From assembly GCF_027925245.1 (NCBI RefSeq), contig NZ_BSDP01000001.1, positions 1,798,001-1,862,000 of the forward strand: 64,000 bases of DNA, given 5' to 3'. This document shows, one piece after another, positions 1 through 64,000 of the stretch. Origin of the DNA: Agromyces rhizosphaerae. Lineage in GTDB: Bacteria; Actinomycetota; Actinomycetes; Actinomycetales; Microbacteriaceae. A program made the translations under genes and the position numbers. Under the pieces are notes generated by a model, which saw only the letters and a program-made list of their open reading frames with translations, made no database searches and was not told the origin of the DNA. Position 1 is the first letter of the stretch, and every line of letters starts with the position of its first letter.

Positions 1-627
1 GCGGTCGGCGACGACGGCCGCGTGGCCGGGCGCGACGCGTACGAGCTCGTGGTGACGCCCGCCGACCCCGACACGACGATCGGACGCATCGCGATCGCGG
101 TCGACGCCGAGACCGGCGTGCCGCTCGCGGTGGAGGTGGTCGCCCGAGGGGCATCCGACCCGGCCTTCACCGTCGGGTTCACGTCGGTGTCGTTCGACGC
201 GCCCGACCCGGCGCTCTTCGCGTTCACGCCGCCCGAGGGCTGGACCGTCACCGAGCAGCCGATCGAGGTGCCGAGCGACGAGGAGCTCGCCGCCATGGCC
301 GAGGGCGAGGGAGAGGCGCACGCGGGCGAGCCCGGCGATGCGCCGACCGTGGTGGGCGAGGGCTGGTCGTCGGTGGTCGTGTTCGACCCGGCCGAGATGG
401 CGGCGGATGCCCCCGAGACCGACGCGCCGGAGGCCGACGCGCCCGACGGAGCCATGCCCGACGCGGGCTTCGACCCGTCGCAGCTCGAGCAGCTCGCGAC
501 CCCGGTCGACGGTGGACTGCTGTTCCAGACCACGCTCGTGAACGTGCTGTTCGCCGACGACGGCCTGGTCTACGCGGGCGCCGTCACCCCGCAGGTGCTG
601 CTCGACGTCGCCGCCGGAACCCGCTGA
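1..627 (+). CDS. LolA-like / outer-membrane lipoprotein-sorting-type secreted protein (5' partial)
   Basis: The reading frame is open from base 1, so the gene starts upstream and its signal peptide is not visible; an internal GTG at 22 is unlikely to be the true start. What remains, about 208 residues, has the beta-strand pattern of LolA-fold proteins, with alternating hydrophobic strands and a stretch around PPEGWTV, interrupted by an acidic, Ala/Pro/Glu-rich insert (about residues 85-155 of the visible part). Actinobacterial relatives are secreted proteins of unproven function often found beside ABC transporters. Here it lies 3 nt before an ABC ATPase gene, so the three genes probably form one operon. 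Ligand and role are unknown. Confidence 0.7.
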   Translation, partial: AVGDDGRVAGRDAYELVVTPADPDTTIGRIAIAVDAETGVPLAVEVVARGASDPAFTVGFTSVSFDAPDPALFAFTPPEGWTVTEQPIEVPSDEELAAMAEGEGEAHAGEPGDAPTVVGEGWSSVVVFDPAEMAADAPETDAPEADAPDGAMPDAGFDPSQLEQLATPVDGGLLFQTTLVNVLFADDGLVYAGAVTPQVLLDVAAGTR

Positions 628-630
628 CGC

Positions 631-1584
631 GTGGCCGACCTCGCGATCGAGACCGGCGGTCTCACCAAGCGCTTCCGCCGCCAGGTCGCCGTCGATGGCA
701 TCGACCTGGCCGTGCCGCGCGGCGCGGTGTACGGGTTCCTCGGGCCGAACGGGTCGGGCAAGACCACGACGATCCGGATGCTGCTGGGCCTCGTCGGCGC
801 GACCGCCGGCGGCATGCGGGTGCTCGGCGAGGACATGCCGTCGTCGACCTCGACCGTGCTGCCCCGCGTGGGCGCCCTTGTCGAGGGGCCGGCGTTCGCC
901 CCGTTCCTCTCGGGGGCGGCGAACCTCGAGCGCCTCGACACGGCCGATCGCTCGGCGCCGGGGGCGACGCGTCGCGACCGCGTGGCATCCGCCCTCGAAC
1001 GGGTCGGACTCGCCCACGCCGCCCGCAAGAAGGCGCACGCCTACTCGCTCGGCATGAAGCAGCGCCTCGGCCTCGCCGGCGCCCTGCTCATGCCCCGCGA
1101 ACTGCTCGTGCTCGACGAGCCGACGAACGGACTCGACCCGCAGGGCACGCGCGAGGTGCGCGCGCTCATCCGCTCGTTCGCCGAGGACGGCACGACCGTG
1201 TTCGTGTCGAGCCACCTGCTCGCCGAGGTCGAGCAGCTCTGCACGCACGTCGGCGTGATGAGCGCGGGGCGGCTCGTCGCGCAGGGGCCGCTCGACGCGT
1301 TCCGCGACGGCGGTGCGGCGCGCGTGCACCTGCGCACGCCCGACGCCGGCCCTGCGCAGCGCGTGCTCGACCGGCTGGGGCTGACCGCGGATGCCGCTGA
1401 GCCGACCCCGCACGCCGACGGCGCCGACGTCGTGGCGACGCTGCCCGACGACGTGCGACCCGAGGAGGTCGTCGCGGCGCTCGTCGCCGACGGGGTGCGC
1501 GTGCGCGGTTTCGAGGTGCGGCACGCGAGCCTCGAGGAGCGGTTCGTGGCACTCACCGGGGAGGGGTTCGAGGTTGCGCGCTGA
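631..1584 (+). CDS. ABC-2 type transporter ATP-binding protein
   Basis: A 317-residue ATPase that would power the permease encoded immediately downstream. The Walker A motif is GPNGSGKT (about 38-45), the signature is SLGMKQ (139-144) and Walker B is LVLDEP (159-164) followed by the D-loop, all intact. The C-terminal 100 residues resemble the extra domain of the CcmA/drug-exporter class, including the late motif LEERF. It starts with GTG 3 nt after the LolA-like gene. Such ATPases usually serve export of drugs, lipids or peptides; the substrate cannot be told from sequence. Confidence 0.88.
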   Translation: MADLAIETGGLTKRFRRQVAVDGIDLAVPRGAVYGFLGPNGSGKTTTIRMLLGLVGATAGGMRVLGEDMPSSTSTVLPRVGALVEGPAFAPFLSGAANLERLDTADRSAPGATRRDRVASALERVGLAHAARKKAHAYSLGMKQRLGLAGALLMPRELLVLDEPTNGLDPQGTREVRALIRSFAEDGTTVFVSSHLLAEVEQLCTHVGVMSAGRLVAQGPLDAFRDGGAARVHLRTPDAGPAQRVLDRLGLTADAAEPTPHADGADVVATLPDDVRPEEVVAALVADGVRVRGFEVRHASLEERFVALTGEGFEVAR

Positions 1585-2542
1585 GGACGAGCCCGGGCCC
1601 GAGGCATCCGTGCGGTTCACCGGCCCGGATGAGCCGGAGCGGCGCGAGGAGCGCGTCGGGAAGTCCTTCGTGGCCGGGGCGTCCGTGGTCGGCGACGCCA
1701 TCGTGCACGCGGCTCCGGCGCGCCCGGCCCGCGGGCCGGGCCTCGCCCTGCTCGGCTCGGAGCTGCGCACCATGTTCCGGCGCTGGCGCACGTGGGCGAT
1801 GCTCGGGGCGCTGGCGCTCATCCCGATCCTCATCGCGGTGGCGGTGCGGCTGACGTCGGGCGAGGGCGGCGGGCCGCCGTTCCTCGATCAGGTCACGCAG
1901 AACGGCGTGTTCGTGGGCGTGACCGCGCTCGTGGTCGCGACGCCGCTGTTCCTGCCGCTCACGATCGCCGTGGTCTCGGGCGACACGATCGCGGGCGAGG
2001 CGAGCAACGGCACGCTGCGCTACCTGCTGCTGGCGCCGGCCGGGCGCGTGCGGCTGCTCGTGATCAAGTACGCGGGCGCCGCGGTGTTCTGCCTCGCGGC
2101 CGCGCTCACGGTCGTGGTCGCGGGCGTCGGCATCGGGGCGGTGCTGTTCCCGATCGGCCCGGTCACGCTGCTGTCGGGCGACACCGTGAGCCTCGGCGAG
2201 GGGCTGCTGCGCTTCCTCGCGATCGCCGGGTACGTTTCGGTCTCGATGCTCGGACTGTCGGCGATCGGCCTGTTCCTGTCGACCCTGACCCGGGTGCCGG
2301 TCGGGGCGATGGCGACGACAGCGATCCTCGCGGTGACCGCGCAGATCCTCGACGCGCTGCCCCAGCTCGAGTGGCTGCACCCCTGGCTGTTCACGCACTA
2401 CTGGCTCGACTTCGCCGACCTCATGCGCCAGCCGCCGTTCTGGGACACGTTCGCCGCGAACGCGCTGCTCCAGGCCGGCTACGTGGCGGTCTTCGGCGCG
2501 CTCGCCCTGGGTCGCATCCGCACCGCCGACATCCTCTCCTGA
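1574..2542 (+). CDS. ABC-2 type transporter permease
   Basis: About 322 residues with roughly six hydrophobic segments after a 60-residue charged N-terminus. The motif GEASNGTLRYLLLAP is typical of ABC-2 permeases. The start chosen is TTG 1574, preceded by a GAGG-rich stretch and overlapping the stop of the ATPase gene by 11 nt; GTG 1610 is an alternative. With the ATPase it should form a two-component membrane exporter, and the LolA-like protein would be its extracytoplasmic partner (inference from gene order). It is the last gene of its operon, because the next gene runs on the opposite strand. Confidence 0.85.
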   Translation: MRAEDEPGPEASVRFTGPDEPERREERVGKSFVAGASVVGDAIVHAAPARPARGPGLALLGSELRTMFRRWRTWAMLGALALIPILIAVAVRLTSGEGGGPPFLDQVTQNGVFVGVTALVVATPLFLPLTIAVVSGDTIAGEASNGTLRYLLLAPAGRVRLLVIKYAGAAVFCLAAALTVVVAGVGIGAVLFPIGPVTLLSGDTVSLGEGLLRFLAIAGYVSVSMLGLSAIGLFLSTLTRVPVGAMATTAILAVTAQILDALPQLEWLHPWLFTHYWLDFADLMRQPPFWDTFAANALLQAGYVAVFGALALGRIRTADILS

Positions 2543-2548
2543 CCCGAG

Positions 2549-3259
2549 TCAGCGGGCGCGGGGCGGGGCCACGCAGTAGTCGGCGAAGCGGCGCCACGGG
2601 GCATCCGGGTCGGTGTTGTCGACGATGGCCGTCGCGGCCGTGTTGGGGTGGGCGTCGTCGACGTACAGCTCCTGCGCGCCGGAGTAGCGGGCGGCGAGCG
2701 GGTCGTCGGGGTCGGTCGAGAGTCCGTCGCGCTCAGCGAGGCGCCGGGTGCGCTCGGCGGGATCGACCTCGAGCCAGACCGAGAAGTGCCACAGCCCGCG
2801 CAGCTCGGGGCGGTGCAGGAACGCGCCGTCGGCCACGAGCACCGCGTCGGGGCCCGCGGTGCGTGCGGGCTCGTCCACGGGCAGGTCGGTCGCCAGGTCG
2901 AACACGCGGGTGCGGAACGGCGGCTGCGGCGAGGCATCCGTCGCCCGCACCCGGAACGGTTCGACCAGATCGCGCCGGAACGCCCCGTCGTCGAAGGTGT
3001 CGTGGTAGTTGCCCCAGGCGGAGTGCCGGCCGCGCGCCCAGCGCTCGGCGCTCGGCCGGGCGAAGTCGTCATGCGAGGCCTCGACGACCTCGACGCCGCG
3101 TTCGCGCAGCACCTCCGCGAGGTCGTGCCCGAAGCGGGACTTGCCCGCGCCCTTCGGGCCGTCGATGCCGATCATGCGTCGTCCGCGCGGAGTGAGCGCG
3201 AGGAACTCGTCGGCGAGGGCGTCGAGCACCTGCCGGCGCTGCGCGGAGAGCTCGGTCAC
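2549..3259 (-). CDS. P-loop nucleoside/uridine kinase-like protein
   Basis: A 236-residue cytoplasmic protein. Walker A is GPKGAGKS (about 34-41), followed by an SHDDF segment that corresponds to the substrate-binding aspartates of uridine kinase and AAA_33-type kinases, and an RxxRxxxR lid-like stretch around 168-176. It most resembles actinobacterial uridine-kinase-related proteins, but the phosphate acceptor is not certain. It starts with GTG 3259, and a TAGCCT -10 box ends 6 nt upstream, so the mRNA is probably leaderless. It converges with the ABC permease gene, with 6 nt between the two stops. Confidence 0.75.
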   Translation of the reverse strand: MTELSAQRRQVLDALADEFLALTPRGRRMIGIDGPKGAGKSRFGHDLAEVLRERGVEVVEASHDDFARPSAERWARGRHSAWGNYHDTFDDGAFRRDLVEPFRVRATDASPQPPFRTRVFDLATDLPVDEPARTAGPDAVLVADGAFLHRPELRGLWHFSVWLEVDPAERTRRLAERDGLSTDPDDPLAARYSGAQELYVDDAHPNTAATAIVDNTDPDAPWRRFADYCVAPPRAR

Positions 3260-3265
3260 CGGATC

Positions 3266-3271
3266 AGGCTA
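3266..3271 (-). promoter_or_regulatory. -10 box (TAGCCT) of kinase-like gene
   Basis: TAGCCT, a TAnnnT box, lies 6 nt before the GTG start, which fits a leaderless transcript. No clear -35 hexamer is visible. Confidence 0.5.
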
Positions 3272-3311
3272 CGCCCGCCCGGGCGCGGGTCGGGCGACGG
3301 ATGCCTCGGGC

Positions 3312-4625
3312 TCAGCAGCATCCGCCCGCCGAGCCGTCGGTCGAGCAGGCGCCCGTCGCCGGCAGCGTGAGCTCGACCGACGCGGCACCGGCGGCATCGC
3401 CCGCCAGCCACGCGGCGATCGAGCGCACCTGCTCGTAGCCGGTCGCGGCGAGGAACGTCGGCGCGCGGCCGTAGCTCTTCATGCCGGCGAGGAAGAAGGC
3501 GGGCTCCGGATGCGCCAGCTCGGCGTATCCGTGCGGCTCGACCGTGCCGCAGGTGTGCACGTTCGGGTCGATCATCGGGGCGAGGCGCTTCGGCGCCTCG
3601 ACCACGTCGTCGAGCTCGAGGCGGATTTCGCGGAGCATCTCGAGGTCGGGCCGGAAGCCGGTCGCGTTGACGACGAGGTCGAACTCGCGGGTCACGAGGT
3701 CGCCGGCGCGCGACCCGGTCACCAGCACGGCACCGTCGGCGGATGCCCCGAGGCGCACGATCTCGAACCGGTCGAGCAGCCCGATCTCGCCGACGTCGAC
3801 GGCGCGGTCGACGTTCTGGCCGATCGTGGCGCGCGCGGGCAGCCCGTCGTCATCGCTCGAGGTGAGGCGCGCGGCCCGGCTGGACCGGATCGCCCACGTG
3901 ACCGACGTGCCCGGCTCTTCGCGGGCGAGGTCGACCAGGGCGAGCAGCGTGTGCGCCGCCGAGTGCCCGGCGCCGACGACGAGCGTGCGGCGGCCCGCGA
4001 AGCGCGCGCGGTCACGGCCGAGCACGTCGGGCAGCGGCGGCACGATGCGGTCGGCGACCCCGGCCGCACCGAGCGGGTCGAGGCCGTTCGACCCGAGCCG
4101 GTTCGGCGTGCGGATGGTGCCCGATGCGTCGATCACGGCGCGGGCGCGCAGCTCGGCGACCTCGCCGTCGACGTCGCGCGTGCGGAGCACGAACGGGGCG
4201 GCGGCGCGGCCGGTGGTGCGCGTGCGGTCCATGCCCTCGCGGCTGACCGCGAGCACCTCGACGCCGGTGCGGAGGTGCGGGGCCAGCGCGGGGAGGGCGG
4301 CGAGCGGCTCGAGGTAGTCGTCGACGAACTGGTCGCCCGTGGGCAGGCGCGCGGGGTTCGGCGCGGTCCAGCCGGCGGCGTCGAGCAACTCGCGGGCGGC
4401 CGGGTCGACCAGCAGCGCCCACGAGGAGAAGAGCCGCACGTGCCCCCACGAGCGGATGCCGGCGCCGACGTGCGGGCCGGCCTCGAGCACCGTGAACGGG
4501 ATGTCGCGGGCGTGCAGTTCGGCGGCGGCGGCGAGCCCGATGGGGCCCGCGCCGATGATCGCGACCGGCAGTGCGTCGAGGCGGGGGCGGCTCGTGATGG
4601 GTGGCATGAGGTCGACGAGGGTCAT
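3312..4625 (-). CDS. ars-locus FAD-dependent NAD(P)-binding oxidoreductase (flavin monooxygenase-like)
   Basis: A 437-residue flavoprotein. An N-terminal FAD Rossmann motif GAGPIG (about 25-30) is followed by a second dinucleotide motif VVGAGHSAAH near the middle and the closing ATGF-like motif NATGFRPD, the layout of flavin-containing monooxygenases and ArsO-type proteins. The C-terminus ends in a Cys-rich tail (Cys near GACSTDG and a final CC), which could bind a thiophilic metalloid (inference). The ATG at 4625 has an AGGAGA ribosome site 6 nt upstream. It diverges from arsR, and a 16-bp ArsR-type palindrome lies just upstream of its ribosome site, so it is probably arsenite-induced. The exact reaction is unknown. 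Confidence 0.8.
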   Translation of the reverse strand: MTLVDLMPPITSRPRLDALPVAIIGAGPIGLAAAAELHARDIPFTVLEAGPHVGAGIRSWGHVRLFSSWALLVDPAARELLDAAGWTAPNPARLPTGDQFVDDYLEPLAALPALAPHLRTGVEVLAVSREGMDRTRTTGRAAAPFVLRTRDVDGEVAELRARAVIDASGTIRTPNRLGSNGLDPLGAAGVADRIVPPLPDVLGRDRARFAGRRTLVVGAGHSAAHTLLALVDLAREEPGTSVTWAIRSSRAARLTSSDDDGLPARATIGQNVDRAVDVGEIGLLDRFEIVRLGASADGAVLVTGSRAGDLVTREFDLVVNATGFRPDLEMLREIRLELDDVVEAPKRLAPMIDPNVHTCGTVEPHGYAELAHPEPAFFLAGMKSYGRAPTFLAATGYEQVRSIAAWLAGDAAGAASVELTLPATGACSTDGSAGGCC

Positions 4626-4637
4626 AGTGTCTCCTGT

Positions 4638-4653
4638 ATCGATGATCATCGAT
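4638..4653. promoter_or_regulatory. ArsR-type operator 1 (perfect palindrome)
   Basis: ATCGATGATCATCGAT is a perfect 16-bp palindrome between the divergent oxidoreductase and arsR starts. It lies downstream of the likely oxidoreductase -10 box (TATAGT, reverse strand, 4669-4674), where bound repressor would block transcription. Actinobacterial ArsR operators commonly carry ATCGAT-type half-sites. Confidence 0.7.
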
Positions 4654-4671
4654 GTATCGTGCAGCACGACT

Positions 4672-4691
4672 ATATCGATGAACGTCGATAT
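4672..4691. promoter_or_regulatory. ArsR-type operator 2
   Basis: ATATCGA and TCGATAT, separated by 6 nt, form a second inverted repeat whose core matches operator 1 at 12 of 16 positions. It lies 36 bp from operator 1, centre to centre, and ends just upstream of the arsR -10 box, so one repressor could close both divergent promoters. Confidence 0.68.
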
Positions 4692-4695
4692 GCGG

Positions 4696-4701
4696 TAGCG
4701 T
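4696..4701 (+). promoter_or_regulatory. arsR -10 box (TAGCGT)
   Basis: TAGCGT ends 7 nt before GTG 4709. This spacing decides the arsR start: a GTG at 4700 lies inside the -10 box and is therefore unlikely. Confidence 0.55.
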
Positions 4702-4708
4702 GTTCCGC

Positions 4709-5134
4709 GTGACCAGCCGACCCATCGCCCTCCTCGACGCCCCCGACGGCGCCACGATCGTCGACGCGGCCCCGGCGGCCGGTGCCGTGACGGTCGGCGC
4801 CGACTCCGCCGCATCCGCCGCCGCCTGCTGCGCACCGCTCGTCACCGAGCCGCTCGGCCACGACGAGGCCGTCGAGCTCGCGCACGCGCTCAAGGCGCTC
4901 GCCGACCCGACGCGTCTGCGCCTGATGTCGATCGTCGCCGCGTCCGAGGGCGGCGAGGCGTGCGTCTGCGACCTGATCGAGCCGGTCGGGCTCAGCCAGT
5001 CCACGGTCTCGCATCACCTCAAGGTGCTGACCGAGGCCGGGTTCCTCACCCGGTCGCAGCGCGGCACCTGGGCGTACTTCTCGCTCGTCCCCGGCGCGCT
5101 CGAGGGCCTCGCCGCCGTGCTGGGCGACGCGTGA
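4709..5134 (+). CDS. arsR: ArsR-family arsenite-responsive repressor
   Basis: About 141 residues with a winged helix-turn-helix: LKALADPTRLRLMSIV, then SQSTVSHHLKVLTEAG as the recognition helix, then the wing. The ACVCDL motif and an adjacent Cys pair (CC, near residue 33) match the three-cysteine arsenite site described for Corynebacterium CgArsR (an N-terminal CC pair plus one Cys in the CVCDL region). Arsenite binding should release the protein from the two palindromes upstream. The start is GTG 4709, probably leaderless. The stop overlaps the aquaporin start as GTGA, so the two genes are co-transcribed. Confidence 0.93.
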   Translation: MTSRPIALLDAPDGATIVDAAPAAGAVTVGADSAASAAACCAPLVTEPLGHDEAVELAHALKALADPTRLRLMSIVAASEGGEACVCDLIEPVGLSQSTVSHHLKVLTEAGFLTRSQRGTWAYFSLVPGALEGLAAVLGDA

Positions 5135-5808
5135 ACGCGGCATCCGCCCGCCGTCTCACCGCGGAGTTCCTGGGCAGTGCCGGGCTCGCGACCGTCGTGA
5201 TCGGCTCCGGCATCATGGGCGCCTCGCTCACCGACGACACCGGTCTCGCGCTGCTGATCAACTCGATCGCGACCGCGTTCGGGCTCGCCGTGCTGATCCT
5301 CGCGTACCAGACCGTCAGCGGCGCGCACTTCAACCCCGTGGTCTCGCTCGTCGACGCCGCGCTGGGATACCGCGGCTGGGGCGACGTGGCGCGCTACATC
5401 CCGGTGCAGGTGATCGGATGCCTCGCCGGCGCCGTCGTCGCCAACCTCATGTTCGCGCTGCCCGCCGCCACCTGGAGCACGACCGATCGCGCGACGCCCG
5501 CGCACCTGCTCGCCGAGGTCGTCGCGACCGCCGGGCTCGTCGGGCTGATCTTCGCGCTCGCACGCACGGGGCGTGCCGCGTGGGCCGGGCCCGCCGTCGG
5601 CGCGTACATCGGCGCGGCGTACTTCTTCACGTCGTCGACGAGCTTCGCGAACCCGGCGATCACGGTCGGCCGCATGATCTCGGACACGTTCGCGGGCATC
5701 GCCCCGGCATCCGTGCTCCCCTACATCGGCGCGCAGCTCGTGGGCGCGGCGATCGCGCTCGTCGTCGTGCGCTTCCTCTTCCCGAAGCCGCTGCCGCACG
5801 CCGCCTGA
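5131..5808 (+). CDS. MIP-family aquaglyceroporin, arsenic-linked (AqpS-like)
   Basis: A 225-residue integral membrane protein with about six helices. The two half-helix NPA-type motifs are HFNPVVSL (first, altered NPV) and FANPAITV (second, canonical). An altered first NPA box is common in arsenic-operon aquaporins. It overlaps arsR by 4 nt. In Sinorhizobium, AqpS works with an arsenate reductase as an arsenite exit channel. No arsC or arsenite pump is seen here, so this channel plus the oxidoreductase may be the whole local resistance unit (inference). It converges with the ABC ATPase gene, leaving 17 nt. Confidence 0.87.
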   Translation: MNAASARRLTAEFLGSAGLATVVIGSGIMGASLTDDTGLALLINSIATAFGLAVLILAYQTVSGAHFNPVVSLVDAALGYRGWGDVARYIPVQVIGCLAGAVVANLMFALPAATWSTTDRATPAHLLAEVVATAGLVGLIFALARTGRAAWAGPAVGAYIGAAYFFTSSTSFANPAITVGRMISDTFAGIAPASVLPYIGAQLVGAAIALVVVRFLFPKPLPHAA

Positions 5809-5825
5809 ACCGGCGCCAGTGCTCG

Positions 5826-6721
<896 letters not shown>

Positions 6722-6725
<4 letters not shown>

Positions 6726-7882
6726 GAGATCCTCCGGCTGCGGAGCATGATCAGGGCGAATACGGGTCCGCCGATGAGGGCGGTGAGGATGCCGACGGGC
6801 AGCTCGCGCGGGTCGAAGAGCGTGCGCGCGCCGGTGTCGGCCCAGACGAGGAACAGCGCGCCCGCGAGGGCGGACAGCGGCAGCAGGGCGCGGTGGCGCG
6901 AGCCGACGAGCAGGCGAACGGCGTGCGGGAGGATCAGGCCGACGAATCCGATCGCCCCGGAGACCGCGACGAGCGCGCCCGTGAGCAGCGCGGTGCCGGT
7001 GAGCAGCAGCGCGCGGCTGCGGCCGACGTGCACGCCGAGCGCCGCGGCCGCGGTGTCGCCGAACGCGAAGGCGTCGAGCGTGCGCGCGCTCGCGATGAGC
7101 GGCAGCCCGATGAGCACGACGGCGCCACCGGCGATCGCGACCGACGTCCAGTCGGTGCCGGCGAGCGAGCCGAGCAGCCAGTTGAGGATCTCGCGGTAGC
7201 TGTCGCCGGTCGCGCTCCAGAAGATGACGAGGCTCGTGATCGCGCCGAACACGCTCGACACGGCGAGGCCGGCGAGCACGGTGCGGGTCGGCGTGAGCGT
7301 GCCGGCGGCGCTCGCGAGGCCGAGCGTCGCGACGAGGGCGACGAGCGCGCCGGCGAACGCGGCGACCGGCAGCAGCAGGCCCGCGCCGAGCACGATCACC
7401 ACGACCGCGCCGACCGACGCGCCCGACGAGAGGCCGAGCAGGTACGGGTCGGCGAGCGGATTGCGCGTGAGCGCCTGCATGACCGCGCCGCACAGCGCGA
7501 GGCCGGCGCCGACCGCGGCGGCGGTGAGCACGCGCGGCATGCGCAGCTCCCAGACGATGCCGTCGCGCAGCGGCGACAGGGTCGGCTCGCCGACGCCGAG
7601 GTGCGCGAGCACGCTCGCGAGCACGTCGGCGGGGCTGAGGCTGGCGGGTCCGATGGTCACGGCCACGACGACGGATGCCACGAGGGCGACGCCGAGCAGC
7701 ACCGCCCAGCCCGCTGTGCGCAGGCCCCGTCGCGCGCCGCGCGGCGGCGTGCCGCGTGCAGCGGAACCTACCGGCGCGTCCGGAGCGGAACCCGGCGCCG
7801 CCCCGGACGCAGCGGCGCCCGCACGCGCGGACGCCGCGGTGGCGCGCGACGCGCGCTCCGTGGCATCCGTCTGCTGTGTCAT
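6722..7882 (-). CDS. FecCD-family ABC permease (proposed F420-0 importer)
   Basis: A 386-residue membrane protein with about ten helices after a 60-residue Ala/Pro-rich cytoplasmic extension. The hallmarks NPLADPYLLGLSSGASVGA and FVGLILPHAVR are those of FecCD/BtuC permeases. The ATG at 7882 follows the binding-protein stop by 2 nt, and the stop overlaps the ATPase start. It should form the channel of the importer with the ATPase downstream and the lipoprotein upstream. Confidence 0.88.
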
Positions 7883-7884
7883 GA

Positions 7885-8883
7885 CTACCCGAGCTCCTCG
7901 AGCTGCGCGACGATGGACTCGACCGCGCTCACGTTGCGCACGCCGGCCTCGGTCGCGGGGAAGTCGACGATCACGTAGCGCTGCTGCTGCACGGCGGGCA
8001 GCGCGGCGGTCGCGGGGTTCGACTCGAGCAGCGCGATCTTCTGGTCGGCGGTGTTCCAGGCGGCGTCGACCAGCACGATCACGTCGGGCTCGGCGTCGAC
8101 GATCGCCTCCCAGCCCATCGAGGTCCACGTGTCGTGCACGTCGGCGGCGATGTTGGTGAGCCCGGCGGCGTCCATGATCATCTGCGGTGCGCCGATGCCC
8201 GCGCCGACGTACGGGGTGTCCTCGCCCGAGCTGTACCAGAGCGCGGTGAGGCCCTCGGAGTTCGGCACGATCGCGTCGAGTGCGGCCTGCTGCCCGGCGA
8301 TGAGCCCCTCGGCTGCGGCGGGCACGTCGAAGATCGCGCCGGCCTCGGTGAACTCCGCGAACACCTCGTCGAAGGTGAGCGGGTCGGGCATGTAGCCCTC
8401 GGCCTTGCACGCTGCGGGGGCGACGTAGGTGTGCACGCCGAGCTGCTCGAGCGTGTCGCGCTCGCCGGCGCCGTCGGCCGAGAAGTTCGACTCCCACCCG
8501 GCGAAGACCAGGTCGGGCTCGGCGGCGAGGGTGACCTCCTGCGACGGCACGCGGTCGCTCAGCACGGGGATCTCGTCGGACAGCCCCGAGTACGCCTCGG
8601 GCACGGGCCCGTCGGTGAACGCGACGCCGACGATGCGGTCGCCGAGGCCGAGCGCGAGCATCAGCTCGTAGGTCGACGACTTGACGGTGACCACGCGCTC
8701 GGGGGCGGCGTCGAAGGTCACCTCGGTGCCGCAGTTGTCGATCGTGAGCGGGTAGCCGGCGGCGGCCTCGGGCGCACCGGTCTCGGCGGGTGCGTCGGCG
8801 GTCGCGCAGCCGGCGAGCAGCAGGGCGGCGAGGGGGAGGGTCGCCGCGAGGGCGCGGCGGGGGGAGACGGATGCAGCGGGCAT
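7885..8883 (-). CDS. Solute-binding lipoprotein, TroA/BtuF-like (proposed F420-0 binding protein)
   Basis: A 332-residue lipoprotein with signal peptide and lipobox LLLAGC (Cys at 26). The mature part begins LTIDNCGTEVTF with ERVVTVKSSTYELMLALGLGDRIVG, a pattern I recall from the family proposed to bind F420-0 in actinobacteria; that assignment rests on gene association, not biochemistry. Siderophore or cobamide binding is the alternative. GGAAGG precedes the ATG. It is the first gene of the importer operon. cofD, the enzyme that makes F420-0, lies 13 kb away in the same window, which supports the F420 reading only indirectly. Confidence 0.78.
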   Translation of the reverse strand: MPAASVSPRRALAATLPLAALLLAGCATADAPAETGAPEAAAGYPLTIDNCGTEVTFDAAPERVVTVKSSTYELMLALGLGDRIVGVAFTDGPVPEAYSGLSDEIPVLSDRVPSQEVTLAAEPDLVFAGWESNFSADGAGERDTLEQLGVHTYVAPAACKAEGYMPDPLTFDEVFAEFTEAGAIFDVPAAAEGLIAGQQAALDAIVPNSEGLTALWYSSGEDTPYVGAGIGAPQMIMDAAGLTNIAADVHDTWTSMGWEAIVDAEPDVIVLVDAAWNTADQKIALLESNPATAALPAVQQQRYVIVDFPATEAGVRNVSAVESIVAQLEELG

Positions 8884-9191
8884 GGGGCCTTCCGGGTCGG
8901 CACAGCGGAGGTGCAGCGGATGTGCGGCAGCAAGAGGTGCACGGATCCGACGAACGTCGGCGACTCGACCCAAAGCCCGGGCCTTCGCACCGGTCAGAGC
9001 AGGACCGGCGGTCGTTCGGCAGCATACTCCGGAGCCGATTCGGAAATCAATACTGGATTCTGGATCCAGAATCCGACATGATGAACGTGCGGGCCGATCG
9101 GAGACCTCCGACACCGGCGCAGGCGGGCGATCGATCGCCCGGCCGTCCGGATCCCGCGCACCACGTCGTTCGATCCGAGAGGACCGCATCC
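8884..9191. other. Divergent intergenic region with operator
   Basis: This 308-nt gap separates the importer operon from catabolic cluster 1. It is less GC-rich around 9030-9080, where the 20-bp palindrome lies. No small gene or RNA is recognisable in the remainder. Confidence 0.5.
9055..9074. promoter_or_regulatory. GGAT-N5-ATCC operator, overlapping double site
   Basis: GGATTCTGGATCCAGAATCC is a perfect 20-bp palindrome that contains two overlapping GGAT-N5-ATCC sites. The same spacing and an AAT-rich left flank recur at 17099 and 17211. It lies 118 nt before the alpha/beta hydrolase ATG. The form fits a FadR-type GntR repressor, but no such regulator is encoded in the window. Confidence 0.65.
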
Positions 9192-10142
9192 ATGAAGACC
9201 ACCCCGGTCGAGTTCTTCAGCGAGGGGGACCGCATCGCCGGCCTCTGGCGCACGCCCGACGGCGACGGGCCGTTCCGCGCGATCGTGCAGGGGCCGGGCT
9301 GGCTCGGCCTCAAGGACGCCAAGCTCTACGTGCGCTACCACGAGGCCCTCGTGGCGGCCGGCTTCGGCGTGCTGGTCTTCGACTACCGCGGCTTCGGCGA
9401 CTCCGGCGGCGACCGAGGCATCCTCTCGCCCGTCCGCCAGCTCCAGGACCTGGTCAACGCGGTCACCTACCTGACGATCCGCGACGACGTGGTCGCCGAC
9501 GCGATCGGCGTCTTCGGCACCGGCGGCACCGGCGGCGGCAACGCCGTGCTCCTTGCCGACGCCGACCCGCGCGTGCGCGCCGCGGTCAGCCAGGTGCCCG
9601 TCGCCGACGGCGCCGACTGGCTGCACCGCATGCGCCCCGAGCACGAGTGGCTCTCGTTCCTCGCCGGGCTCGAGGAGGACCGCCGGGCTCGGGTCGCCAC
9701 CGGCACCGGCCGGCTCGTGCACCCGCGCGAGGAGATCATGGTGCCGACGCCCGAGCGCCGCGCGACCAAGATCAAGGCCGACGTCGACGACCGCATCCCG
9801 AGCGCCGTGCCGCTCTCGGCCGCCGACGAGATCCTCGCCTACCGCCCCATCGACGCGGCCGAGCGGCTCACCACCCCGCTGCTCGTGATCGGCGTCGAGG
9901 GCGATGCGACCACGCCGACAGACCACGCCGAGCGCCTCTACGAGGCCGCGCAGGGACCGAAGCAGCTCATCATGCAGCGGCACACCACGCACTACGCGGC
10001 GTACGACCGCTACTGGACCCAGACGACCCCGCGCATCGTCGACTGGCTCGACCGGCACGTGCAGCCGAGCGATGTCGTCGCGCGCACCGCGGCCGCCGAC
10101 GGCGCGGCCGAGACCACCGAGCACATGGAGGCACCCCAGTGA
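9192..10142 (+). CDS. Alpha/beta-hydrolase-fold protein lacking the nucleophile serine
   Basis: A 316-residue cytoplasmic protein with the fold markers FDYRGFGDS (about 63-71), GVEGDATTPTDH (acid strand) and RHTTHYAAYD (catalytic His loop). The nucleophile elbow reads GVFGTGGTGGGN; relatives with GxSYSGG-type elbows have Ser where this protein has Gly111. The acid and His remain. It may be a non-hydrolytic lyase or binding protein, or may use a different nucleophile such as Thr113. It heads the first catabolic operon, overlaps the amidohydrolase by GTGA, and lies behind the GGAT-N5-ATCC palindrome. The substrate is unknown. Confidence 0.8.
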   Translation: MKTTPVEFFSEGDRIAGLWRTPDGDGPFRAIVQGPGWLGLKDAKLYVRYHEALVAAGFGVLVFDYRGFGDSGGDRGILSPVRQLQDLVNAVTYLTIRDDVVADAIGVFGTGGTGGGNAVLLADADPRVRAAVSQVPVADGADWLHRMRPEHEWLSFLAGLEEDRRARVATGTGRLVHPREEIMVPTPERRATKIKADVDDRIPSAVPLSAADEILAYRPIDAAERLTTPLLVIGVEGDATTPTDHAERLYEAAQGPKQLIMQRHTTHYAAYDRYWTQTTPRIVDWLDRHVQPSDVVARTAAADGAAETTEHMEAPQ

Positions 10143-11572
10143 GCATCGACCTCAGGATCTCCGGCGGCGTCGTGATGACGCCCTCCGGCCCCACCACCGC
10201 CGACGTCCTCGTCGCCGGCGGCCGCATCGCCGGCATCGTCGGCAGCGACGTCTCGATCGAGTCGGACCGCACGATCGACGCGACCGGCCGGCTCGTGCTG
10301 CCCGGCATGGTCGACGTGCACGTGCACACGCGCGAGCCGGGCTACGAGCACAAGGACGACATCCTGACCACCACGCAGCAGGCCGCCGCCGGCGGGGTCA
10401 CGACCATCTTCGGCATGCCGAACCTGCAGCCGCCGACCACCGACGTCGCGACCCTCTCCGACGTCTTCGAGCGCTACGGCCGCACCTCGATCGTCGACTG
10501 GAACCACAACCCGGCGCCGACGAAGCCCGCCGAGATCCAGGGCATGTCCGACCTGGGCATCCGCGCCTACAAGATCTACATGGTCGTCGACACCGGTCGC
10601 ACCTACCCGCACCCGGCCGGCACCGGCATGCACGACCACGGCCACCTGCTGCAGATCATGGACCACATCGTGGCCACCGGGAAGCGGTTCATCATCCACC
10701 CGCACGACCAGGCGCTGATGGACTACATCGAGGGCCAGTACCTGGCCCGCGGCGAGAACACCCCCGAGGGCTACGCGTCGGCGTACGCGGCACGCGAGGG
10801 CGTCATCTGGGACACGGCGATCGACGTCGTGCTGCGCCTGGCCGAGGCATCCGGATGCCCCGTGCACATCGCGCACATCCAGACCCGCCGCTCGATCGAG
10901 GCCGTGCGTCGCGCGAAGGCCGCGGGCGTCGACGTCACCTGCGAGGTGAACCACTGGGCGCCGTTCCTCTCCACCTGGGAGGACGTGCAGGTGCTCGGGC
11001 CGTACGCGCTGTCGTACTGGGTGCCCGACGACAACCGCGCCGCCGTCTGGGAGGGCATGCGCGACGGCACCATCGACATCGCCAGCTCCGACCACGCGCC
11101 GCACACGCGCGAGGAGAAGGAGATCGGCTGGACCGAGATGTGGAGCGCCCACACCGGCACGCCGGGCATCCAGTACTACTACGAGCTCATGCTCGACGCC
11201 GTCAACCGCGGCGAGCTGAGCCTGCAGCGCGCGATCGACATGGTCGCGACCGTGCCGGCGGAGAAGTTCGGCCTCGAGGGCGTGAAGGGCTCGCTCGTGG
11301 TCGGCGCCGACGCCGACATCGTGATCGCCGACATGGCCCACGAGTGGACCATCACCAACGACGACGTCATGTCGAAGACCGGGTGGACCCCCTACGACGG
11401 CCGCACGGTCAGCGCGCGCATCGAGCGCACGATCGTGCGCGGCCGCGACGTCTACGCCGACGGCGCCGTCGTCGGCGAGCCCGGGTACGGCGTGCTCGCC
11501 GCAGCCCGCAACGACCCCGCGGCCCAGGCCGCCGAGCACACGGCCGACCTGGCCGGGAAGGACCTGAAGTGA
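10139..11572 (+). CDS. Dihydroorotase/hydantoinase-like cyclic amidohydrolase
   Basis: A 477-residue member of the amidohydrolase superfamily (cyclic imide/amide hydrolases). Metal-binding HVHTREPG (His61, His63), the lysine that becomes carboxylated (in RAYKIYM), further His residues in HPHD and AHIQ, and the catalytic Asp in SSDHAPH are all present, so it should be active with two metals. It resembles dihydroorotase and allantoinase more than the D-hydantoinase encoded at 26820. It probably opens a cyclic ureide or imide ring in the cytoplasm. It starts with GTG overlapping the previous stop, and an LLM oxidoreductase follows directly. Confidence 0.87.
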   Translation: MSIDLRISGGVVMTPSGPTTADVLVAGGRIAGIVGSDVSIESDRTIDATGRLVLPGMVDVHVHTREPGYEHKDDILTTTQQAAAGGVTTIFGMPNLQPPTTDVATLSDVFERYGRTSIVDWNHNPAPTKPAEIQGMSDLGIRAYKIYMVVDTGRTYPHPAGTGMHDHGHLLQIMDHIVATGKRFIIHPHDQALMDYIEGQYLARGENTPEGYASAYAAREGVIWDTAIDVVLRLAEASGCPVHIAHIQTRRSIEAVRRAKAAGVDVTCEVNHWAPFLSTWEDVQVLGPYALSYWVPDDNRAAVWEGMRDGTIDIASSDHAPHTREEKEIGWTEMWSAHTGTPGIQYYYELMLDAVNRGELSLQRAIDMVATVPAEKFGLEGVKGSLVVGADADIVIADMAHEWTITNDDVMSKTGWTPYDGRTVSARIERTIVRGRDVYADGAVVGEPGYGVLAAARNDPAAQAAEHTADLAGKDLK

Positions 11573-11574
11573 CC

Positions 11575-12549
11575 ATGAAGTTCGGACTGCTGCTGCCCCA
11601 CTTCGGCGAGCAAGCCAGCCGCGAGAAGCTGCTCGAGGGCTCCAAGCTCGCCGAGGACAAGGGCTTCGACTCGGTGTGGGTGCGCGACCACCTCGTCTTC
11701 GAGCCGCACGGCGAGATGGAGAAGCCCAACCGCACCTTCTACGACGCGCTCACGACGCTCACCGCGATCGGCGCCGTCACCGAGAAGCTCGAGCTGGGCA
11801 CCGGCTCGCTCATCCCGTTCCGCCACCCGCTCGTCACCGCGCTCATGGCCGGCACGATCACCCAGCTCGTCGGGCCGCGCCTGATCCTCGGGTTCGGCGC
11901 CGGCACGTTCGACCACGAGTTCGAGGCGATCGGCTGGGGCGACCTCGACCGCGTCGAGGCGGTGCGCTCCAACGCCGAGATCCTGAAGCGCGTGTTCACC
12001 GAGAACGACGTGACCTACGACGACGGTGTCTTCTCGTTCGAGAACGTGACGATCGAGCCGAAGCCCGTGGGCGGCCGCGTGCCGTTCTGGTACTGCGGTG
12101 CGACCCCCCGCTCGGCGCGCCTCGCGGCCGAGTACGCCGACGGCTGGATGCCGGGCCGCATCTCGCTCGCGACGATGGACCGCCGCATCCAGAAGATGCG
12201 CGAGATGACGGATGCCTCGGGCCGGCCCATGCCGACCGTCGCCGTGATCCCCCCGACGTCGATCGAGGAGACCCGCGAGGAGGCGCTGCAGCACGTGAAC
12301 GTGCCCGGCCTGCTCGCGTGGGCCAACAAGGCCAAGTTCGCGGTCAAGCCCCCCTCGGGTACCTTCGAGACCGTCGAGGACCTGGAGGGCCAGCTCATCG
12401 TCGGCAACCCGGACGAGGCCGTCGAGGAGATCAGGAAGTTCCAGGCGCTGGGCGTCGAGCACCTGGTGTTCGACTTCCGGTTCAAGTTCGACCGTTTCTT
12501 CGAGCAGATCGAGCTCCTCGGCAGCGAGGTGCTGCCGAAGCTGCGCTGA
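11575..12549 (+). CDS. LLM-class F420-type oxidoreductase (cluster 1)
   Basis: A 324-residue TIM-barrel of the luciferase-like (LLM) superfamily. It begins KFGLLLPHFG and contains LAEDKGFDSVWVRDH, LELGTGSLIPF and LILGFGAGTFDHEF, typical of actinobacterial F420-dependent members; FMN use cannot be excluded from sequence. A GTG at 11569, two codons upstream, overlaps the amidohydrolase stop and has a better-spaced AAGG site, so it may be the real start. Lying directly after a cyclic amidohydrolase, it may reduce or oxidise the ring before or after opening (inference). Confidence 0.85.
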   Translation: MKFGLLLPHFGEQASREKLLEGSKLAEDKGFDSVWVRDHLVFEPHGEMEKPNRTFYDALTTLTAIGAVTEKLELGTGSLIPFRHPLVTALMAGTITQLVGPRLILGFGAGTFDHEFEAIGWGDLDRVEAVRSNAEILKRVFTENDVTYDDGVFSFENVTIEPKPVGGRVPFWYCGATPRSARLAAEYADGWMPGRISLATMDRRIQKMREMTDASGRPMPTVAVIPPTSIEETREEALQHVNVPGLLAWANKAKFAVKPPSGTFETVEDLEGQLIVGNPDEAVEEIRKFQALGVEHLVFDFRFKFDRFFEQIELLGSEVLPKLR

Positions 12550-12573
12550 CGCCGGAACCCGAGGAGCCGACCA

Positions 12574-13464
12574 ATGACGGTGAGAGAGAGTGCGCCCATG
12601 ACCGAGACGAGCGAACGCGACGAGAGCACGGCGGCCGAGCCGCTGATCTCGGTGCGCGACCTGAGCGTGCGGTACAACGTGGCCCGCACCGGCAACACCC
12701 TGACCGCCATCGAGGGCGTCGACCTCGACGTGCGCGAGGGCGAGTTCATCACCGTGCTCGGCCCCTCGGGCTGCGGCAAGACGACGTTCATGAACGTGAT
12801 CGCCGGGCTGGTCGCGCCGACGACCGGCTCGGTGACCGTCGACGGGAAGCCGGTCACCGGCCCGGGGCCGGACCGCGCGGTGGTGTTCCAGGACTACGCG
12901 CTGCTGCCGTGGCGCACGGTGTTCGACAACGTGAAGTTCGGCCTCGAGATGCAGAAGGGGCTGAAGGGCGACGGCTGGCGTGGCCGCGTGCAGGAGGCGA
13001 TCGAGCTGGTCGGCCTCTCGGGCTTCGAGTCGTCGTACCCGCGGGAGCTGTCGGGCGGCATGCAGCAGCGCGTCGGCCTCGCCCGCGCGATCGTCGCGAA
13101 GCCGCGCATCCTGCTCATGGACGAGCCGCTCGGCGCCGTCGATGCGCTCACCCGCGAGGTCATGCGCGACGAGATCGAGAAGCTCATCGCCGCGACCGGC
13201 AAGACCGTGCTCTTCATCACGCACTCGATCGAGGAGGCGATCCTGCTGGGCGACCGCATCGTCGTCTTCAAGAGCCACCCGGGTGCGATCAAGGAGATCA
13301 TCGAGACCCGGCTCGACCGGCCGCGCTCCGAGCGCAGCGTGCAGTCCGACCCGCGGTTCCTCGAGCTGCGCGACCACCTGTGGGACGCGCTGCAGGGCGA
13401 GGCGACGGCGGCCGCGCACAGCTCGAGCACGAAGACGCGCGCGACGAAGGTGCAGGACGGATGA
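12574..13464 (+). CDS. ABC transporter ATPase, nitrate/sulfonate/taurine (SsuB/TauB) class
   Basis: A 296-residue importer ATPase with Walker A GPSGCGKTT, the class-specific QDYALLPWRTVFDNV, signature LSGGMQQR and Walker B ILLMDEPLGAVD. The 22-nt gap after the LLM gene holds a GAGGAG ribosome site for ATG 12574; ATG 12598 is a weaker alternative. It serves the two permeases that follow, each of which overlaps its predecessor. This class imports small organic anions and heterocycles, including pyrimidine and thiamin precursors. The substrate here is probably the compound degraded by this cluster. Confidence 0.9.
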   Translation: MTVRESAPMTETSERDESTAAEPLISVRDLSVRYNVARTGNTLTAIEGVDLDVREGEFITVLGPSGCGKTTFMNVIAGLVAPTTGSVTVDGKPVTGPGPDRAVVFQDYALLPWRTVFDNVKFGLEMQKGLKGDGWRGRVQEAIELVGLSGFESSYPRELSGGMQQRVGLARAIVAKPRILLMDEPLGAVDALTREVMRDEIEKLIAATGKTVLFITHSIEEAILLGDRIVVFKSHPGAIKEIIETRLDRPRSERSVQSDPRFLELRDHLWDALQGEATAAAHSSSTKTRATKVQDG

Positions 13465-14294
13465 GCACCCTCCTCGCCTCCGGGCCGAACCTCGGCAAGG
13501 GCGGCGCAGCGGCGTGGCTCGCGAGCCTCGACACTCGCGGCAAGGCCGTCGTCATCGCGGTCGAGGTCGTCATACTCCTGGCGCTGTGGGAACTCGTCGT
13601 CGGCGTGCTCGGCTGGATCAACCCGGTCTTCTTCCCGCCGCCGTCGGCCATCGCCGGCGGGTTCGGCGAGCTGGTCGCCAGCGGCGCGCTCTGGTCGAAC
13701 ATCGCCATCTCGATGCAGGCGTGGCTCACCGGCTTCGCGATCGCCGTGGTGGTCGGCGTGCCGGTGGGGCTGCTCATGGGCAGCTCGCTGCCGGTCGACC
13801 GGGTCGTCGGCCCGATCGCCTGGACGATCTACGCGACCCCCGCGATCGCCTACCAGCCGCTCGCCAAGGCGTGGTTCGGGTTCGGCATCGGCCCCGTGAT
13901 CTTCCTGGTCACGATCAGCGCCCTGTTCCCGATCCTGCTGAACATCGCCGCGGGCATGCGCACGACGAGCCAGTCGATCATCCGAGCGGGTCGCGTCTAC
14001 GGCGGCTCGCGCATGGACCTGTACCGCAAGGTGTTCCTGCCGACGACCGTGCCGTTCCTGTTCGCCGGCCTGCGGCAGGCGGTCGTGCTCGCCACGATCG
14101 GCATGGTCGTCGCCGAGCTCGCCGGCTCGTCGTCGGGCATGGGTGCGCTCATCATCCGCTCGGCGAACACCTACCAGACCGACCAGGCCTTCGCCGCGAT
14201 CGCGGTGGTGGTCGTGTGGAGCGTCGGCATGACGCAGGTGATGACCGGCATCGAACGCTGGGTCGCGCCGTGGACGAGGAAGGCCCGCCGATGA
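13461..14294 (+). CDS. ABC transporter permease (SsuC/TauC class), first subunit
   Basis: A 277-residue membrane protein with about six helices. It carries the FFPPPSAI entry motif and a cytoplasmic EAA-type loop (RAGRVYGGSRMDLYRKVFLPTT region). ATG overlaps the ATPase stop as ATGA. It probably pairs with the next gene as a heterodimeric channel. Confidence 0.9.
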   Translation: MSTLLASGPNLGKGGAAAWLASLDTRGKAVVIAVEVVILLALWELVVGVLGWINPVFFPPPSAIAGGFGELVASGALWSNIAISMQAWLTGFAIAVVVGVPVGLLMGSSLPVDRVVGPIAWTIYATPAIAYQPLAKAWFGFGIGPVIFLVTISALFPILLNIAAGMRTTSQSIIRAGRVYGGSRMDLYRKVFLPTTVPFLFAGLRQAVVLATIGMVVAELAGSSSGMGALIIRSANTYQTDQAFAAIAVVVVWSVGMTQVMTGIERWVAPWTRKARR

Positions 14295-15115
14295 TCACGA
14301 CCGCACCCCGCGTGCTGCGCCCGCGCAACCTGGTGGGCGGCGAGGCGAAGTGGCGCTGGCTGCTGCTCGCGGTGATCGCCGCGATCCTCGTCGTCTGGGA
14401 GGCATCCGTCACCTGGCTGCAGCTCGTGCCCGCCGCGTTCCTCCCGCCGCCCACCGCCGTCTTCGCGTCGTTCGTGCAGCTGCTCGTCGACCCGGAGTTC
14501 TGGCAGGCGTTCGTCTTCAGCTTCCAGAACCTCGTCATCGGCCTGCTGATGGCCGTGGTCGTCGGCGTCACCGTCGGCCTCGCGGTCGGCTGGTCGCCGG
14601 TGCTGCGGTTCACGGTCGCGCCGTTCCTCTGGCTGCTCTACTCGACGCCCAAGGTCGCGCTCGCGCCGCTGTTCATCCTCGTGCTCGGGCTCGGCAACGA
14701 GTCGAAGATCGCCCTGGTGTTCCTGCTCGCGGTGTTCCCGATCATCCTGAACACGATGGAGGGCGCCGTCACGGTGAGCGACTCGCTCGTGAACGCCGGC
14801 CGCGTCTACGGGGTCAACGGCGTCGCGCTCGGCTGGAAGGTCATCTTCCCGGCGACACTGCCGTATTCCCTCGCGGGCATCCAGCGCGGCGCGGCCCTCG
14901 GGTTCACCGGCGAGGTGCTCGGCGAGTTCCTCGGCGGCACCGGTGGGCTCGGCCACATGCTCGAGTACGCCGCCTACCAGTTCCAGATGGACGAGGCGAT
15001 CGCCATGGTCATCGTCATGGTGGTCATCGCGAACCTCACGCTCGTGCTCATCGCGGCGCTGCGCAAGCGCCTCGCGCCCTGGTACGACGACCGGCAGATC
15101 ATGGGCGCGTCCTGA
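14291..15115 (+). CDS. ABC transporter permease (SsuC/TauC class), second subunit
   Basis: A 274-residue membrane protein with about six helices, the FLPPPTAV motif near the N-terminus and an EAA loop around NAGRVYGVNG. It overlaps the first permease by ATGA. The shared layout with the preceding permease suggests an old duplication. Cluster 2 carries the same two-permease arrangement, though there the ATPase gene lies between them. Confidence 0.9.
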   Translation: MITTAPRVLRPRNLVGGEAKWRWLLLAVIAAILVVWEASVTWLQLVPAAFLPPPTAVFASFVQLLVDPEFWQAFVFSFQNLVIGLLMAVVVGVTVGLAVGWSPVLRFTVAPFLWLLYSTPKVALAPLFILVLGLGNESKIALVFLLAVFPIILNTMEGAVTVSDSLVNAGRVYGVNGVALGWKVIFPATLPYSLAGIQRGAALGFTGEVLGEFLGGTGGLGHMLEYAAYQFQMDEAIAMVIVMVVIANLTLVLIAALRKRLAPWYDDRQIMGAS

Positions 15116-15137
15116 CGGACGCCCGGAAGGAGCGCGG

Positions 15138-15539
15138 ATGCAGAAGGAGATCATCGTCCCCGAGGGCGTCTACCCGCCCACGGCCGACTTCAGCCAGGCC
15201 ATCCGGGTCTCGGGCGGCGACCTGCTGTTCGTGAGCGGCATCATCGGCTACCGGCTCGACGGCACCATGCCGACGACCGCGGTCGAGCAGGCCGAGGTCG
15301 CGTTCGACAACCTCCGCCGGGTGCTCGAGTCGGCCGGCGGCACCATGGCCGACATCGTCAAGGTCAACGTGTACCTGGGCGAGGACTTCCGGCTCATGCG
15401 CGACGAGCTGCGGGAGGTGCGTGCCCGGTTCTTCACGAACGACTTCCCCGTGTCGACGCTCGTGCAGGTCGCCGGCTTCGCCAACCCCGACTACCTGTTC
15501 GAGATCGAGGCCATCGCGGCCCTGCCGTCGAAGGAGTAG
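15138..15539 (+). CDS. RidA/YjgF/YER057c/UK114-family protein
   Basis: A 133-residue trimer-forming small protein. It has the family core (LLFVSGIIGYRLDG, AFDNLRRVLESAGG, VKVNVYL, STLVQVAGFANPDYLFEIEAIA). RidA proteins hydrolyse reactive enamines/imines, and RutC-type members assist pyrimidine ring breakdown. The final ExEAIA segment lacks the usual Arg of canonical RidA, so it may belong to a non-imine-hydrolysing subgroup. GGAAGGAG precedes the ATG. It is the last gene of the cluster-1 import operon, with a strong terminator just behind it. Confidence 0.9.
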   Translation: MQKEIIVPEGVYPPTADFSQAIRVSGGDLLFVSGIIGYRLDGTMPTTAVEQAEVAFDNLRRVLESAGGTMADIVKVNVYLGEDFRLMRDELREVRARFFTNDFPVSTLVQVAGFANPDYLFEIEAIAALPSKE

Positions 15540-15546
15540 GCGCCCC

Positions 15547-15602
15547 GCGAGAAGACCGCCGGCCCCCGTTTCATGCGCAGTAGACGGGGGCCGGCTTCTC
15601 GC
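15547..15602 (+). terminator. Terminator hairpin after ridA-like gene
   Basis: GCCGGCCCCCGT (15558-15569) pairs exactly with ACGGGGGCCGGC (15584-15595). An outer stem GCGAGAAG/CTTCTCGC extends it across a 3-nt bulge. It begins 8 nt after the stop codon. There is no U-tract, as is usual in GC-rich actinobacteria. Confidence 0.8.
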
Positions 15603-15704
15603 GTGCCCGGGCGTCGTGCCCGCCTCGTGCCCGCGCCTCGTGGGCCGGCGGGTGGGGCGGATGCCTCGGGCCCGACCGCCCACGCCACGGCCCCGTGGTT
15701 TCGC

Positions 15705-15769
15705 TGCGGCCAGTCCACGTCGTGCGGGCCAGCCGTGCAGGGCTGGCCGCAACGGGTCCGGCTGGCCGG
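15705..15769. repeat. Composite palindromic repeat, element A copy 1
   Basis: The element contains GGCCAGCC (15727-15734) and GGCTGGCC (15741-15748) around a 6-nt loop. Outer GCGGCCAGTCC and GCTGGCCGG arms flank them, giving nested hairpins. The same pattern recurs at 23356, 23986, 55024 and 55176. It lies between the two terminators of convergent operons. Confidence 0.75.
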
Positions 15770-15888
15770 CGCGTGTGCCCGGCGGGATCCCGCGTCCACT
15801 ATGGCCCACCGGTGCACCGGCCGACGCTGGGCGCGCCCTCAGGGGCATCCGCTCGCCCTCGAATGCGCACGGAGCACCCCGCACGCAG

Positions 15889-15930
15889 CGAAGCGCCCCC
15901 ACCGTCATGCGCTGCGGTGGGGGCGCTTCG
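15889..15930 (-). terminator. Terminator of the solute-binding lipoprotein gene
   Basis: CGAAGCGCCCCCACCG and its exact reverse complement form a 16-bp stem with a 10-nt loop. It ends 15 nt after the stop codon of the reverse-strand lipoprotein gene. Confidence 0.85.
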
Positions 15931-15945
15931 AAGGATAGACCCGAC

Positions 15946-17028
15946 TCAGGGGTAGGGCAGCGTCTCCGGTCCCTCGTTGCCGAGGCCGAGCAGCTCCTGC
16001 GCCTTCAGCAGGTAGGCGATCTGCGACTCGTCGAACTCGATCGGCTGCAGCGACTGCGTCTCGACCGTCTCGTCCCACGCCGCGGCGTCGAAGTAGAGGT
16101 TGTCGCAGGCGAGGTGGCCGTCGAGCACCCACGGGGTCTCGTTCGCGCGAAGGTCGGCCACGTCGTAGTCGTTGGCCTCGTAGATGTCGAGCACGCTGTC
16201 GACGTTCTCGGGGAACTCGCCCGGCGCCGGGGCGGTGATGTAGCCGACCGCCTTGATGGTCGCCCGCAGGAAGCGGATGAGCGTGTTCGGGTTCTCCTCG
16301 ATCCAGCCGTCGCCGGCGATCTGCACGTCGTTCGCCCAGTTGCGCAGCGACTCGACGATGATGTTCGCGTCGTGCGCCTCGAGGGCGGGCAGGTCGTCGC
16401 CGTAGAACGGCTGGAGGGTGATGCGGTCGTTCACGAAGAACTCCGTCCACGACTCCGAGCCGGGGCCGGGGTAGACGACCTCGACGTCCACCGTGTCGAG
16501 GTCCCAGCCCTCCTCCTGCAGCACCAGCGCGCGCTGGTACTCGGCCGGGTCGCCCGGCGTGCCGGCGAGCACGACCGAGGTGCCGTCGAGCTGGTCGACC
16601 GAGGTGATGCCGTCCTGCACGGCGAAGTCGAAGTTCTGGCGGCAGTAGTGGCCGCTCACCAGGTCGACCTCGACGCCGCCGCGGATCGCCTCGATCACCG
16701 TGCCGGTGCTCTCGACGCCGATGTCGGCGCTGCCCGAGGCCACCGCGGCGGTGACGTTGTCGGCCGTGATCACCTCGACCGTGAGGCCTTCCTCCTCGTA
16801 GTACCCGAGGTCGGTGGCGAGGATGTACATGGAGTACATCGTGATGTCGGGGAACGGGATGGCCACCGTGATCTCGGTGTCCTCGGCGGGCCCGGGCTCG
16901 CCGTCGGCGATCTCGACGGGTTCGTCGGATCCCGTGGCCGTGTCGGTCGCCGCACAGCCCGCCAGCAGCGCGAGGGCGGAGACCCCCGCGGCCAGCATGA
17001 GGCCGTACCGTGCTCTGGAATTGCGCAT
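15946..17028 (-). CDS. NMT1/SsuA-like solute-binding lipoprotein (cluster 1)
   Basis: A 360-residue lipoprotein with the signal MRNSRARYGLMLAAG, lipobox LLAGC, and a two-lobe binding fold of the NMT1/nitrate-sulfonate class (YYEEEGLTVEVI and VASGSADIGVEST motifs). The start at 17028 is favoured over 17040 because GGAGAA lies 7 nt before it. It probably delivers the substrate to the 12574-15115 transporter, although it is transcribed separately, toward the cluster. A GGAT-N5-ATCC site at 17099 lies upstream, so it is probably induced with the catabolic genes. Confidence 0.87.
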   Translation of the reverse strand: MRNSRARYGLMLAAGVSALALLAGCAATDTATGSDEPVEIADGEPGPAEDTEITVAIPFPDITMYSMYILATDLGYYEEEGLTVEVITADNVTAAVASGSADIGVESTGTVIEAIRGGVEVDLVSGHYCRQNFDFAVQDGITSVDQLDGTSVVLAGTPGDPAEYQRALVLQEEGWDLDTVDVEVVYPGPGSESWTEFFVNDRITLQPFYGDDLPALEAHDANIIVESLRNWANDVQIAGDGWIEENPNTLIRFLRATIKAVGYITAPAPGEFPENVDSVLDIYEANDYDVADLRANETPWVLDGHLACDNLYFDAAAWDETVETQSLQPIEFDESQIAYLLKAQELLGLGNEGPETLPYP

Positions 17029-17098
17029 GACTTTCTCCATTCTCGGCGGGTTCCTCGCGGTCGGCGTTCCGCTGTGCAGAAGGCCTCCCGCGAATTGC

Positions 17099-17111
17099 GG
17101 ATACTGTATCC
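17099..17111. promoter_or_regulatory. GGAT-N5-ATCC operator, lipoprotein side
   Basis: GGATACTGTATCC is a palindrome around a central T, flanked by AATTGC and AA. It lies 71 nt upstream of the lipoprotein start and shares its flanks with the site at 17211. Confidence 0.65.
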
Positions 17112-17210
17112 AAAGTGGTGGAGGGTGTCTACGGATGCGGCGAGACTCGCAACGCGGTCGTTACCTGGGCACGTATCGTCGAATGACCGTGGACAGCTCC
17201 GGGCAATTCT

Positions 17211-17223
17211 GGATACAGTATCC
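17211..17223. promoter_or_regulatory. GGAT-N5-ATCC operator, dehydrogenase side
   Basis: TGGATACAGTATCCA (17210-17224) is the cleanest copy of the motif, with the left flank AATTC. It lies 51 nt before the dehydrogenase ATG and 112 nt from the site at 17099 across the divergent promoter region. Confidence 0.68.
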
Positions 17224-17274
17224 AAGACACGTTGACGGAGCCGCCCGGCGGCTCCACCGAGGAGGCGAGACGAG

Positions 17275-18288
17275 ATGGTCCGAGCGGCGCGCCTCACCGC
17301 GCACGGCCTCGAGGCGCTGAGGGTCGAGGACGTGGCCTCGCCCGAGCCCGGTCCGGGCGAGGTGCTCGTCGCCGTCGAGACCGTGGGCGTCAACCAACTC
17401 GACCTGAACCTCATCGCGGGCGTGGGCCCGGGCGCGGCCGTGCGTCTGCCGCGCACGCTGGGGCTCGACCCCGCCGGCACGATCGTCGCCGTCGGCGACG
17501 GTGTCGACTCGTCGCGGGTCGGCGAGCGGGTCGTCGTGAAGCCCAACGTGCCGTGCGGCGCGTGCTCGTGGTGCGCTCGCGGTCGTGAGGCCGACTGCCT
17601 GGCGCAGACGGTGATCGGCGGCCAGCGGGACGGCGGCGCCGCCGAGCTCGTCGCCGTGCCCCACCGCAACGCCGTCGACCGGCGGGACCTCGACGCCGCC
17701 GTCGCCTCCGCGGCCGTGCACAGCGTGCCGATCGTGCTGAACGCGCTCGAGACGGCCGGTGTCGCCGCGGGCGAGCGGGTGCTCGTCACGGGCGCGGGCG
17801 GCACGCTGGGGCAGGCGGCGGTGCAGCTCGCGCGCCACCTGGGCGCCGAGGTGGTCGCCGCGTCGCGGCAGCCGCTCGACCTCGGCGCCGACGTCACGAC
17901 CGTGCGGGCGCCGTCGCCCGCCGAGCTCGCGACGGAGCTCGCACGCGCGGTGCCCGACGGCGTCGACGTCGCCCTCGACGTGAGCGGCCACGCCGGCATG
18001 CTGGCCGCGGGCGTCGGGGCGCTCCGCTGGGGCGGCCGGGCCGTCTTCTGCTCCGCCTCGGTCGAGACGTCGCTCGAGCTCGACGCCCGCGCCTTCTACC
18101 TCCGGCGCCTCCGACTCATCGGGGTCGCGAGCGCCGATCACGCCCAGGTGCGCCGCGGCATCGACCTCGTCGCCGACGGTGTCGTGCGGCCCGCGATCGC
18201 ACGCCGCTATCCACTCGACCGCATCGCCGACGCGTACCGCGAGTTCGGCGAGCACCGCACGGGGAAGGTGATCGTCGATGTCGCCTGA
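17275..18288 (+). CDS. Zinc-type medium-chain alcohol dehydrogenase / quinone-oxidoreductase-like
   Basis: A 337-residue MDR-family protein. A GroES-like domain carries the four-cysteine structural zinc loop CGACSWCARGREADC, followed by the Rossmann motif GAGGTLGQA. The usual catalytic-zinc Cys is replaced in the VNQLDLN segment, so it may act zinc-free on enones or quinones rather than as a classical alcohol dehydrogenase. GAGGAGGCGAG precedes the ATG. It heads an operon of overlapping genes ending with the ring-cleavage dioxygenase, behind a GGAT-N5-ATCC site. Confidence 0.85.
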   Translation: MVRAARLTAHGLEALRVEDVASPEPGPGEVLVAVETVGVNQLDLNLIAGVGPGAAVRLPRTLGLDPAGTIVAVGDGVDSSRVGERVVVKPNVPCGACSWCARGREADCLAQTVIGGQRDGGAAELVAVPHRNAVDRRDLDAAVASAAVHSVPIVLNALETAGVAAGERVLVTGAGGTLGQAAVQLARHLGAEVVAASRQPLDLGADVTTVRAPSPAELATELARAVPDGVDVALDVSGHAGMLAAGVGALRWGGRAVFCSASVETSLELDARAFYLRRLRLIGVASADHAQVRRGIDLVADGVVRPAIARRYPLDRIADAYREFGEHRTGKVIVDVA

Positions 18289-18943
18289 GCGAACCGCCGC
18301 ACGCGGTGGGCAGGGGGCGGATGCCGCCTCGAACCCCTCCGCCGAGTCCCCGGCGCCCATCGTCGACCGCCAGGCGCTGCGCGCCTCGATGCACCGCTCG
18401 TCGGCCCGCCTCTGGAAGGACGCCGAGGCGGGCGTCGTGCGTCCCTGGGTGTCGGCCTCGCTCGAGCGCGACGTCACGGCCGTCTCTCGATTCACGCAGT
18501 ACGGCACCGACGTCGAGTTCCGCGCCGACGAGGCGCCCGACCGCGGGGGCGCGGGCTCCGCGCCGAGTCCCATGCGGTACCTGCTGAGCGGCATCGCGTT
18601 CTGCGTGCTCGGCTGGGCGGCCAAGACCTGGTCGTCGCGCGACGTGGCGGTGCTGCGCCTCGACCTCGACGTGCGCACCCTGCTCGACACGCGCGGCGAG
18701 CTCGGCGTGGGCGATGCCCCGCCGCATCCGCAGTGGTTCGTGCTCGATGTGCGCGTCGAGGATACGGCGACGGATGCCGCGGCGGTGGGCATGCTCCGCG
18801 AGGCGGTGGCGCGATGCCCCATCAGCGCGCTCATGTCGCGCGCGGTGCCAGTGCACCTCATGCTGGAGCACAACGGACGCAGCGTGCTCGACGAGCGCCC
18901 CGCCGAGCTGCGCACCGAACACGAACAGGAGCAGACCCGATGA
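18278..18943 (+). CDS. OsmC/Ohr-family-like protein
   Basis: A 221-residue protein. Its middle has the OsmC pattern: SPMRYLLSGIAFCVLG with a Cys at the start of the long helix, and a second Cys later in VARCPISALM. These two cysteines are the peroxidatic pair in OsmC/Ohr enzymes. The first 60 residues are an extra, poorly conserved segment. It overlaps the dehydrogenase by 11 nt and the CoA-transferase by ATGA, so it belongs to the catabolic operon and may protect against reactive aromatic intermediates (inference) or have a distinct catalytic task. Confidence 0.7.
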   Translation: MSPERTAARGGQGADAASNPSAESPAPIVDRQALRASMHRSSARLWKDAEAGVVRPWVSASLERDVTAVSRFTQYGTDVEFRADEAPDRGGAGSAPSPMRYLLSGIAFCVLGWAAKTWSSRDVAVLRLDLDVRTLLDTRGELGVGDAPPHPQWFVLDVRVEDTATDAAAVGMLREAVARCPISALMSRAVPVHLMLEHNGRSVLDERPAELRTEHEQEQTR

Positions 18944-20115
18944 CCGACCACTCCCTGCCGGCCGATGGCGCCCGGGGGCCGCTCGCCGGCGTGCGCGTGA
19001 TCGAACTGGGCCAGTACATCTCGGGCCCGTACGCGGCGAAGCTGCTGGCCGACCTGGGCGCCGACGTGATCAAGGTGGAGTCGCCCGACGGCGACCCGAT
19101 GCGCAGGTGGGAGGGCAGCGGCACGTACAGCCCGCAGTTCGCCGCCTACAACCGCGGCAAGCGCGGGGTCGTGCTCGACCTGAAGGACCCGGAGGGCCTG
19201 GAGCGTCTGCTCGAACTCGCCGAGGGCGCCGACGTGCTGATCGAGAACTTCCGCCCTGGGGTCGCCGAGCGCCTCGGCTTCGGCCCCGGGGTGCTGCGCG
19301 CCCGCAACCCGCGGCTCATCTCGTGCGCCATCACGGGCTTCGGCCCCGAGGGCCCCTACGCGAAGCGCCCCGCCTACGACACGGTGATCTCGGCGGTCGG
19401 CGGCATGTACAGCCAGGTCGTGCCCGACAGCGTGCTGCGGCCGCTCGGGCCGGCGTTCTCCGACCTGCTGTCGGGCATGTCGGCCGCGCAGGCCGTGCTC
19501 GCCGCGCTCCACGCCCGCGAGGCGCGCGGCGAGGGCGAGCACCTCGAGGTGTCCATGGTCGGCTCGCTCATCGACTTCGTGACCGAGGCCGCGTCGACCT
19601 ATCTCGAGACCGGGCAGGTCGCCGCGCCCGACTCGCGGCCCCGGCGCGCGCAGGCCTACGCGTGCGTGGGCTCCGACGGCAAGGCGTTCGTGATCCACAT
19701 GTCGGTGCCCGAGAAGTTCTGGACCGGCCTGCTCGAGGTGCTCGAACGCCCCGACCTCGCCGACGATCCGCGCTTCGCGACGCGCGAGGGACGCGTGCGC
19801 AACTACGACGAGCTCGACGTCGAACTGAAGGCCATCACCGCGACCGAGCCCCGCGAGCACTGGATGCAGCGGCTCGCCGCGCACGACATCCCGCACGGCC
19901 CGCTGAACACCGTGGCCGACCTGTTCGACGACCCGCAGGTCGCCGTGATGGGCCTGGTCGAGGAGATCGCGAGCCCGGCCGGTGGCACCGTCCGCGTGCC
20001 CGCGCCGAGCACGCGGTTCCACCGCAGCGGCCGGCCCGAGCTGCGCGCCGCGCCGCTGCTCGGCGCCGACACCGACGCCCTCACCCGGCCGCGCACCGAA
20101 GGAGCCCGCGCATGA
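18940..20115 (+). CDS. Class III CoA-transferase (CaiB/BaiF family)
   Basis: A 391-residue enzyme with the family opening LAGVRVIELGQYISGPYAAKLLADLGADVIKVE, RGKRGVVLDLK, and the catalytic-Asp region RPAYDTVIS. It should move CoA from one organic acid to another in the cytoplasm. In this operon it would activate an acid released from the ring-cleavage route. ATG overlaps the OsmC-like stop, and its own stop overlaps the next gene. Confidence 0.92.
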   Translation: MTDHSLPADGARGPLAGVRVIELGQYISGPYAAKLLADLGADVIKVESPDGDPMRRWEGSGTYSPQFAAYNRGKRGVVLDLKDPEGLERLLELAEGADVLIENFRPGVAERLGFGPGVLRARNPRLISCAITGFGPEGPYAKRPAYDTVISAVGGMYSQVVPDSVLRPLGPAFSDLLSGMSAAQAVLAALHAREARGEGEHLEVSMVGSLIDFVTEAASTYLETGQVAAPDSRPRRAQAYACVGSDGKAFVIHMSVPEKFWTGLLEVLERPDLADDPRFATREGRVRNYDELDVELKAITATEPREHWMQRLAAHDIPHGPLNTVADLFDDPQVAVMGLVEEIASPAGGTVRVPAPSTRFHRSGRPELRAAPLLGADTDALTRPRTEGARA

Positions 20116-20975
20116 GCATCCCCGACGACCTCGTCGCCATCGACGCGCACACCCACCCGCAGACCGAGGAGTTCCTCGCCGCCATGGGGTCGCGACACAC
20201 GCAGATGGCGAAGCACTTCGGCCGCGAGCGGCCCGTGGTCTCGTTCGCCGAGCAGGCCGACCAGTACCGCGACCGGCGCATGATGGCGGTCATCGTGAAC
20301 TCCGACTCGGAGACGACCTCCGGCATCCCCGGCGCGCCGAACGACCTGCTCGGCCGGGCGCAGGCCGACCACCCCGACGTCTTCCTCGCCTTCGCCGGCA
20401 TCGACCCGTGGAAAGGCGAAGCCGCGATCGCCGAGATCCGCCGCATGCACGCCGAGTACGGCATCAGGGGCGTCGGCGAGCTGAACCCGGCACGCCAGAA
20501 GTTCCTGCCGAACGACCGTCGGTTCTTCCCGATCTGGGAGACCTGCGCCGAGCTCGGGCTCGTGGTCATGTTCCATTCCGGCTTCCCGGGTGCGGGCGCG
20601 GGCACGCCCGGCGGCGGTGGGTACCGTCTCGAGAACGCCAGGCCCGTGCCCTACATCGACGACGTCGCCGCCGAGTTCCCCGAACTCAAGATCATCAGCG
20701 CGCACCCCGCGTGGCCGTGGCACCTCGAGAACCTCGCGATGGTCTGGCACAAGTCGAACGTCTACCTCGACCTCTCCGGCTGGGCGCCGAAGTACCTGCC
20801 CCCGGAGGTCGTGCGCTACGCGGACTCGCTCATCACCGACCGGGTGCTGTTCGGGTCGGACTGGCCGGTCATGACGGCCGACCGCTGGATGCGCGAGTTC
20901 GACGACCTCGGACTCAAGGAGACGTCCAGGCAGAAGATCCTGCTGGACAACGCCCGGACCCTGTTCGGGCTCTGA
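20112..20975 (+). CDS. Amidohydrolase-2 family metal-dependent hydrolase/decarboxylase
   Basis: A 287-residue TIM-barrel. Metal ligands are visible as DAHTH (about 11-15), a lone His in ISAHPAWPW and the Asp in LFGSDWP. The family includes decarboxylases such as ACMSD and gamma-resorcylate decarboxylase, and hydrolases/hydratases acting after meta-cleavage (oxalomesaconate hydratase). Next to a LigAB-type dioxygenase, a role on the ring-cleavage substrate or product is likely, but decarboxylase and hydrolase cannot be separated from sequence alone. Confidence 0.85.
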   Translation: MSIPDDLVAIDAHTHPQTEEFLAAMGSRHTQMAKHFGRERPVVSFAEQADQYRDRRMMAVIVNSDSETTSGIPGAPNDLLGRAQADHPDVFLAFAGIDPWKGEAAIAEIRRMHAEYGIRGVGELNPARQKFLPNDRRFFPIWETCAELGLVVMFHSGFPGAGAGTPGGGGYRLENARPVPYIDDVAAEFPELKIISAHPAWPWHLENLAMVWHKSNVYLDLSGWAPKYLPPEVVRYADSLITDRVLFGSDWPVMTADRWMREFDDLGLKETSRQKILLDNARTLFGL

Positions 20976-21068
20976 CCGGGTGCCGCGCCGGGGGTTCCGT
21001 CCACCGCCGGTCGCGGCATCCGATCGCCCTCGACCCCCCGCACTCGACCCCGACGGAAGGCGGCACGC

Positions 21069-21911
21069 ATGGCCGAACTCGTGATGGCGGCGGCGACGCC
21101 GCACAACCCGCTGCTCTGGCGAGCGATGCGCGACCCGATGCCCGACGACCTCGCCGCGGTCGCGGGCAACTTCGCGCGCATACGCGAGACCATGCGCGAG
21201 CTCGAGGTGGACGTGCTCGTCGTCGTCGGCACCGACCACATCCGCCAGTTCTTCTTCGACCACGCCCCCGCGTTCGTCGTCGGCAAGGCCGCGCAGTACC
21301 ACGGCACCTACGAGAACGAGGTGCGCACCTTCGGCATGGAGTACGTCGAGCTGACGGGGCATCCGGAGCTCGCCGAACGCATCGCCGGCCGCGAGCTGCT
21401 GCCCGAGGCGATCGACTTCGCCGTGAGCCACGAGTGGCGCCTCGACCACGGCTTCGTGATCCCGCTGCAGTACCTGCGGCCCGAGCTCGACCTGCCGATC
21501 GTGCCGATCCACACCAACGCGACCCTGCCGCCGCTGCCCTCGCCGCGCCGGTTCGCGGTGCTCGGCGAGCACCTGCGCGAGACGATCGCCGCCTGGGAGT
21601 CCGACGCGCGCGTCGCGCTCATCACCTCGGGCCACATGGCGACCGACGTCGGCGGCCCGAGGCAGTTCGCCGGCTCGCCCGACCCCGCGTTCGACGCCGA
21701 CGCGGTCGCCTGGATGCGCGACGGCGACCTCGAGGGCGCGGTGAACGGATGCCGCTTCGATCGCGTCATGGCCGCGGGCAACGTGACCTACCAATACGTG
21801 AACGTGATCACGGCGCTCGCCGCGATGGGCGGCCGGCCCGCCGACCTCGCGGAGGCGACCGAGTCGCGCTTCGCGTCCAGCCCGTTCTTCATGTGGAGGA
21901 AGCCGGCATGA
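21069..21911 (+). CDS. Extradiol ring-cleavage dioxygenase, LigB-type catalytic subunit
   Basis: A 280-residue class III extradiol dioxygenase subunit. ATPHNPLL supplies the first metal His (residue 12), VVVGTDH the second, and SHEWRLDHGFVIPL the conserved His-rich middle stretch. It should use Fe(II) to open a catecholic or hydroxylated heterocyclic ring. GGAAGGCGG precedes the ATG after a 93-nt gap from the amidohydrolase. It overlaps the small subunit gene. The true aromatic substrate is not known. Confidence 0.88.
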   Translation: MAELVMAAATPHNPLLWRAMRDPMPDDLAAVAGNFARIRETMRELEVDVLVVVGTDHIRQFFFDHAPAFVVGKAAQYHGTYENEVRTFGMEYVELTGHPELAERIAGRELLPEAIDFAVSHEWRLDHGFVIPLQYLRPELDLPIVPIHTNATLPPLPSPRRFAVLGEHLRETIAAWESDARVALITSGHMATDVGGPRQFAGSPDPAFDADAVAWMRDGDLEGAVNGCRFDRVMAAGNVTYQYVNVITALAAMGGRPADLAEATESRFASSPFFMWRKPA

Positions 21912-22255
21912 CGAAGTACATGATCGACAAGTTCATGCGTGCGGTCGAGATGAGCGACGACGCGGTCTCGCGCTACGTCGCCGACCCGGCCGGCTTCGTC
22001 GACGCCTGGCTCTCCGGCGGCGGCACGCCGGACCTCCCGACCGACGACCGGGTGCTCACGCCCGAGGAACGCGAGGCGTTCGCCACGGTCGACCACGCCG
22101 CGCTCTACGCCCTCGGCGCCCACCCGTACCTGCTGTGGCACTTCATCGAGGCCGCGCACACCCATGAGTTCGGCGACGGCTTCGGCTGGCGCGACCTGGT
22201 CGAGCGGTATCGGGCGGACGTCGCGCCGCACGGGCACGTCGACTACATCCCCTGA
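21908..22255 (+). CDS. Extradiol dioxygenase, LigA-type small subunit
   Basis: A 115-residue all-helical protein matching the LigA fold of protocatechuate 4,5-dioxygenase alpha subunits: DKFMRAVEMSDD, LTPEEREAFATVDHAALYALGAHPYLLWHF. It caps the active site of the LigB-like subunit. It overlaps that gene by ATGA and ends the operon that began at 17275. Confidence 0.88.
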   Translation: MTKYMIDKFMRAVEMSDDAVSRYVADPAGFVDAWLSGGGTPDLPTDDRVLTPEEREAFATVDHAALYALGAHPYLLWHFIEAAHTHEFGDGFGWRDLVERYRADVAPHGHVDYIP

Positions 22256-22295
22256 CGTCCGCCGGGGGGCGGGGCGGCGAGCGGATGCCCCCGGG

Positions 22296-23294
22296 TCAGC
22301 CGGTCGCGATGTCGATGGCGTGACCGGCGATCGCGGCCGACGTGTCGACGTCGTGCATCCAGAGCGGCACGGCGGCTGCGCGGATGCCCGCCGAGACGAG
22401 CGACGACGTACTCGCGGCATCCGCCTCGTCGACCAGCCACGCGTCGAGCAGCCCGGCGTGCGAGCTCGCGCCGTAGTGGCGCGCGACCGCAGCGGCATCC
22501 GTCGCCACCCCGATCGCCGTGAGGCACGCATCGGCCATGCCGCGCACGACCGAGCCCGCGATGATCGGCGAGACGCCGACGACGGGGGCGGATGCGGCGG
22601 TGATCGCGTCGCGCACGCCCGGCACGCCGAGGATCGGGCCGATCGAGACGACCGGGTTCGAGGGGGCGAGCATGATGAGGTCGGCGTCCGCGAGGGTGTC
22701 GAGCACGCCCGGGGCGGGGCGCGAGACCTCGATGTCGAGCTGGCGGAACGACCGCGCGCGCATCGTCGCGCGGTGGCGGGTCCACCACTCCTGGAAGTGC
22801 ATCTCACGGCTGCCGGTCGGCGCCTCGGGGTCGTCGACGAGCACCTGGGTGTCGATCTCGTGGTCGGTGACCGGGTGCAGGCGCGCACCGAGCGTCCAGC
22901 GCTGCTGGAGTCGCTCGGCGACCTGCGTGGGCGTCCTCCCGTCGCGCAGCCACGAGGTGCGGGCGATGTGCGTGCCGAGGTCGAGGTCGCCGAGGGTGAA
23001 CCACGGCCAGCCGACGCCCCACGCGGCGAGCTCGTCGCTCACCCGCTCGGTCTCGCCGGCACGGCCCCAGCCACGGACCTCGTCGTTCACGCCCGCGAGG
23101 GCGTAGAGCAGCGAGTCGAAGTCGGGCATCAGGCGCAGCCCCGCGAGCCAGAGGTCGTCGGCCGTGTTGACGATCACGTCGATCTCGGCGGTCGTGCCGC
23201 CCTCCCCGTCGGGCCAGCGGCGGATGCACTCCTCGCGCAGCCCGCGCGTGAACCGCGCGCCCCCGACACCGCCCGCGAGCACCACGATCCGCAT
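22296..23294 (-). CDS. cofD: 2-phospho-L-lactate transferase (F420-0 synthesis)
   Basis: A 332-residue CofD/FbiA enzyme. It joins a phospho-lactate/enolpyruvate donor to the deazaflavin Fo, giving (dehydro)F420-0, the committed F420 step. The start MRIVVLAGGVGGARF with GGVGG at 8-12, VNTADDLWLAGLRLMPDFD, and the late APSNPVVSIGPIL motif are diagnostic. It starts with ATG 23294, and TAGGCT lies 6 nt upstream, indicating a leaderless mRNA. Its usual partner CofE/FbiB is not in the window. It is convergent with the dioxygenase operon. Confidence 0.95.
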   Translation of the reverse strand: MRIVVLAGGVGGARFTRGLREECIRRWPDGEGGTTAEIDVIVNTADDLWLAGLRLMPDFDSLLYALAGVNDEVRGWGRAGETERVSDELAAWGVGWPWFTLGDLDLGTHIARTSWLRDGRTPTQVAERLQQRWTLGARLHPVTDHEIDTQVLVDDPEAPTGSREMHFQEWWTRHRATMRARSFRQLDIEVSRPAPGVLDTLADADLIMLAPSNPVVSIGPILGVPGVRDAITAASAPVVGVSPIIAGSVVRGMADACLTAIGVATDAAAVARHYGASSHAGLLDAWLVDEADAASTSSLVSAGIRAAAVPLWMHDVDTSAAIAGHAIDIATG

Positions 23295-23300
23295 TCGACC

Positions 23301-23306
23301 AGCCTA
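23301..23306 (-). promoter_or_regulatory. cofD -10 box (TAGGCT)
   Basis: TAGGCT ends 6 nt before the cofD ATG. No ribosome site intervenes, so the gene is probably leaderless. Confidence 0.55.
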
Positions 23307-23355
23307 CGTCCGCGCGCGGCGCGATCGCGCCGCGCGCCCACACCGCGCGATCGCG

Positions 23356-23420
23356 TTGCGGCCAGCCTGCGTCGCCCGGGCCAGCCGTGCAGGGCTGGCC
23401 GCCACGGCGTGGACTGGCCG
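23356..23420. repeat. Composite palindromic repeat, element A copy 2
   Basis: TGCGGCCAGCC at the left and GGACTGGCCG at the right enclose GGCCAGCC-GTGCAG-GGCTGGCC, the same inner hairpin as copy 1. It lies behind the cofD promoter. Element B follows from 23443. Confidence 0.75.
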
Positions 23421-23442
23421 AACGGAGTTGTGGAGTCGAGTC

Positions 23443-23503
23443 GGCACGCTCGAGTCGTTCGGGCACGTCGAGTTCGACGTGCCGGTGGGAGTTCGACGTG
23501 CCG
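23443..23503. repeat. Composite palindromic repeat, element B copy 1
   Basis: About 60 nt starting GGCACGCTCGA. It contains GGCACGTCGA and TTCGACGTGCC, which form an inverted repeat, then a further GTTCGACGTGCCG. Close copies lie at 55086 and 55257, each directly after element A. Confidence 0.7.
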
Positions 23504-23536
23504 AGTCCGGGGAGGCGGGCGGGGCGGATGCGGGGG

Positions 23537-23890
23537 TCAGCGCGTCCCGCGCACGCCGGCGAAGTAGCGCGAGATCGCGATGCCGGCGGCCCATGCGCTC
23601 GCGAGCGTCACGACCGTGTCGGCGTTCGCGCCGAAGCGGAACCGCCCGACCCCGAACAGGAGCGCGGCGCCGCCGATCGCGTTCGCGCCGCTCCATACGA
23701 CGTTCGTCTCGGGCGACGACTCGCCTACCCCGGGCGGGCGCCCGAACGGGCTCTGGAATCGCTTGCCCGACAGCCCGTGCACCCCGTGCGGCACCGCGTT
23801 CACGAGCAGCGCGGCGCCGGCGGCATGCGCGAGCAGGTGCCCGACCGGCGTGCGGCCGGTGGTGCGGTGCGAGCGTGCGGGCTTCGGCAT
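23537..23890 (-). CDS. Small membrane protein of unknown function
   Basis: A 117-residue protein with about three hydrophobic segments: LAHAAGAALLVNAVPHG, an alanine/glycine-rich middle and a C-terminal segment before YFAGVRGTR. The stretch HGVHGLSGKRFQSPFGRPPG recalls uncharacterised actinobacterial inner-membrane proteins. No catalytic motif is visible. It starts at ATG 23890 and lies alone between two copies of the palindromic repeat, so its neighbours give no functional hint. Confidence 0.65.
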   Translation of the reverse strand: MPKPARSHRTTGRTPVGHLLAHAAGAALLVNAVPHGVHGLSGKRFQSPFGRPPGVGESSPETNVVWSGANAIGGAALLFGVGRFRFGANADTVVTLASAWAAGIAISRYFAGVRGTR

Positions 23891-23985
23891 CGGCGTCCCT
23901 CCGGTCGGCGTCGCGGCGAACGTAGCACGCCGTGCGCGTGCGCCGGCTGATGGTCTCCACCGATCAACTCGCGCGTCAGGCGCGG

Positions 23986-24050
23986 TTGCGGCCAGTCTGC
24001 GTCGTGGCGGCCAGCCGTGCATGGCTGGCCGCCACGATGGGGACTGGCCG
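23986..24050. repeat. Composite palindromic repeat, element A copy 3
   Basis: TGCGGCCAGTC and GGACTGGCCG enclose GGCCAGCC and GGCTGGCC with a GTGCAT loop. The element ends 30 nt from the stop of the MocR gene and could act as its terminator. Confidence 0.75.
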
Positions 24051-24079
24051 TCGCGGAGCTGCGGGCGGTTGGACGCGGG

Positions 24080-25660
24080 TCAGTAGCCGCCGGCGGCGTG
24101 GTGGTGGGCCGCGGTCGCGAGCGCGTCGGCCACGTCGTCGATGCCCTCGCGCACGACGCCGACGGTGACGCGCACGAAGTCGCGTGGGCGTCGCGAGGCC
24201 GGCCCGCCGGTCCGCGACGAAGGTCCGACGGCCCGCGCGGGCGAACCGGCGAGCGACCCGCCGGCCCCAGCGGCATCCGCCCCCGCCGCCAGGAACGGCG
24301 TGCCCGCCGCGACCCGGATGCCCCCGGCCGCGAGCTGCACGAGCGCCGATCGCTCGCTGAGCACCGGCACCCACAGGTTGATGCCGTCGGCCGGCGCGAC
24401 GTCGACCCCCCGCGCGCGAAGCGCGTCGCCGAGCGCGCGCTGGCGCGTGTAGTACTGCCGGCGCGCCTCGGCGACGGCATCGATCGAGGCACCGTCGGTG
24501 AGCAGGTCGAGGAGGATGCCCTGGAGCATCCGCGAGGTCCAGCCCGGGCCGATCATGCGGCGCGCGATCACGCGCTCGACGAGGTGGCGCGGCCCGCCGA
24601 GGGCGGCGATGCGCAGGTCGGGTCCGTGCGACTTCGAGAAGCTGCGCACGTGCACCACGCGCTCGGGCAGCCACGTGCCGAGCGTCACGTCGCCCTCGGT
24701 CGAGATGAGGCCCGAGTGGTCGTCCTCGACCACGAGCAGGTGGTCGGTATCGGGCGCGTTCCGGATGACCCCCGCCAGCGCCTCGGCCCGCTCGGGCGTC
24801 ATGGACGCGCCGGTCGGGTTCTGCGCGCGCGGTTGCAGCAGCACGGCGGCGGGGCGGCGCAGCAGGGCGGCCGCGAGCGACTCGGGCACCATGCCCGACG
24901 CGTCCATGCGCACCGGCACGGGCTCGGCGCCCAGCAGTTCGATCAGGTCGAGGAACGGCGGGAAGCCCGGATGCTCCACCACGACGCGATCGCCCAGGCG
25001 CACGACCTGCTCGAGCGTGCGGCTGATCGCGTCGAGCGCGCCGTCGACCACCATGATCGTCTCCGCCTGCGCGGGCCATGAGGACGCGAGCACCGCGGCG
25101 AGCTCCGGGATCACGGGCTCCTGCTGGTAGCTGCCGGTCTCGGCGCGGGCCGAGACGCGCGAGAGCGCGGGCCCGAGCGGCGGCAGCAGCAGCGGGTCGG
25201 GCGTGCCGCGCGAGAGGTCGAGGCGCACGGGGTCGTCGGGGGCGGCCATGCCGCGCATGCGCGGGGCCAGCCAGGTCGGCGCGGTATCCCGCACGAAACT
25301 GCCCGCGCGACCGCGCGACTCGATCAACCCCGCGCGGGCGAGCGCCTGCCACGACTGGCTGATCGTGGCGGGGCTCACCCCGAGCGCGGTGCCGAGCTCG
25401 CGCACGGTGGGCAGACGGATGCCGGGGGCCAGGTCGCCGTCGTTGATCAGGCGTGCGAGCACGGCAGCGATGGCCCGCGGGGAGCGATCGGGGAATTCGG
25501 GAGCGACGCTCAGCCCGGGGAACAGCGCGCCGAGGTCGGGCGCATCCGAAGCGGCATCCGTCACCGACGCACCCGCGCGAGAGCCGGACGACGCCGGCTC
25601 ACCGGCATCCGTCGCCCCTCGCACCGTCTCACCGCCCACACGAATACTCGACACGACCAT
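24080..25660 (-). CDS. MocR/PdxR-type GntR regulator with aminotransferase-like domain
   Basis: A 526-residue regulator. A GntR winged helix (LPTVRELGTALGVSPATISQSWQALARAGLI, about 100-130) is followed by a type I aminotransferase-like domain containing QPRAQNPTGASMT, VEDDHSG and SFSKSHGPDLR, whose Lys should hold pyridoxal phosphate. MocR proteins sense PLP or amino compounds. It diverges from the pyrimidine-type catabolic operon that contains an aminotransferase, so it is the likely local regulator. AGGAGG lies close to ATG 25660. The C-terminal 130 residues contain a low-complexity Gly/Ala insert. Confidence 0.87.
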   Translation of the reverse strand: MVVSSIRVGGETVRGATDAGEPASSGSRAGASVTDAASDAPDLGALFPGLSVAPEFPDRSPRAIAAVLARLINDGDLAPGIRLPTVRELGTALGVSPATISQSWQALARAGLIESRGRAGSFVRDTAPTWLAPRMRGMAAPDDPVRLDLSRGTPDPLLLPPLGPALSRVSARAETGSYQQEPVIPELAAVLASSWPAQAETIMVVDGALDAISRTLEQVVRLGDRVVVEHPGFPPFLDLIELLGAEPVPVRMDASGMVPESLAAALLRRPAAVLLQPRAQNPTGASMTPERAEALAGVIRNAPDTDHLLVVEDDHSGLISTEGDVTLGTWLPERVVHVRSFSKSHGPDLRIAALGGPRHLVERVIARRMIGPGWTSRMLQGILLDLLTDGASIDAVAEARRQYYTRQRALGDALRARGVDVAPADGINLWVPVLSERSALVQLAAGGIRVAAGTPFLAAGADAAGAGGSLAGSPARAVGPSSRTGGPASRRPRDFVRVTVGVVREGIDDVADALATAAHHHAAGGY

Positions 25661-25873
25661 TGCCTCCTGACGAAGAGAGGGACAGGATGATTAACCACAA
25701 CGTCACAGGGTGAAACACAAGAGAAATGTTCACGCCGAAGAATAACAGAACGGGCGCGGAGCCCGGGCAGACACGTTCCATCGGCATCACGACTCGGCGT
25801 TCCCCCAGCGCCCGGTAGGCCCATCACAGCCCACCGAGCGGCGGCAGCGACGCCGACCGACTCAGGAGGCAGC
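25661..25873. promoter_or_regulatory. Divergent promoter region of catabolic cluster 2
   Basis: This 213-nt gap contains an unusually AT-rich core (25681-25750). Two CACAA words lie there 22 nt apart, a direct-repeat style used by MocR regulators. GTCAC-N5-GAAAC in the same stretch resembles a GlnR box but has one base too few in the spacer. Which regulator acts is undecided. Confidence 0.4.
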
Positions 25874-26722
25874 ATGACGATCGTTCGAGCGGCGATCACG
25901 CAGACGACGTGGACCGGCGACAAGGACTCGATGCTCGACAAGCACGAGCAGTTCGCGCGCGGCGCCAAGGAGCAGGGCGCCCAGGTGATCTGCTTCCAGG
26001 AGCTGTTCTACGGCCCCTACTTCGGCATCACCGAGGACGTGAAGTACTACGACTTCGCCGAGCCGGCCGACGGCCCGATCGTGCAGCGCTTCGCCGCGCT
26101 CGCGGCCGAGCTCGGCATGGTGATGGTGCTCCCGATCTACGAGGAGGAGCAGCCCGGGGTGTACTACAACACCGCGGTCGTCGTCGACAACGACGGCACC
26201 ATCCTCGGCAAGTACCGGAAGCACCACATCCCGAACCTCGACAAGTTCTGGGAGAAGTTCTACTTCCGCCCCGGCAACCTCGGCTACCCGGTCTTCCAGA
26301 CCGCGGTCGGGCCGATCGGCGTGTACATCTGCTACGACCGGCACTTCCCCGAGGGCTGGCGCGAGCTGGGACTCAACGGCGCGCAGATCGTGTTCAACCC
26401 GAACGCGACCAAGCCCGGCCTCTCGAACCGCCTGTGGGAGATCGAGCAGCCCGCCGCCGCCGCGGCCAACGGGTACTTCGTCGCCGCGCCCAACCGCGTC
26501 GGCCGCGAGGACAACGAGTACGGCGACCTCGCCGTCGACTTCTACGGCTCGAGCCAGTTCTGCGACCCGCAGGGCAACATCGTCGGCGAGTACGGCTCGC
26601 AGCACGACGAGGAGATCGTCGTGCGCGACCTCGACATGGACATGATCCGGCAGGTGCGCAACGCCTGGCAGTTCTACCGCGACCGTCGCCCCGAGTCGTA
26701 CACCTCGATCCCGAAGCCGTGA
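25874..26722 (+). CDS. Beta-ureidopropionase (N-carbamoyl-beta-alanine amidohydrolase), nitrilase family
   Basis: A 282-residue nitrilase-superfamily enzyme. The Glu-Lys-Cys triad is visible as QELFYG (Glu43), KYRKHHIPN (Lys116) and YICYDRHFPEGWR (Cys153). The last motif is characteristic of beta-ureidopropionases. It should convert N-carbamoyl-beta-alanine (or the beta-aminoisobutyrate form) to the beta-amino acid, CO2 and ammonia in the cytoplasm, the third step of reductive uracil/thymine breakdown. CAGGAGGCAGC precedes the ATG. It is the first gene of the operon, followed by the enzyme for the preceding step. Confidence 0.92.
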   Translation: MTIVRAAITQTTWTGDKDSMLDKHEQFARGAKEQGAQVICFQELFYGPYFGITEDVKYYDFAEPADGPIVQRFAALAAELGMVMVLPIYEEEQPGVYYNTAVVVDNDGTILGKYRKHHIPNLDKFWEKFYFRPGNLGYPVFQTAVGPIGVYICYDRHFPEGWRELGLNGAQIVFNPNATKPGLSNRLWEIEQPAAAAANGYFVAAPNRVGREDNEYGDLAVDFYGSSQFCDPQGNIVGEYGSQHDEEIVVRDLDMDMIRQVRNAWQFYRDRRPESYTSIPKP

Positions 26723-26819
26723 GACGTCGCCACGGGGCAGCCGGCACCTCTCGCGGATGCCCCGGGGCGACCACCCGCGCACCAGACATCCCGACCCGCA
26801 TCCAGCGAAGGAGCGCACC

Positions 26820-28256
26820 ATGGCAACCACCCTCATCACCGGCGGCACGGTCGTCAGCGCGACCGGCCGGGCGAACGCCGACGTGCTCGTCGACGGCGAG
26901 CGCATCGTCGCCGTGCTCGAGCCCGGCAGCGAGCTGCTCGGCACCGACCTGAAGTCGGGCGTCGACACCGTGATCGACGCGACCGGCAAGTACGTCATTC
27001 CGGGCGGCATCGACGCCCACACCCACATGGAGCTGCCGTTCGGCGGCACCGCCGCGATCGACACGTTCGAGACCGGCACCCGAGCGGCCGCGTACGGCGG
27101 CACGACCTCGATCGTCGACTTCGCCGTGCAGCGCTACGGCGAGCGGGTGCAGGACGGCCTCGACGCCTGGCACGCCAAGGCCGCCGGCGAGTGCGCCATC
27201 GACTACGGCTTCCACCAGATCATCGGCGGCGTCGACGCCGACGCGATCGCGGCGATGAAGACGCTGCCCGACCAGGGCGTGACGAGCTTCAAGCTCTTCA
27301 TGGCCTACCCGGGCGTCTTCTACTCCGACGACGCGCAGGTGCTGAAGGCCATGCAGGTCAGCCGCGACACCGGCATGCTCACGATGATGCACGCCGAGAA
27401 CGGCCCCGCCATCGACGTGCTCGCCGAGCAGCTGATCGAGGAGGGCAAGACCGACCCGTACTTCCACGGCATCGCCCGCGCCTGGCAGATGGAGGAGGAG
27501 GCGACGCACCGCGCGATCATGCTCGCGAACCTCACCGGCGCGCCGCTGTACGTCGTGCACGTCTCGGCCAAGCAGGCCGTCGAGCAGCTCGCCTGGGCGC
27601 GCGACAAGGGCCAGAACGTCTTCGGCGAGACCTGCCCGCAGTACCTCTACCTCTCGCTCGAGGAGCAGCTCGGCGCCTCGAGCGAGGAGTGGGGCAACTT
27701 CGAGGGCGCCAAGTGGGTGTGCTCGACGCCGCTGCGCTCGCGCGAGGAGGGCCACCAGGACGCCATGTGGCAGGCGCTGCGCACGAACGACCTGCAGATG
27801 GTCTCGACCGACCACTGCCCGTTCTGCATGAAGGACCAGAAGGAGCTCGGCCTCGGCGACTTCCGCAAGATCCCGAACGGCATCGGCTCGATCGAGCACC
27901 GCATGGACCTCATGTACCAGGGCGTCGTGACCGGCGAGATCACCCTCGAGCGCTGGGTCGAGCTCACGAGCACGACCCCGGCGCGCATGTTCGGCATGTA
28001 CGGGCAGAAGGGCGTGATCCAGCCCGGCGCCGACGCCGACATCGTCGTCTACGACCCGAACGGGCACACCTCGATCGGCCTCGGCAAGACGCACCACATG
28101 GCGATGGACCACTCCGCCTGGGAGGGCTACGAGATCGACGGGCACGTCGACACGGTGCTCTCGCGCGGCAAGGTCATCGTCGACGACAACGCCTACCTCG
28201 GCGCCAAGGGCGACGGCCGCTTCATCAAGCGGGGACTCACCCAGTACCTCGTCTAG
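26820..28256 (+). CDS. hydA: Dihydropyrimidinase / D-hydantoinase
   Basis: A 478-residue cyclic amidohydrolase. It carries DAHTHMELPFGG (His67, His69), the carboxylated Lys158 in SFKLFMAYPG, and the later metal-site residues in HVSAKQ and STDHCPF. The MELPFGGT stretch and the STDHCPF ending are typical of dihydropyrimidinases. It opens dihydrouracil/dihydrothymine to N-carbamoyl-beta-amino acids, feeding the beta-ureidopropionase gene upstream. GAAGGAG precedes the ATG. Hydantoins or related cyclic imides are alternative substrates. Confidence 0.94.
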   Translation: MATTLITGGTVVSATGRANADVLVDGERIVAVLEPGSELLGTDLKSGVDTVIDATGKYVIPGGIDAHTHMELPFGGTAAIDTFETGTRAAAYGGTTSIVDFAVQRYGERVQDGLDAWHAKAAGECAIDYGFHQIIGGVDADAIAAMKTLPDQGVTSFKLFMAYPGVFYSDDAQVLKAMQVSRDTGMLTMMHAENGPAIDVLAEQLIEEGKTDPYFHGIARAWQMEEEATHRAIMLANLTGAPLYVVHVSAKQAVEQLAWARDKGQNVFGETCPQYLYLSLEEQLGASSEEWGNFEGAKWVCSTPLRSREEGHQDAMWQALRTNDLQMVSTDHCPFCMKDQKELGLGDFRKIPNGIGSIEHRMDLMYQGVVTGEITLERWVELTSTTPARMFGMYGQKGVIQPGADADIVVYDPNGHTSIGLGKTHHMAMDHSAWEGYEIDGHVDTVLSRGKVIVDDNAYLGAKGDGRFIKRGLTQYLV

Positions 28257-28262
28257 GGGCGA

Positions 28263-28302
28263 GCGGATGCCCCGGGCGCAACGCCGGCCCAGGGGCATCC
28301 GC
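28263..28302. repeat. GGATGCC-word inverted repeat between hydA and LLM gene
   Basis: GCGGATGCCCC (28263-28273) and GGGGCATCCGC (28292-28302) are exact reverse complements 7 nt after the stop codon. It may act as a partial terminator or mRNA-stabilising hairpin within the operon. Confidence 0.6.
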
Positions 28303-28334
28303 CCTCGCACCACCCGCTCAGGAAGGAACGCATC

Positions 28335-29351
28335 ATGGACTTCGGAGTCGTCCTCCAGACCAACCCGCCCTCGTCGCGCGTCGTGCAGCTCTCGCAGCTC
28401 GCCGAGGTGCACGGCTTCAGCACCGCGTGGACCTTCGACTCGCACCTGCTCTGGCAGGAGCCGTACGTCATCCACTCGCAGATCCTCGCCGAGACCAAGC
28501 GCATGAAGGTCGGCCCGTTCGTGACGAACCCGGCCACGCGCGACTGGACCGTCACCGCGTCGACCTTCGCGACGCTCAACGAGATGTACGGCAACCGCAC
28601 GATCTGCGGCATCGGCCGCGGCGACTCGGCGGTGCGCGTGACCAACGGCAAGCCCGTCACCATGCGGGAGCTGCGCGAGTCGATCCACGTGATCCGCGAG
28701 CTCGGCAACTCGCGCGAGGTCGAGTACAAGGGCTCGAAGATCCGCTTCCCGTGGTCGGTCGGCTCCGAGCTCGAGGTGTGGGTCGCCGCATACGGGCCGA
28801 TGGCGCTGAAGCTCACGGGCGAGGTGGGCGACGGGTTCATCCTGCAGCTCGCCGACGTCGACATCGCGAAGTGGATGATCCGCACCGTGCGCGAGGCCGC
28901 CGAGGCCGCGGGCCGCGACCCCGACAGCATCACGTTCTGCGTCGCGGCGCCGTTCTACGTCGGCGACGACTGGGAGCACATGCGCGAGCAGTGTCGCTGG
29001 TTCGGCGGCATGGTCGGCAACCACGTGGCCGACATCGTGACCAAGTACGGCACCGACGGCGACGTGCCGAAGGCGCTGACCGACTACATCGCGGGACGCA
29101 CGGGCTACGACTACAACACGCACGGCAAGGCCGACAACGACCACGTCGACTTCGTGCCCGACGAGATCGTCGACCGGTTCTGCCTGCTCGGCACCGCCGA
29201 GGACCACATCGCGAAGCTCGAGGAGCTCAAGGCGATCGGCGTCGACCACTTCGCCGGCTACCTCCAGCACGACAACAAGGAGGAGACGCTGCGGGTCTAC
29301 GGCGAGACCGTGATCCCCGCGCTCTCCGACCTCGTCCTGGCCAAGGAATGA
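28335..29351 (+). CDS. LLM-class F420-dependent oxidoreductase, TIGR03842-like (cluster 2)
   Basis: A 338-residue luciferase-like TIM-barrel. It opens DFGVVLQTNPPSSRVV and contains WTFDSHLLWQEPYVI, NPATRDWTVTAS, GNRTICGIGRGDSAVRV and CRWFGGMVGNHVADIV, the pattern I recall for the TIGR03842 group. Members are repeatedly found beside dihydropyrimidinase genes. The substrate is unproven. Here it lies where a dihydropyrimidine dehydrogenase would be expected, so it is the best local candidate for pyrimidine-ring reduction or a related redox step using F420 or FMN (inference). CAGGAAGGAACG precedes the ATG. Confidence 0.88.
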   Translation: MDFGVVLQTNPPSSRVVQLSQLAEVHGFSTAWTFDSHLLWQEPYVIHSQILAETKRMKVGPFVTNPATRDWTVTASTFATLNEMYGNRTICGIGRGDSAVRVTNGKPVTMRELRESIHVIRELGNSREVEYKGSKIRFPWSVGSELEVWVAAYGPMALKLTGEVGDGFILQLADVDIAKWMIRTVREAAEAAGRDPDSITFCVAAPFYVGDDWEHMREQCRWFGGMVGNHVADIVTKYGTDGDVPKALTDYIAGRTGYDYNTHGKADNDHVDFVPDEIVDRFCLLGTAEDHIAKLEELKAIGVDHFAGYLQHDNKEETLRVYGETVIPALSDLVLAKE

Positions 29352-30313
29352 CGGGAACCCTGCAGGAACAGACGACGGATGCCGCCCAGGCGGCCTCCGC
29401 ACCCGACCGCGCGCCCGCGCCGGGCGCGCGTCGCCGTCGCGGCGGCCGCCAGGCCGCCCGCTGGGTCTGGGGCGTCGCCGGCGTCCTGCTCGTCGCGGTG
29501 ATCTGGGAGCTGTACAAGTGGCTGGCCCCGGCCGACGGGGTCGTGATCGGCGAGACGCGCGTGCTGCCGCGCACGACCGACCTGGCCATGCCGCACGTGT
29601 GGGACATGCTCGCCCGCCTCGGCGAGCCCGTCACCCGCGCGCCGGGCGCGAACGTGCTGTGGCTCGAGATCGCGCTCGCTGCGCTCGTCACCCTCGGCAT
29701 CGCCGCCGCCGGCTGGCTCGTCGGCGTCATCGTCGGCATCGGCCTCGCGCTCGTGATGCAGCGCTGGCGGCTCGCCGAGTGGGGCCTGCTGCCGTGGATC
29801 ATCGTCAGCCAGACCGTGCCGCTCATCGCGTTCGCGCCGGTCGTGCGCAGCTGGGGCTCGCGCGTCGAGATCGGCGCGTTCGAGTGGCAGGACTGGATGT
29901 CGGTCGCGCTCATCGCCAGCTACCTCGCGTTCTTCCCCATCGCCGTGGGGGCGCTGAAGGGCCTGCAGTCGCCCGACCGCATCCACACCGAGCTCATGAA
30001 GACGTACGCCGCGGGCTACTGGCAGACCCTGTTCCGGCTGCGCTTCCCGGCATCCGTGCCCTACCTGCTTCCGGCCCTGCGCCTGGGCGCCGCGAACGCC
30101 GTGATCGGCGCGGTCGTGGCCGAGGTGTCGACGGGCCTGCAGGGCGGCATCGGCCGCCTCCTCATCCAGTTCGCCGGGCAGGCGTCGGGCGACCCCGCGA
30201 AGGCGTGGGCCCCGATCTTCGGCGCCATCGTGCTCGGCCTCGTCGCCGCGGGCTCGATCGCGCTGCTCGGCGTCATCCTGCAGAACTACCGCCGCGTGGA
30301 GGTCACCGCATGA
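29348..30313 (+). CDS. ABC transporter permease (SsuC class), cluster 2 first subunit
   Basis: A 321-residue permease with a long Ala/Arg-rich cytoplasmic N-terminus and about six helices. The EAA-type loop is MKTYAAGYWQTLFRLRFPAS. It overlaps the LLM gene by ATGA, so transport and redox genes are co-translated. An insert with VRSWGSRVEIGAFEWQDW lengthens it relative to cluster-1 permeases. Confidence 0.88.
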   Translation: MTGTLQEQTTDAAQAASAPDRAPAPGARRRRGGRQAARWVWGVAGVLLVAVIWELYKWLAPADGVVIGETRVLPRTTDLAMPHVWDMLARLGEPVTRAPGANVLWLEIALAALVTLGIAAAGWLVGVIVGIGLALVMQRWRLAEWGLLPWIIVSQTVPLIAFAPVVRSWGSRVEIGAFEWQDWMSVALIASYLAFFPIAVGALKGLQSPDRIHTELMKTYAAGYWQTLFRLRFPASVPYLLPALRLGAANAVIGAVVAEVSTGLQGGIGRLLIQFAGQASGDPAKAWAPIFGAIVLGLVAAGSIALLGVILQNYRRVEVTA

Positions 30314-31134
30314 GCACCGCACCGACGACGACCGCAGCCGTGCGGGTCACCGGGGTCGACAAGACGTTCGAGACCCGGTCGGGCGTCGTGCACGCCCTGC
30401 AGGGCATCGACCTCGAGGTGGCGGCGGGCGAGTTCGTCTCGCTCATCGGGCCCTCGGGGTGCGGCAAGTCGACGCTCATGCGCCTCATCGCCGACCTCGA
30501 CGAGCCCACCGCCGGCACGGTCGAGGTGAACGGCACGTCCGCCGCGCAGGCGCGCAAGGACCAGGCGTACGGCATCGCGTTCCAGCAGGCCGGCCTGCTG
30601 CCGTGGCGCACGGTCGCCGCGAACGTGTCGCTGCCGCTCGAGCTGCACGGCCCGTCGGGTGCGGCCCGTCGTGAGCGCGTGGCCGACCTGCTCGAGATGG
30701 TCGGCCTCTCCGACTTCGCCGACCGCTACCCCGACCAGCTCTCGGGCGGCATGCAGCAGCGCGTCGCGATCGCCCGGTCGCTCGCCGAGAAGCCCGGCAT
30801 CCTGCTGATGGACGAGCCGTTCGGCGCGCTCGACGAGATGACCCGCGAGAAGATGCAGACCGACCTCGTGCGCATCTGCGCCGAGACCGGTGCCGCGGTC
30901 GTGTTCGTCACGCACTCGATTCCCGAGGCCGTGTTCCTGTCCGACCGGGTGGTCGTGATGAGCCCGCGCCCGGGGCGCATCCAGGAGATCGTGCCGATCC
31001 AGGTGGGGGCGGATGCCGCGCGCGACGACCACCTCCGCGAGGAGTCGGTCTTCTTCGAGCACGTCACCGCGGTGCGCGAGGCGCTGCACGGCGGCACCGC
31101 CGCCTCGACCGCCCGGGGGGTCGAGACCCGATGA
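30310..31134 (+). CDS. ABC transporter ATPase (SsuB/TauB class), cluster 2
   Basis: A 274-residue ATPase: Walker A GPSGCGKST, FQQAGLLPWRTVAANV, signature LSGGMQQR, Walker B ILLMDEPFGALDEM and the switch HSIPEA. It lies between two permease genes with ATGA overlaps on both sides. It would drive uptake of a pyrimidine, hydantoin or related compound for this cluster. Confidence 0.9.
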   Translation: MSTAPTTTAAVRVTGVDKTFETRSGVVHALQGIDLEVAAGEFVSLIGPSGCGKSTLMRLIADLDEPTAGTVEVNGTSAAQARKDQAYGIAFQQAGLLPWRTVAANVSLPLELHGPSGAARRERVADLLEMVGLSDFADRYPDQLSGGMQQRVAIARSLAEKPGILLMDEPFGALDEMTREKMQTDLVRICAETGAAVVFVTHSIPEAVFLSDRVVVMSPRPGRIQEIVPIQVGADAARDDHLREESVFFEHVTAVREALHGGTAASTARGVETR

Positions 31135-31925
31135 CCCTCGCCACGCTGAGCCCGCGCGCCGAGACGACGGTGCGCATCGTCGCGCCGGTCACGGTCGGGC
31201 TCCTCGTGCTGGGCGTCTGGCAGTTCCTCGTCACCGTCGTCGGCGTCAGCGACTACCTGCTGCCGAGCCCGGCGTCGATCGTCGAGGAGCTCGTCGCGTT
31301 CTGGCCCTCGATCGTGTCGGCCACGGTCATCACCGGCACCAACGCCCTGATCGGCCTCGTCGTCGGCACCGTGCTCGGCGTCGGCCTCGCGGCGCTCGCC
31401 GCGCGCTGGCGCGCGGTCGACGACATGTCCGCACCGATCGTCGCGGCGCTCGCCGTGATCCCGATCGTCGCACTCGCGCCCGTGCTCAACTCGATGTTCG
31501 GCGCCGACAGCCAGTTCGGCCGGCAGGCCATCGCCGCGCTCGCGTCGTTCGTGCCCGTGTTCATCAACACCCTGCGCGGGTTCCGGCAGACCCTGCCCGT
31601 GCATCGCGACCTCATGCGCGCCTACGCCGCGAGTGGCAGCCAGGTCTTCCGCACCGTGACGCTGCCGACCGCGTTGCCGTTCGTGCTCACGGGCATCCGC
31701 ATCGCCTCGTCCCTCGCGGTGATCTCCGCGCTCGTCGCCGAGTACTTCGGCGGCCCGCGCGGCGGCCTCGGCGGGCTCATCTCGACGTCGGCCGCCTCGA
31801 GCGCCTACGCCCGCGCGTGGGCGTACGTCGTGGCATCCATCGCCCTCGGCCTGCTCTTCTACCTCGTGACGCTCGGCATCGAGCGCCTCGTGCTGCGCCG
31901 CATCCCGGCCGGAGGTGCGCGATGA
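31131..31925 (+). CDS. ABC transporter permease (SsuC class), cluster 2 second subunit
   Basis: A 264-residue membrane protein with about six helices, LLPSPASIVEEL near the N-terminus and the EAA-type loop MRAYAASGSQVFRTVTLPTA. It overlaps the ATPase gene by ATGA. The next 121 nt contain only a ribosome site for the binding protein. Confidence 0.9.
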   Translation: MTLATLSPRAETTVRIVAPVTVGLLVLGVWQFLVTVVGVSDYLLPSPASIVEELVAFWPSIVSATVITGTNALIGLVVGTVLGVGLAALAARWRAVDDMSAPIVAALAVIPIVALAPVLNSMFGADSQFGRQAIAALASFVPVFINTLRGFRQTLPVHRDLMRAYAASGSQVFRTVTLPTALPFVLTGIRIASSLAVISALVAEYFGGPRGGLGGLISTSAASSAYARAWAYVVASIALGLLFYLVTLGIERLVLRRIPAGGAR

Positions 31926-32046
31926 CGCGCGCCGCCGCCGGCATCGCGGCACCCGGACCCGGTACGCGAGGCGTACCGGACGGACGCCCTCGCACCCGGA
32001 GGCGACCTGCACCACCAGCACGCACCGAGCACTCGAAAGGACTGAC

Positions 32047-33198
32047 ATGAAGCACAGCACTCGCCGCGGAATCGCGGCCGGAGCGTTCGCCCTCTCGGCG
32101 GCGCTCGTCCTCGCAGCCTGTTCCTCGTCTGACGACTCCGGAGACACCGGGTCGGACGCGGGCGGCGACGAGCTCACCGAGGTGAAGCTCCAGCTCCAGT
32201 GGCTCCCGCAGGGCCAGTTCGCCGGCTACTTCGCAGCGGTCGAGAACGGCTACTTCGAGGAGGAGGGCCTGGAGGTCGAGATCATCCCGTCCGGCGGCGA
32301 CATCGTGCCCCAGGACGCCCTCGCCAACGGCGACGTCGACTACGCGATCGCGTGGGTGCCGAAGGTGCTCGGCTCGATCGAGGCCGGCGCCAACCTCACC
32401 AACATCGCGCAGATCTTCCAGCGCTCGGGCACCCTGCAGGTGTCGTGGGCCGACTCCGACATCTCGTCGGTGGCGGACTTCGAGGGCAAGAAGATCGGCT
32501 CGTGGGGCTTCGGCAACGAGTGGGAGATCTTCGCGGCCATGGCCGCCGAGGGCCTCGACTCGTCGACCGTCGAGATCATCACCCAGGACTTCAACATGAA
32601 CGCCTTCCTGCAGGGCGACATCGACGCGGCCCAGGCGATGACCTACAACGAGTACGCGCAGCTGCTCGAGACGCCGAACCCCGACACGGGCGAGCTGTAC
32701 ACGGCCGACGACTTCAACGTCATCAGCTACCAGGACACCGTCGGCGCCATGCTGCAGGACGCGATCTGGGCCGACACCGAGCGCCTCGAGTCCGACGCCG
32801 AGTACGAGGAGATGACGATCAGCTTCCTGAAGGCCGTCATCAAGGGCTGGGCGTTCGTGCGCGACAACCCCGAGGAGGCGTCGTCGATCACCATCGCCGC
32901 CGGTTCCGGCTGGGGTCCGAGCCACGAGCTCTGGATGGTCAACGAGACCAACAAGCTCATCTGGCCGGCGCCCGCGGGCATCGGTGTCATCGACGAGGCG
33001 GCCTGGGACCAGACCGTCGAGGGCGCGCTGAGCGCCGTCAACGAGGTCGGGGCCAGCCCCATCACGACCGAGCCGCCCGCGACCGCCTGGTCGAACCAGT
33101 ACATCGAGCAGGCCATCGCCGAGCTCGGTGACGAGGTCGACACGACCGGTGAGTCGTTCTCGCCGATCGAGGTGGAGCTCCTGGAGGGCGGCAACTAG
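32047..33198 (+). CDS. NMT1-type solute-binding lipoprotein (cluster 2)
   Basis: A 383-residue lipoprotein with signal peptide and lipobox VLAACS. The mature part begins KLQLQWLPQGQFAGYFAAVENGYFEEEGLEVEI and contains GGDIVPQDALANGDVDYAIAW, closely matching the NMT1/THI5-like domain used for pyrimidine-type ligands (HMP, riboflavin and pyrimidine precursors). GAAAGGACTGAC precedes the ATG. It should hand its ligand to the permease pair upstream, and the WLPQ motif supports a heterocyclic ligand. Confidence 0.92.
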   Translation: MKHSTRRGIAAGAFALSAALVLAACSSSDDSGDTGSDAGGDELTEVKLQLQWLPQGQFAGYFAAVENGYFEEEGLEVEIIPSGGDIVPQDALANGDVDYAIAWVPKVLGSIEAGANLTNIAQIFQRSGTLQVSWADSDISSVADFEGKKIGSWGFGNEWEIFAAMAAEGLDSSTVEIITQDFNMNAFLQGDIDAAQAMTYNEYAQLLETPNPDTGELYTADDFNVISYQDTVGAMLQDAIWADTERLESDAEYEEMTISFLKAVIKGWAFVRDNPEEASSITIAAGSGWGPSHELWMVNETNKLIWPAPAGIGVIDEAAWDQTVEGALSAVNEVGASPITTEPPATAWSNQYIEQAIAELGDEVDTTGESFSPIEVELLEGGN

Positions 33199-33218
33199 CC
33201 ATGCGCACCACCGGCGGC

Positions 33219-33297
33219 CGGATGCCACGGGCGGAGACCCCGCTCGCGGCGTCCGGCCGTCGCCGTGCCGGGCGGGTCCGCGCCAGCGTGGCATCCG
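33219..33297. repeat. GGATGCC-word inverted repeat before aminotransferase gene
   Basis: CGGATGCCACG (33219-33229) and CGTGGCATCCG (33287-33297) are exact reverse complements around a 57-nt spacer. They occupy most of the gap between the lipoprotein and aminotransferase genes. Confidence 0.55.
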
Positions 33298-33343
33298 CCC
33301 GGCACCACCACCAGACCGCACCGCGCCGCACGAGGGGGAACCC

Positions 33344-34672
33344 ATGACCGACACCGCCGCACCGAACCCCGATCTCGACGAGCTCGCCCGCGAGCTCGAC
33401 CACGCCCACGTGTTCCACTCGTGGTCCGCGCAGGGCTCGCCGCCGCAGCTCACCATCGCCGGCGGCAAGGGCACGAAGGTCTGGACGCACGGGGGCGACG
33501 AGTACCTCGACTTCTCGAGCCAGCTCGTCAACGTGAACATCGGGCACCAGCATCCGTCGGTCGTGTCCGCGATCCGCGAGCAGGCGTCGCTGCTGTCGAC
33601 CATCGGCCCGCCCATCGTGAACCTCGCGCGCGGCGAGGCGGCCAAGCGCATCACGGCGCGAGCGCCGCGCCGGTTCCACAAGGTGTTCTTCACCAACGGC
33701 GGGGCGGATGCGAACGAGAACGCCGTGCGCATGGCGCGCCTGCACACCGGGCGCGACAAGGTGCTCTCGACGTACCGCTCGTATCACGGCAACACCGGCG
33801 CCGCCGTCGTCGCGACGGGCGACTGGCGCCGCATCCCGAACGAGTACGCCCGCGGGCACGTGCACTTCTTCGGGCCGTACCTGTACCGCTCCGAGTTCTG
33901 GGCGACGACGCCCGAGGAGGAGTCGGAGCGCGCGCTGCAGCACCTGCGGCGCGTGATCGAGAGCGAGGGGCCGTCGTCGATCGCGGCGATCCTGCTCGAG
34001 ACGATTCCGGGCACCGCCGGCATCATGCTGCCGCCGCCCGGGTACCTGGCAGGGGTGCGCGAGCTTGCGACGCAGCACGGCATCGTGCTGATCCTCGACG
34101 AGGTCATGGCCGGGTTCGGGCGCACCGGGCGCTGGTTCGCGTTCGACGGGTACGACGTCGAGCCCGACCTCATCACCTTCGCGAAGGGCGTGAACTCGGG
34201 CTACGTGCCGGTCGGCGGCGTGCTCATCGCCGAGGAGATCGCGGCGGACTTCGATGCGAAGGTGTTCCCGGGCGGGCTGACCTACTCGGGGCATCCGCTC
34301 GCCGCCGCCTCCATCGTCGCCGCGCTCGACGCGATGGAGTCGGAGGGCATCGTCGACAACGCCCGGCGCGTGGGCGCCGAGGCGATCGGGCCCGGGCTCG
34401 AGGCGCTCGCCGAGAAGCACGAGATCATCGGCGAGGTGCGCGGCGAGGGCGTGTTCTGGGCGATGGAGCTCGTGGCCGACCGGGCGACGCGCGAGCCCGT
34501 GGCGCCCGCGGTCGTCGCCCGGGCGAAGGGCGAGCTCGCCGCGCGCGGGCTGCTCGCGTTCACCGCGGAGAACCGCATCCACGTCGTGCCGCCGTGCGTC
34601 GTCACCGACGACGAGGTGGGGCAGGCGATGGACATCTACGACGAGGTGCTGGGGCTCGACCTGCTCGGCTGA
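33344..34672 (+). CDS. Class III omega-aminotransferase (beta-alanine/4-aminobutyrate:acceptor type)
   Basis: A 442-residue PLP enzyme. It shows KVFFTNGGADANENAVRMAR, SYHGNTGAA, LILDEVMAGFGRTG and the PLP lysine in ITFAKGVNSGYVPVGG (Lys281). This is the class that converts beta-alanine or beta-aminoisobutyrate to malonate or methylmalonate semialdehyde. It follows beta-ureidopropionase in the pathway and precedes the semialdehyde dehydrogenase gene. GAGGGGGA precedes the ATG. Confidence 0.92.
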   Translation: MTDTAAPNPDLDELARELDHAHVFHSWSAQGSPPQLTIAGGKGTKVWTHGGDEYLDFSSQLVNVNIGHQHPSVVSAIREQASLLSTIGPPIVNLARGEAAKRITARAPRRFHKVFFTNGGADANENAVRMARLHTGRDKVLSTYRSYHGNTGAAVVATGDWRRIPNEYARGHVHFFGPYLYRSEFWATTPEEESERALQHLRRVIESEGPSSIAAILLETIPGTAGIMLPPPGYLAGVRELATQHGIVLILDEVMAGFGRTGRWFAFDGYDVEPDLITFAKGVNSGYVPVGGVLIAEEIAADFDAKVFPGGLTYSGHPLAAASIVAALDAMESEGIVDNARRVGAEAIGPGLEALAEKHEIIGEVRGEGVFWAMELVADRATREPVAPAVVARAKGELAARGLLAFTAENRIHVVPPCVVTDDEVGQAMDIYDEVLGLDLLG

Positions 34673-34708
34673 GCGGGCGACCGACGGCACGGTAAGGGAG
34701 AGGGAATC

Positions 34709-36244
34709 ATGACGGAGACGACGATGACCCCGCAGGCGCAGGTGCCGACGGGTGCCACGGTGATGGGCCACTGGATCGACGGGCACGAGGTCGCCGGCGA
34801 AGGTTCGCGCACCGGGCCGGTGTACGACCCCGCGCTGGGCGTCGTGCAGAAGGAGGTGCGCTACGGGTCGGCGAGCGACGTCGACACGGCCGTGCAGGTC
34901 GCGCGCACCGCGTTCGCGAGCTGGAGCGAGGTGTCGGTCGCGAAGCGCCAGGGCATCATGTTCGCCTTCCGCGAGCTGCTGAACGCGCGCCGCGGCGAGC
35001 TCGCCGAGATCCTCACGGCCGAGCACGGCAAGGTGCTGTCGGATGCCGGCGGCGAGATCGCCCGCGGGCTCGAGGTCGTCGAGTTCGCGTGCGGCCTCGG
35101 CCACCTGCTGAAGGGCGAGTTCAGCGACAACGTGTCGACCGGCGTCGACGTGTACTCGCTGAAGCAGCCGCTCGGCGTGGTGGGCATCATCAGCCCGTTC
35201 AACTTCCCGGCGATGGTGCCGCTCTGGTTCTTCCCGCTCGCGATCGCGGCCGGCAACACGGTCGTGCTGAAGCCCAGCGAGAAGGACCCGACGGCGGCGA
35301 ACTGGATGGCCGCACTGCTGAAGGAGGCAGGCCTGCCCGACGGCGTGTTCAACGTCGTGCACGGCGACAAGGAGGCCGTCGACGCGCTGCTCACGCACGA
35401 GCACGTCGCCTCGATCTCGTTCGTCGGCTCGACGCCGATCGCGCGGTACGTCTACGAGACCGCGACCGCGCACGGCAAGCGCGTGCAGGCGCTCGGCGGG
35501 GCCAAGAACCACATGCTCGTGCTGCCCGACGCCGACCTCGACCTCGTGGCCGACTCGGCCGTGAACGCGGGCTTCGGCTCGGCGGGCGAGCGGTGCATGG
35601 CGATCAGCGTCGTGATGGCGGTCGACTCGATCGCCGACGAGCTGGTGGGCAAGATCACCGAGCGGATGTCGCGCCTGACCACCGGCGACGGCCGACGCGG
35701 CTGCGACATGGGCCCGCTCATCACCTCCGCGCACCGCGACAAGGTGTCGGGCTACCTCGACGTGGCCGCCGCTGACGGCGCCACCGTCGTGGTCGACGGG
35801 CGCGAGGCGACGTTCGACGGGGCATCCGACGGCTTCTGGCTCGGGCCGACCCTCATCGACAAGGTGCCGACCTCGTCGACGGTCTACACCGACGAGATCT
35901 TCGGGCCGGTGCTGTCGGTCGTGCGGGTCGAGGGCTACGAGGAGGGCATGGAGCTCATCGAGCGCGTGCCGTACGGCAACGGCACGGCGATCTTCACGAA
36001 CGACGGCGGCGCCGCCCGGCGCTTCCAGCGCGAGGTGCAGGTCGGGATGGTCGGCGTGAACGTGCCGATCCCGGTGCCGGTGGCGTACCACTCGTTCGGC
36101 GGCTGGAAGGCGTCGTTGTTCGGCGACGCCAAGGCGTACGGCCCGCACGGCGTGGAGTTCTTCACGCGCGAGAAGGCCGTCACGTCGCGCTGGCTCGACC
36201 CGAGCCACGGCGGGCTGAACCTGGGCTTCCCGCAGCACGACTGA
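34709..36244 (+). CDS. mmsA: CoA-acylating (methyl)malonate-semialdehyde dehydrogenase
   Basis: A 511-residue aldehyde dehydrogenase. The active-site Cys is in FGSAGERCMAIS (Cys296). GGAKNHMLVLPDADLD and GVNVPIPVPVAYHSFGGWK are typical of the MmsA/IolA group that makes acetyl-CoA or propionyl-CoA with NAD+. It closes the pathway uracil/thymine to beta-amino acid to semialdehyde to acyl-CoA. GGGAGAGGG precedes the ATG. Its stop overlaps the acetyltransferase start as TGATG. Confidence 0.95.
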   Translation: MTETTMTPQAQVPTGATVMGHWIDGHEVAGEGSRTGPVYDPALGVVQKEVRYGSASDVDTAVQVARTAFASWSEVSVAKRQGIMFAFRELLNARRGELAEILTAEHGKVLSDAGGEIARGLEVVEFACGLGHLLKGEFSDNVSTGVDVYSLKQPLGVVGIISPFNFPAMVPLWFFPLAIAAGNTVVLKPSEKDPTAANWMAALLKEAGLPDGVFNVVHGDKEAVDALLTHEHVASISFVGSTPIARYVYETATAHGKRVQALGGAKNHMLVLPDADLDLVADSAVNAGFGSAGERCMAISVVMAVDSIADELVGKITERMSRLTTGDGRRGCDMGPLITSAHRDKVSGYLDVAAADGATVVVDGREATFDGASDGFWLGPTLIDKVPTSSTVYTDEIFGPVLSVVRVEGYEEGMELIERVPYGNGTAIFTNDGGAARRFQREVQVGMVGVNVPIPVPVAYHSFGGWKASLFGDAKAYGPHGVEFFTREKAVTSRWLDPSHGGLNLGFPQHD

Positions 36245-36786
36245 TGGGTGGGGGCGTCGTCGTTCGTCGGGTTCTGGCCGACGAATGGATGCAGGTGCGC
36301 GACCTCCGCGTCGAGGCGGTCTCCGACCCCGACGCGGCGGTCGCGTTCCTCTCCACCCGGGAGGAGGAACTCGCGCGCGACGACGCGTTCTGGCGCGACC
36401 GCGCGGCGACGGCCGGGTCGGCCGACTGGGTGGCGCAGTTCGTCGCCGCGTCGCCCGACGGGCTGCTCGGCTCGGCGACCGTGCTCATCTGGGAGGCGGG
36501 CGCGACCGATCACCTCGGGCATCGCGTCGAGGAGCGGCGGGCGGATGTGCTCGGCGTCTACCTGCGGCCATCGCATCGCGCGGCCGGCACCATCGACGCC
36601 CTGCTCGACGCCGCCGCATCGTGGGCGGCGTCGCGGGGTCTCGCGGCGCTCACGCTCGACGTGCACGTCGACAACCTGCGCGCGCAGGCGGCCTACCGGC
36701 GCTGCGGCTTCGCGTCCACCGGCGTGGAATTCACCAGCTCGATCGGGCCCGAGCTGCAGATGCGGCGGGTGCTCCCCGTCTCCTAG
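36244..36786 (+). CDS. GNAT-family N-acetyltransferase
   Basis: A 180-residue protein with GNAT features: acceptor-binding N-terminus (VRDLRVEAVSDPDA), the acetyl-CoA strand DVLGVYLRPSHRAAGTIDALL in place of the usual R/Q-x-x-G-x-G/A, and DVHVDNLRAQAAYRRCGF at the C-terminus. The substrate is unknown. It is translationally coupled to the dehydrogenase, and may be the last gene of the operon. Its TAG stop shares a CTAG palindrome with the stop of the convergent HicB-like gene. Confidence 0.8.
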   Translation: MGGGVVVRRVLADEWMQVRDLRVEAVSDPDAAVAFLSTREEELARDDAFWRDRAATAGSADWVAQFVAASPDGLLGSATVLIWEAGATDHLGHRVEERRADVLGVYLRPSHRAAGTIDALLDAAASWAASRGLAALTLDVHVDNLRAQAAYRRCGFASTGVEFTSSIGPELQMRRVLPVS

Positions 36787-37193
36787 GACGGGTTGTTCGC
36801 CCTCGTCGCCCCCGACGCGGCGAGTTGTTGCACGCGCTGCGCCGAGAGCCCGAGCACGGCTCCGGCATCGCGGTAGGTCAGCCCGTCAGCTCGGAGCGTC
36901 GCTACTGCGCGGCGTGCGAGCTGAGCCGCCGCCTCGCTCTCGGTGCGCGCGGTCGCTTCGCGCCGTCGCGACTCCTCCCACGCCTCACGGGCGTTCTCCG
37001 GAATCTCGAAGGTCACGGCGACATCGAATGCGTCCGGCTCCACGTCGAGCCAGAGCGCGATGACCTCGCGGGCGACCTCCTCGACCTCGGCGGTGTTGCG
37101 CGCCTGGCCCACGGTGTCGAGCTCGGGGACCTCCACGAGCCACCAGCGCCCGTCGCGGCGCGCATTGGCTCGGTACGCCTTTCGCTGCGACAT
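36783..37193 (-). CDS. HicB-like antitoxin/regulator without adjacent HicA
   Basis: A 136-residue protein. The first 60 residues (RKAYRANARRDGRWWLVEVPELDTVGQARNT, then a VEEVAREVIALWLDV helix) match the HicB partial-RNase-H fold. The C-terminus has an HTH-like segment, TYRDAGAVLGLSAQRVQQLA. ATG 37193 has AAGGAGG upstream and is preferred over an in-frame ATG at 37226 that would read through this site. No HicA-size gene adjoins it, so it is a solitary HicB or has lost its toxin. Confidence 0.75.
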   Translation of the reverse strand: MSQRKAYRANARRDGRWWLVEVPELDTVGQARNTAEVEEVAREVIALWLDVEPDAFDVAVTFEIPENAREAWEESRRREATARTESEAAAQLARRAVATLRADGLTYRDAGAVLGLSAQRVQQLAASGATRANNPS

Positions 37194-37298
37194 CAATCCA
37201 TCCTCCTTCGCGAACTCTAGGCCCACTTGATGTGTCCGTAAAGGGGTACCTGATAGACCCCGTCATCGCCGATCAACGATCGTCCAAGACGGCGACAA

Positions 37299-37904
37299 TT
37301 AGCTTCCGAGGCTCGACCTCCTTCGTGCGGCCTCCCGGACGAGGGTCATTGCCTCCGTCATCCCGTACTTGTCTTCGAGGCGGTGGATCACGACCTCGGT
37401 TGAGGAGCGAGGCCCGGAGCGCCCGCTCCTCGCGGCGATCTCGGCCACAGCGGTCAACGCGCGATGCGGGCTGATCTGCGTCGCATCCAGGGCGAATTGG
37501 TGCGGCGGCATGGCGCCCATGCCGCTCGGGAGTCGACTCGCGGGGAAGTCCCGCAGGTTCGAGGTGACGATGACGGCTGCGCCTCCGAGGTGCGCCGCCG
37601 CAACGACGTGTTCGTCGTCGGGATCGGGGAGTCCATAGGTGCCTTCGAGCGCCTCCCACCCGGTGATCTCGGCGTCGACGAAGGCGGATCGCATCGTGCT
37701 GACGAGACGCGCGGCGCGGCGTTCCGACTGCTCGGTCTCGATGCCGTGGCGATCGCGAAGCTTCCGGGCCTCGTGGTACTCGAGCTCGGCGAGGATGGCA
37801 CTGCTCCAGATCGGCCGATAGATCTGTTCGATCGCAAGTGAGAGCAGGAAGTCCCGCTGAAGGCTCGGCCAGAGGACGCTCGTGTCGAGGAGGGCGGTGA
37901 ACAC
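37299..37904 (-). CDS. PIN-domain toxin (VapC-like ribonuclease)
   Basis: A 201-residue protein with the PIN acidic residues Asp7 (LLDTSVL), Glu40 (ILAELEYHE) and Asp94/96/97 (PDPDDEHVVAAA). It is probably an RNase toxin held by the HTH protein encoded 12 nt upstream in the same direction. It starts with GTG. About 60 extra C-terminal residues beyond the PIN core are Arg-rich. Confidence 0.83.
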   Translation of the reverse strand: MFTALLDTSVLWPSLQRDFLLSLAIEQIYRPIWSSAILAELEYHEARKLRDRHGIETEQSERRAARLVSTMRSAFVDAEITGWEALEGTYGLPDPDDEHVVAAAHLGGAAVIVTSNLRDFPASRLPSGMGAMPPHQFALDATQISPHRALTAVAEIAARSGRSGPRSSTEVVIHRLEDKYGMTEAMTLVREAARRRSSLGS

Positions 37905-37916
37905 ACCTCGACGATG

Positions 37917-38459
37917 TCAGCGGGTACCCACACCGCCCCGACGCTGGGCCGCAACGGCTCGACGGGCCGCCTTGAGCTCCCCGAGGACCTCGTCGACCGG
38001 AGCATCCTCATCGAGCTCGTCGGAGAGCACGCTCAGGGCGGCATACTGCTGTTCCCGCCGGAACCTGCGGAACTCGAGCAGGTCGCTCAGGGTGATCCTG
38101 CGATGGCTGCCGACACGCTCGAACGGGATCCTCCCTTCGTCGAGGAACTTGATCAGCGTCGGCCGGCTCACCCCGAGCAGCTCGGCTGCCTGCTGCGTCG
38201 TCAACGTCTGCGCCACCGGTGAGATGGTCACCGACAGCCCGCGTTGCATCGCCTCGACGACCTGCCGGAGCACCGAAAAGACCTCCTCTGGGAGTTCCAC
38301 CTGGTCGCCTGGCTCGGCACCGGCGAGGAGATAGCGCGGTACGGGCGCGTTGCGCCCCGTGGTCTCGTGGGCAGCGAGGAAATCATGAACGCGAGCGATG
38401 CCGTCGTCGTCGGCAGCTTCGTACGTCTCCGGCGCGAGTGCGGAAGCGGCGTTCGTCAT
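37917..38459 (-). CDS. HTH (excisionase-type) antitoxin partner of PIN toxin
   Basis: A 180-residue protein. The middle, LTTQQAAELLGVSRPTLIKFLDEGRIPFERVGSHRRI, is a helix-turn-helix of the excisionase/MerR-like class. The acidic C-terminus is a plausible toxin-wrapping region. GGGGAG precedes the ATG. An inverted repeat with CGCAAGA arms lies in its promoter, so it probably represses its own operon. Confidence 0.82.
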   Translation of the reverse strand: MTNAASALAPETYEAADDDGIARVHDFLAAHETTGRNAPVPRYLLAGAEPGDQVELPEEVFSVLRQVVEAMQRGLSVTISPVAQTLTTQQAAELLGVSRPTLIKFLDEGRIPFERVGSHRRITLSDLLEFRRFRREQQYAALSVLSDELDEDAPVDEVLGELKAARRAVAAQRRGGVGTR

Positions 38460-38474
38460 CTGATCTCCCCTTAA

Positions 38475-38506
38475 CGCAAGAAACGTAACACACTTCGTCT
38501 CTTGCG
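38475..38506. promoter_or_regulatory. Candidate autoregulatory operator of toxin-antitoxin pair
   Basis: CGCAAGA (38475-38481) and TCTTGCG (38500-38506) form an inverted repeat with an 18-nt spacer, 16 nt before the antitoxin ATG. The spacer contains a low-GC stretch suited to a promoter. Confidence 0.55.
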
Positions 38507-38615
38507 GATAGTCAGATGGTCGAGACCTTGGTCAGGCACTGCTGTGTGGAGAGCTAGTGGAAGCGGATTGGCGCGCCCGGTAGGTTGGCGGCGACCGCTG
38601 CGAGGAGGCCGTGCC

Positions 38616-39098
38616 ATGAAGCGTCGCACCATCGGGCTCGCATCTGCCGCGGTGGGATTGGTCGCCGCAGTCGGCCTGGGTGCCTGTGCCGCGTTGGCGA
38701 TGGTTCCGACGTTGGCGGCACCAGGGGGCGTCTCCAGTTCGCCGGGCATCGCGACCGAACGGATGCCCGCGCCGGAGTATCCGCGAAACGCGAACGGGCA
38801 GACCTACGGGTCCGCCGCCGACGCACCAGCTCCCGGCGCGGAGCCAGACCTCATCCTCGTGATGGCCACGAACGGCATCGAGGGCTACGTGCAGAAGGCG
38901 GAGCTCGACGACGCGAACGGCTCCGCCGCGGCCGAGACCTTCACGAGCCCGGAGCAGGCGCTCGCGTGGCAGGAGGCGAACTCCCACGATCGGTACGTGC
39001 CGGTCTACGACCGGGACGGCGAGCGCGTCATCGGCGAGTTCCTCATCGCCGGACTCGACTCGTGGCGAGCGGTGCCCGACGAGGCCCCGCTCGACTAG
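38616..39098 (+). CDS. Secreted/membrane-anchored protein of unknown function
   Basis: A 160-residue protein with one N-terminal hydrophobic segment (GLASAAVGLVAAVGLGACAALAM). It may be a lipoprotein through GAC, or simply membrane-anchored. The exported part contains VMATNGIEGYVQKAELDDANG and YVPVYDRDGERVIGEFLI, an SH3-like two-part pattern seen in uncharacterised actinobacterial proteins. CGAGGAGG precedes the ATG. It stands alone between the toxin-antitoxin pair and a convergent enoyl-CoA hydratase gene. Confidence 0.7.
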   Translation: MKRRTIGLASAAVGLVAAVGLGACAALAMVPTLAAPGGVSSSPGIATERMPAPEYPRNANGQTYGSAADAPAPGAEPDLILVMATNGIEGYVQKAELDDANGSAAAETFTSPEQALAWQEANSHDRYVPVYDRDGERVIGEFLIAGLDSWRAVPDEAPLD

Positions 39099-39100
39099 GG

Positions 39101-39892
39101 TCAGGCGCCCCGAGCGGATGCCGCGGCGAACGCCGCCACGCGACGCTGCGCCTCAGGCGCGGCGAACGCGGCGCCGATCGTACGCGCCTCGTCGTCGAGC
39201 GAGTCCCGGAACGAGCGGGTGCCGCCCGCGTGCAACAGGCGCTTCGCCTGGCCGTAGGCGCCGGTCGCGCCCGACAGCCACACCTCGGCGATCGCCCGCG
39301 CCCGCGCATCGAGCTCGTCGGGCGCGACGACCTCGGCCACGAGGCCCCACTCGTACGCCTCGGCCGCGGTGAGCATGCGGTCCGAGAGCGTGAGCTCGAG
39401 CGCGCGTCGCATGCCGACCGCCTCGGGCAGCAGCGTGCTCACCCCGCAGTCGGGCGTGAGGCCCATGTCGGCGTAGCGGCTGCCGAAGGTGGCGCGATCG
39501 GATGCCACGATGACATCGGCCACGAGCATGAACCCGAGCCCGCCGCCGACCACGACACCCTGCACGGCCGCGACGATCGGCACGGCGGACTCGCGGAGCA
39601 TCCGATGCCCTTCGTGGATGTCGTCGGCGAGGCCCTTCACCGTCGCCTCGCCGCCGGTGGGGTCGTTCGCGGAGAGCTCCGACATTGCGCGCACGTCGCC
39701 GCCCGCGCAGAACGCGCGGCCCGTGGCATCCAGCAGCACCGCACCGATGTCGTCGCGCGTCGAGACGGCCTCGGCGGCGGCGCGCCAGCCCGCGATCGCC
39801 TCGGGGTCGACGGCGTTCAGGCGGTCGGGGCGGTTCAGGGTGATGCGGGCGAGCCCGTCGGTCACGTCGAACAGGATCGCGTCGTCGCTCAT
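39101..39892 (-). CDS. Enoyl-CoA hydratase/isomerase (crotonase family)
   Basis: A 263-residue crotonase-fold enzyme. The oxyanion-hole segments FCAGGDVRAM and GVVVGGGLGFMLVADVIVAS are intact. GLTPDCGVS carries Asp in place of the hydratase Glu, which fits isomerase/PaaG-type members. It could act in fatty-acid or aromatic-CoA degradation. TAGACT ends 8 nt before the ATG, so the mRNA may be leaderless. It ends 2 nt from the secreted-protein stop. Confidence 0.87.
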   Translation of the reverse strand: MSDDAILFDVTDGLARITLNRPDRLNAVDPEAIAGWRAAAEAVSTRDDIGAVLLDATGRAFCAGGDVRAMSELSANDPTGGEATVKGLADDIHEGHRMLRESAVPIVAAVQGVVVGGGLGFMLVADVIVASDRATFGSRYADMGLTPDCGVSTLLPEAVGMRRALELTLSDRMLTAAEAYEWGLVAEVVAPDELDARARAIAEVWLSGATGAYGQAKRLLHAGGTRSFRDSLDDEARTIGAAFAAPEAQRRVAAFAAASARGA

Positions 39893-39944
39893 GACGAGGG
39901 AGTCTAGCCCGTGAATCCGACCGGGCGGTCGGTCACGCGTCGCC

Positions 39945-40862
39945 TCACGCGGCGGCGTGCTCGGCCTGCACCTGCGCGGCGCGGCGCACGAGCGCGTCGA
40001 CGACCGTGCGCACCGCGAGTCGCTCGGCGACGTCGGGCCGCATGAGCGCCACGATCGTGCGTTCGGCGGCGATGCCGCGCAGCGGCTTCAGCACGACGTC
40101 GGGCGAGGCGTTGCCCGAGGTGAAGCGCGGCACGAGCGCGACCCCGTGGCCGGCGGCGATGAACGCCTCGATGACGCGCAGGTCGCTGAAGCGCTGCCCG
40201 ATGCGCACGCGGTGCCCGGCCTGCTGCTCGATCTCGTGCAGCACGCGCTCGAACGGCAGCCCGGGCGGCACGCCGAGCCAGAGCTCGTCGGCGACGTCGG
40301 CCGCGGTCACGTACGACCGCCCGGCGAGGCGATGGTCGGCGGGCAGTCCGACGTCGAGCGGCTCGTGCATGAGCTCGACCGCCGTGAGCCCGCGACCGCC
40401 CCACGACAGCAGGCCGGGCATGGTGTGGGCGAGCACGATGTCGTGGTCGTTGGTGAGGTCGGGGAACTCGTCGAGCCCCGGGTCGAGGTCGCTGCAGTGC
40501 AGCACCAGGTCGTCGATCGCGGCCAGCTCGGTGAGCACGTGGGGCAGGAGCATCTGCCCGGCGGTCGGGAACGTCACGAGCGTGACCTCGCCGCCGGGGT
40601 CGTTGCGGAACTCGTCCCACAGCGCCTCTGCGCGCTCGAGGGCGACCGCGACGTCGGCAGCGCTCCGCGCGAGCGCGTGCCCGGCGCTGGTCAGCACGAC
40701 CCCGCGACCCGAGCGCTCGGTGAGCGGCATGCCCGCCTCGCGCTCGAGCACCTTGAGCTGCTGCGAGACGGCCGACGGCGTGCGGCCCGTCGCCTCGGCG
40801 ACCGCCGTCACGCTGCCGCGCTCGGCGAGTTCGCGGAGCAGGTCGAGGCGTCGCACATCCAT
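39945..40862 (-). CDS. LysR-family transcriptional regulator
   Basis: A 305-residue regulator with an N-terminal HTH (LDLLRELAERGSVTAVAEATGRTPSAVSQQLKVLERE) and a two-lobe inducer domain. It lies 52 nt upstream of the enoyl-CoA hydratase gene in the same direction but is not obviously co-transcribed with it. TAGGCT ends 6 nt before the ATG, suggesting a leaderless mRNA. The target and inducer are unknown. Confidence 0.88.
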   Translation of the reverse strand: MDVRRLDLLRELAERGSVTAVAEATGRTPSAVSQQLKVLEREAGMPLTERSGRGVVLTSAGHALARSAADVAVALERAEALWDEFRNDPGGEVTLVTFPTAGQMLLPHVLTELAAIDDLVLHCSDLDPGLDEFPDLTNDHDIVLAHTMPGLLSWGGRGLTAVELMHEPLDVGLPADHRLAGRSYVTAADVADELWLGVPPGLPFERVLHEIEQQAGHRVRIGQRFSDLRVIEAFIAAGHGVALVPRFTSGNASPDVVLKPLRGIAAERTIVALMRPDVAERLAVRTVVDALVRRAAQVQAEHAAA

Positions 40863-40868
40863 GTAGCC

Positions 40869-40874
40869 AGCCTA
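40869..40874 (-). promoter_or_regulatory. -10 box (TAGGCT) of LysR gene
   Basis: TAGGCT lies 6 nt before the ATG, matching the leaderless pattern seen repeatedly in this window. Confidence 0.5.
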
Positions 40875-40934
40875 CAGAAACAGTGAAGTATTGTGAGCTT
40901 GTGCTGAAGAGTCATTCGCGGTTCAATTGACGTG

Positions 40935-40969
40935 ACGCCGGCGCGACCACGAGGGTCCCGAGCCGGCGT
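40935..40969. other. Stem-loop before small membrane protein gene
   Basis: ACGCCGGC (40935-40942) and GCCGGCGT (40962-40969) form an exact 8-bp stem with a 19-nt loop. It ends 28 nt before the GTG of the 40-residue protein, so it may shape the mRNA leader. Confidence 0.45.
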
Positions 40970-40997
40970 CGGTCATCTTCCGTCGAAAGGATTCATC

Positions 40998-41120
40998 GTG
41001 TTCGCACTCATCGCACTGCTCGCAGTCACCGCCGGTGCGGCTGTCGTCATGGCAGTCGTCGAGACGGCACGTGACGGCTACGGCCGTACCCCCGAGCGTG
41101 AGTACCCGCGCGCGATCTGA
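40998..41120 (+). CDS. 40-residue small membrane protein
   Basis: GTG 40998 is preceded by AAAGGA at good spacing. The product is one hydrophobic helix (FALIALLAVTAGAAVVMAVVE) followed by a basic/polar tail DGYGRTPEREYPRAI, predicted tail-in. A longer in-frame start at 40932 lacks a ribosome site. A terminator follows at 41161. I believe similar short proteins occur in other Microbacteriaceae, but the function is unknown. Confidence 0.65.
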   Translation: MFALIALLAVTAGAAVVMAVVETARDGYGRTPEREYPRAI

Positions 41121-41160
41121 CGCGCGACTCCTCGCAGCAGGGAAGCAGGGCCCTGCAGAC

Positions 41161-41195
41161 GGCCGCCGGGTGGGCAGGGACTCCCACCGGCGGCC
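41161..41195 (+). terminator. Terminator after small membrane protein gene
   Basis: GGCCGCCGGGTGGG (41161-41174) pairs with CCCACCGGCGGCC (41183-41195) with one bulged base, 40 nt after the stop. A short TTCGTCGTT follows. Confidence 0.75.
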
Positions 41196-41278
41196 TTCGT
41201 CGTTCCCGCGCCCGGGGGCGGCGCGTCGTGCACAGGCGGCCCGAGCCACCCCGGGTATGGTGTACGGCCGACGCCCAA

Positions 41279-41284
41279 TAGAGT
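41279..41284 (+). promoter_or_regulatory. pyrE -10 box (TAGAGT)
   Basis: TAGAGT ends 7 nt before GTG 41292 and overlaps the alternative GTG at 41283, so 41292 is the likelier start, read from a leaderless mRNA. Confidence 0.55.
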
Positions 41285-41291
41285 GGACGCC

Positions 41292-41840
41292 GTGACCGAC
41301 GCACGCCAGCAGCTCATCGACTACATCACGGCCGAGGCCGTGTTCCACGGCGACTTCACGCTCACCAGCGGCAAGAAGGCCTCGTACTACGTCGACCTGC
41401 GCAAGGTGAGCCTCGACCACCGCGTCGCGCCGCTCATCGGGCAGGTCATGCTCGATCTCATCGCCGACATCCCCGACGTCGCCGCCGTGGGCGGCATGAC
41501 CATGGGCGCCGACCCGATCGCGTCGGCGATCCTGCACCAGGGCGCCGCGCGCGGCGCCGAGTACGACGCGTTCGTCGTGCGCAAGGAGCCCAAGGACCAC
41601 GGCCGTGGCCGCCAGGTCGAGGGCCCCGACCTCGAGGGCAAGCGCGTGATCGTGGTGGAGGACACGTCGACGACCGGCGGCTCGCCGCTCAAGGCGATCG
41701 AGGCCCTGAAGAAGGTCGGCGCCGAGATCGCGGCCGTGGCCGTCGTCGTCGACCGAGGCACCGAGGCGCGCTCCGTGATCGAGGACGAGGGCTTCCTCTA
41801 CCGCTACGCGATCGGACTCGACGACCTGGGGCTCGCCTGA
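41292..41840 (+). CDS. pyrE: Orotate phosphoribosyltransferase
   Basis: A 182-residue enzyme of UMP synthesis joining orotate to PRPP. It shows LTSGKKASYYVDLRKV, GGMTMGADPIASA, and the PRPP loop VIVVEDTSTTGGSP. The start is GTG 41292, probably leaderless. Its stop overlaps the next start as TGATG. It belongs to de novo pyrimidine synthesis, opposite to the catabolic clusters of this window. Confidence 0.95.
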   Translation: MTDARQQLIDYITAEAVFHGDFTLTSGKKASYYVDLRKVSLDHRVAPLIGQVMLDLIADIPDVAAVGGMTMGADPIASAILHQGAARGAEYDAFVVRKEPKDHGRGRQVEGPDLEGKRVIVVEDTSTTGGSPLKAIEALKKVGAEIAAVAVVVDRGTEARSVIEDEGFLYRYAIGLDDLGLA

Positions 41841-44200
41841 TGGCAGCAGGCAGGGATCGCGACGAGGACGACGTCGCCGGGGGTGCGGACTGGCTGATGG
41901 GCCAGCTCGGCGGCGACGCGTCCGAGCCGGACGAGCCCGAGGCGGAGGCGTTCGGCGACGAGGGGGCGACGGATGCCCCTGGGTCGGCCGAGTCCCCGGA
42001 CGAGCCGGCGGCCGAGGAGCCGAAGGCCCGCATCGACTGGGAGCCGCCGCCCCCGCCCGCCGCGGAGGAGGTCGACGACTGGTTCTCGGTCGCACCATCG
42101 CCGAAGCGCCGCGGTTCGACGCCGGAACCGGCCGAGGCGCCGGCCGCGCCGGCGGAGGAGTCCAATTCGCCCGCCGAGGAGCCTGATGCGCCTGCCGAGG
42201 CGCCCGTCGCGGAGCCTGCCGCCGAGCCCGCAACGCCGATCGCTCCGCCTGCTCCGTCCGTCGCCGAGTCCGCCCCGAAGGCCGAGCCCGCCCCGGAGGC
42301 CGAGCCCGCGAAGCCCGAGGCCGATGCGCCCGACGACCTGGACGACGCCATGCGCGCGGCGCTCTGGTCGATGATCCCGCAGGACGAACAGGCGCCACCG
42401 CAGGCGCCCGTTCCACCGCCCGCGGCGGCCGCCCCGCCCGTGCCGCCCCCGCCGCCGGGCCCTCCGGTGCCTCCCGTGGCACCTCCCGCGCCTCCGGCCG
42501 CGCCGCCCGCCGAGCCGGGTGCGTCGTTCGCACGCCCGGCCGAGGAGGCGCCCGAGGCCGGGGACGACGGGCTCGTCTGGTCGATCTTCGACGAGGAGCA
42601 CCCGACCGCCGTCGCCCGTCGCCGGGAGACCGGCGAGGTCCCCCGGCTGCCGGTCGAGCCCGAGCCCGAGCCGGAGCCCGAGCCCGATGACACGGCGGTG
42701 TACCCGCCGGGCATGGTCGGCGGCGGGACCGAACCCCCCGCGCCGGATCCCTTCGCCTCCCTGACCGCCGGGGGCGCCGCGGGTGCGAGCGCATTCGCGT
42801 GGAACCTCGAGCCCGACCCGAACGCCGCCGATCCCCTCGCGCCGCCGCGCAGGCCGTCGTGGCGACGGCCCGACACCGCGGGCGTCGACGACGCCGGTGC
42901 GGCCGGCGACGACCGCAGCGCCGACACGGACGGCGCGACCGGGGCGAGCCGGGGCACCGAGTCCGACCAGGGCGACTCGACCGCATCGGGGTCGGCCTGG
43001 GCGGCGGGCAGCGCGTTCGGCGCGGCAGCTGCCGGTGCCGGCGCGGCGGGTGCATCCGCTCCCTCCGAGGGCATCTGGAGCCTGATGGGCTCCGGCGCGA
43101 CGCCTCCCGACGACCGCGGCGGCACGACCGGCGGCGCGTTCGACATGCCGGACCCGTTCGGCCGGCCCGATCCGTTCGACTCGGGCGATCCGTTCGCCGC
43201 GGACGCGCCCCGGGCGGGCTCCTCCATGTCGCAGGCGCGCCCGGGCCACGAGGGCTTCACCGCCGACCCGTTCGGCGAGGACGTCGGCGGGACCCCGTTG
43301 ACGCCGCCGGCCGAGCGCAGCGACCCGTTCGCCGAGCTGTTCGGGGGCCTCGGCGACGAGCCGGCCCCGCCGGCGCACACGTGGGATCGCGCGGAGTTCG
43401 CCGACGACACCGCACACGTGCCGGGCGTCGCGCCCATCGGCATGCCGCCCACCGCCGCCGACGAGGAGAACGCGACCCGGCTGCTGCCCCTCGCCGGGTT
43501 CATGGCCGCGCAGGGCGGCCAGGGCGCGGGCGCGCCGACCGCCGTGCTGTCCCGCGCAGGCGACGATGCACCGCCGCCGGGGGCGCCGTCGTCGCGGGGT
43601 CCCGAGGGCACGGGTGCCGGCGGCTCGGGAAGCGGCGGCTCGACCCGCACGCTGCTGTGGATCGCCGGAGGCCTGGTCGCGGCGATCGCGCTGATCGGGC
43701 TGTTCTTCCTGGGCACGCAGCTCGGCGGCACCGTCGTGACCGCCACGACCCCGACGCCCACGCCCACGCCGACCCCCACGCCGACGCCCACGATCATCGC
43801 GGGCCCCGCCTCCGCGCAGGCGCCCGGCACCCACGCGTGGGACACGCTCTTCGGCACCGAGTGCATCGACCCGTTCGACTCGCCCTGGGCCGAGGAGTTC
43901 ACGGTCGTCGACTGCGCGACCCCGCACGCCGCGCAACTCGTGTTCCGCGGCACGCTCGGCGAGATCGGCGATCCCTTCCCCGGCGAGGCCGAACTCGCCG
44001 CCTCGATGGGCGAGCGCTGCACCGAGCCGGGACTCGTCGACCTCGCGACGGTCGCCGACATCGACGACCTGCAGGTGCAGGCGTCGTTCCCGGTCACGGC
44101 CGAGCAGTGGGACGAGGGCCAGCGGGCCTACTACTGCTTCGTCGACCGCGCCGGCGGCGAGCCGCTCACGGGCAGCATCGCGGGCCCCGGCCCGAGCTGA
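41840..44200 (+). CDS. Large Pro/Ala/Glu-rich membrane protein with extracellular septum-formation-like domain
   Basis: A 786-residue protein. Residues 1-600 are acidic, low-complexity and Pro/Ala-rich, with poly-Pro runs (about 190-220) and repeats such as DPFG and PEPE. One helix, LLWIAGGLVAAIALIGLFFLG (about 606-626), leads to a TP dipeptide repeat (about 637-650) and a C-terminal domain with four Cys, CIDPFDSPW, VVDCATPHAAQLVF and FVDRAGG, as in the Septum_form family. The N-terminus is probably cytoplasmic and the domain outside. It is coupled to pyrE by TGATG. The function is unproven. Confidence 0.85.
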   Translation: MAAGRDRDEDDVAGGADWLMGQLGGDASEPDEPEAEAFGDEGATDAPGSAESPDEPAAEEPKARIDWEPPPPPAAEEVDDWFSVAPSPKRRGSTPEPAEAPAAPAEESNSPAEEPDAPAEAPVAEPAAEPATPIAPPAPSVAESAPKAEPAPEAEPAKPEADAPDDLDDAMRAALWSMIPQDEQAPPQAPVPPPAAAAPPVPPPPPGPPVPPVAPPAPPAAPPAEPGASFARPAEEAPEAGDDGLVWSIFDEEHPTAVARRRETGEVPRLPVEPEPEPEPEPDDTAVYPPGMVGGGTEPPAPDPFASLTAGGAAGASAFAWNLEPDPNAADPLAPPRRPSWRRPDTAGVDDAGAAGDDRSADTDGATGASRGTESDQGDSTASGSAWAAGSAFGAAAAGAGAAGASAPSEGIWSLMGSGATPPDDRGGTTGGAFDMPDPFGRPDPFDSGDPFAADAPRAGSSMSQARPGHEGFTADPFGEDVGGTPLTPPAERSDPFAELFGGLGDEPAPPAHTWDRAEFADDTAHVPGVAPIGMPPTAADEENATRLLPLAGFMAAQGGQGAGAPTAVLSRAGDDAPPPGAPSSRGPEGTGAGGSGSGGSTRTLLWIAGGLVAAIALIGLFFLGTQLGGTVVTATTPTPTPTPTPTPTPTIIAGPASAQAPGTHAWDTLFGTECIDPFDSPWAEEFTVVDCATPHAAQLVFRGTLGEIGDPFPGEAELAASMGERCTEPGLVDLATVADIDDLQVQASFPVTAEQWDEGQRAYYCFVDRAGGEPLTGSIAGPGPS

Positions 44201-44277
44201 TCGCGCCGACGCGCTGAGACGCCGGCCCCGGTGGCGCGGCCCGATGCCGGGGCTCGCGGCCACGCGGCATCCGCCCG

Positions 44278-45810
44278 TCAGTGCCCGGCGCCGAGGCGCC
44301 CCGTGAGCCGCTCGCGCATCTTGACGCTGGCGTCGTTGAGGCCGACGAGTTCGACGGATGCCCCGTGCGCCTCGTACTTCGTCACGATGGCGTCGATCGC
44401 GGCGACCGTCGACGCGTCCCAGATGTGCGACGACGACAGGTCGATGACGACGCGCGACGGGTCGTCGGCGTACTCGAACTGCGTGGTGAGGTCGTTCGAC
44501 GAGGCGAAGAACAGCTCGCCGGTCACGGTGTAGTGCACGATCTCGCCCTCGTCGTCCTCGCCGACCTTCCGGCCCACCGAGGTGAAGTGCGCGACGCGGC
44601 GCGCGAACAGCACCATCGCGATGACCACGCCGATGATGACGCCGATCGCGAGATTGTGCGTGACGACGACGATCGCGACCGTCGAGACCATGACGATCGT
44701 CTCGCTCAGGGGCATCCGCCGCAGGGTCGCCGGGTGGATCGAGTGCCAGTCGAAGGTCGCGACCGAGACCATGATCATGACGGCGACGAGCGCGGCCATC
44801 GGGATCAGCCCGACGATGTCGCCGAGGGCGACCACGAGGATCAGCAGGAACACGCCCGCGAGGAACGTCGAGATGCGCGTGCGCGCCCCCGAGACCTTCA
44901 CGTTGATCATGGTCTGGCCGATCATGGCGCAGCCGCCCATTCCGCCGAAGAGGCCCGAGAGGATGTTCGCGGCGCCCTGGCCGAGCGACTCGCGGGTCTT
45001 GCGCGAGTGGGTGTCGGTGATCTCGTCGACGAGCTTCGCGGTCATGAGCGACTCGAGCAGGCCCACGAGGGCCATCGCGAGCGCGAACGGCGCGATGATC
45101 GTGAACGTCTCCCAGGTGAACGGCACGTTCGGGATGAACAGCTCGGGCAGGCTCTTCGGCAGCTCGCCCTGGTCGGCGACGTTCGGCACGCTCCAGCCCA
45201 TGACGAGCACGATGCCGGTGATGATCACGATCGCCACGAGCGGCGCCGGCACGATCTTCGTCAGCCGAGGCAGCAGCACGATGATGATGATGCCCGCCGC
45301 GACGAGCGGGTAGACCAGCGCCGGCACGCCGAGGAGGTGCGGCAGCTGCGCCATGAAGATGAGGATCGCGAGCGCGTTGACGAACCCGACCATGACGCTG
45401 CGCGGGATGAACCGCATGAGCTTGGCCACGCCGAGCGCGCCGAGCACGAGCTGGAAGATGCCCGCCAGGATCACCGTCGCGATGAAGTACTCCATGCCGT
45501 AGTCGCGGGCGACCGGGGCGATGACGAGCGCGACCGCGCCCGTGGCCGCGGTGATCATGGCCGGCCGGCCGCCGAGGAACGCGATCGACACCGCCATCAC
45601 GAACGACGAGAACAGGCCGACCCGCGGGTCGACGCCCGCGATGATCGAGAACGAGATGGCCTCGGGGATGAGCGCGAGCGCGACGACGAGGCCCGCGAGC
45701 ACCTCCTTGGTGAGGATCCGCGGCGAGCGCAGCGCCTCCATGACGGAGGGGCGCGCGCGGTAGCGCTCGCGCTCGGCGGCGCGGTCGACGGTGGCGATGC
45801 TGGAGGTCAT
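44278..45810 (-). CDS. SulP-family anion permease with STAS domain
   Basis: A 510-residue transporter with about ten to twelve membrane helices and a C-terminal STAS domain (about 400-510; VVIDLSSSHIWDASTVAAIDAI). LAGLVVALALIPEAISFSIIAGVDPRVGLF is the SulP N-terminal signature. It may carry sulfate, bicarbonate or another anion by symport. A TATGGT -10 box at 45921-45926 (reverse strand) leaves a leader of about 100 nt. The gene is monocistronic. Confidence 0.92.
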   Translation of the reverse strand: MTSSIATVDRAAERERYRARPSVMEALRSPRILTKEVLAGLVVALALIPEAISFSIIAGVDPRVGLFSSFVMAVSIAFLGGRPAMITAATGAVALVIAPVARDYGMEYFIATVILAGIFQLVLGALGVAKLMRFIPRSVMVGFVNALAILIFMAQLPHLLGVPALVYPLVAAGIIIIVLLPRLTKIVPAPLVAIVIITGIVLVMGWSVPNVADQGELPKSLPELFIPNVPFTWETFTIIAPFALAMALVGLLESLMTAKLVDEITDTHSRKTRESLGQGAANILSGLFGGMGGCAMIGQTMINVKVSGARTRISTFLAGVFLLILVVALGDIVGLIPMAALVAVMIMVSVATFDWHSIHPATLRRMPLSETIVMVSTVAIVVVTHNLAIGVIIGVVIAMVLFARRVAHFTSVGRKVGEDDEGEIVHYTVTGELFFASSNDLTTQFEYADDPSRVVIDLSSSHIWDASTVAAIDAIVTKYEAHGASVELVGLNDASVKMRERLTGRLGAGH

Positions 45811-46011
45811 TCGGGGGCTCCGAGGGTCGTGTGACGATCGGTGCGCCCCATCGCGCACGCGGGAACAGCCGGTTGTTCGGCGAAAAGGGGGAGGCTCCGG
45901 CGGATCGCGCCGGTCATGACACCATACCCGACCGCCTCCGTGCTCCCCGCCTCGGTGCTCCCCGGATCGGGCGTGGCCCGCGGTTAGGCTGGCGCGCAGG
46001 GAGGGGTGCGC
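45811..46011. other. Divergent promoter region, SulP / ribokinase genes
   Basis: This 201-nt region has TATGGT (45921-45926, reverse) for the transporter and TAGGCT (45985-45990, forward) before a GGGAGG ribosome site for the ribokinase gene. No operator palindrome is evident. Confidence 0.5.
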
Positions 46012-46956
46012 GTGGCAGCTGCAGCTCGGGCCGGATCCGTGGTCGTCTTCGGCTCGCTCAACGTCGACTCGACGAGCTACGTCGACCGCTTCCCGCTGCC
46101 CGGCGAGACGCTCGCGAGCACGGGGTTCGCGACCGCGCTCGGCGGCAAGGGCACGAACCAGGCGGTCGCGGCGCATCGGTCGGGTGCGGCGGTGCGCCTG
46201 GTCGCGAGGGTGGGGGCGGATGCCTCCGGCGACTTCGCCCTCGCCGAGCTCGCGCGCCACGGGCTCGACGTCGCCTCGATCGCCGCGGTGCCCGACGCCC
46301 CGACCGGCGTCGCGCAGATCACCGTCGACGCGTCGGGCGAGAACACGATCGTCATCACCGCGGGCGCGAACGCCGCCCTCACGCCCGAGCTGGTCGTGGA
46401 GCGGCACGACGACATCGCCGCCGCCGACCTCGTACTGACGCAGGGCGAGGTGCCCGCGCCGACCATCGAGCGGCTCGCGGCCGCGTGCGCCCGGTTCGGC
46501 ACGCGCTTCGTGCTGAACCTCGCGCCGCCGATCGACGTGTCGCGCGGCGCACTCGCCGAGTGCGACCCGCTCGTGGTGAACGAGCACGAGGCGCGGTCGG
46601 TGGGCATCGCGCCGGAGGGCGCCGGGTCCGCCGACGACTGGTGGGGCGCGGCCGAGGCCGCGGTGGGCCGGGTCGCGCGCTCGGTGGTCGTCACGCTCGG
46701 CGCCGAGGGTGCGGTGGGCGCCGCCCCCGGCGTATCCGTCGCCTGTGCCGCCCCCGAGGTCGACGCCGTCGACACGACGGGTGCCGGCGACGGGTTCACC
46801 GGCACGCTCGCCGCGTTCCTCGCGGGCGGCGCCGAGCTCGACGAGGCCGTCGTGGCAGCGGTCGCGGCCGGCGGGCTCGCGGTGCAGCGCCGAGGCACGA
46901 CCGACTCGTACGCGAGCCGCGACGAGATCCTGCAGGCGATGGAGGACGACGCATGA
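46012..46956 (+). CDS. Ribokinase-like PfkB-family carbohydrate kinase
   Basis: A 314-residue PfkB kinase with GSLNVDSTSYVDRFPLPGET (sugar binding), GGKGTNQAVAAHR, and the anion-hole/catalytic motif DTTGAGDGFTG near the C-terminus. GTG 46012 is placed best behind GGGAGG; GTG 46006 is the alternative. It overlaps the nucleoside hydrolase gene by ATGA. The pair should convert a nucleoside to base plus ribose and then phosphorylate the ribose. Confidence 0.9.
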   Translation: MAAAARAGSVVVFGSLNVDSTSYVDRFPLPGETLASTGFATALGGKGTNQAVAAHRSGAAVRLVARVGADASGDFALAELARHGLDVASIAAVPDAPTGVAQITVDASGENTIVITAGANAALTPELVVERHDDIAAADLVLTQGEVPAPTIERLAAACARFGTRFVLNLAPPIDVSRGALAECDPLVVNEHEARSVGIAPEGAGSADDWWGAAEAAVGRVARSVVVTLGAEGAVGAAPGVSVACAAPEVDAVDTTGAGDGFTGTLAAFLAGGAELDEAVVAAVAAGGLAVQRRGTTDSYASRDEILQAMEDDA

Positions 46957-47888
46957 CCGATCCGATCCCGCTGATCCTCGACTGCGACCCGGGGCACGAC
47001 GACGTGTTCGCGCTCTGGCTCGCCGCCGCGAGCCCCGCGGTCGACCTGCGCGCGATCACGACGGTCGGGGGCAACGTGCCGCTCGAGTTCACGTCGATGA
47101 ACGCGCGCATCGCGTGCACGGTCGCGGGCGTCGAGGTGCCGGTCGCGGCAGGGGCATCCGGCCCGCTCGTGAAGGTGCTGCAGACGGCGGAGTGGATCCA
47201 CGGGGCGAACGGGCTCGGCGGCCCCGAGCTGCCCGAGCCGACGGTGCCGCTCGACGACCGCGACGCGACGACGCTGATGGCCGACGTGCTGGCCGAGGCA
47301 TCCGAGCCCGTGGCGATCGTCGCGACCGGGCCGCTCACGAACGTGGCCGTCTTCCTGCGCGATCGCCCCGAGCTGGTCGACCGCGTGCGCGAGGTGGTCT
47401 GGATGGGCGGGTCCACCGAGCGCGGCAACGTCACGCCCTACGCCGAGTTCAACGCCTGGGTGGACCCCGACGCGGTCGCGATCGTGCTGGGCAGCGGCGT
47501 GAAGTTCACGATGGTGGGGCTGAACACCACCCACCGCGCGCTCGTCACGAGCGAGGTGCAGGCGCGCATCGCCACGGTCGGCAACCGCACCGCCGGGTTC
47601 GCCGACGAACTGCTCGACTACTTCTGCCACACCAACGCCGAGGTGTTCGGCCTGCCCGACGGGCCGCTGCACGACCCGGTGGCGGTGGCGGTGCTCACCG
47701 ACCCGGGCTGCATCACGACCGTGCACACGCGACTCGACGTCGAGCTCGCCGGCACCGAGACGAGCGGCGCGACCGTGGTCGACTTCGACGGCATGCTCGC
47801 GCGCGAGCCGAACGCCCACGTGGCGGTCGACATCGACGTGCCCCGCTTCTGGAACGGCGTCGTCGACGCGGTCGCCCGCCTGGCCTAG
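46953..47888 (+). CDS. Inosine/uridine-preferring nucleoside hydrolase
   Basis: A 311-residue enzyme with the Ca2+-binding N-terminus DCDPGHDDVFAL, the motif VATGPLTNVAVFLRD, NAWVDPDA and the C-terminal GPLHDPVAV. It cleaves the N-glycosidic bond of ribonucleosides, freeing the base. Pyrimidine bases released this way could feed the cluster at 25.9-36.2 kb (inference). It is coupled to the ribokinase. Confidence 0.93.
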   Translation: MTDPIPLILDCDPGHDDVFALWLAAASPAVDLRAITTVGGNVPLEFTSMNARIACTVAGVEVPVAAGASGPLVKVLQTAEWIHGANGLGGPELPEPTVPLDDRDATTLMADVLAEASEPVAIVATGPLTNVAVFLRDRPELVDRVREVVWMGGSTERGNVTPYAEFNAWVDPDAVAIVLGSGVKFTMVGLNTTHRALVTSEVQARIATVGNRTAGFADELLDYFCHTNAEVFGLPDGPLHDPVAVAVLTDPGCITTVHTRLDVELAGTETSGATVVDFDGMLAREPNAHVAVDIDVPRFWNGVVDAVARLA

Positions 47889-47898
47889 GAGGGCGCTC

Positions 47899-48696
47899 CT
47901 ACAGCTCGGTCTCGACGGGCTCGGATGCGACGAGCTCGTGCACCCCGTCGATGACCTCCGACGGGCGGAACGGGAACTTGTCGATCTCGCTCTGGTCGCT
48001 GATGCCGGTCATCACGAGGATCGTGTGCAGCCCCGCCTCGATGCCCGCGACGATGTCGGTGTCCATGCGGTCGCCGATCATCGCGGTGTTCTCCGAGTGC
48101 GCGCCGATCTTATTCAGCGCCGACCGGAACATCATCGGGTTCGGCTTGCCGACCACGTAGGGCTCGCGCCCGGTCGCCTTGGTGATCATCGCGGCGATCG
48201 CGCCGGTCGCGGGCAGCGGGCCCTCGGCGCTCGGGCCGGTGGCGTCCGGGTTGGTGACGATGAACCGCGAGCCCGTGCCGATGAAGCGGATCGCCTTCGT
48301 GATCGCGTCGAACGAGTAGTTGCGCGTCTCGCCGACGACCACGAAGTCGGGGTCCGACTCGGTCATGATGTAGCCCGCCTCGTGCAGCGCGGTCAGGATG
48401 CCCGCCTCGCCGATCACGAACGCGGTGCCGCCCGGCTGCTGCTGCTTCAGGAAGTCGGCGGTCGCGAGCGCCGAGGTCCAGATCGACTCCTCGGGAACGT
48501 CGAGTCCCGACCGCCGCAGGCGGGCCGACAGGTCGCGCGCCGTGAAGATCGAGTTGTTCGTCAGCACCAGGAAGGGGGTGCCGGTGTCACGCCACTGCTG
48601 CAGCAGCTCGGCCGCGCCGGGCAATGCGTGGTTCTCGTGCACGAGCACGCCGTCCATGTCGGTCAGCCAGCACTCGACCTCGTCACGTCGTCCCAT
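47899..48696 (-). CDS. HAD-superfamily class IIA phosphatase (NagD-like)
   Basis: A 265-residue enzyme. HAD motifs are WLTDMDGVL (nucleophile Asp), VLTNNS, GKPNPMMF (Lys) and MIGDRMDTDIVAG. It would dephosphorylate a nucleotide or sugar phosphate. TAGTCT ends 6 nt before the ATG, so the mRNA is probably leaderless. Its stop lies 10 nt from the nucleoside hydrolase stop; the two genes converge. Confidence 0.9.
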   Translation of the reverse strand: MGRRDEVECWLTDMDGVLVHENHALPGAAELLQQWRDTGTPFLVLTNNSIFTARDLSARLRRSGLDVPEESIWTSALATADFLKQQQPGGTAFVIGEAGILTALHEAGYIMTESDPDFVVVGETRNYSFDAITKAIRFIGTGSRFIVTNPDATGPSAEGPLPATGAIAAMITKATGREPYVVGKPNPMMFRSALNKIGAHSENTAMIGDRMDTDIVAGIEAGLHTILVMTGISDQSEIDKFPFRPSEVIDGVHELVASEPVETEL

Positions 48697-48702
48697 GTGA
48701 TC

Positions 48703-48708
48703 AGACTA
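48703..48708 (-). promoter_or_regulatory. -10 box (TAGTCT) of HAD phosphatase gene
   Basis: TAGTCT lies 6 nt upstream of the ATG, without a ribosome site. Confidence 0.5.
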
Positions 48709-48790
48709 GGGCTGCCGGCTGAGGGGGACATGCACGGATGCCACGGGGTCGCCGTGCCCCGATCGCGAGCGTGCGGCGGATTCGGCCGGG

Positions 48791-49123
48791 TCAGTTCAGC
48801 CGCTCCTCCCAGTCGTCCGGCACGTTGCCCGCCGGGCCGGGGCACGCCTGCTCCAGGGGCCGCGAGAACGGCGGCGACAGCGGAACGGGCCTGGCCGGCG
48901 CGTCGAGCTCGAAGTCCCAGAACCAGTCCTCGTCGGGCTCGAAGGTCGTCATGACCGGATGCCCGTGGGTCGCCGCGTGCTCGCGCGCGTGCCGTGCGGG
49001 CGACGAGTCGCAGCATCCGATGTGCCCGCACGCGACGCAGCGGCGCAGGTGCCACCACCATCCGCCGGCCTCGATGCAGGAGGCGCAGACGGTGCCCTGC
49101 GGCGGCTGCGCGAGCTCGGTCAT
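48791..49123 (-). CDS. UBP-type zinc-finger protein
   Basis: A 110-residue protein whose first 65 residues hold the ubiquitin-hydrolase-type zinc finger ligands: CASC, CVACGHIGCC, then His in HAREHAATHGHPVMTTF. The tail (DWFWDFELD and a Pro-rich end) is family-like. Bacterial members lack ubiquitin and their role is unknown. It overlaps the reductase-like gene by ATGA and so probably works with it. Confidence 0.87.
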   Translation of the reverse strand: MTELAQPPQGTVCASCIEAGGWWWHLRRCVACGHIGCCDSSPARHAREHAATHGHPVMTTFEPDEDWFWDFELDAPARPVPLSPPFSRPLEQACPGPAGNVPDDWEERLN

Positions 49124-50778
49124 GCCGGCACCTCCATCGCCGCGAGCGCCCGGTGCACGGATGCCACGGCGCTGGAGCCCTCGCCGACGGCGGCCGCGAC
49201 GCGCTTCATCGAGCCGCGCCGCACGTCGCCCGCGGCGAACACCCCTGGGATCGACGTCTCGAACGGCAGTGGCATGCGGCCGATCGCCTGCCACTCGTCG
49301 CCGAGGCCGAGCACGTCGGCACCGGTGAGCACGAACCCGTGGTCGTCGCGGTCGACGTCGGCGAGCCAGCCGGTCGACGGCTCGGCGCCGATGAAGCAGA
49401 ACAGCTGGCTGCAGGCGACGCGCTCCACAGAGGCATCCGCCCCGCCCGTCGCCCGGAGGCCGACCCCCTCGATCGCGCCCTCGCCGTACAGCTCGCCGAC
49501 CTCGGTGCCGGTGCGCACCTCGATGCGCGGGTCCTCGCGGATGCGGTCGACGAGGTAGCTCGACATTCGCGCCCCGATGTCGTCGTTGCGCACGACCAGG
49601 TGCACGCGGCAGCCGCTCGCCGCCAGCGCGAGCGCGGCCTGCCCGGCGGAGTTCGCCCCGCCCACGACGACCACGTCGCGCCCCGCGGCCTGACGGATCT
49701 CGAGCGCCGTGGCGGCGTACGAGATGCCCGCGCCCTCGAACTCGGCCCAGCGGGGCAGGGCGAGCGTGCGGTACGAGACGCCGGTCGCGACGATCACGGA
49801 ACGCGCGTCGACGGTCGTGCCGTCCGCGAGCACGAGCCGCAGCGGGCCGCCGTCGTGCTCGAGCCGCACGCCCTCGCACGGCGCGACGACCTGCACGCCG
49901 AACTTGAACGCCTGCAGCGACGCCTGCGCGGTGAGCGCGTCGCCGCTCACGCCGAACGGGAAGCCGAGGTAGTTCTCGATGCGCGACGTCGACGCCGACT
50001 GCCCGCCGGGCGCGACCGAGTCGAGCAGCACGGTGCGCAGGCCCTCGGATGCCCCGTAGATCGCGGCGGCCAACCCGGCGGGGCCCGCGCCGACGACGGC
50101 CAGGTCGACCGCGACGTCGTCGTCGGCCGTGTACGCGAGGCCGAGCAGCTCGGCCACCTGCCCGGGCGTCGCGTTGCGCAGGTACTCGCCCTGCACGATC
50201 GCGATGGGCAGGTCGTCGGGAGTGAGGTGGTGCACGTTCAGGTAGTCGGCCGGCACGTCGTCGGGATCGACCCAGGTGTGCACGAGCTCGAGCCGCTCGA
50301 CGTACCGGCGCAGGGCGTGGCCCTCGACGGTGCGGTCGGATGCCACGATCTTCAGCGTCCATGCGGCGGGGCCCGAGCGCAGCTGCTCGCGCCTGGCCCA
50401 CAGCGCCCGCAGCATGAGGTCGCACAGCTCGTCGTCCTCCGCCATGAGGCGGGTGAGCGCGGCGTGGTCGATGCGGTGCACCGTGCCCGCCTCGGAGACG
50501 CGTGCGGTCAGGAACGCGCGCTGCCCGTTGAGCAGCCCGAGCTCGCCGACGAACCCGCGCGGCCCCACGGTCGCGATCGTCGCCTCGCCCGCCCACGGCA
50601 GCGCGTCGCGCACGACGTCGACGGCTCCGCGCTCGACGAGCACCAGGTCGTACCAGCGCTCGCCGGTGTGGAACAGCACCTCACCCGGCTCGGTCTCCAC
50701 GGCGACGCCGTATCGGGTCAGCCGCTCCCACTGCGCGTCCGTCAGCTGGGGCATGGCCGTCGTGTGCTCGGCTCCCAT
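49120..50778 (-). CDS. Cyclic-nucleotide-binding / thioredoxin-reductase-like fusion flavoprotein without redox CxxC
   Basis: A 552-residue protein in three parts. Residues 1-130 are a cyclic-nucleotide-binding beta-roll (GEVLFHTGERWYDLVLVERGAV, GELGLLNGQRAF). Residues 135-215 resemble a thioredoxin-like linker without Cys. Residues 220-552 are a TrxR-like FAD/NAD(P) module (VVGAGPAGLAAAIYG, APGGQSASTSRIENYLGFP, VVGGANSAGQAA, GVFAAGDVRRGSMKRVAAAVGEGS). Where thioredoxin reductase has CxxC, this protein reads GISYAATALE. It cannot reduce thioredoxin in the usual way. It is coupled to a zinc-finger gene. Confidence 0.88.
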   Translation of the reverse strand: MGAEHTTAMPQLTDAQWERLTRYGVAVETEPGEVLFHTGERWYDLVLVERGAVDVVRDALPWAGEATIATVGPRGFVGELGLLNGQRAFLTARVSEAGTVHRIDHAALTRLMAEDDELCDLMLRALWARREQLRSGPAAWTLKIVASDRTVEGHALRRYVERLELVHTWVDPDDVPADYLNVHHLTPDDLPIAIVQGEYLRNATPGQVAELLGLAYTADDDVAVDLAVVGAGPAGLAAAIYGASEGLRTVLLDSVAPGGQSASTSRIENYLGFPFGVSGDALTAQASLQAFKFGVQVVAPCEGVRLEHDGGPLRLVLADGTTVDARSVIVATGVSYRTLALPRWAEFEGAGISYAATALEIRQAAGRDVVVVGGANSAGQAALALAASGCRVHLVVRNDDIGARMSSYLVDRIREDPRIEVRTGTEVGELYGEGAIEGVGLRATGGADASVERVACSQLFCFIGAEPSTGWLADVDRDDHGFVLTGADVLGLGDEWQAIGRMPLPFETSIPGVFAAGDVRRGSMKRVAAAVGEGSSAVASVHRALAAMEVPA

Positions 50779-50831
50779 GCCCCCATCGTGCATCACGTCG
50801 GGCGCGGCGGGAAGGGGCGGGGCCGGTCGGG

Positions 50832-51554
50832 TCAGGCGGTCACCCAGATCGCCTCGGCGTGCGTGCGCGGCAGGTGCAGCGGCGCCGAGGCGACGGGCGC
50901 CGGCCCCGGGGCATCCGCTCGCCCTGCCGCCGACGCGGAGGCGATCGACGCGGGGTCGAGCTCGACCGTGACGGCGTCGGGCGTGGCCTCCGTGAGCGTC
51001 AGCACCGTGTCGAGGCCGACGCCCACCTCGACGAGGTCGCGCAGCACCGCGGGGTCGCGGTCGCTGATGCGCACCACGCGGCCGACATGGGCGACGGATG
51101 CCTCGGAGAGCAGCACCGCGTCGGCCTGCACGCGCGTGCCGTCGGCGTGGGGGATGGGGTCGCCGTGAGGGTCGCGGTCGGGCCGGCCGAGCCGGGCGTC
51201 GATCGCCTCGAGCAGCCGGTCGCTGAGCGCGTGCTCGAGCACCTCGGCCTCGTCGTGCACCTCGTCCCACGCGTAGCCCATCTCGCGCACGAGCCAGGTC
51301 TCGATGAGCCGGTGCCGCCGCACGACCGCGAGCGCCCGCGTGGTGCCGCCGGGCGTCAGCCGCACCGCGCCGTACGGCACGTGCGACACGAGCCCGGCCG
51401 CCGCCATCTTCTTGACCATCTCGGTGACCGAAGACGGGGCGACGCCGAGCTTGCCGGCGAGCACCGAGGGCGTGATCGGTTCGTCCTGCCACTCGGTGTG
51501 GCCGTAGATGGTCTTGAGGTAGTCCTCGACCGCGGGGCTCGTGGAGGCGGGCAT
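50832..51554 (-). CDS. DtxR/MntR-family metal-dependent repressor
   Basis: A 240-residue regulator. The winged helix TPSVLAGKLGVAPSSVTEMVKKMAAAGLV is followed by the dimerisation and metal helices (RRHRLIETWLVREMGYAWDEVHDEAEVLEHALSD), and a C-terminal SH3-like FeoA segment. The E-H-x-x-x motifs fit Mn- or Fe-dependent repression. TATCCT ends 7 nt before the ATG (leaderless). It lies 23 nt behind the metal importer operon, whose promoter has a matching palindrome, so it probably represses that operon with Mn2+. Confidence 0.88.
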   Translation of the reverse strand: MPASTSPAVEDYLKTIYGHTEWQDEPITPSVLAGKLGVAPSSVTEMVKKMAAAGLVSHVPYGAVRLTPGGTTRALAVVRRHRLIETWLVREMGYAWDEVHDEAEVLEHALSDRLLEAIDARLGRPDRDPHGDPIPHADGTRVQADAVLLSEASVAHVGRVVRISDRDPAVLRDLVEVGVGLDTVLTLTEATPDAVTVELDPASIASASAAGRADAPGPAPVASAPLHLPRTHAEAIWVTA

Positions 51555-51561
51555 CGGGGTC

Positions 51562-51567
51562 AGGATA
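51562..51567 (-). promoter_or_regulatory. -10 box (TATCCT) of DtxR/MntR gene
   Basis: TATCCT lies 7 nt before the ATG, so the regulator can be made separately from the importer operon. Confidence 0.5.
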
Positions 51568-51577
51568 GCGGCGGCGT

Positions 51578-52468
51578 TCAGGTGACGCTGGCCGCCACGT
51601 CGTCGGTGGGCGCCCCCGTGCGCCGAACGGGCGCTCGCCGCAGCATCCGCACCACCACGCCCTGCCGCGGGGCGAACAGGTACGCGATCGCGAACGCGAC
51701 GCCCATCGCGAGCACGACCATGCCGCCCGACGACGTGTCGAGGTAGTAGCTCGCGTAGATGCCGGCCACGGCGCTCGCCGCGGCGATCGCGGGCGAGATC
51801 AGCAGCATCCGCCCGAACCGGTCGGTGAGCAGGTACGCGGTCGCGCCCGGGATGATCACCATCGCCACCACGAGCACCACGCCGACCGCCTGCAGCGCGA
51901 CGACGACCGTGAGCGCGAGCAGGCCGAGCAGCAGCGCGCCGAGGGCGCGCGGGTTCAGGCCGATCGCGTTGGCGTGCGTCGGGTCGAACGCATAGAGGGT
52001 GAGGTCGCGGCGCTTGAACACGAGGATCGCGAGCGTGAGTGCGCCGAGGCCGAGCACCTGCACGAGGTCGGCGGTGTTCACGCCGAGCAGGTTGCCGAAG
52101 AGGATGTGCCCGAGGTCGGTCTGGCTCGGGAAGACCGAGATGAGCACGATGCCGAGCGCGAACAGGGTCGTGAACACCACGCCGATCGCGGCGTCCTCCT
52201 TCACCCGGCTCGTCGAGCGCACGAGGAAGATGAGTGCGACCGCGGCGAACCCGAACACGAGCGCGCCGACCGCGAACGGCGTGCCGAGCAGGTACGCGAT
52301 CACGACGCCCGGCAGCACGGCGTGCGACACGGCGTCGCCGAGCAGCGACCAGCCGATGAGCACGAGCCAGCAGCTCAGCACGCCGCAGACTATCGCCGCG
52401 GTCACGGTGACCGCGAGGGCGCGCTGCATGAAGTCGTAGGTCAGCGGTTCGAGGAGGAAGTCGATCAC
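51578..52468 (-). CDS. Mn/Zn/Fe ABC transporter permease (ZnuB/MntB class)
   Basis: A 296-residue membrane protein with about eight helices. SWSLLGDAVSHAVLPGVVIAYLLG and VKEDAAIGVVFTTLFALGIVLIS are ABC-3 permease hallmarks. GTG 52468 overlaps the ATPase stop. It forms the metal channel of the operon that runs from 54191. Confidence 0.92.
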   Translation of the reverse strand: MIDFLLEPLTYDFMQRALAVTVTAAIVCGVLSCWLVLIGWSLLGDAVSHAVLPGVVIAYLLGTPFAVGALVFGFAAVALIFLVRSTSRVKEDAAIGVVFTTLFALGIVLISVFPSQTDLGHILFGNLLGVNTADLVQVLGLGALTLAILVFKRRDLTLYAFDPTHANAIGLNPRALGALLLGLLALTVVVALQAVGVVLVVAMVIIPGATAYLLTDRFGRMLLISPAIAAASAVAGIYASYYLDTSSGGMVVLAMGVAFAIAYLFAPRQGVVVRMLRRAPVRRTGAPTDDVAASVT

Positions 52469-53241
52469 GCCGCCTCCTCGGGCCGGCGCAGCACGTCGAG
52501 GCCGAATGCCCGCACGAGGTGCTCGGGCTGCAGCACGACCTCGGGCGCGCCGTGCACGAGCACGCGCCGCAGGAACAGGATCGCCTCGTCGGCGAGGTCG
52601 GCCAGCGCGTGCAGATCGTGGGTCGAGACGAGCACCGTCGCACCGCCCTCGGCGAGCTCGCGCAGCAGTTCGGTGATGGTCGCCTCGGTGCGCTTGTCGA
52701 CGCCCGCGAACGGCTCGTCGAGCAGCAGGATGCGCGCCCCCTGCGCGAGGCCGCGTGCGACGAAGGCGCGCTTGCGCTGCCCGCCCGACAGTGCGCCGAT
52801 CTGGCGGCCGGCGAGGTCGGCGAGCTCGACCCGCTCGAGCGCGTGGTCGACGGCCTCGTGGTCGGCGCGGCGCGCACGACGGGTGGGTCCCTGGAACCCG
52901 TAGCGCCCCATCATCACGACGTCGCGCACGCTGAGCGGGAACGACCAGTCGACGTCCTCGCTCTGGGGCACGTAGCCGATCGCTCCGGCCTTGCGGGCTG
53001 CCTTCGCAGGCCCGCCGTCGATCGTGATGCTGCCGGTGTCGGGCCGCACCATGCCCATGATCGCCTTGAAGAGGGTCGACTTGCCCGACCCGTTCATGCC
53101 GACGAGTCCGCAGACGCGGCCGGCGCCGATCTCGAGCGAGGCGTCGTCGACGGCGAGCACGTCGCCGTAGCGCACGGTGAGGTGCTCGACCGCGATGGCG
53201 GGGTCGGTGGCGGATGCCCGGGGGCCGGTCGCGCCCGTCAT
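52465..53241 (-). CDS. Mn/Zn/Fe ABC transporter ATPase (ZnuC/MntC class)
   Basis: A 258-residue ATPase with Walker A GMNGSGKST, the class motif YVPQSEDVDWSFPLSVRDVVMMGRYG, signature LSGGQRKR, and Walker B ILLLDEPFAGVD. It is coupled on both sides by four-base overlaps. It energises metal import. Confidence 0.93.
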   Translation of the reverse strand: MTGATGPRASATDPAIAVEHLTVRYGDVLAVDDASLEIGAGRVCGLVGMNGSGKSTLFKAIMGMVRPDTGSITIDGGPAKAARKAGAIGYVPQSEDVDWSFPLSVRDVVMMGRYGFQGPTRRARRADHEAVDHALERVELADLAGRQIGALSGGQRKRAFVARGLAQGARILLLDEPFAGVDKRTEATITELLRELAEGGATVLVSTHDLHALADLADEAILFLRRVLVHGAPEVVLQPEHLVRAFGLDVLRRPEEAA

Positions 53242-54191
53242 CCCGCGCTCCCCGTGAGGGCCTGCACGATCGTGTCGGCGTCGTGGCGCAGCAGTTCGAG
53301 GTACGTCGGCACGGGGCCGCCGGGCTCGGAGAGCGAGTCGACGTAGAGGGTGCCGCCGAACGCGGCATCCGTCGCCTCGACCACCTGCTGCATGGGCTTG
53401 TCGCTCACCGTCGACTCGCAGAACACGGCCGGCACGTCGTTGTCGCGCACGAACTCGATCGCGCCCGCGATCTGCTGCGGGGTGGCCTGCTGCTCGGCGT
53501 TGACGGCCCAGATGTAGCGCTCGGTGAGCCCGGCGTCGCGGGCCAGGTACGAGAAGGCGCCCTCGCAGGTGACAAGCGCCCGCTCGGCCTCGGGGAGGGT
53601 GGCGAGCTCGGCGACCAGCTCGTCGTGCACGGCCCGCAGCTCGTCGGAGTAGGCGGCGGCGTTCGCCGCGTACGCCTCGGCGTTGTCAGGGTCGAGCTCG
53701 GCGAACGCGTCGGCCATGTTCGCGGCGTAGACCTGCACGTTGAGCGGCGACATCCAGGCGTGCGGGTTCGGCAGGCCCGCGTACGCGTCCTCGGTGATCG
53801 ACATCACCTCGACGCCCTCGCTCACCACGACGTGCGGCACGTCGAGCCCCTCGACGAACTGCGCGAACCACGCCTCGAGGTTCAGCCCGTTGTCGAGGAT
53901 GAGGTCGGCATCGGCTGCGCGCCGCAGGTCGCCGGGCGTCGGCTCGTACCCGTGGATCTCCGCGCCCACCTTCGTGATCGACTCGACCCGCAGGTGCTCG
54001 CCGGCGACCTCCTGTGCGATGTCCTGCAGCACCGTGAACGTGGTGAGCACGACCGGGCGGTCGTCGTCGTCCCCGTTCGCGGCAACGGAGCATCCGGCCA
54101 GCGCGAGTGCGGCCGCGACGGCGCCCGCGATCGCGGCGACGGCGCGTGCGCTGCGGCGTCGGCCCGGGGCATCCGTCGACCTTTTCGGCAT
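53238..54191 (-). CDS. Metal-binding lipoprotein of Mn/Zn importer (ZnuA/MntA class)
   Basis: A 317-residue lipoprotein with lipobox ALAGC (Cys34). Metal ligands are visible as His in EIHGYEPTPGDL, His in PNPHAWMSPLN, Glu in FCESTVSDKP and Asp in LYVDSLSEPGGP. The absence of a His-rich loop favours Mn over Zn (inference). The ATG lies inside a 16-bp palindrome, so repressor binding would cover the start codon. No ribosome site is obvious. Confidence 0.92.
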   Translation of the reverse strand: MPKRSTDAPGRRRSARAVAAIAGAVAAALALAGCSVAANGDDDDRPVVLTTFTVLQDIAQEVAGEHLRVESITKVGAEIHGYEPTPGDLRRAADADLILDNGLNLEAWFAQFVEGLDVPHVVVSEGVEVMSITEDAYAGLPNPHAWMSPLNVQVYAANMADAFAELDPDNAEAYAANAAAYSDELRAVHDELVAELATLPEAERALVTCEGAFSYLARDAGLTERYIWAVNAEQQATPQQIAGAIEFVRDNDVPAVFCESTVSDKPMQQVVEATDAAFGGTLYVDSLSEPGGPVPTYLELLRHDADTIVQALTGSAG

Positions 54192-54198
54192 GCCGAAA
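54183..54198. promoter_or_regulatory. Candidate MntR/DtxR operator 1 over the start codon
   Basis: TTTCGGCATGCCGAAA is a perfect 16-bp palindrome whose central CATG contains the lipoprotein ATG. The TTT-GG/CC-AAA pattern resembles operators of DtxR-family Mn regulators. Confidence 0.68.
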
Positions 54199-54208
54199 TC
54201 GTACACAC

Positions 54209-54226
54209 TTTTCGGGTCGCCGAAAA
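54209..54226. promoter_or_regulatory. Candidate MntR/DtxR operator 2
   Basis: TTTTCGG and CCGAAAA around a 4-nt centre repeat the arms of operator 1, 27 bp away centre to centre, in the likely promoter region. Confidence 0.6.
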
Positions 54227-54291
54227 GCAGGCGAGCGGATGCCGCGTGTCGGCGTTCGCGGCGTCGCCGCTGCCGCCCGGGGCATCCGCCG

Positions 54292-54297
54292 TAGCCT
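54292..54297 (+). promoter_or_regulatory. -10 box (TAGCCT) of methyltransferase gene
   Basis: TAGCCT lies 6 nt before GTG 54304. Confidence 0.5.
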
Positions 54298-54303
54298 TGG
54301 GGC

Positions 54304-54993
54304 GTGCAGACCTCATCCGAGCCCGAGCGCGCGCCCGAGGGGCAGTCCGTGGCGCAGCCCGAGCCGAGCCCCGAGCGCTCGACGCACGGCGTCGGCCCGT
54401 GGCCCGGCGGGCCGGACGAGTGGCCCGACGACCCGCGCTTCGACCCCGAGCTGCTCGCGGCGGGCGACACGCGCAACGTGATCGACCGGTACCGCTACTG
54501 GCGCATGGACGCGATCGTGGCGGATCTCGACGAGCGCCGGCATCCGTTCCACGTGGCCATCGAGAACTGGCAGCACGACATGAACATCGGCTCGATCGTG
54601 CGCAGCGCGAACGCGTTCGCGGCCGACACCGTGCACATCATCGGCCGCCGGCGCTGGAACAAGCGCGGCGCGATGGTGACCGACCGCTACCAGCACGTCG
54701 ACCACCACGACGACATCGCATCGTTCGTCGACTGGGCGCGCGAGGCGGGCGTGCCGATCATCGCGGTCGACAACGTGCCCGGCGCGGTGCCGATCGAGAC
54801 GTTCGCCTGGCCGGAGACCTGCGTGCTCCTGTTCGGGCAGGAGGGACCCGGACTCTCGCCCGAGGCGACCGCTGCCGCCGACGCGGTCGTCGAGATCGCC
54901 CAGTTCGGCTCGACCCGCTCGATCAACGCCTCCGCGGCCGCCGCGATCGCGATGCACTCCTGGGTGCTCGCCCACGCCGACCTGCCCGGCTGA
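54304..54993 (+). CDS. TrmH/SpoU-family tRNA/rRNA 2'-O-methyltransferase
   Basis: A 229-residue SPOUT enzyme with HDMNIGSIVRSANAF, LLFGQEGPGLSPEA and STRSINASAAAAIAMHSW, the three knot motifs. The first 55 residues are a low-complexity Pro/Glu extension. It would transfer methyl from SAM to a ribose in structured RNA. GTG 54304 has a -10 box 6 nt upstream, so the mRNA is probably leaderless. Confidence 0.92.
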   Translation: MQTSSEPERAPEGQSVAQPEPSPERSTHGVGPWPGGPDEWPDDPRFDPELLAAGDTRNVIDRYRYWRMDAIVADLDERRHPFHVAIENWQHDMNIGSIVRSANAFAADTVHIIGRRRWNKRGAMVTDRYQHVDHHDDIASFVDWAREAGVPIIAVDNVPGAVPIETFAWPETCVLLFGQEGPGLSPEATAAADAVVEIAQFGSTRSINASAAAAIAMHSWVLAHADLPG

Positions 54994-55023
54994 CCGGCGC
55001 TCGCGAACGGTCATCTCGTCGTT

Positions 55024-55086
55024 TCGGCCAGCCCGCGGCGTCGCGGCCAGCCGTGCACGACTGGCCGGCGCGGCGCAGGCTGGCCG
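55024..55086. repeat. Composite palindromic repeat, element A copy 4
   Basis: CGGCCAGCC at the left, then GCGGCCAGCC-GTGCACGA-CTGGCCGGCG, then GGCTGGCCGG. The inner stem is diverged compared with copies 1-3. Element B follows at once. Confidence 0.72.
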
Positions 55087-55146
55087 GCACGCTCAATTCG
55101 CGCGGGCACGTCGGATTCGGCGTGCCGAACCGAGTTCGACGTGCCG
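55086..55146. repeat. Composite palindromic repeat, element B copy 2
   Basis: It begins GGCACGCTCAATTCG and holds GGGCACGTCGGATTCGGCG and CGTGCCGAAC, ending GTTCGACGTGCCG. It matches the copy at 55257 at most positions. Confidence 0.7.
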
Positions 55147-55175
55147 GCGCGTCTGCAGCGGGTCGCTTCCACGTG

Positions 55176-55257
55176 ACGGCCAGCCCGCGGCGTCGCGGCC
55201 AGCCGTGCACGACTGGCCGGCGCGAGGCGGACTGGCCGGCGCGAGGCAGACTGGCCG
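55176..55257. repeat. Composite palindromic repeat, element A copy 5 with internal duplication
   Basis: It repeats copy 4 (CGGCCAGCCCGCGGCGTCG, GCCGTGCACGACTGGCCGG), then carries a tandem GCGAGGCGGACTGGCCGG / GCGAGGCAGACTGGCCGG duplication that copy 4 lacks. Confidence 0.7.
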
Positions 55258-55317
55258 GCACGCTCGACTCGATCGGGCACGTCGAATTCGGCGTGCCGAA
55301 CCGAGTTGAACGTGCCG
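55257..55317. repeat. Composite palindromic repeat, element B copy 3
   Basis: It begins GGCACGCTCGACTCG and has GGGCACGTCGAATTCGGCG, CGTGCCGAACCGAGTTG and AACGTGCCG. It is the cleanest copy and ends 35 nt from the argG stop. Confidence 0.7.
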
Positions 55318-55351
55318 AAACGACCGGCCCGTGAGGAACTGGCGCGACGCG

Positions 55352-56935
<1,584 letters not shown>

Positions 56936-56937
56936 TC

Positions 56938-57306
56938 ATGACCGAGATCACCGACGATCTTCCCGCCCGTCTGCTGCACGAGGAGCACTCCGGGTGGCGC
57001 GCCATCCTCGACGGCCACGGCGGCGAGCACTACACCCGCGCGATGACGCGCGACGGACTCATGATCGTGGAGGGCGCCGTGCTCGGCCGCGACGAGATGA
57101 TGCAGGCGTTCGCGGGCACCGCGCCGTGGGAGCACTACGAGATCCACGAGCCGGCCGTGGTGCGGCTCGGCGACCGGGCCGGCGTGCTCGCCTACCGGGC
57201 GGTCGCCCGCCGCGGCGACGACGAGGTGCAGCTGCGCATGTCGACCACGTACCTCTACGAGGGCGGGGCGTGGCACGTGGCCGCGCACCAGCAGACCCCG
57301 GCCTGA
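56938..57306 (+). CDS. DUF4440 / NTF2-like protein
   Basis: A 122-residue cone-fold protein. AGWRAI-type start, EHYTRAMTRDGLMIVEGAVLGRDEMMQAF, and STTYLYEGGAWHVAAHQQTP at the end fit SnoaL/DUF4440 members. These proteins bind or isomerise small molecules, but no catalytic residue can be named. The gene is single and probably leaderless. Confidence 0.8.
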   Translation: MTEITDDLPARLLHEEHSGWRAILDGHGGEHYTRAMTRDGLMIVEGAVLGRDEMMQAFAGTAPWEHYEIHEPAVVRLGDRAGVLAYRAVARRGDDEVQLRMSTTYLYEGGAWHVAAHQQTPA

Positions 57307-57384
57307 GGCTGCCGACCGGCGCATCCGTTGTCCGGTTTTCGTACGGCCGGCCGTCATGACCCGGGCTGAAACGGGGCCTCGCGA

Positions 57385-57390
57385 TAGAGT
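57385..57390 (+). promoter_or_regulatory. -10 box (TAGAGT) of DUF3151-purA operon
   Basis: TAGAGT ends 5 nt before GTG 57396, so DUF3151 and purA are probably read from a leaderless mRNA. Confidence 0.5.
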
Positions 57391-57395
57391 GAAGT

Positions 57396-58277
57396 GTGAG
57401 CGCAGACGAGACGAACGGGCGTACCGAACGGTACCTGCCCGATGAGACCGCCGTACGCGAGGCGCTCCAGGGGGGCGGGCGAGCAGACGTCGCCCGCATC
57501 GTGGGGGCATATCCGCAGTCGCCGCTGGCCTGGGCAGAACTCGCCGACATCGCCGACTCCGAGGGTCGCGTGACCGACACGTATGCGAGCGCGACGGTCG
57601 CCGTCGATCGCGCGCGCGAGGTGCTGCGCGAGTCCGGCTGGCAGCCGGGCGACGCCGTGCTCTGGTCGCACGAGCCCAACCGCGCCTACCTCCGCGCGCT
57701 CGACGCGAAGCGCCGCTCGGCCAACGTGCTGGGGCTGGCCGCCGAGGCCGGTGCCGCCGCCGACGAGCTCGCCGCTGCCGACCCGGACGCGCAGATGCGC
57801 ATCCACTCGGAGTTCACGCCGACCCAGGTGATCAACGTCGAAGAGGTGCAGGCCATGCTCGCCGAGCGCATGGCGGCGCAGGTCGCCGAGGCCGAGGCGG
57901 CGATCGCCGCGGCGGATGCGGCCGGGCCGACCCCGTACGCCGAGCAGCCCGCGTACTCCGAACCGGTCGCGCCGCCCGCGCCCGTCGGAGCCGCCTACGC
58001 GGCGGCCTCCGACGTGCCGCCGATGGTCGCGCCCGAGGCCGACCAGGCCGTGCCCGCACCGGTGCCCGCGAGCTGGGCGTTCGACGGTGCGCCGGCGCCG
58101 TCGTACACGCCCGGATACGGGGAGGCGGCCGCGCCCGCCGCCGAGGAGGAGTCCCCGCACGACACCGCGGAGATCCCCGACGACGTCGACGGGTCCACGC
58201 CCGGCCCCGAGGCATCCGCCGCCCCCGCCGACGAGGGCGAGCCGGTCTCGGTCGACGAGAACGACGGAGGGCGCTGA
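57396..58277 (+). CDS. DUF3151 family protein with acidic C-terminal extension
   Basis: A 293-residue protein. Residues 10-135 match DUF3151 ([52 protein letters not shown]). The rest is a Pro/Ala/Glu-rich tail without fold. The family is actinobacterial, of unknown function, and commonly precedes purA, as here with a 1-nt gap. The GTG start is probably leaderless. Confidence 0.88.
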
Positions 58278-58278
58278 C

Positions 58279-59565
58279 GTGCCGGCGATCATCCTGATCG
58301 GTGCGCAGTGGGGTGACGAAGGCAAGGGCAAGGCGACCGACCTGCTCGGTCCGCGCGTCGACTACGTCGTCAAGTTCAACGGCGGCAACAACGCGGGCCA
58401 CACCGTCGTCGTGGGCGACGAGAAGTACGCGCTGCACCTGCTGCCCTCGGGCATCCTGACCCCCGGCGTCACGCCGGTCATCGCCAACGGCGTGGTGGTC
58501 GACATCGAGGTGCTCTTCGACGAGCTCACCGCGCTGTCGTCGCGCGGCGTCGACGTGTCGAAGCTGCGCATCAGCGCCAACGCGCACGTCATCACGCAGT
58601 ACCACCGCACGCTCGACAAGGTGACCGAGCGCTTCCTCGGCAAACGCCAGATCGGCACGACCGGTCGCGGCATCGGGCCCGCCTACGCCGACAAGATCAA
58701 CCGCGTCGGCATCCGCATGCAGGACCTCTTCGACGAGAACATCCTGCGCCAGAAGGTCGAGGGCGCGCTCGACCAGAAGAACCACCTGCTGCTGAAGGTC
58801 TACAACCGCCGCGCCATCGGCGTCGACGAGATCGTCGACGACCTGCTCTCGTACGCCGAGCGCCTGCGACCGATGGTCACCGACACCGCGCTGCTGCTGC
58901 ACCAAGCGCTCGACGCGGGCGACACCGTGCTGTTCGAGGGCGGCCAGGCGACCATGCTCGACGTCGACCACGGCACGTACCCGTTCGTCACGTCGTCGAA
59001 CGCGACGTCGGGCGGCGCGATCACCGGCTCCGGCATCGCACCGAACCGCGTCGACCGCGTGATCGCCGTCGTGAAGGCGTACACGACCCGAGTCGGCGCC
59101 GGCCCGTTCCCGACCGAGCTGTTCGACGAGTCGGGCGAGTTCCTCCGCTCGAAGGGCTTCGAGTTCGGCACGACCACCGGCCGCCCGCGCCGCTGCGGCT
59201 GGTACGACGCGCCGATCGCGCGCTACACGGCACGCATCAACGGCGTCACCGACTTCGTGCTGACCAAGCTCGACGTGCTCACCGGGCTCGAGACGATCCC
59301 GGTCTGCGTCGGCTACGACGTCGACGGCACGCGCTTCGACGAGATCCCGGTCAGCCAGTCGGACTTCCACCACGCGACGCCGATCTACGAGGAGTTCCCC
59401 GGCTGGACCGAGGACATCACCGGCGCTCGTTCGTTCGACGACCTGCCGAAGGCCGCACAGGACTACGTGCTCGCGATCGAGGCGATGAGCGGCGCGCGCA
59501 TCTCGGCGATCGGCGTCGGCCCCGGCCGCGACGCGATCGTCGTGCGCCACGACCTGCTCGACTGA
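58279..59565 (+). CDS. purA: Adenylosuccinate synthetase
   Basis: A 428-residue GTP-dependent enzyme converting IMP and aspartate to adenylosuccinate for AMP synthesis. The GTP loop [11 protein letters not shown] (about 8-18), [27 protein letters not shown] and [15 protein letters not shown] are all present. GTG 58279 has GGAGGG 7 nt upstream. It is the second gene of the DUF3151 operon. A system of inverted repeats lies behind its stop. Confidence 0.97.
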
Positions 59566-59574
59566 CGTTTCGGG

Positions 59575-59797
59575 TCACTTTTCAGGAAGGCTGCCCGGAT
59601 CTGCCCGACCCGTCGCCGGGTGTGTGCGGCACTTTTCAGGAGCCGCCGCGGGCCTGTGGCGCAGATCGCCGCAGCCTCGGGCTCTCGCGCACGAGATCGG
59701 CGGCGGGCAGTGGCCCGATGCATGAATCTGCACCGGCACTCGGGCTGCTTCCTGAAAAGTGACGGATGCCCGTGAGCCGGCGCTCCTGAAAAGTGCC
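59575..59797. repeat. Interlocked double inverted repeat behind purA
   Basis: Four copies of CACTTTTCAGGA, two on each strand. TCACTTTTCAGGAAG (59575-59589) pairs with the exact complement within 59747-59762. GGCACTTTTCAGGAGC (59628-59643) pairs with GCTCCTGAAAAGTGCC (59782-59797). The pairs interlock in the order A, B, A', B', which nested hairpins cannot satisfy. The 237-nt gap holds nothing else. It separates purA from a convergent gene and may end both transcripts. Confidence 0.8.
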
Positions 59798-59802
59798 GCG
59801 CT

Positions 59803-60981
59803 TCAGGGGGCGGCGATCAGCTCGAGCACCTCGCCCTCGTGCAGCGCGAGGTAGACGCGATCGCGCAGCGCGTTCGCCTCGGCGTCGGTGAGCGTGCGGT
59901 CGAGCGGGCGCAGCACGAGGCGCACCAGCGCGTTGCGGTCGCCCGGCCTTGTGCGCAGGCGTTCGCGGGCCGCGGCGGGCAGCTCGGCGGCATCCGTCAC
60001 CGCCAGCACCTCGAGCGACTCGAGCACGTCGGCCTCTGCGCCGAGCGCGTCGCGCGCCCGGTCGCCGAGCAGCTCGTCGTCGACGTCGTCCGCGACCACA
60101 ATCGACAGGTCGCGGCGCACGGCGGGCTGCGACGACACGGGCCGCCACGGCTCGAGGTCGCGCATCTGCGCGGCGACGAGCGGGTGCGCCGAGCGCAGCA
60201 TCCGGATGTCGGGGATGCCCTTGCGCAGCATGAGCGCGCGGTCGAGGCCCATGCCGAGCGCGACCCCGGTCCAGAGGTGCGGGTCGAGGCCCGCGCGGCG
60301 GATCACCCCGCGATCGATCGCGCCGCACTCGGCGAGCTCGACCCACTCGCCGTCGTGCCAGACGTCGACCTGCCGGCCGTCGCGGGTGTACGGATGCCTC
60401 GCCGGCACCTGTCGCCACCGCGCGCCCGGCAGCACAGCCTCGACGACCGCGCCCGCGAGCTCGTCGAGCGTCTCGCCCGGCAGGTAGCCGCGGTCGGCGA
60501 CGCGCCAGAGGTCGAGCTGGTGCGGGGTGCCGACGTGCAGCCGGTCGACGGCGTCGCGGCGGTGGGTCACGCCGGGGAGGGCATGCACGACGTCGTAGCC
60601 GCGTGGGGGATCGGCGGCCAGGCCGCGCAGGATCGCCGGCATGCCCGAGCTGGTGTGGCTGCGCAGCATCACGCCGGGGGCGACGTACCGCGTGTAGCGG
60701 GCGTCGCGGGTGACGTCGGCGGGGTCGTAGCCGAGGTGGTCGTAGTTGTCGGCGACGGTCACGAGCGGGGTCGAGCGGGTCACGGCGACGGGCGCGCCCC
60801 AGAGGGCGCCGACGGCGTCGAGCACGTCGGCCAGCACGAGCTGCATGGCGTGAGCGCCCTGGGCGGGGTCGGCGAGGTCGCGCACGGCGAGGGCGTGGCG
60901 CACGGCGTCGGCCGTGAGGAGTTGCTCGGTGGGAGCGGGCCCGGGAGCGGATCCCGGGGTCGGTTCGGCGAGGGTGGGCAT
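59803..60981 (-). CDS. Free-standing PheRS-like protein: class II aaRS core plus FDX-ACB domain
   Basis: A 392-residue protein. It carries PheS-type motif 2 (VMLRSHTSSGMPAILR), GTPHQLDLWRV in place of the FHQxEG motif, motif 3 (VALGMGLDRALMLRKGIPDIRMLRS), then a C-terminal ferredoxin-fold anticodon-binding domain (SSQPAVRRDLSIVVADDV) normally found in PheT. The order resembles mitochondrial monomeric PheRS. As ordinary PheST presumably lies elsewhere, this may be a paralogue with another task, such as amino-acid activation for a small molecule (inference). AAAGGA precedes the ATG. Confidence 0.85.
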   Translation of the reverse strand: MPTLAEPTPGSAPGPAPTEQLLTADAVRHALAVRDLADPAQGAHAMQLVLADVLDAVGALWGAPVAVTRSTPLVTVADNYDHLGYDPADVTRDARYTRYVAPGVMLRSHTSSGMPAILRGLAADPPRGYDVVHALPGVTHRRDAVDRLHVGTPHQLDLWRVADRGYLPGETLDELAGAVVEAVLPGARWRQVPARHPYTRDGRQVDVWHDGEWVELAECGAIDRGVIRRAGLDPHLWTGVALGMGLDRALMLRKGIPDIRMLRSAHPLVAAQMRDLEPWRPVSSQPAVRRDLSIVVADDVDDELLGDRARDALGAEADVLESLEVLAVTDAAELPAAARERLRTRPGDRNALVRLVLRPLDRTLTDAEANALRDRVYLALHEGEVLELIAAP

Positions 60982-60996
60982 TGCGGAGTCCTTTGC

Positions 60997-61039
60997 GAGT
61001 CGGTGCGGAGGGAGGATGCTCCCCCGTCCGGTCCGACTC
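60997..61039 (-). other. Leader hairpin of PheRS-like gene
   Basis: GAGTCGG (60997-61003) and CCGACTC (61033-61039) enclose a further GGGAG/CTCCC stem. The structure ends 15 nt upstream of the ATG. It could slow translation or act as an attenuator, but no leader peptide is clear. Confidence 0.4.
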
Positions 61040-61181
61040 ACCGGGACGTCGCGGCCCGACTAGCGTGCGCGCATCGACGATCGCCCCGGGCCGGTTGCCG
61101 GCCGGGGGCGAGGAAATCGCCGGGCGTACGCCATGCGCATGAGGATAGCGGCATTCAGGGGCATCCGCCGCCCGTGAATGT

Positions 61182-62432
61182 TCAGCGCGAGCCCGCGGAC
61201 GGGTGCGGCGCGCGACCGCGCACCAGCAGCAGCGCGAACACGACCGCGGACGTCAGGCCGGTGGCCAGTGCGACGGCCGCGAGCGGTGTCGTCGACAGAG
61301 GACCGGCCAGCCCGACGAGCGGCGCCGCAGCTGCGCCGGCGACGAACCGGCTCAGGCCGAGCACCGACGACGCCGTGCCCGCGAACGCGGGGTAGTCGGT
61401 GAGCGCCATCGTCGTGGACGGCGGGGAGACGGCGGCCGCGCCTGCGGCGATGAGCAGGAACGCCCCCACCATGACGGCGAGGGGCGGTGGGGCCGAGGCG
61501 GTGGCCGCGAGCACCGTCGCGCCCGCGATGACGAGCGCGATGCCCGTCGCGAACACTACGCGCTCGCCCCACCGCTCGGCCGCTCGGCCCGCGGTGAACC
61601 CGAACGCGGCGAAGCCCGCGGCATTGACCCCGATGACCAGGGCGTATTGCGCGGGCGAGAGCCCGAAGAGGTCCTGCAGCACGAACGGCGCGGCCGCGAG
61701 GTACGCGAAGTACGTCGCCGAGGTGAGCGAGCTCGCGGCGGTCGCGCCGACGAAGCGTCGATCGCGGGCGAGTACGGCCAGGTGGGCGAGCGTGTGGCCG
61801 GCCCCGCCCGTGACGCGACGCTCGACCGGAAGGGTCTCGCGGAACGAGACGGCGACGGCGAGTGTGATGACGAGCCCGAACGCGGCGAGGAGCACGAAGA
61901 AGCCCTGCCACGCCACGTGCGCCGCGAGGACGCCTCCGATGACGGGCGCGACGATCGCCGCGAGACCCGAGAGCACGACGATGCGGCCGTTGTAGCGGTT
62001 GAGGCGCGGGCCCTCGTAGAGGTCGCGGCCGCAGGCCTGGGCGATCACGAGGCCGAACCCGCCGGCCGCGCCCTGCACGAGCCGGAGCACCACGAGGAGG
62101 GTGATCGAGTCGCTGAACGCGCAGGCCAGCGACGCGACGGTGTAGACGACGAGGCCGCTGAGCAGCACGACGCGGCGACCGTAGCGGTCGGAGAGCGGGC
62201 CGGCGATCACCTGCCCCAGGGCGAGGCCGAGCAGGCACGTCGTCATGGTGAGCTGCGCCGCCGAGGTGGTGGTCGCCAGATCCGCTGCAAGGCTCGGCAG
62301 GACCGGCAGGTAGAGGTCCATCGACAGCGGTCCGAAGATGGTGAGCGTCGCGAGGATGACCGCGATCCAGATCGGCGACTCGCGCAGCCGATGCAGCGGC
62401 GTGCGTGCGGCCGCGCCGGCGGACGGGGTCAT
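61182..62432 (-). CDS. MFS multidrug transporter, Bcr/CflA class
   Basis: A 416-residue transporter with twelve helices. LSMDLYLPVLPSLAADL (helix 1), GQVIAGPLSDRYGRRVVLL (motif A) and RLVQGAAGGFGLVIAQACGRDL (motif C-like) are Bcr/CflA signatures. It should export a drug or metabolite by proton antiport. It overlaps the LLM gene by ATGA, so the two are coupled. Confidence 0.92.
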   Translation of the reverse strand: MTPSAGAAARTPLHRLRESPIWIAVILATLTIFGPLSMDLYLPVLPSLAADLATTTSAAQLTMTTCLLGLALGQVIAGPLSDRYGRRVVLLSGLVVYTVASLACAFSDSITLLVVLRLVQGAAGGFGLVIAQACGRDLYEGPRLNRYNGRIVVLSGLAAIVAPVIGGVLAAHVAWQGFFVLLAAFGLVITLAVAVSFRETLPVERRVTGGAGHTLAHLAVLARDRRFVGATAASSLTSATYFAYLAAAPFVLQDLFGLSPAQYALVIGVNAAGFAAFGFTAGRAAERWGERVVFATGIALVIAGATVLAATASAPPPLAVMVGAFLLIAAGAAAVSPPSTTMALTDYPAFAGTASSVLGLSRFVAGAAAAPLVGLAGPLSTTPLAAVALATGLTSAVVFALLLVRGRAPHPSAGSR

Positions 62433-63256
62433 CGAGCATTCACCTCGTCGCGCCAGGCGAGCCACTCCGACACGAGCGACGCGTCGTAGCCGTCGCCGTC
62501 GAGCCCGAGTGTGAAGATCGTCGCGCCGAGGGCGTGGAGGTCGTCCGCCTCGGCGAACGTGCGGTGCGCGATCGTGTCGACGACGCCGGCCGAAACCTCG
62601 ATCTCGGTGACGTCGCGCCCGACGGCGTCGGCGTGGGCGGCGAGCACCGACAGCTTGTGCTCCATCTCGGAGGCATCCGAGTAGCTGTGCCAGATGTCGG
62701 CATGCCGCGCGACGATCCGCAGGGTCTTCTTCTCGCCTGCGCCGCCGATCAGCACCGGGATCTTGCGGGTCGGCGGCGGGTTGAGCTTCGCCCAGCGGCC
62801 CTCGATCGTCGGCAGGTCGGCGGCGAGGGCGTCGAGACGCGACCCGACCGTGCCGAACTCGAACCCGTACTCGTCGTAGTCGCGCTCGAACCAGCCCGAG
62901 CCGGTGCCGAGGATGAACCGGCCCATGCCCGTGCCGTGCGCGCTGATGTGGTCGATGGTGCGCGCCATGTCGGCCTGCAGGTGCGCGTTGCGGTAGCTGT
63001 TGCAGTTCACCAGGGCTCCCAGCTCGACCCGGCGGGTCTGCTCGGCGAGCGCGGCGAGCATGGTCCACGACTCGAAGTGCAGCCCGTCGCGATCGCCGTA
63101 GAGCGGGAAGAAGTGGTCCCAGTTGAAGAGGATGTCGACGCCCAGCTCCTCGAGCTCGGCGGCGCGGTCGCGGATGGTCTCGTAGCGGGCGTGCTGCGGC
63201 TGCAGCTGGACGCCGATGCGGACGGGGCGGGTGGTGGGGGTGGGCGTGGTGCTCAT
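62429..63256 (-). CDS. LLM-class F420-type oxidoreductase
   Basis: A 275-residue luciferase-like TIM-barrel. VRIGVQLQPQHARYETIRD, DILFNWDHFFPLYG, GRFILGTGSGWFERDYDEYGFEFG and IPVLIGGAGEKKTLRIVARHAD are typical of actinobacterial F420-dependent members. The substrate is unknown. AAGGAGCCC precedes the ATG. Coupling to an exporter suggests modification and export of one xenobiotic or secondary metabolite. Confidence 0.87.
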   Translation of the reverse strand: MSTTPTPTTRPVRIGVQLQPQHARYETIRDRAAELEELGVDILFNWDHFFPLYGDRDGLHFESWTMLAALAEQTRRVELGALVNCNSYRNAHLQADMARTIDHISAHGTGMGRFILGTGSGWFERDYDEYGFEFGTVGSRLDALAADLPTIEGRWAKLNPPPTRKIPVLIGGAGEKKTLRIVARHADIWHSYSDASEMEHKLSVLAAHADAVGRDVTEIEVSAGVVDTIAHRTFAEADDLHALGATIFTLGLDGDGYDASLVSEWLAWRDEVNAR

Positions 63257-63333
63257 CGAGGGGCTCCTTGGTGTGCGGTAGCGGTGCGGATGCGGGTGGG
63301 AAGCGCCGGTCGGCGCGCGACGACCAGGTGCGG

Positions 63334-63819
63334 TCAGTCCGTCGCGGGCTCGAATCGGAGGGCGCACGTCGGTGCGCAGGCGACGATCTCGTCGAGCCCC
63401 GAGGTGACGGATGCGACGAGCACGAGTCCGTCGTCGGGCACGCTCGTGCCGTCGGCCGAGAACACGTAGAGGCTGCGGTCCTGGGCCCGGTAGGCCACGT
63501 CGCTGGCGCGGTAGCCGTCGGCGGGCACGGTGGGCGCGAACCGGAGCGGGAACGTGAGCGAGGCGACGACGGCGTGCCCGAAGCGCTGCTCGAACTCTGT
63601 GGAGGCGAGGGCGTCGCCCGAGAGCTGTCGCTCGACGGCGGGGTCGTGCCACTCGACCTCGACCGCAGTGGCGGCCGACCGGTCGGGAACATCGGCGAGG
63701 TGCGCCGGAAGGATGGTCAGCAGGCCGGCTGCTGCGACGACGGAGGCCGTCACCAGGGACGCCACCCGACCAGTCGATGCGACGCGGGCGGTCGTCGTGC
63801 GGGAGGTGAGTACTGTCAT
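63334..63819 (-). CDS. Exported or membrane-anchored protein of unknown function
   Basis: A 161-residue protein with one N-terminal hydrophobic helix (VASLVTASVVAAAGLLTILPA) and an exported remainder containing two Cys near the C-terminus (IVACAPTCALRF), which may pair. ATG 63819 is preferred over an ATG at 63903 because the signal-like helix then lies near the N-terminus. The family is unknown to me. It diverges from the XRE regulator gene. Confidence 0.6.
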   Translation of the reverse strand: MTVLTSRTTTARVASTGRVASLVTASVVAAAGLLTILPAHLADVPDRSAATAVEVEWHDPAVERQLSGDALASTEFEQRFGHAVVASLTFPLRFAPTVPADGYRASDVAYRAQDRSLYVFSADGTSVPDDGLVLVASVTSGLDEIVACAPTCALRFEPATD

Positions 63820-63908
63820 GCGGCCAGTGAACCGCTCGCCTCGCGGGCGCGGGAGTCCCGCCCCTGACGCGCCCTGACAGGGCACCCCAGTACGGCTCGA
63901 CACCGACG

Positions 63909-63914
63909 TAACCT
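63909..63914 (+). promoter_or_regulatory. -10 box (TAACCT) of XRE regulator gene
   Basis: TAACCT lies 6 nt before ATG 63921. Confidence 0.5.
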
Positions 63915-63920
63915 GTGGGC

Positions 63921-64000
63921 ATGGAGACGCACGACGAGGTTCGCGAGTTCCTCATGTCACGGCGTGCTCGGGTCGAGCCCGAGCAGGTCGGACTGCCGCG
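63921..64000 (+). CDS. XRE-family regulator, MmyB-type (3' partial)
   Basis: Only the first 26 codons lie in the window: THDEVREFLMSRRARVEPEQ and VGLP. This opening is characteristic of actinobacterial XRE regulators with a C-terminal MmyB-like ligand domain (EVREFLxSRRAxxxPExxGLP). The start is probably leaderless. The domain itself cannot be seen. Confidence 0.78.
   Translation, partial: METHDEVREFLMSRRARVEPEQVGLP

What the first reader, a model, noticed from the sequence alone, without database searches (positions are those of the whole stretch)
25874..36244. Reductive pyrimidine pathway without dihydropyrimidine dehydrogenase, with an F420-type LLM enzyme in its place
The operon encodes beta-ureidopropionase, dihydropyrimidinase, a class III aminotransferase and a CoA-acylating semialdehyde dehydrogenase, plus an NMT1-type importer. 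That is every step after ring reduction. No Fe-S/flavin dihydropyrimidine dehydrogenase is in the cluster or window. A TIGR03842-like LLM oxidoreductase lies directly behind dihydropyrimidinase. Family knowledge: LLM actinobacterial enzymes often use F420H2, a low-potential hydride donor. Inference: F420H2-dependent reduction of uracil/thymine (or of a hydantoin-like ring) may open this route.
Basis: partly seen in the sequence, partly recalled or inferred. Interest (0 to 1): 0.78.

Follow-up and report, generated by a model that had tools for sequence, protein, structure and literature searches.

The report
F420-linked replacement for dihydropyrimidine dehydrogenase
This actinobacterium has genes for every step of uracil and thymine breakdown except the usual first enzyme, and in its place carries an unrelated enzyme that very probably reduces the ring with the unusual cofactor F420; the same swap appears in other actinobacteria and, on a marine bacterial plasmid, together with the genes that make F420.

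Summary
The operon at 25874-36244 encodes a beta-ureidopropionase homologue, dihydropyrimidinase, a TIGR03842 LLM oxidoreductase, an NMT1-type ABC importer, an aminotransferase and MMSDH. The 3.6 Mb genome has one dihydroorotate-dehydrogenase-family gene, quinone-dependent PyrD; no PydA/PreA. In 198 Actinomycetota genomes 45 carry TIGR03842: 44 have dihydropyrimidinase, 43 CofD, none PreA over cut-off; the one PreA genome lacks TIGR03842. BUP-DHP-LLM are collinear in 78 of 80 related loci. A Leisingera plasmid carries cofGHDCE-npdG-TIGR03842 beside transhydrogenase, aminotransferase, Zn hydrolase, dihydropyrimidinase and NCS1 symporter genes. The modelled LLM is nearest to F420-dependent Mer. 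Best reading: TIGR03842 is an F420H2-dependent uracil/thymine reductase replacing PydA. Cofactor, substrate and direction are inferred; nothing was assayed. Caveats: this genus keeps CofC, CofD, CofE and F420-dependent G6P dehydrogenase but has no detected FO synthase, so it may scavenge FO; 18 dihydropyrimidinase genomes have neither enzyme. The narrow paper searches found no description of this system; most subscription papers are not covered.

The parts
24080..25660 (-). MocR-like (GntR + aminotransferase fold) regulator, divergent from the operon; probable pathway regulator
   Evidence: PF00392 51 bits and PF00155 66.5 bits; MocR-like NCBIfam models, none over its cut-off; a homologue over 40% identical in 45 of 80 loci
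25874..26722 (+). beta-ureidopropionase homologue (N-carbamoyl-beta-alanine amidohydrolase, PydC role)
   Evidence: PF00795 224 bits; best solved relatives 2vhh (CG3027-PA) and N-carbamoylputrescine amidohydrolase, tied; beta-ureidopropionase entries next
26757..28256 (+). dihydropyrimidinase (PydB role)
   Evidence: TIGR02033 538.6 bits, cut-off 393; D-hydantoinase/dihydropyrimidinase structures, best 457.6 bits
28335..29351 (+). TIGR03842 LLM oxidoreductase; proposed F420H2-dependent uracil/thymine reductase in place of PydA
   Evidence: TIGR03842 588.7 bits; model pLDDT 85.4; ranks 1-15 of the structural matches are F420-enzyme entries; stop overlaps the next start as ATGA
29348..30313 (+). 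ABC importer permease 1
   Evidence: PF00528 71.7 bits
30310..31134 (+). ABC importer ATPase
   Evidence: PF00005 119 bits
31131..31925 (+). ABC importer permease 2
   Evidence: PF00528 69.3 bits
31915..33198 (+). NMT1/THI5-like substrate-binding protein of the importer
   Evidence: PF09084 128.8 bits
33128..34672 (+). class III aminotransferase, probable beta-alanine/beta-aminoisobutyrate aminotransferase (PydD role); the family match starts at residue 82, so the true start is probably downstream
   Evidence: NF004718 720.9 bits, cut-off 472; best solved relative taurine:2-oxoglutarate aminotransferase 340 bits
34709..36244 (+). malonate/methylmalonate-semialdehyde dehydrogenase, CoA-acylating
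   Evidence: TIGR01722 673 bits; MMSDH structures up to 575 bits
22296..23294 (-). cofD/fbiA, F420 biosynthesis transferase, about 2.6 kb from the operon
   Evidence: TIGR01819 301 bits, cut-off 257; the only CofD match in the genome

Best explanation
The operon is a reductive pyrimidine degradation (Pyd) pathway whose first step is done by a non-orthologous enzyme. The TIGR03842 LLM protein takes a hydride from F420H2 and reduces the 5,6 double bond of uracil or thymine to the dihydropyrimidine. Dihydropyrimidinase opens the ring, the CN-hydrolase releases CO2, NH3 and beta-alanine or beta-aminoisobutyrate, the aminotransferase makes malonate or methylmalonate semialdehyde, and MMSDH makes acetyl-CoA or propionyl-CoA. 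Bases enter by the NMT1-type ABC importer here, or by an NCS1 symporter in other lineages. [quoted passage not shown] Shown: gene content, conservation, absence of PydA/PreA, linkage to F420 genes. Inferred: cofactor, substrate and direction of the LLM reaction, substrates of the importers and of the downstream enzymes, source of F420H2.
Against: I know of no assay of any TIGR03842 member; the NCBIfam model is a 'hypoth_equivalog', so its F420 label is itself a prediction. The own genus lacks detectable FO synthase: 0 of 3 genomes, tested with the CofH model only; 9 of 45 LLM genomes lack it over cut-off. So F420 would have to come from scavenged FO, or FMN might be used. 19 genomes have dihydropyrimidinase without the LLM, 18 of them also without PreA over cut-off, so TIGR02033 alone does not mark a pyrimidine pathway. 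NpdG is not over cut-off in the own genome. In structural rank the last F420 entry (27.7) and the first flavin entries (27.0) are tied. Dihydropyrimidinases also open hydantoins, and NCS1 carriers can carry hydantoins (recalled). In Proteobacteria I saw context only on plasmids (11 TIGR03842 records listed, two opened) and could not test whether those chromosomes carry PydAB.
Confidence: 0.83

Rival explanations
1. The LLM reduces a related ring, such as an unsaturated hydantoin, a substituted uracil or another N-heterocycle, and the operon is a hydantoin or xenobiotic pathway, not uracil/thymine catabolism. (The rivals overlap, so their odds do not sum to one with the best explanation.)
For: TIGR02033 is named D-hydantoinase, and several of the closest solved relatives are D-hydantoinases. 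The NMT1 importer does not name its substrate. A second module in this window pairs a dihydroorotase/allantoinase-like amidohydrolase with another LLM.
Against: The aminotransferase plus MMSDH fit beta-alanine/beta-aminoisobutyrate. The CN-hydrolase is closer to beta-ureidopropionase-type enzymes (184.6 and 175 bits) than to D-carbamoylases (107). Neighbours annotated NCS1 nucleobase:cation symporter in Leisingera, and homologues in 18 of 40 actinobacterial loci.
Confidence: 0.1
2. The LLM uses FMN (or another flavin), not F420, but still reduces the pyrimidine ring.
For: Many LLM enzymes use FMN (recalled; several such entries); FO synthase was not detected in the own genus.
Against: 43 of 45 LLM genomes have CofD over cut-off. 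Complete cof operons end in TIGR03842 on two alphaproteobacterial plasmids. The own genome keeps CofC, CofD, CofE and FGD over cut-offs. Mer, an F420 enzyme, is clearly the nearest structure.
Confidence: 0.08
3. The LLM works in the other direction or at another step: it oxidises a pathway intermediate and makes F420H2, as FGD does, and the ring-reducing enzyme is an unrecognised one.
For: Adf and FGD, F420-reducing dehydrogenases, come next in structural rank after Mer.
Against: DHP is found beside the LLM in 80 of 80 loci, AMT in 61 and ALDH in 36 (over 40% identity), so the LLM goes with the ring step. In Leisingera a transhydrogenase and NpdG sit in the same cluster, which suggests demand for F420H2. 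Closest relatives are Mer reductases.
Confidence: 0.06
4. The LLM is a RutA-like FMN monooxygenase that opens uracil with oxygen.
Against: The LLM is not among the 12 matches of the RutA model in the genome; the best other LLM scores 250 against a cut-off of 498. A ring-opening oxygenase would not need dihydropyrimidinase. F420 gene linkage.
Confidence: 0.02

Closest known systems
Reductive pyrimidine (Pyd) pathway: PydA, PydB, PydC, PydD, MSDH (PMC7332683, passages read)
   Same: Dihydropyrimidinase, ureidopropionase, beta-alanine aminotransferase and malonic semialdehyde dehydrogenase homologues in one operon
   Different: No PydA, PreAT or PydAc (all of the dihydroorotate dehydrogenase family); an LLM protein linked to F420 genes stands in its place
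Ferredoxin-dependent PydAc of Clostridium chromiireducens (PMC7332683, passages read)
   Same: A variant of the same first step with another electron donor
   Different: PydAc is still a PydA homologue; here the enzyme family itself is different
Putative F420-dependent LLM in Chloroflexota reductive uric acid clusters (PMC12507026, passages read)
   Same: Same idea: a putative F420-dependent LLM in place of a PydA-like reductase (YgfK/UacX)
   Different: Purine (yanthine) pathway, Chloroflexota, predicted only; no paper in the library, this one included, holds the term TIGR03842
F420-dependent methylenetetrahydromethanopterin reductase (Mer)
   Different: Methanopterin substrate; the window's LLM scores 132 bits on TIGR03555, cut-off 349
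RutA pyrimidine monooxygenase
   Same: LLM family, acts on uracil (recalled; entry titles)
   Different: FMN and oxygen (recalled); no RutA over cut-off in this genome

Membership tests
Reductive pyrimidine (Pyd) pathway | dihydropyrimidinase | tested here: met
   TIGR02033 538.6 bits, cut-off 393
Reductive pyrimidine (Pyd) pathway | beta-ureidopropionase | tested here: inconclusive
   CN-hydrolase; best PDB relatives tie between 2vhh and N-carbamoylputrescine amidohydrolase; no NCBIfam equivalog over cut-off
Reductive pyrimidine (Pyd) pathway | beta-alanine aminotransferase and malonate-semialdehyde dehydrogenase | tested here: inconclusive
   families found; substrate specificity cannot be read from these searches
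Reductive pyrimidine (Pyd) pathway | PydA/PreA-type first enzyme (dihydroorotate-dehydrogenase-type FMN domain) | tested here: not met
   the only PF01180 gene in the genome is quinone-dependent PyrD; no PreA/PreT tblastn hit at 1e-10 in 120 loci
TIGR03842 LLM family | score over the curated cut-off | tested here: met
   588.7 bits, cut-off 295.45
F420-dependent LLM oxidoreductases | binds F420 | not testable with these tools
   indirect only: structural rank and gene linkage
F420-producing bacterium | CofC, CofD, CofE | tested here: met
   111, 301 and 247 bits, all over cut-off
F420-producing bacterium | FO synthase (CofG/CofH or FbiC) | tested here: not met
   no TIGR03551 (CofH) match in G000, nor in same-genus G172 and G193; a CofG model was not run
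RutA (Rut pathway) | TIGR03612 over cut-off | tested here: not met
   best LLM in the genome 250 bits against 498.3; the operon's LLM is not among the matches
Mer | TIGR03555 over cut-off | tested here: not met
   132 bits against 348.7

The most novel reading that the evidence does not exclude
F420 operons on proteobacterial plasmids are modules that serve reductive nucleobase catabolism: TIGR03842 for pyrimidines (Leisingera, Paracoccus) and a TIGR03619 LLM for purines (Sinorhizobium pSymA, with xanthine dehydrogenase, transhydrogenase and diaminopropionate ammonia-lyase genes). Actinobacteria such as this one use the same F420-dependent ring reductase, some of them on scavenged FO. Two different LLM clades would each have replaced a PydA/YgfK-type iron-sulfur flavoenzyme.
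Probability: 0.5. Interest if true: 0.87.

Novelty: new variant of a known kind. Interest (0 to 1): 0.8.

Why it matters
If true, the textbook first step of pyrimidine catabolism has a second, unrelated enzyme that uses a low-potential deazaflavin instead of an iron-sulfur flavoenzyme, in about a quarter of the sampled Actinomycetota genomes (45 of 198). It gives F420 a job in nucleobase scavenging. [quoted passage not shown]). The claim can be tested with one purified protein.

Tried and rejected
Considered and rejected: a hidden PydA/PreA elsewhere in the genome; a Rut pathway; the LLM as a passenger of the ABC importer (it stays with DHP in lineages whose flank holds an NCS1 symporter); chance adjacency. 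NpdG as the local F420 reductase was not found over cut-off (76.5 against 149.8 bits); FGD was.

Led nowhere: paper searches. Narrow ones: TIGR03842, 0 papers; uracil with F420-dependent and pyrimidine degradation, 1 paper, PMC12507026; deazaflavin with dihydrouracil, 0; F420 with dihydropyrimidinase, 1 paper, PMC10117117, seen in the listing only and off topic by its abstract. Wide ones, of which I saw only the head of the list: searches (20 of 533; 20 of 33; 20 of 63; 7; 11; 16) were seen whole. So the statement that this is not in print rests on the narrow searches of an open-licence library. Yin et al. 2019 is not held. PMC8305020 passages and PMC6279831 passages did not bear on the substrate. 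The Caballeronia plasmid carries only a tail of a TIGR03842-like gene near a Zn hydrolase and a transhydrogenase piece. The Paraburkholderia and Miltoncostaea plasmid F420 clusters show no TIGR03842 in the stretches opened. The 198 genomes are an even draw made by the tool with completeness of at least 95, not all Actinomycetota; the presence lists were copied by hand. PydAB in proteobacterial chromosomes was not tested.
Full report
What is there. The window lies in a 3,607,789-base single-contig genome. The nearest named protein relative of its LLM is from Agromyces mangrovi, 93% identical. The operon runs from 25874 to 36244 on the plus strand: beta-ureidopropionase homologue, dihydropyrimidinase, TIGR03842 LLM oxidoreductase, permease, ATPase, permease, NMT1-type binding protein, class III aminotransferase, CoA-acylating MMSDH. 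The LLM stop and the permease start overlap as ATGA, so the LLM is probably translationally coupled to the importer as well as lying directly behind dihydropyrimidinase. A MocR-like regulator is divergent; such regulators sense amino compounds through PLP (recalled), and beta-alanine would be a natural ligand (inference).

No dihydropyrimidine dehydrogenase. PydA, PreA and PydAc belong to the dihydroorotate dehydrogenase family (PMC7332683, passages read). That domain occurs once in the genome, in quinone-dependent PyrD. RutA is not present over its cut-off.

The LLM takes its place in other genomes too. In an even draw of 198 Actinomycetota genomes, 45 have TIGR03842 over cut-off, 63 have dihydropyrimidinase TIGR02033 and 1 has PreA. 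44 of the 45 LLM genomes have dihydropyrimidinase; 38 of 45 have it within 15 kb on the same contig, one at 51 kb, six not on the same contig. The exception without it, G141, is a draft of about 350 contigs. The PreA genome, G163, has PreA 1.3 kb from its dihydropyrimidinase and no TIGR03842 over cut-off. The 45 span 12 families; in the six families that have both states, 30 of 31 LLM genomes and 2 of 10 others have dihydropyrimidinase, stratified permutation p about 0.001. Against a strict reading: 18 dihydropyrimidinase genomes have neither the LLM nor PreA over cut-off; these may be hydantoinases (inference).

Synteny. In 80 loci fetched only by LLM similarity, mostly Microbacteriaceae by their titles, BUP-DHP-LLM are collinear in 78 (matches over 40% identity, no coverage minimum); in the other two DHP begins at the contig edge and BUP is missing. 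The other genes are more variable: binding protein 66, ATPase 66, permease 65, aminotransferase 61, regulator 45, MMSDH 36 of 80. Some of these loci are short contigs, so the counts are lower bounds. The LLM follows the ring step more closely than the later steps or the importer. In 40 loci taken from 40 of the 45 LLM genomes, an NCS1 nucleobase:cation symporter homologue lies in the flank of 18, among them genomes of 7 to 10 Mb, and in none of the 80. No PreA or PreT homologue appeared in these 120 flanks at E 1e-10.

F420. 43 of 45 LLM genomes have CofD over cut-off, against 71 of 153 others; for CofH it is 36 of 45 against 64 of 153. In the own genome CofD lies 2.6 kb from the operon, and CofE, CofC and F420-dependent G6P dehydrogenase lie just upstream of the window (C1:1794612-1797129), over curated cut-offs. 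In Microbacterium loci L003, L005 and L040, cofE and cofD lie on one side and cofG and cofH on the other side of the same operon; L052 also has cofG, cofH and cofD; cofD is within the fetched flank in 20 of 80 loci, cofG/cofH in 4. In Leisingera caerulea a plasmid carries cofG-cofH-cofD-cofC-cofE-npdG-TIGR03842, divergent from pntA-pntB-aminotransferase-Zn hydrolase-hydA-NCS1 symporter. Its LLM is 45% identical to the window's, its dihydropyrimidinase 41%, while its ureidopropionase candidate is from an unrelated family (Peptidase_M20): that enzyme differs, TIGR03842 is kept. Paracoccus alcaliphilus has the same cof operon with an ABC importer after the LLM; no dihydropyrimidinase is in the 25 kb opened there.

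Reading. The simplest account is an F420H2-dependent uracil/thymine reductase that replaces PydA. Reduction rather than oxidation is inferred from Mer kinship, from the order of the pathway, and from the transhydrogenase and NpdG that would feed NADPH into F420H2 in Leisingera. Recalled: F420 has a potential near -340 mV.

The weak point. FO synthase (CofH model TIGR03551; CofG was not run) is not detected in the own genome or in the two other genomes of the genus, and is missing over cut-off in 9 of 45 LLM genomes, while CofC, CofD, CofE and FGD are kept here. I read this as FO scavenging, a guess. 19 of 114 CofD genomes lack CofH over cut-off, so it is not peculiar to this operon.

Known and new. 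PMC7332683 describes ferredoxin and NAD(P)H variants of PydA. PMC12507026 (passages read) predicts an F420-dependent LLM in place of YgfK in Chloroflexota uric acid clusters, the closest published idea I saw. The F420 review (section 23 read) says roles in bacteria outside the Actinobacteria need experimental work. The narrow searches of the open-licence library found no paper on F420 and dihydropyrimidine formation; wider listings were seen in part, and most subscription papers are not covered. I call it a new variant of a known pathway.

Noticed in passing
own genome G000 and same-genus G172, G193; L206:9612-12129: CofC, CofD, CofE and F420-dependent G6P dehydrogenase are present in G000 but FO synthase (CofH) is not detected: a possible FO-scavenging F420 user. 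19 of 114 CofD genomes in the sample lack CofH over cut-off.
   Followed up: partly
window, about 10157-17040: A second module: dihydroorotase/allantoinase-like amidohydrolase (about 10157-11572), a TIGR03619-like LLM (about 11575-12549; 157 bits, cut-off 167), ABC ATPase (12574-13464) and an NMT1 binding protein (15946-17040, minus strand). Perhaps another F420-dependent ring reduction route.
   Followed up: partly
L209 (Sinorhizobium meliloti R14 pSymA, CP130052.1 40005-69117): cofD, cofC and a CofH-like stretch with a TIGR03619 LLM, ArgE/DapE deacylase, PntAB, xanthine dehydrogenase-type subunits and diaminopropionate ammonia-lyase: looks like the reductive uric acid pathway with an F420 LLM in place of YgfK, outside the Chloroflexota where it was predicted. 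PMC8407117 (passages read) linked an fbi operon in S. meliloti GR4, KH35c and KH46 to nodule competitiveness.
   Followed up: partly
L201 (Variovorax sp. PBL-E5 plasmid, NZ_LR594673.1): Amidohydrolase, CN-hydrolase, an LLM distantly related to TIGR03842 (203 bits, below cut-off), npdG and cofGHDCE in one cluster.
   Followed up: no
window 18278-21911: OsmC-like protein, CaiB-type CoA transferase frame (below cut-offs), an Amidohydro_2 domain and a LigB-type ring-opening dioxygenase near CofD: possibly an aromatic catabolism cluster.
   Followed up: no
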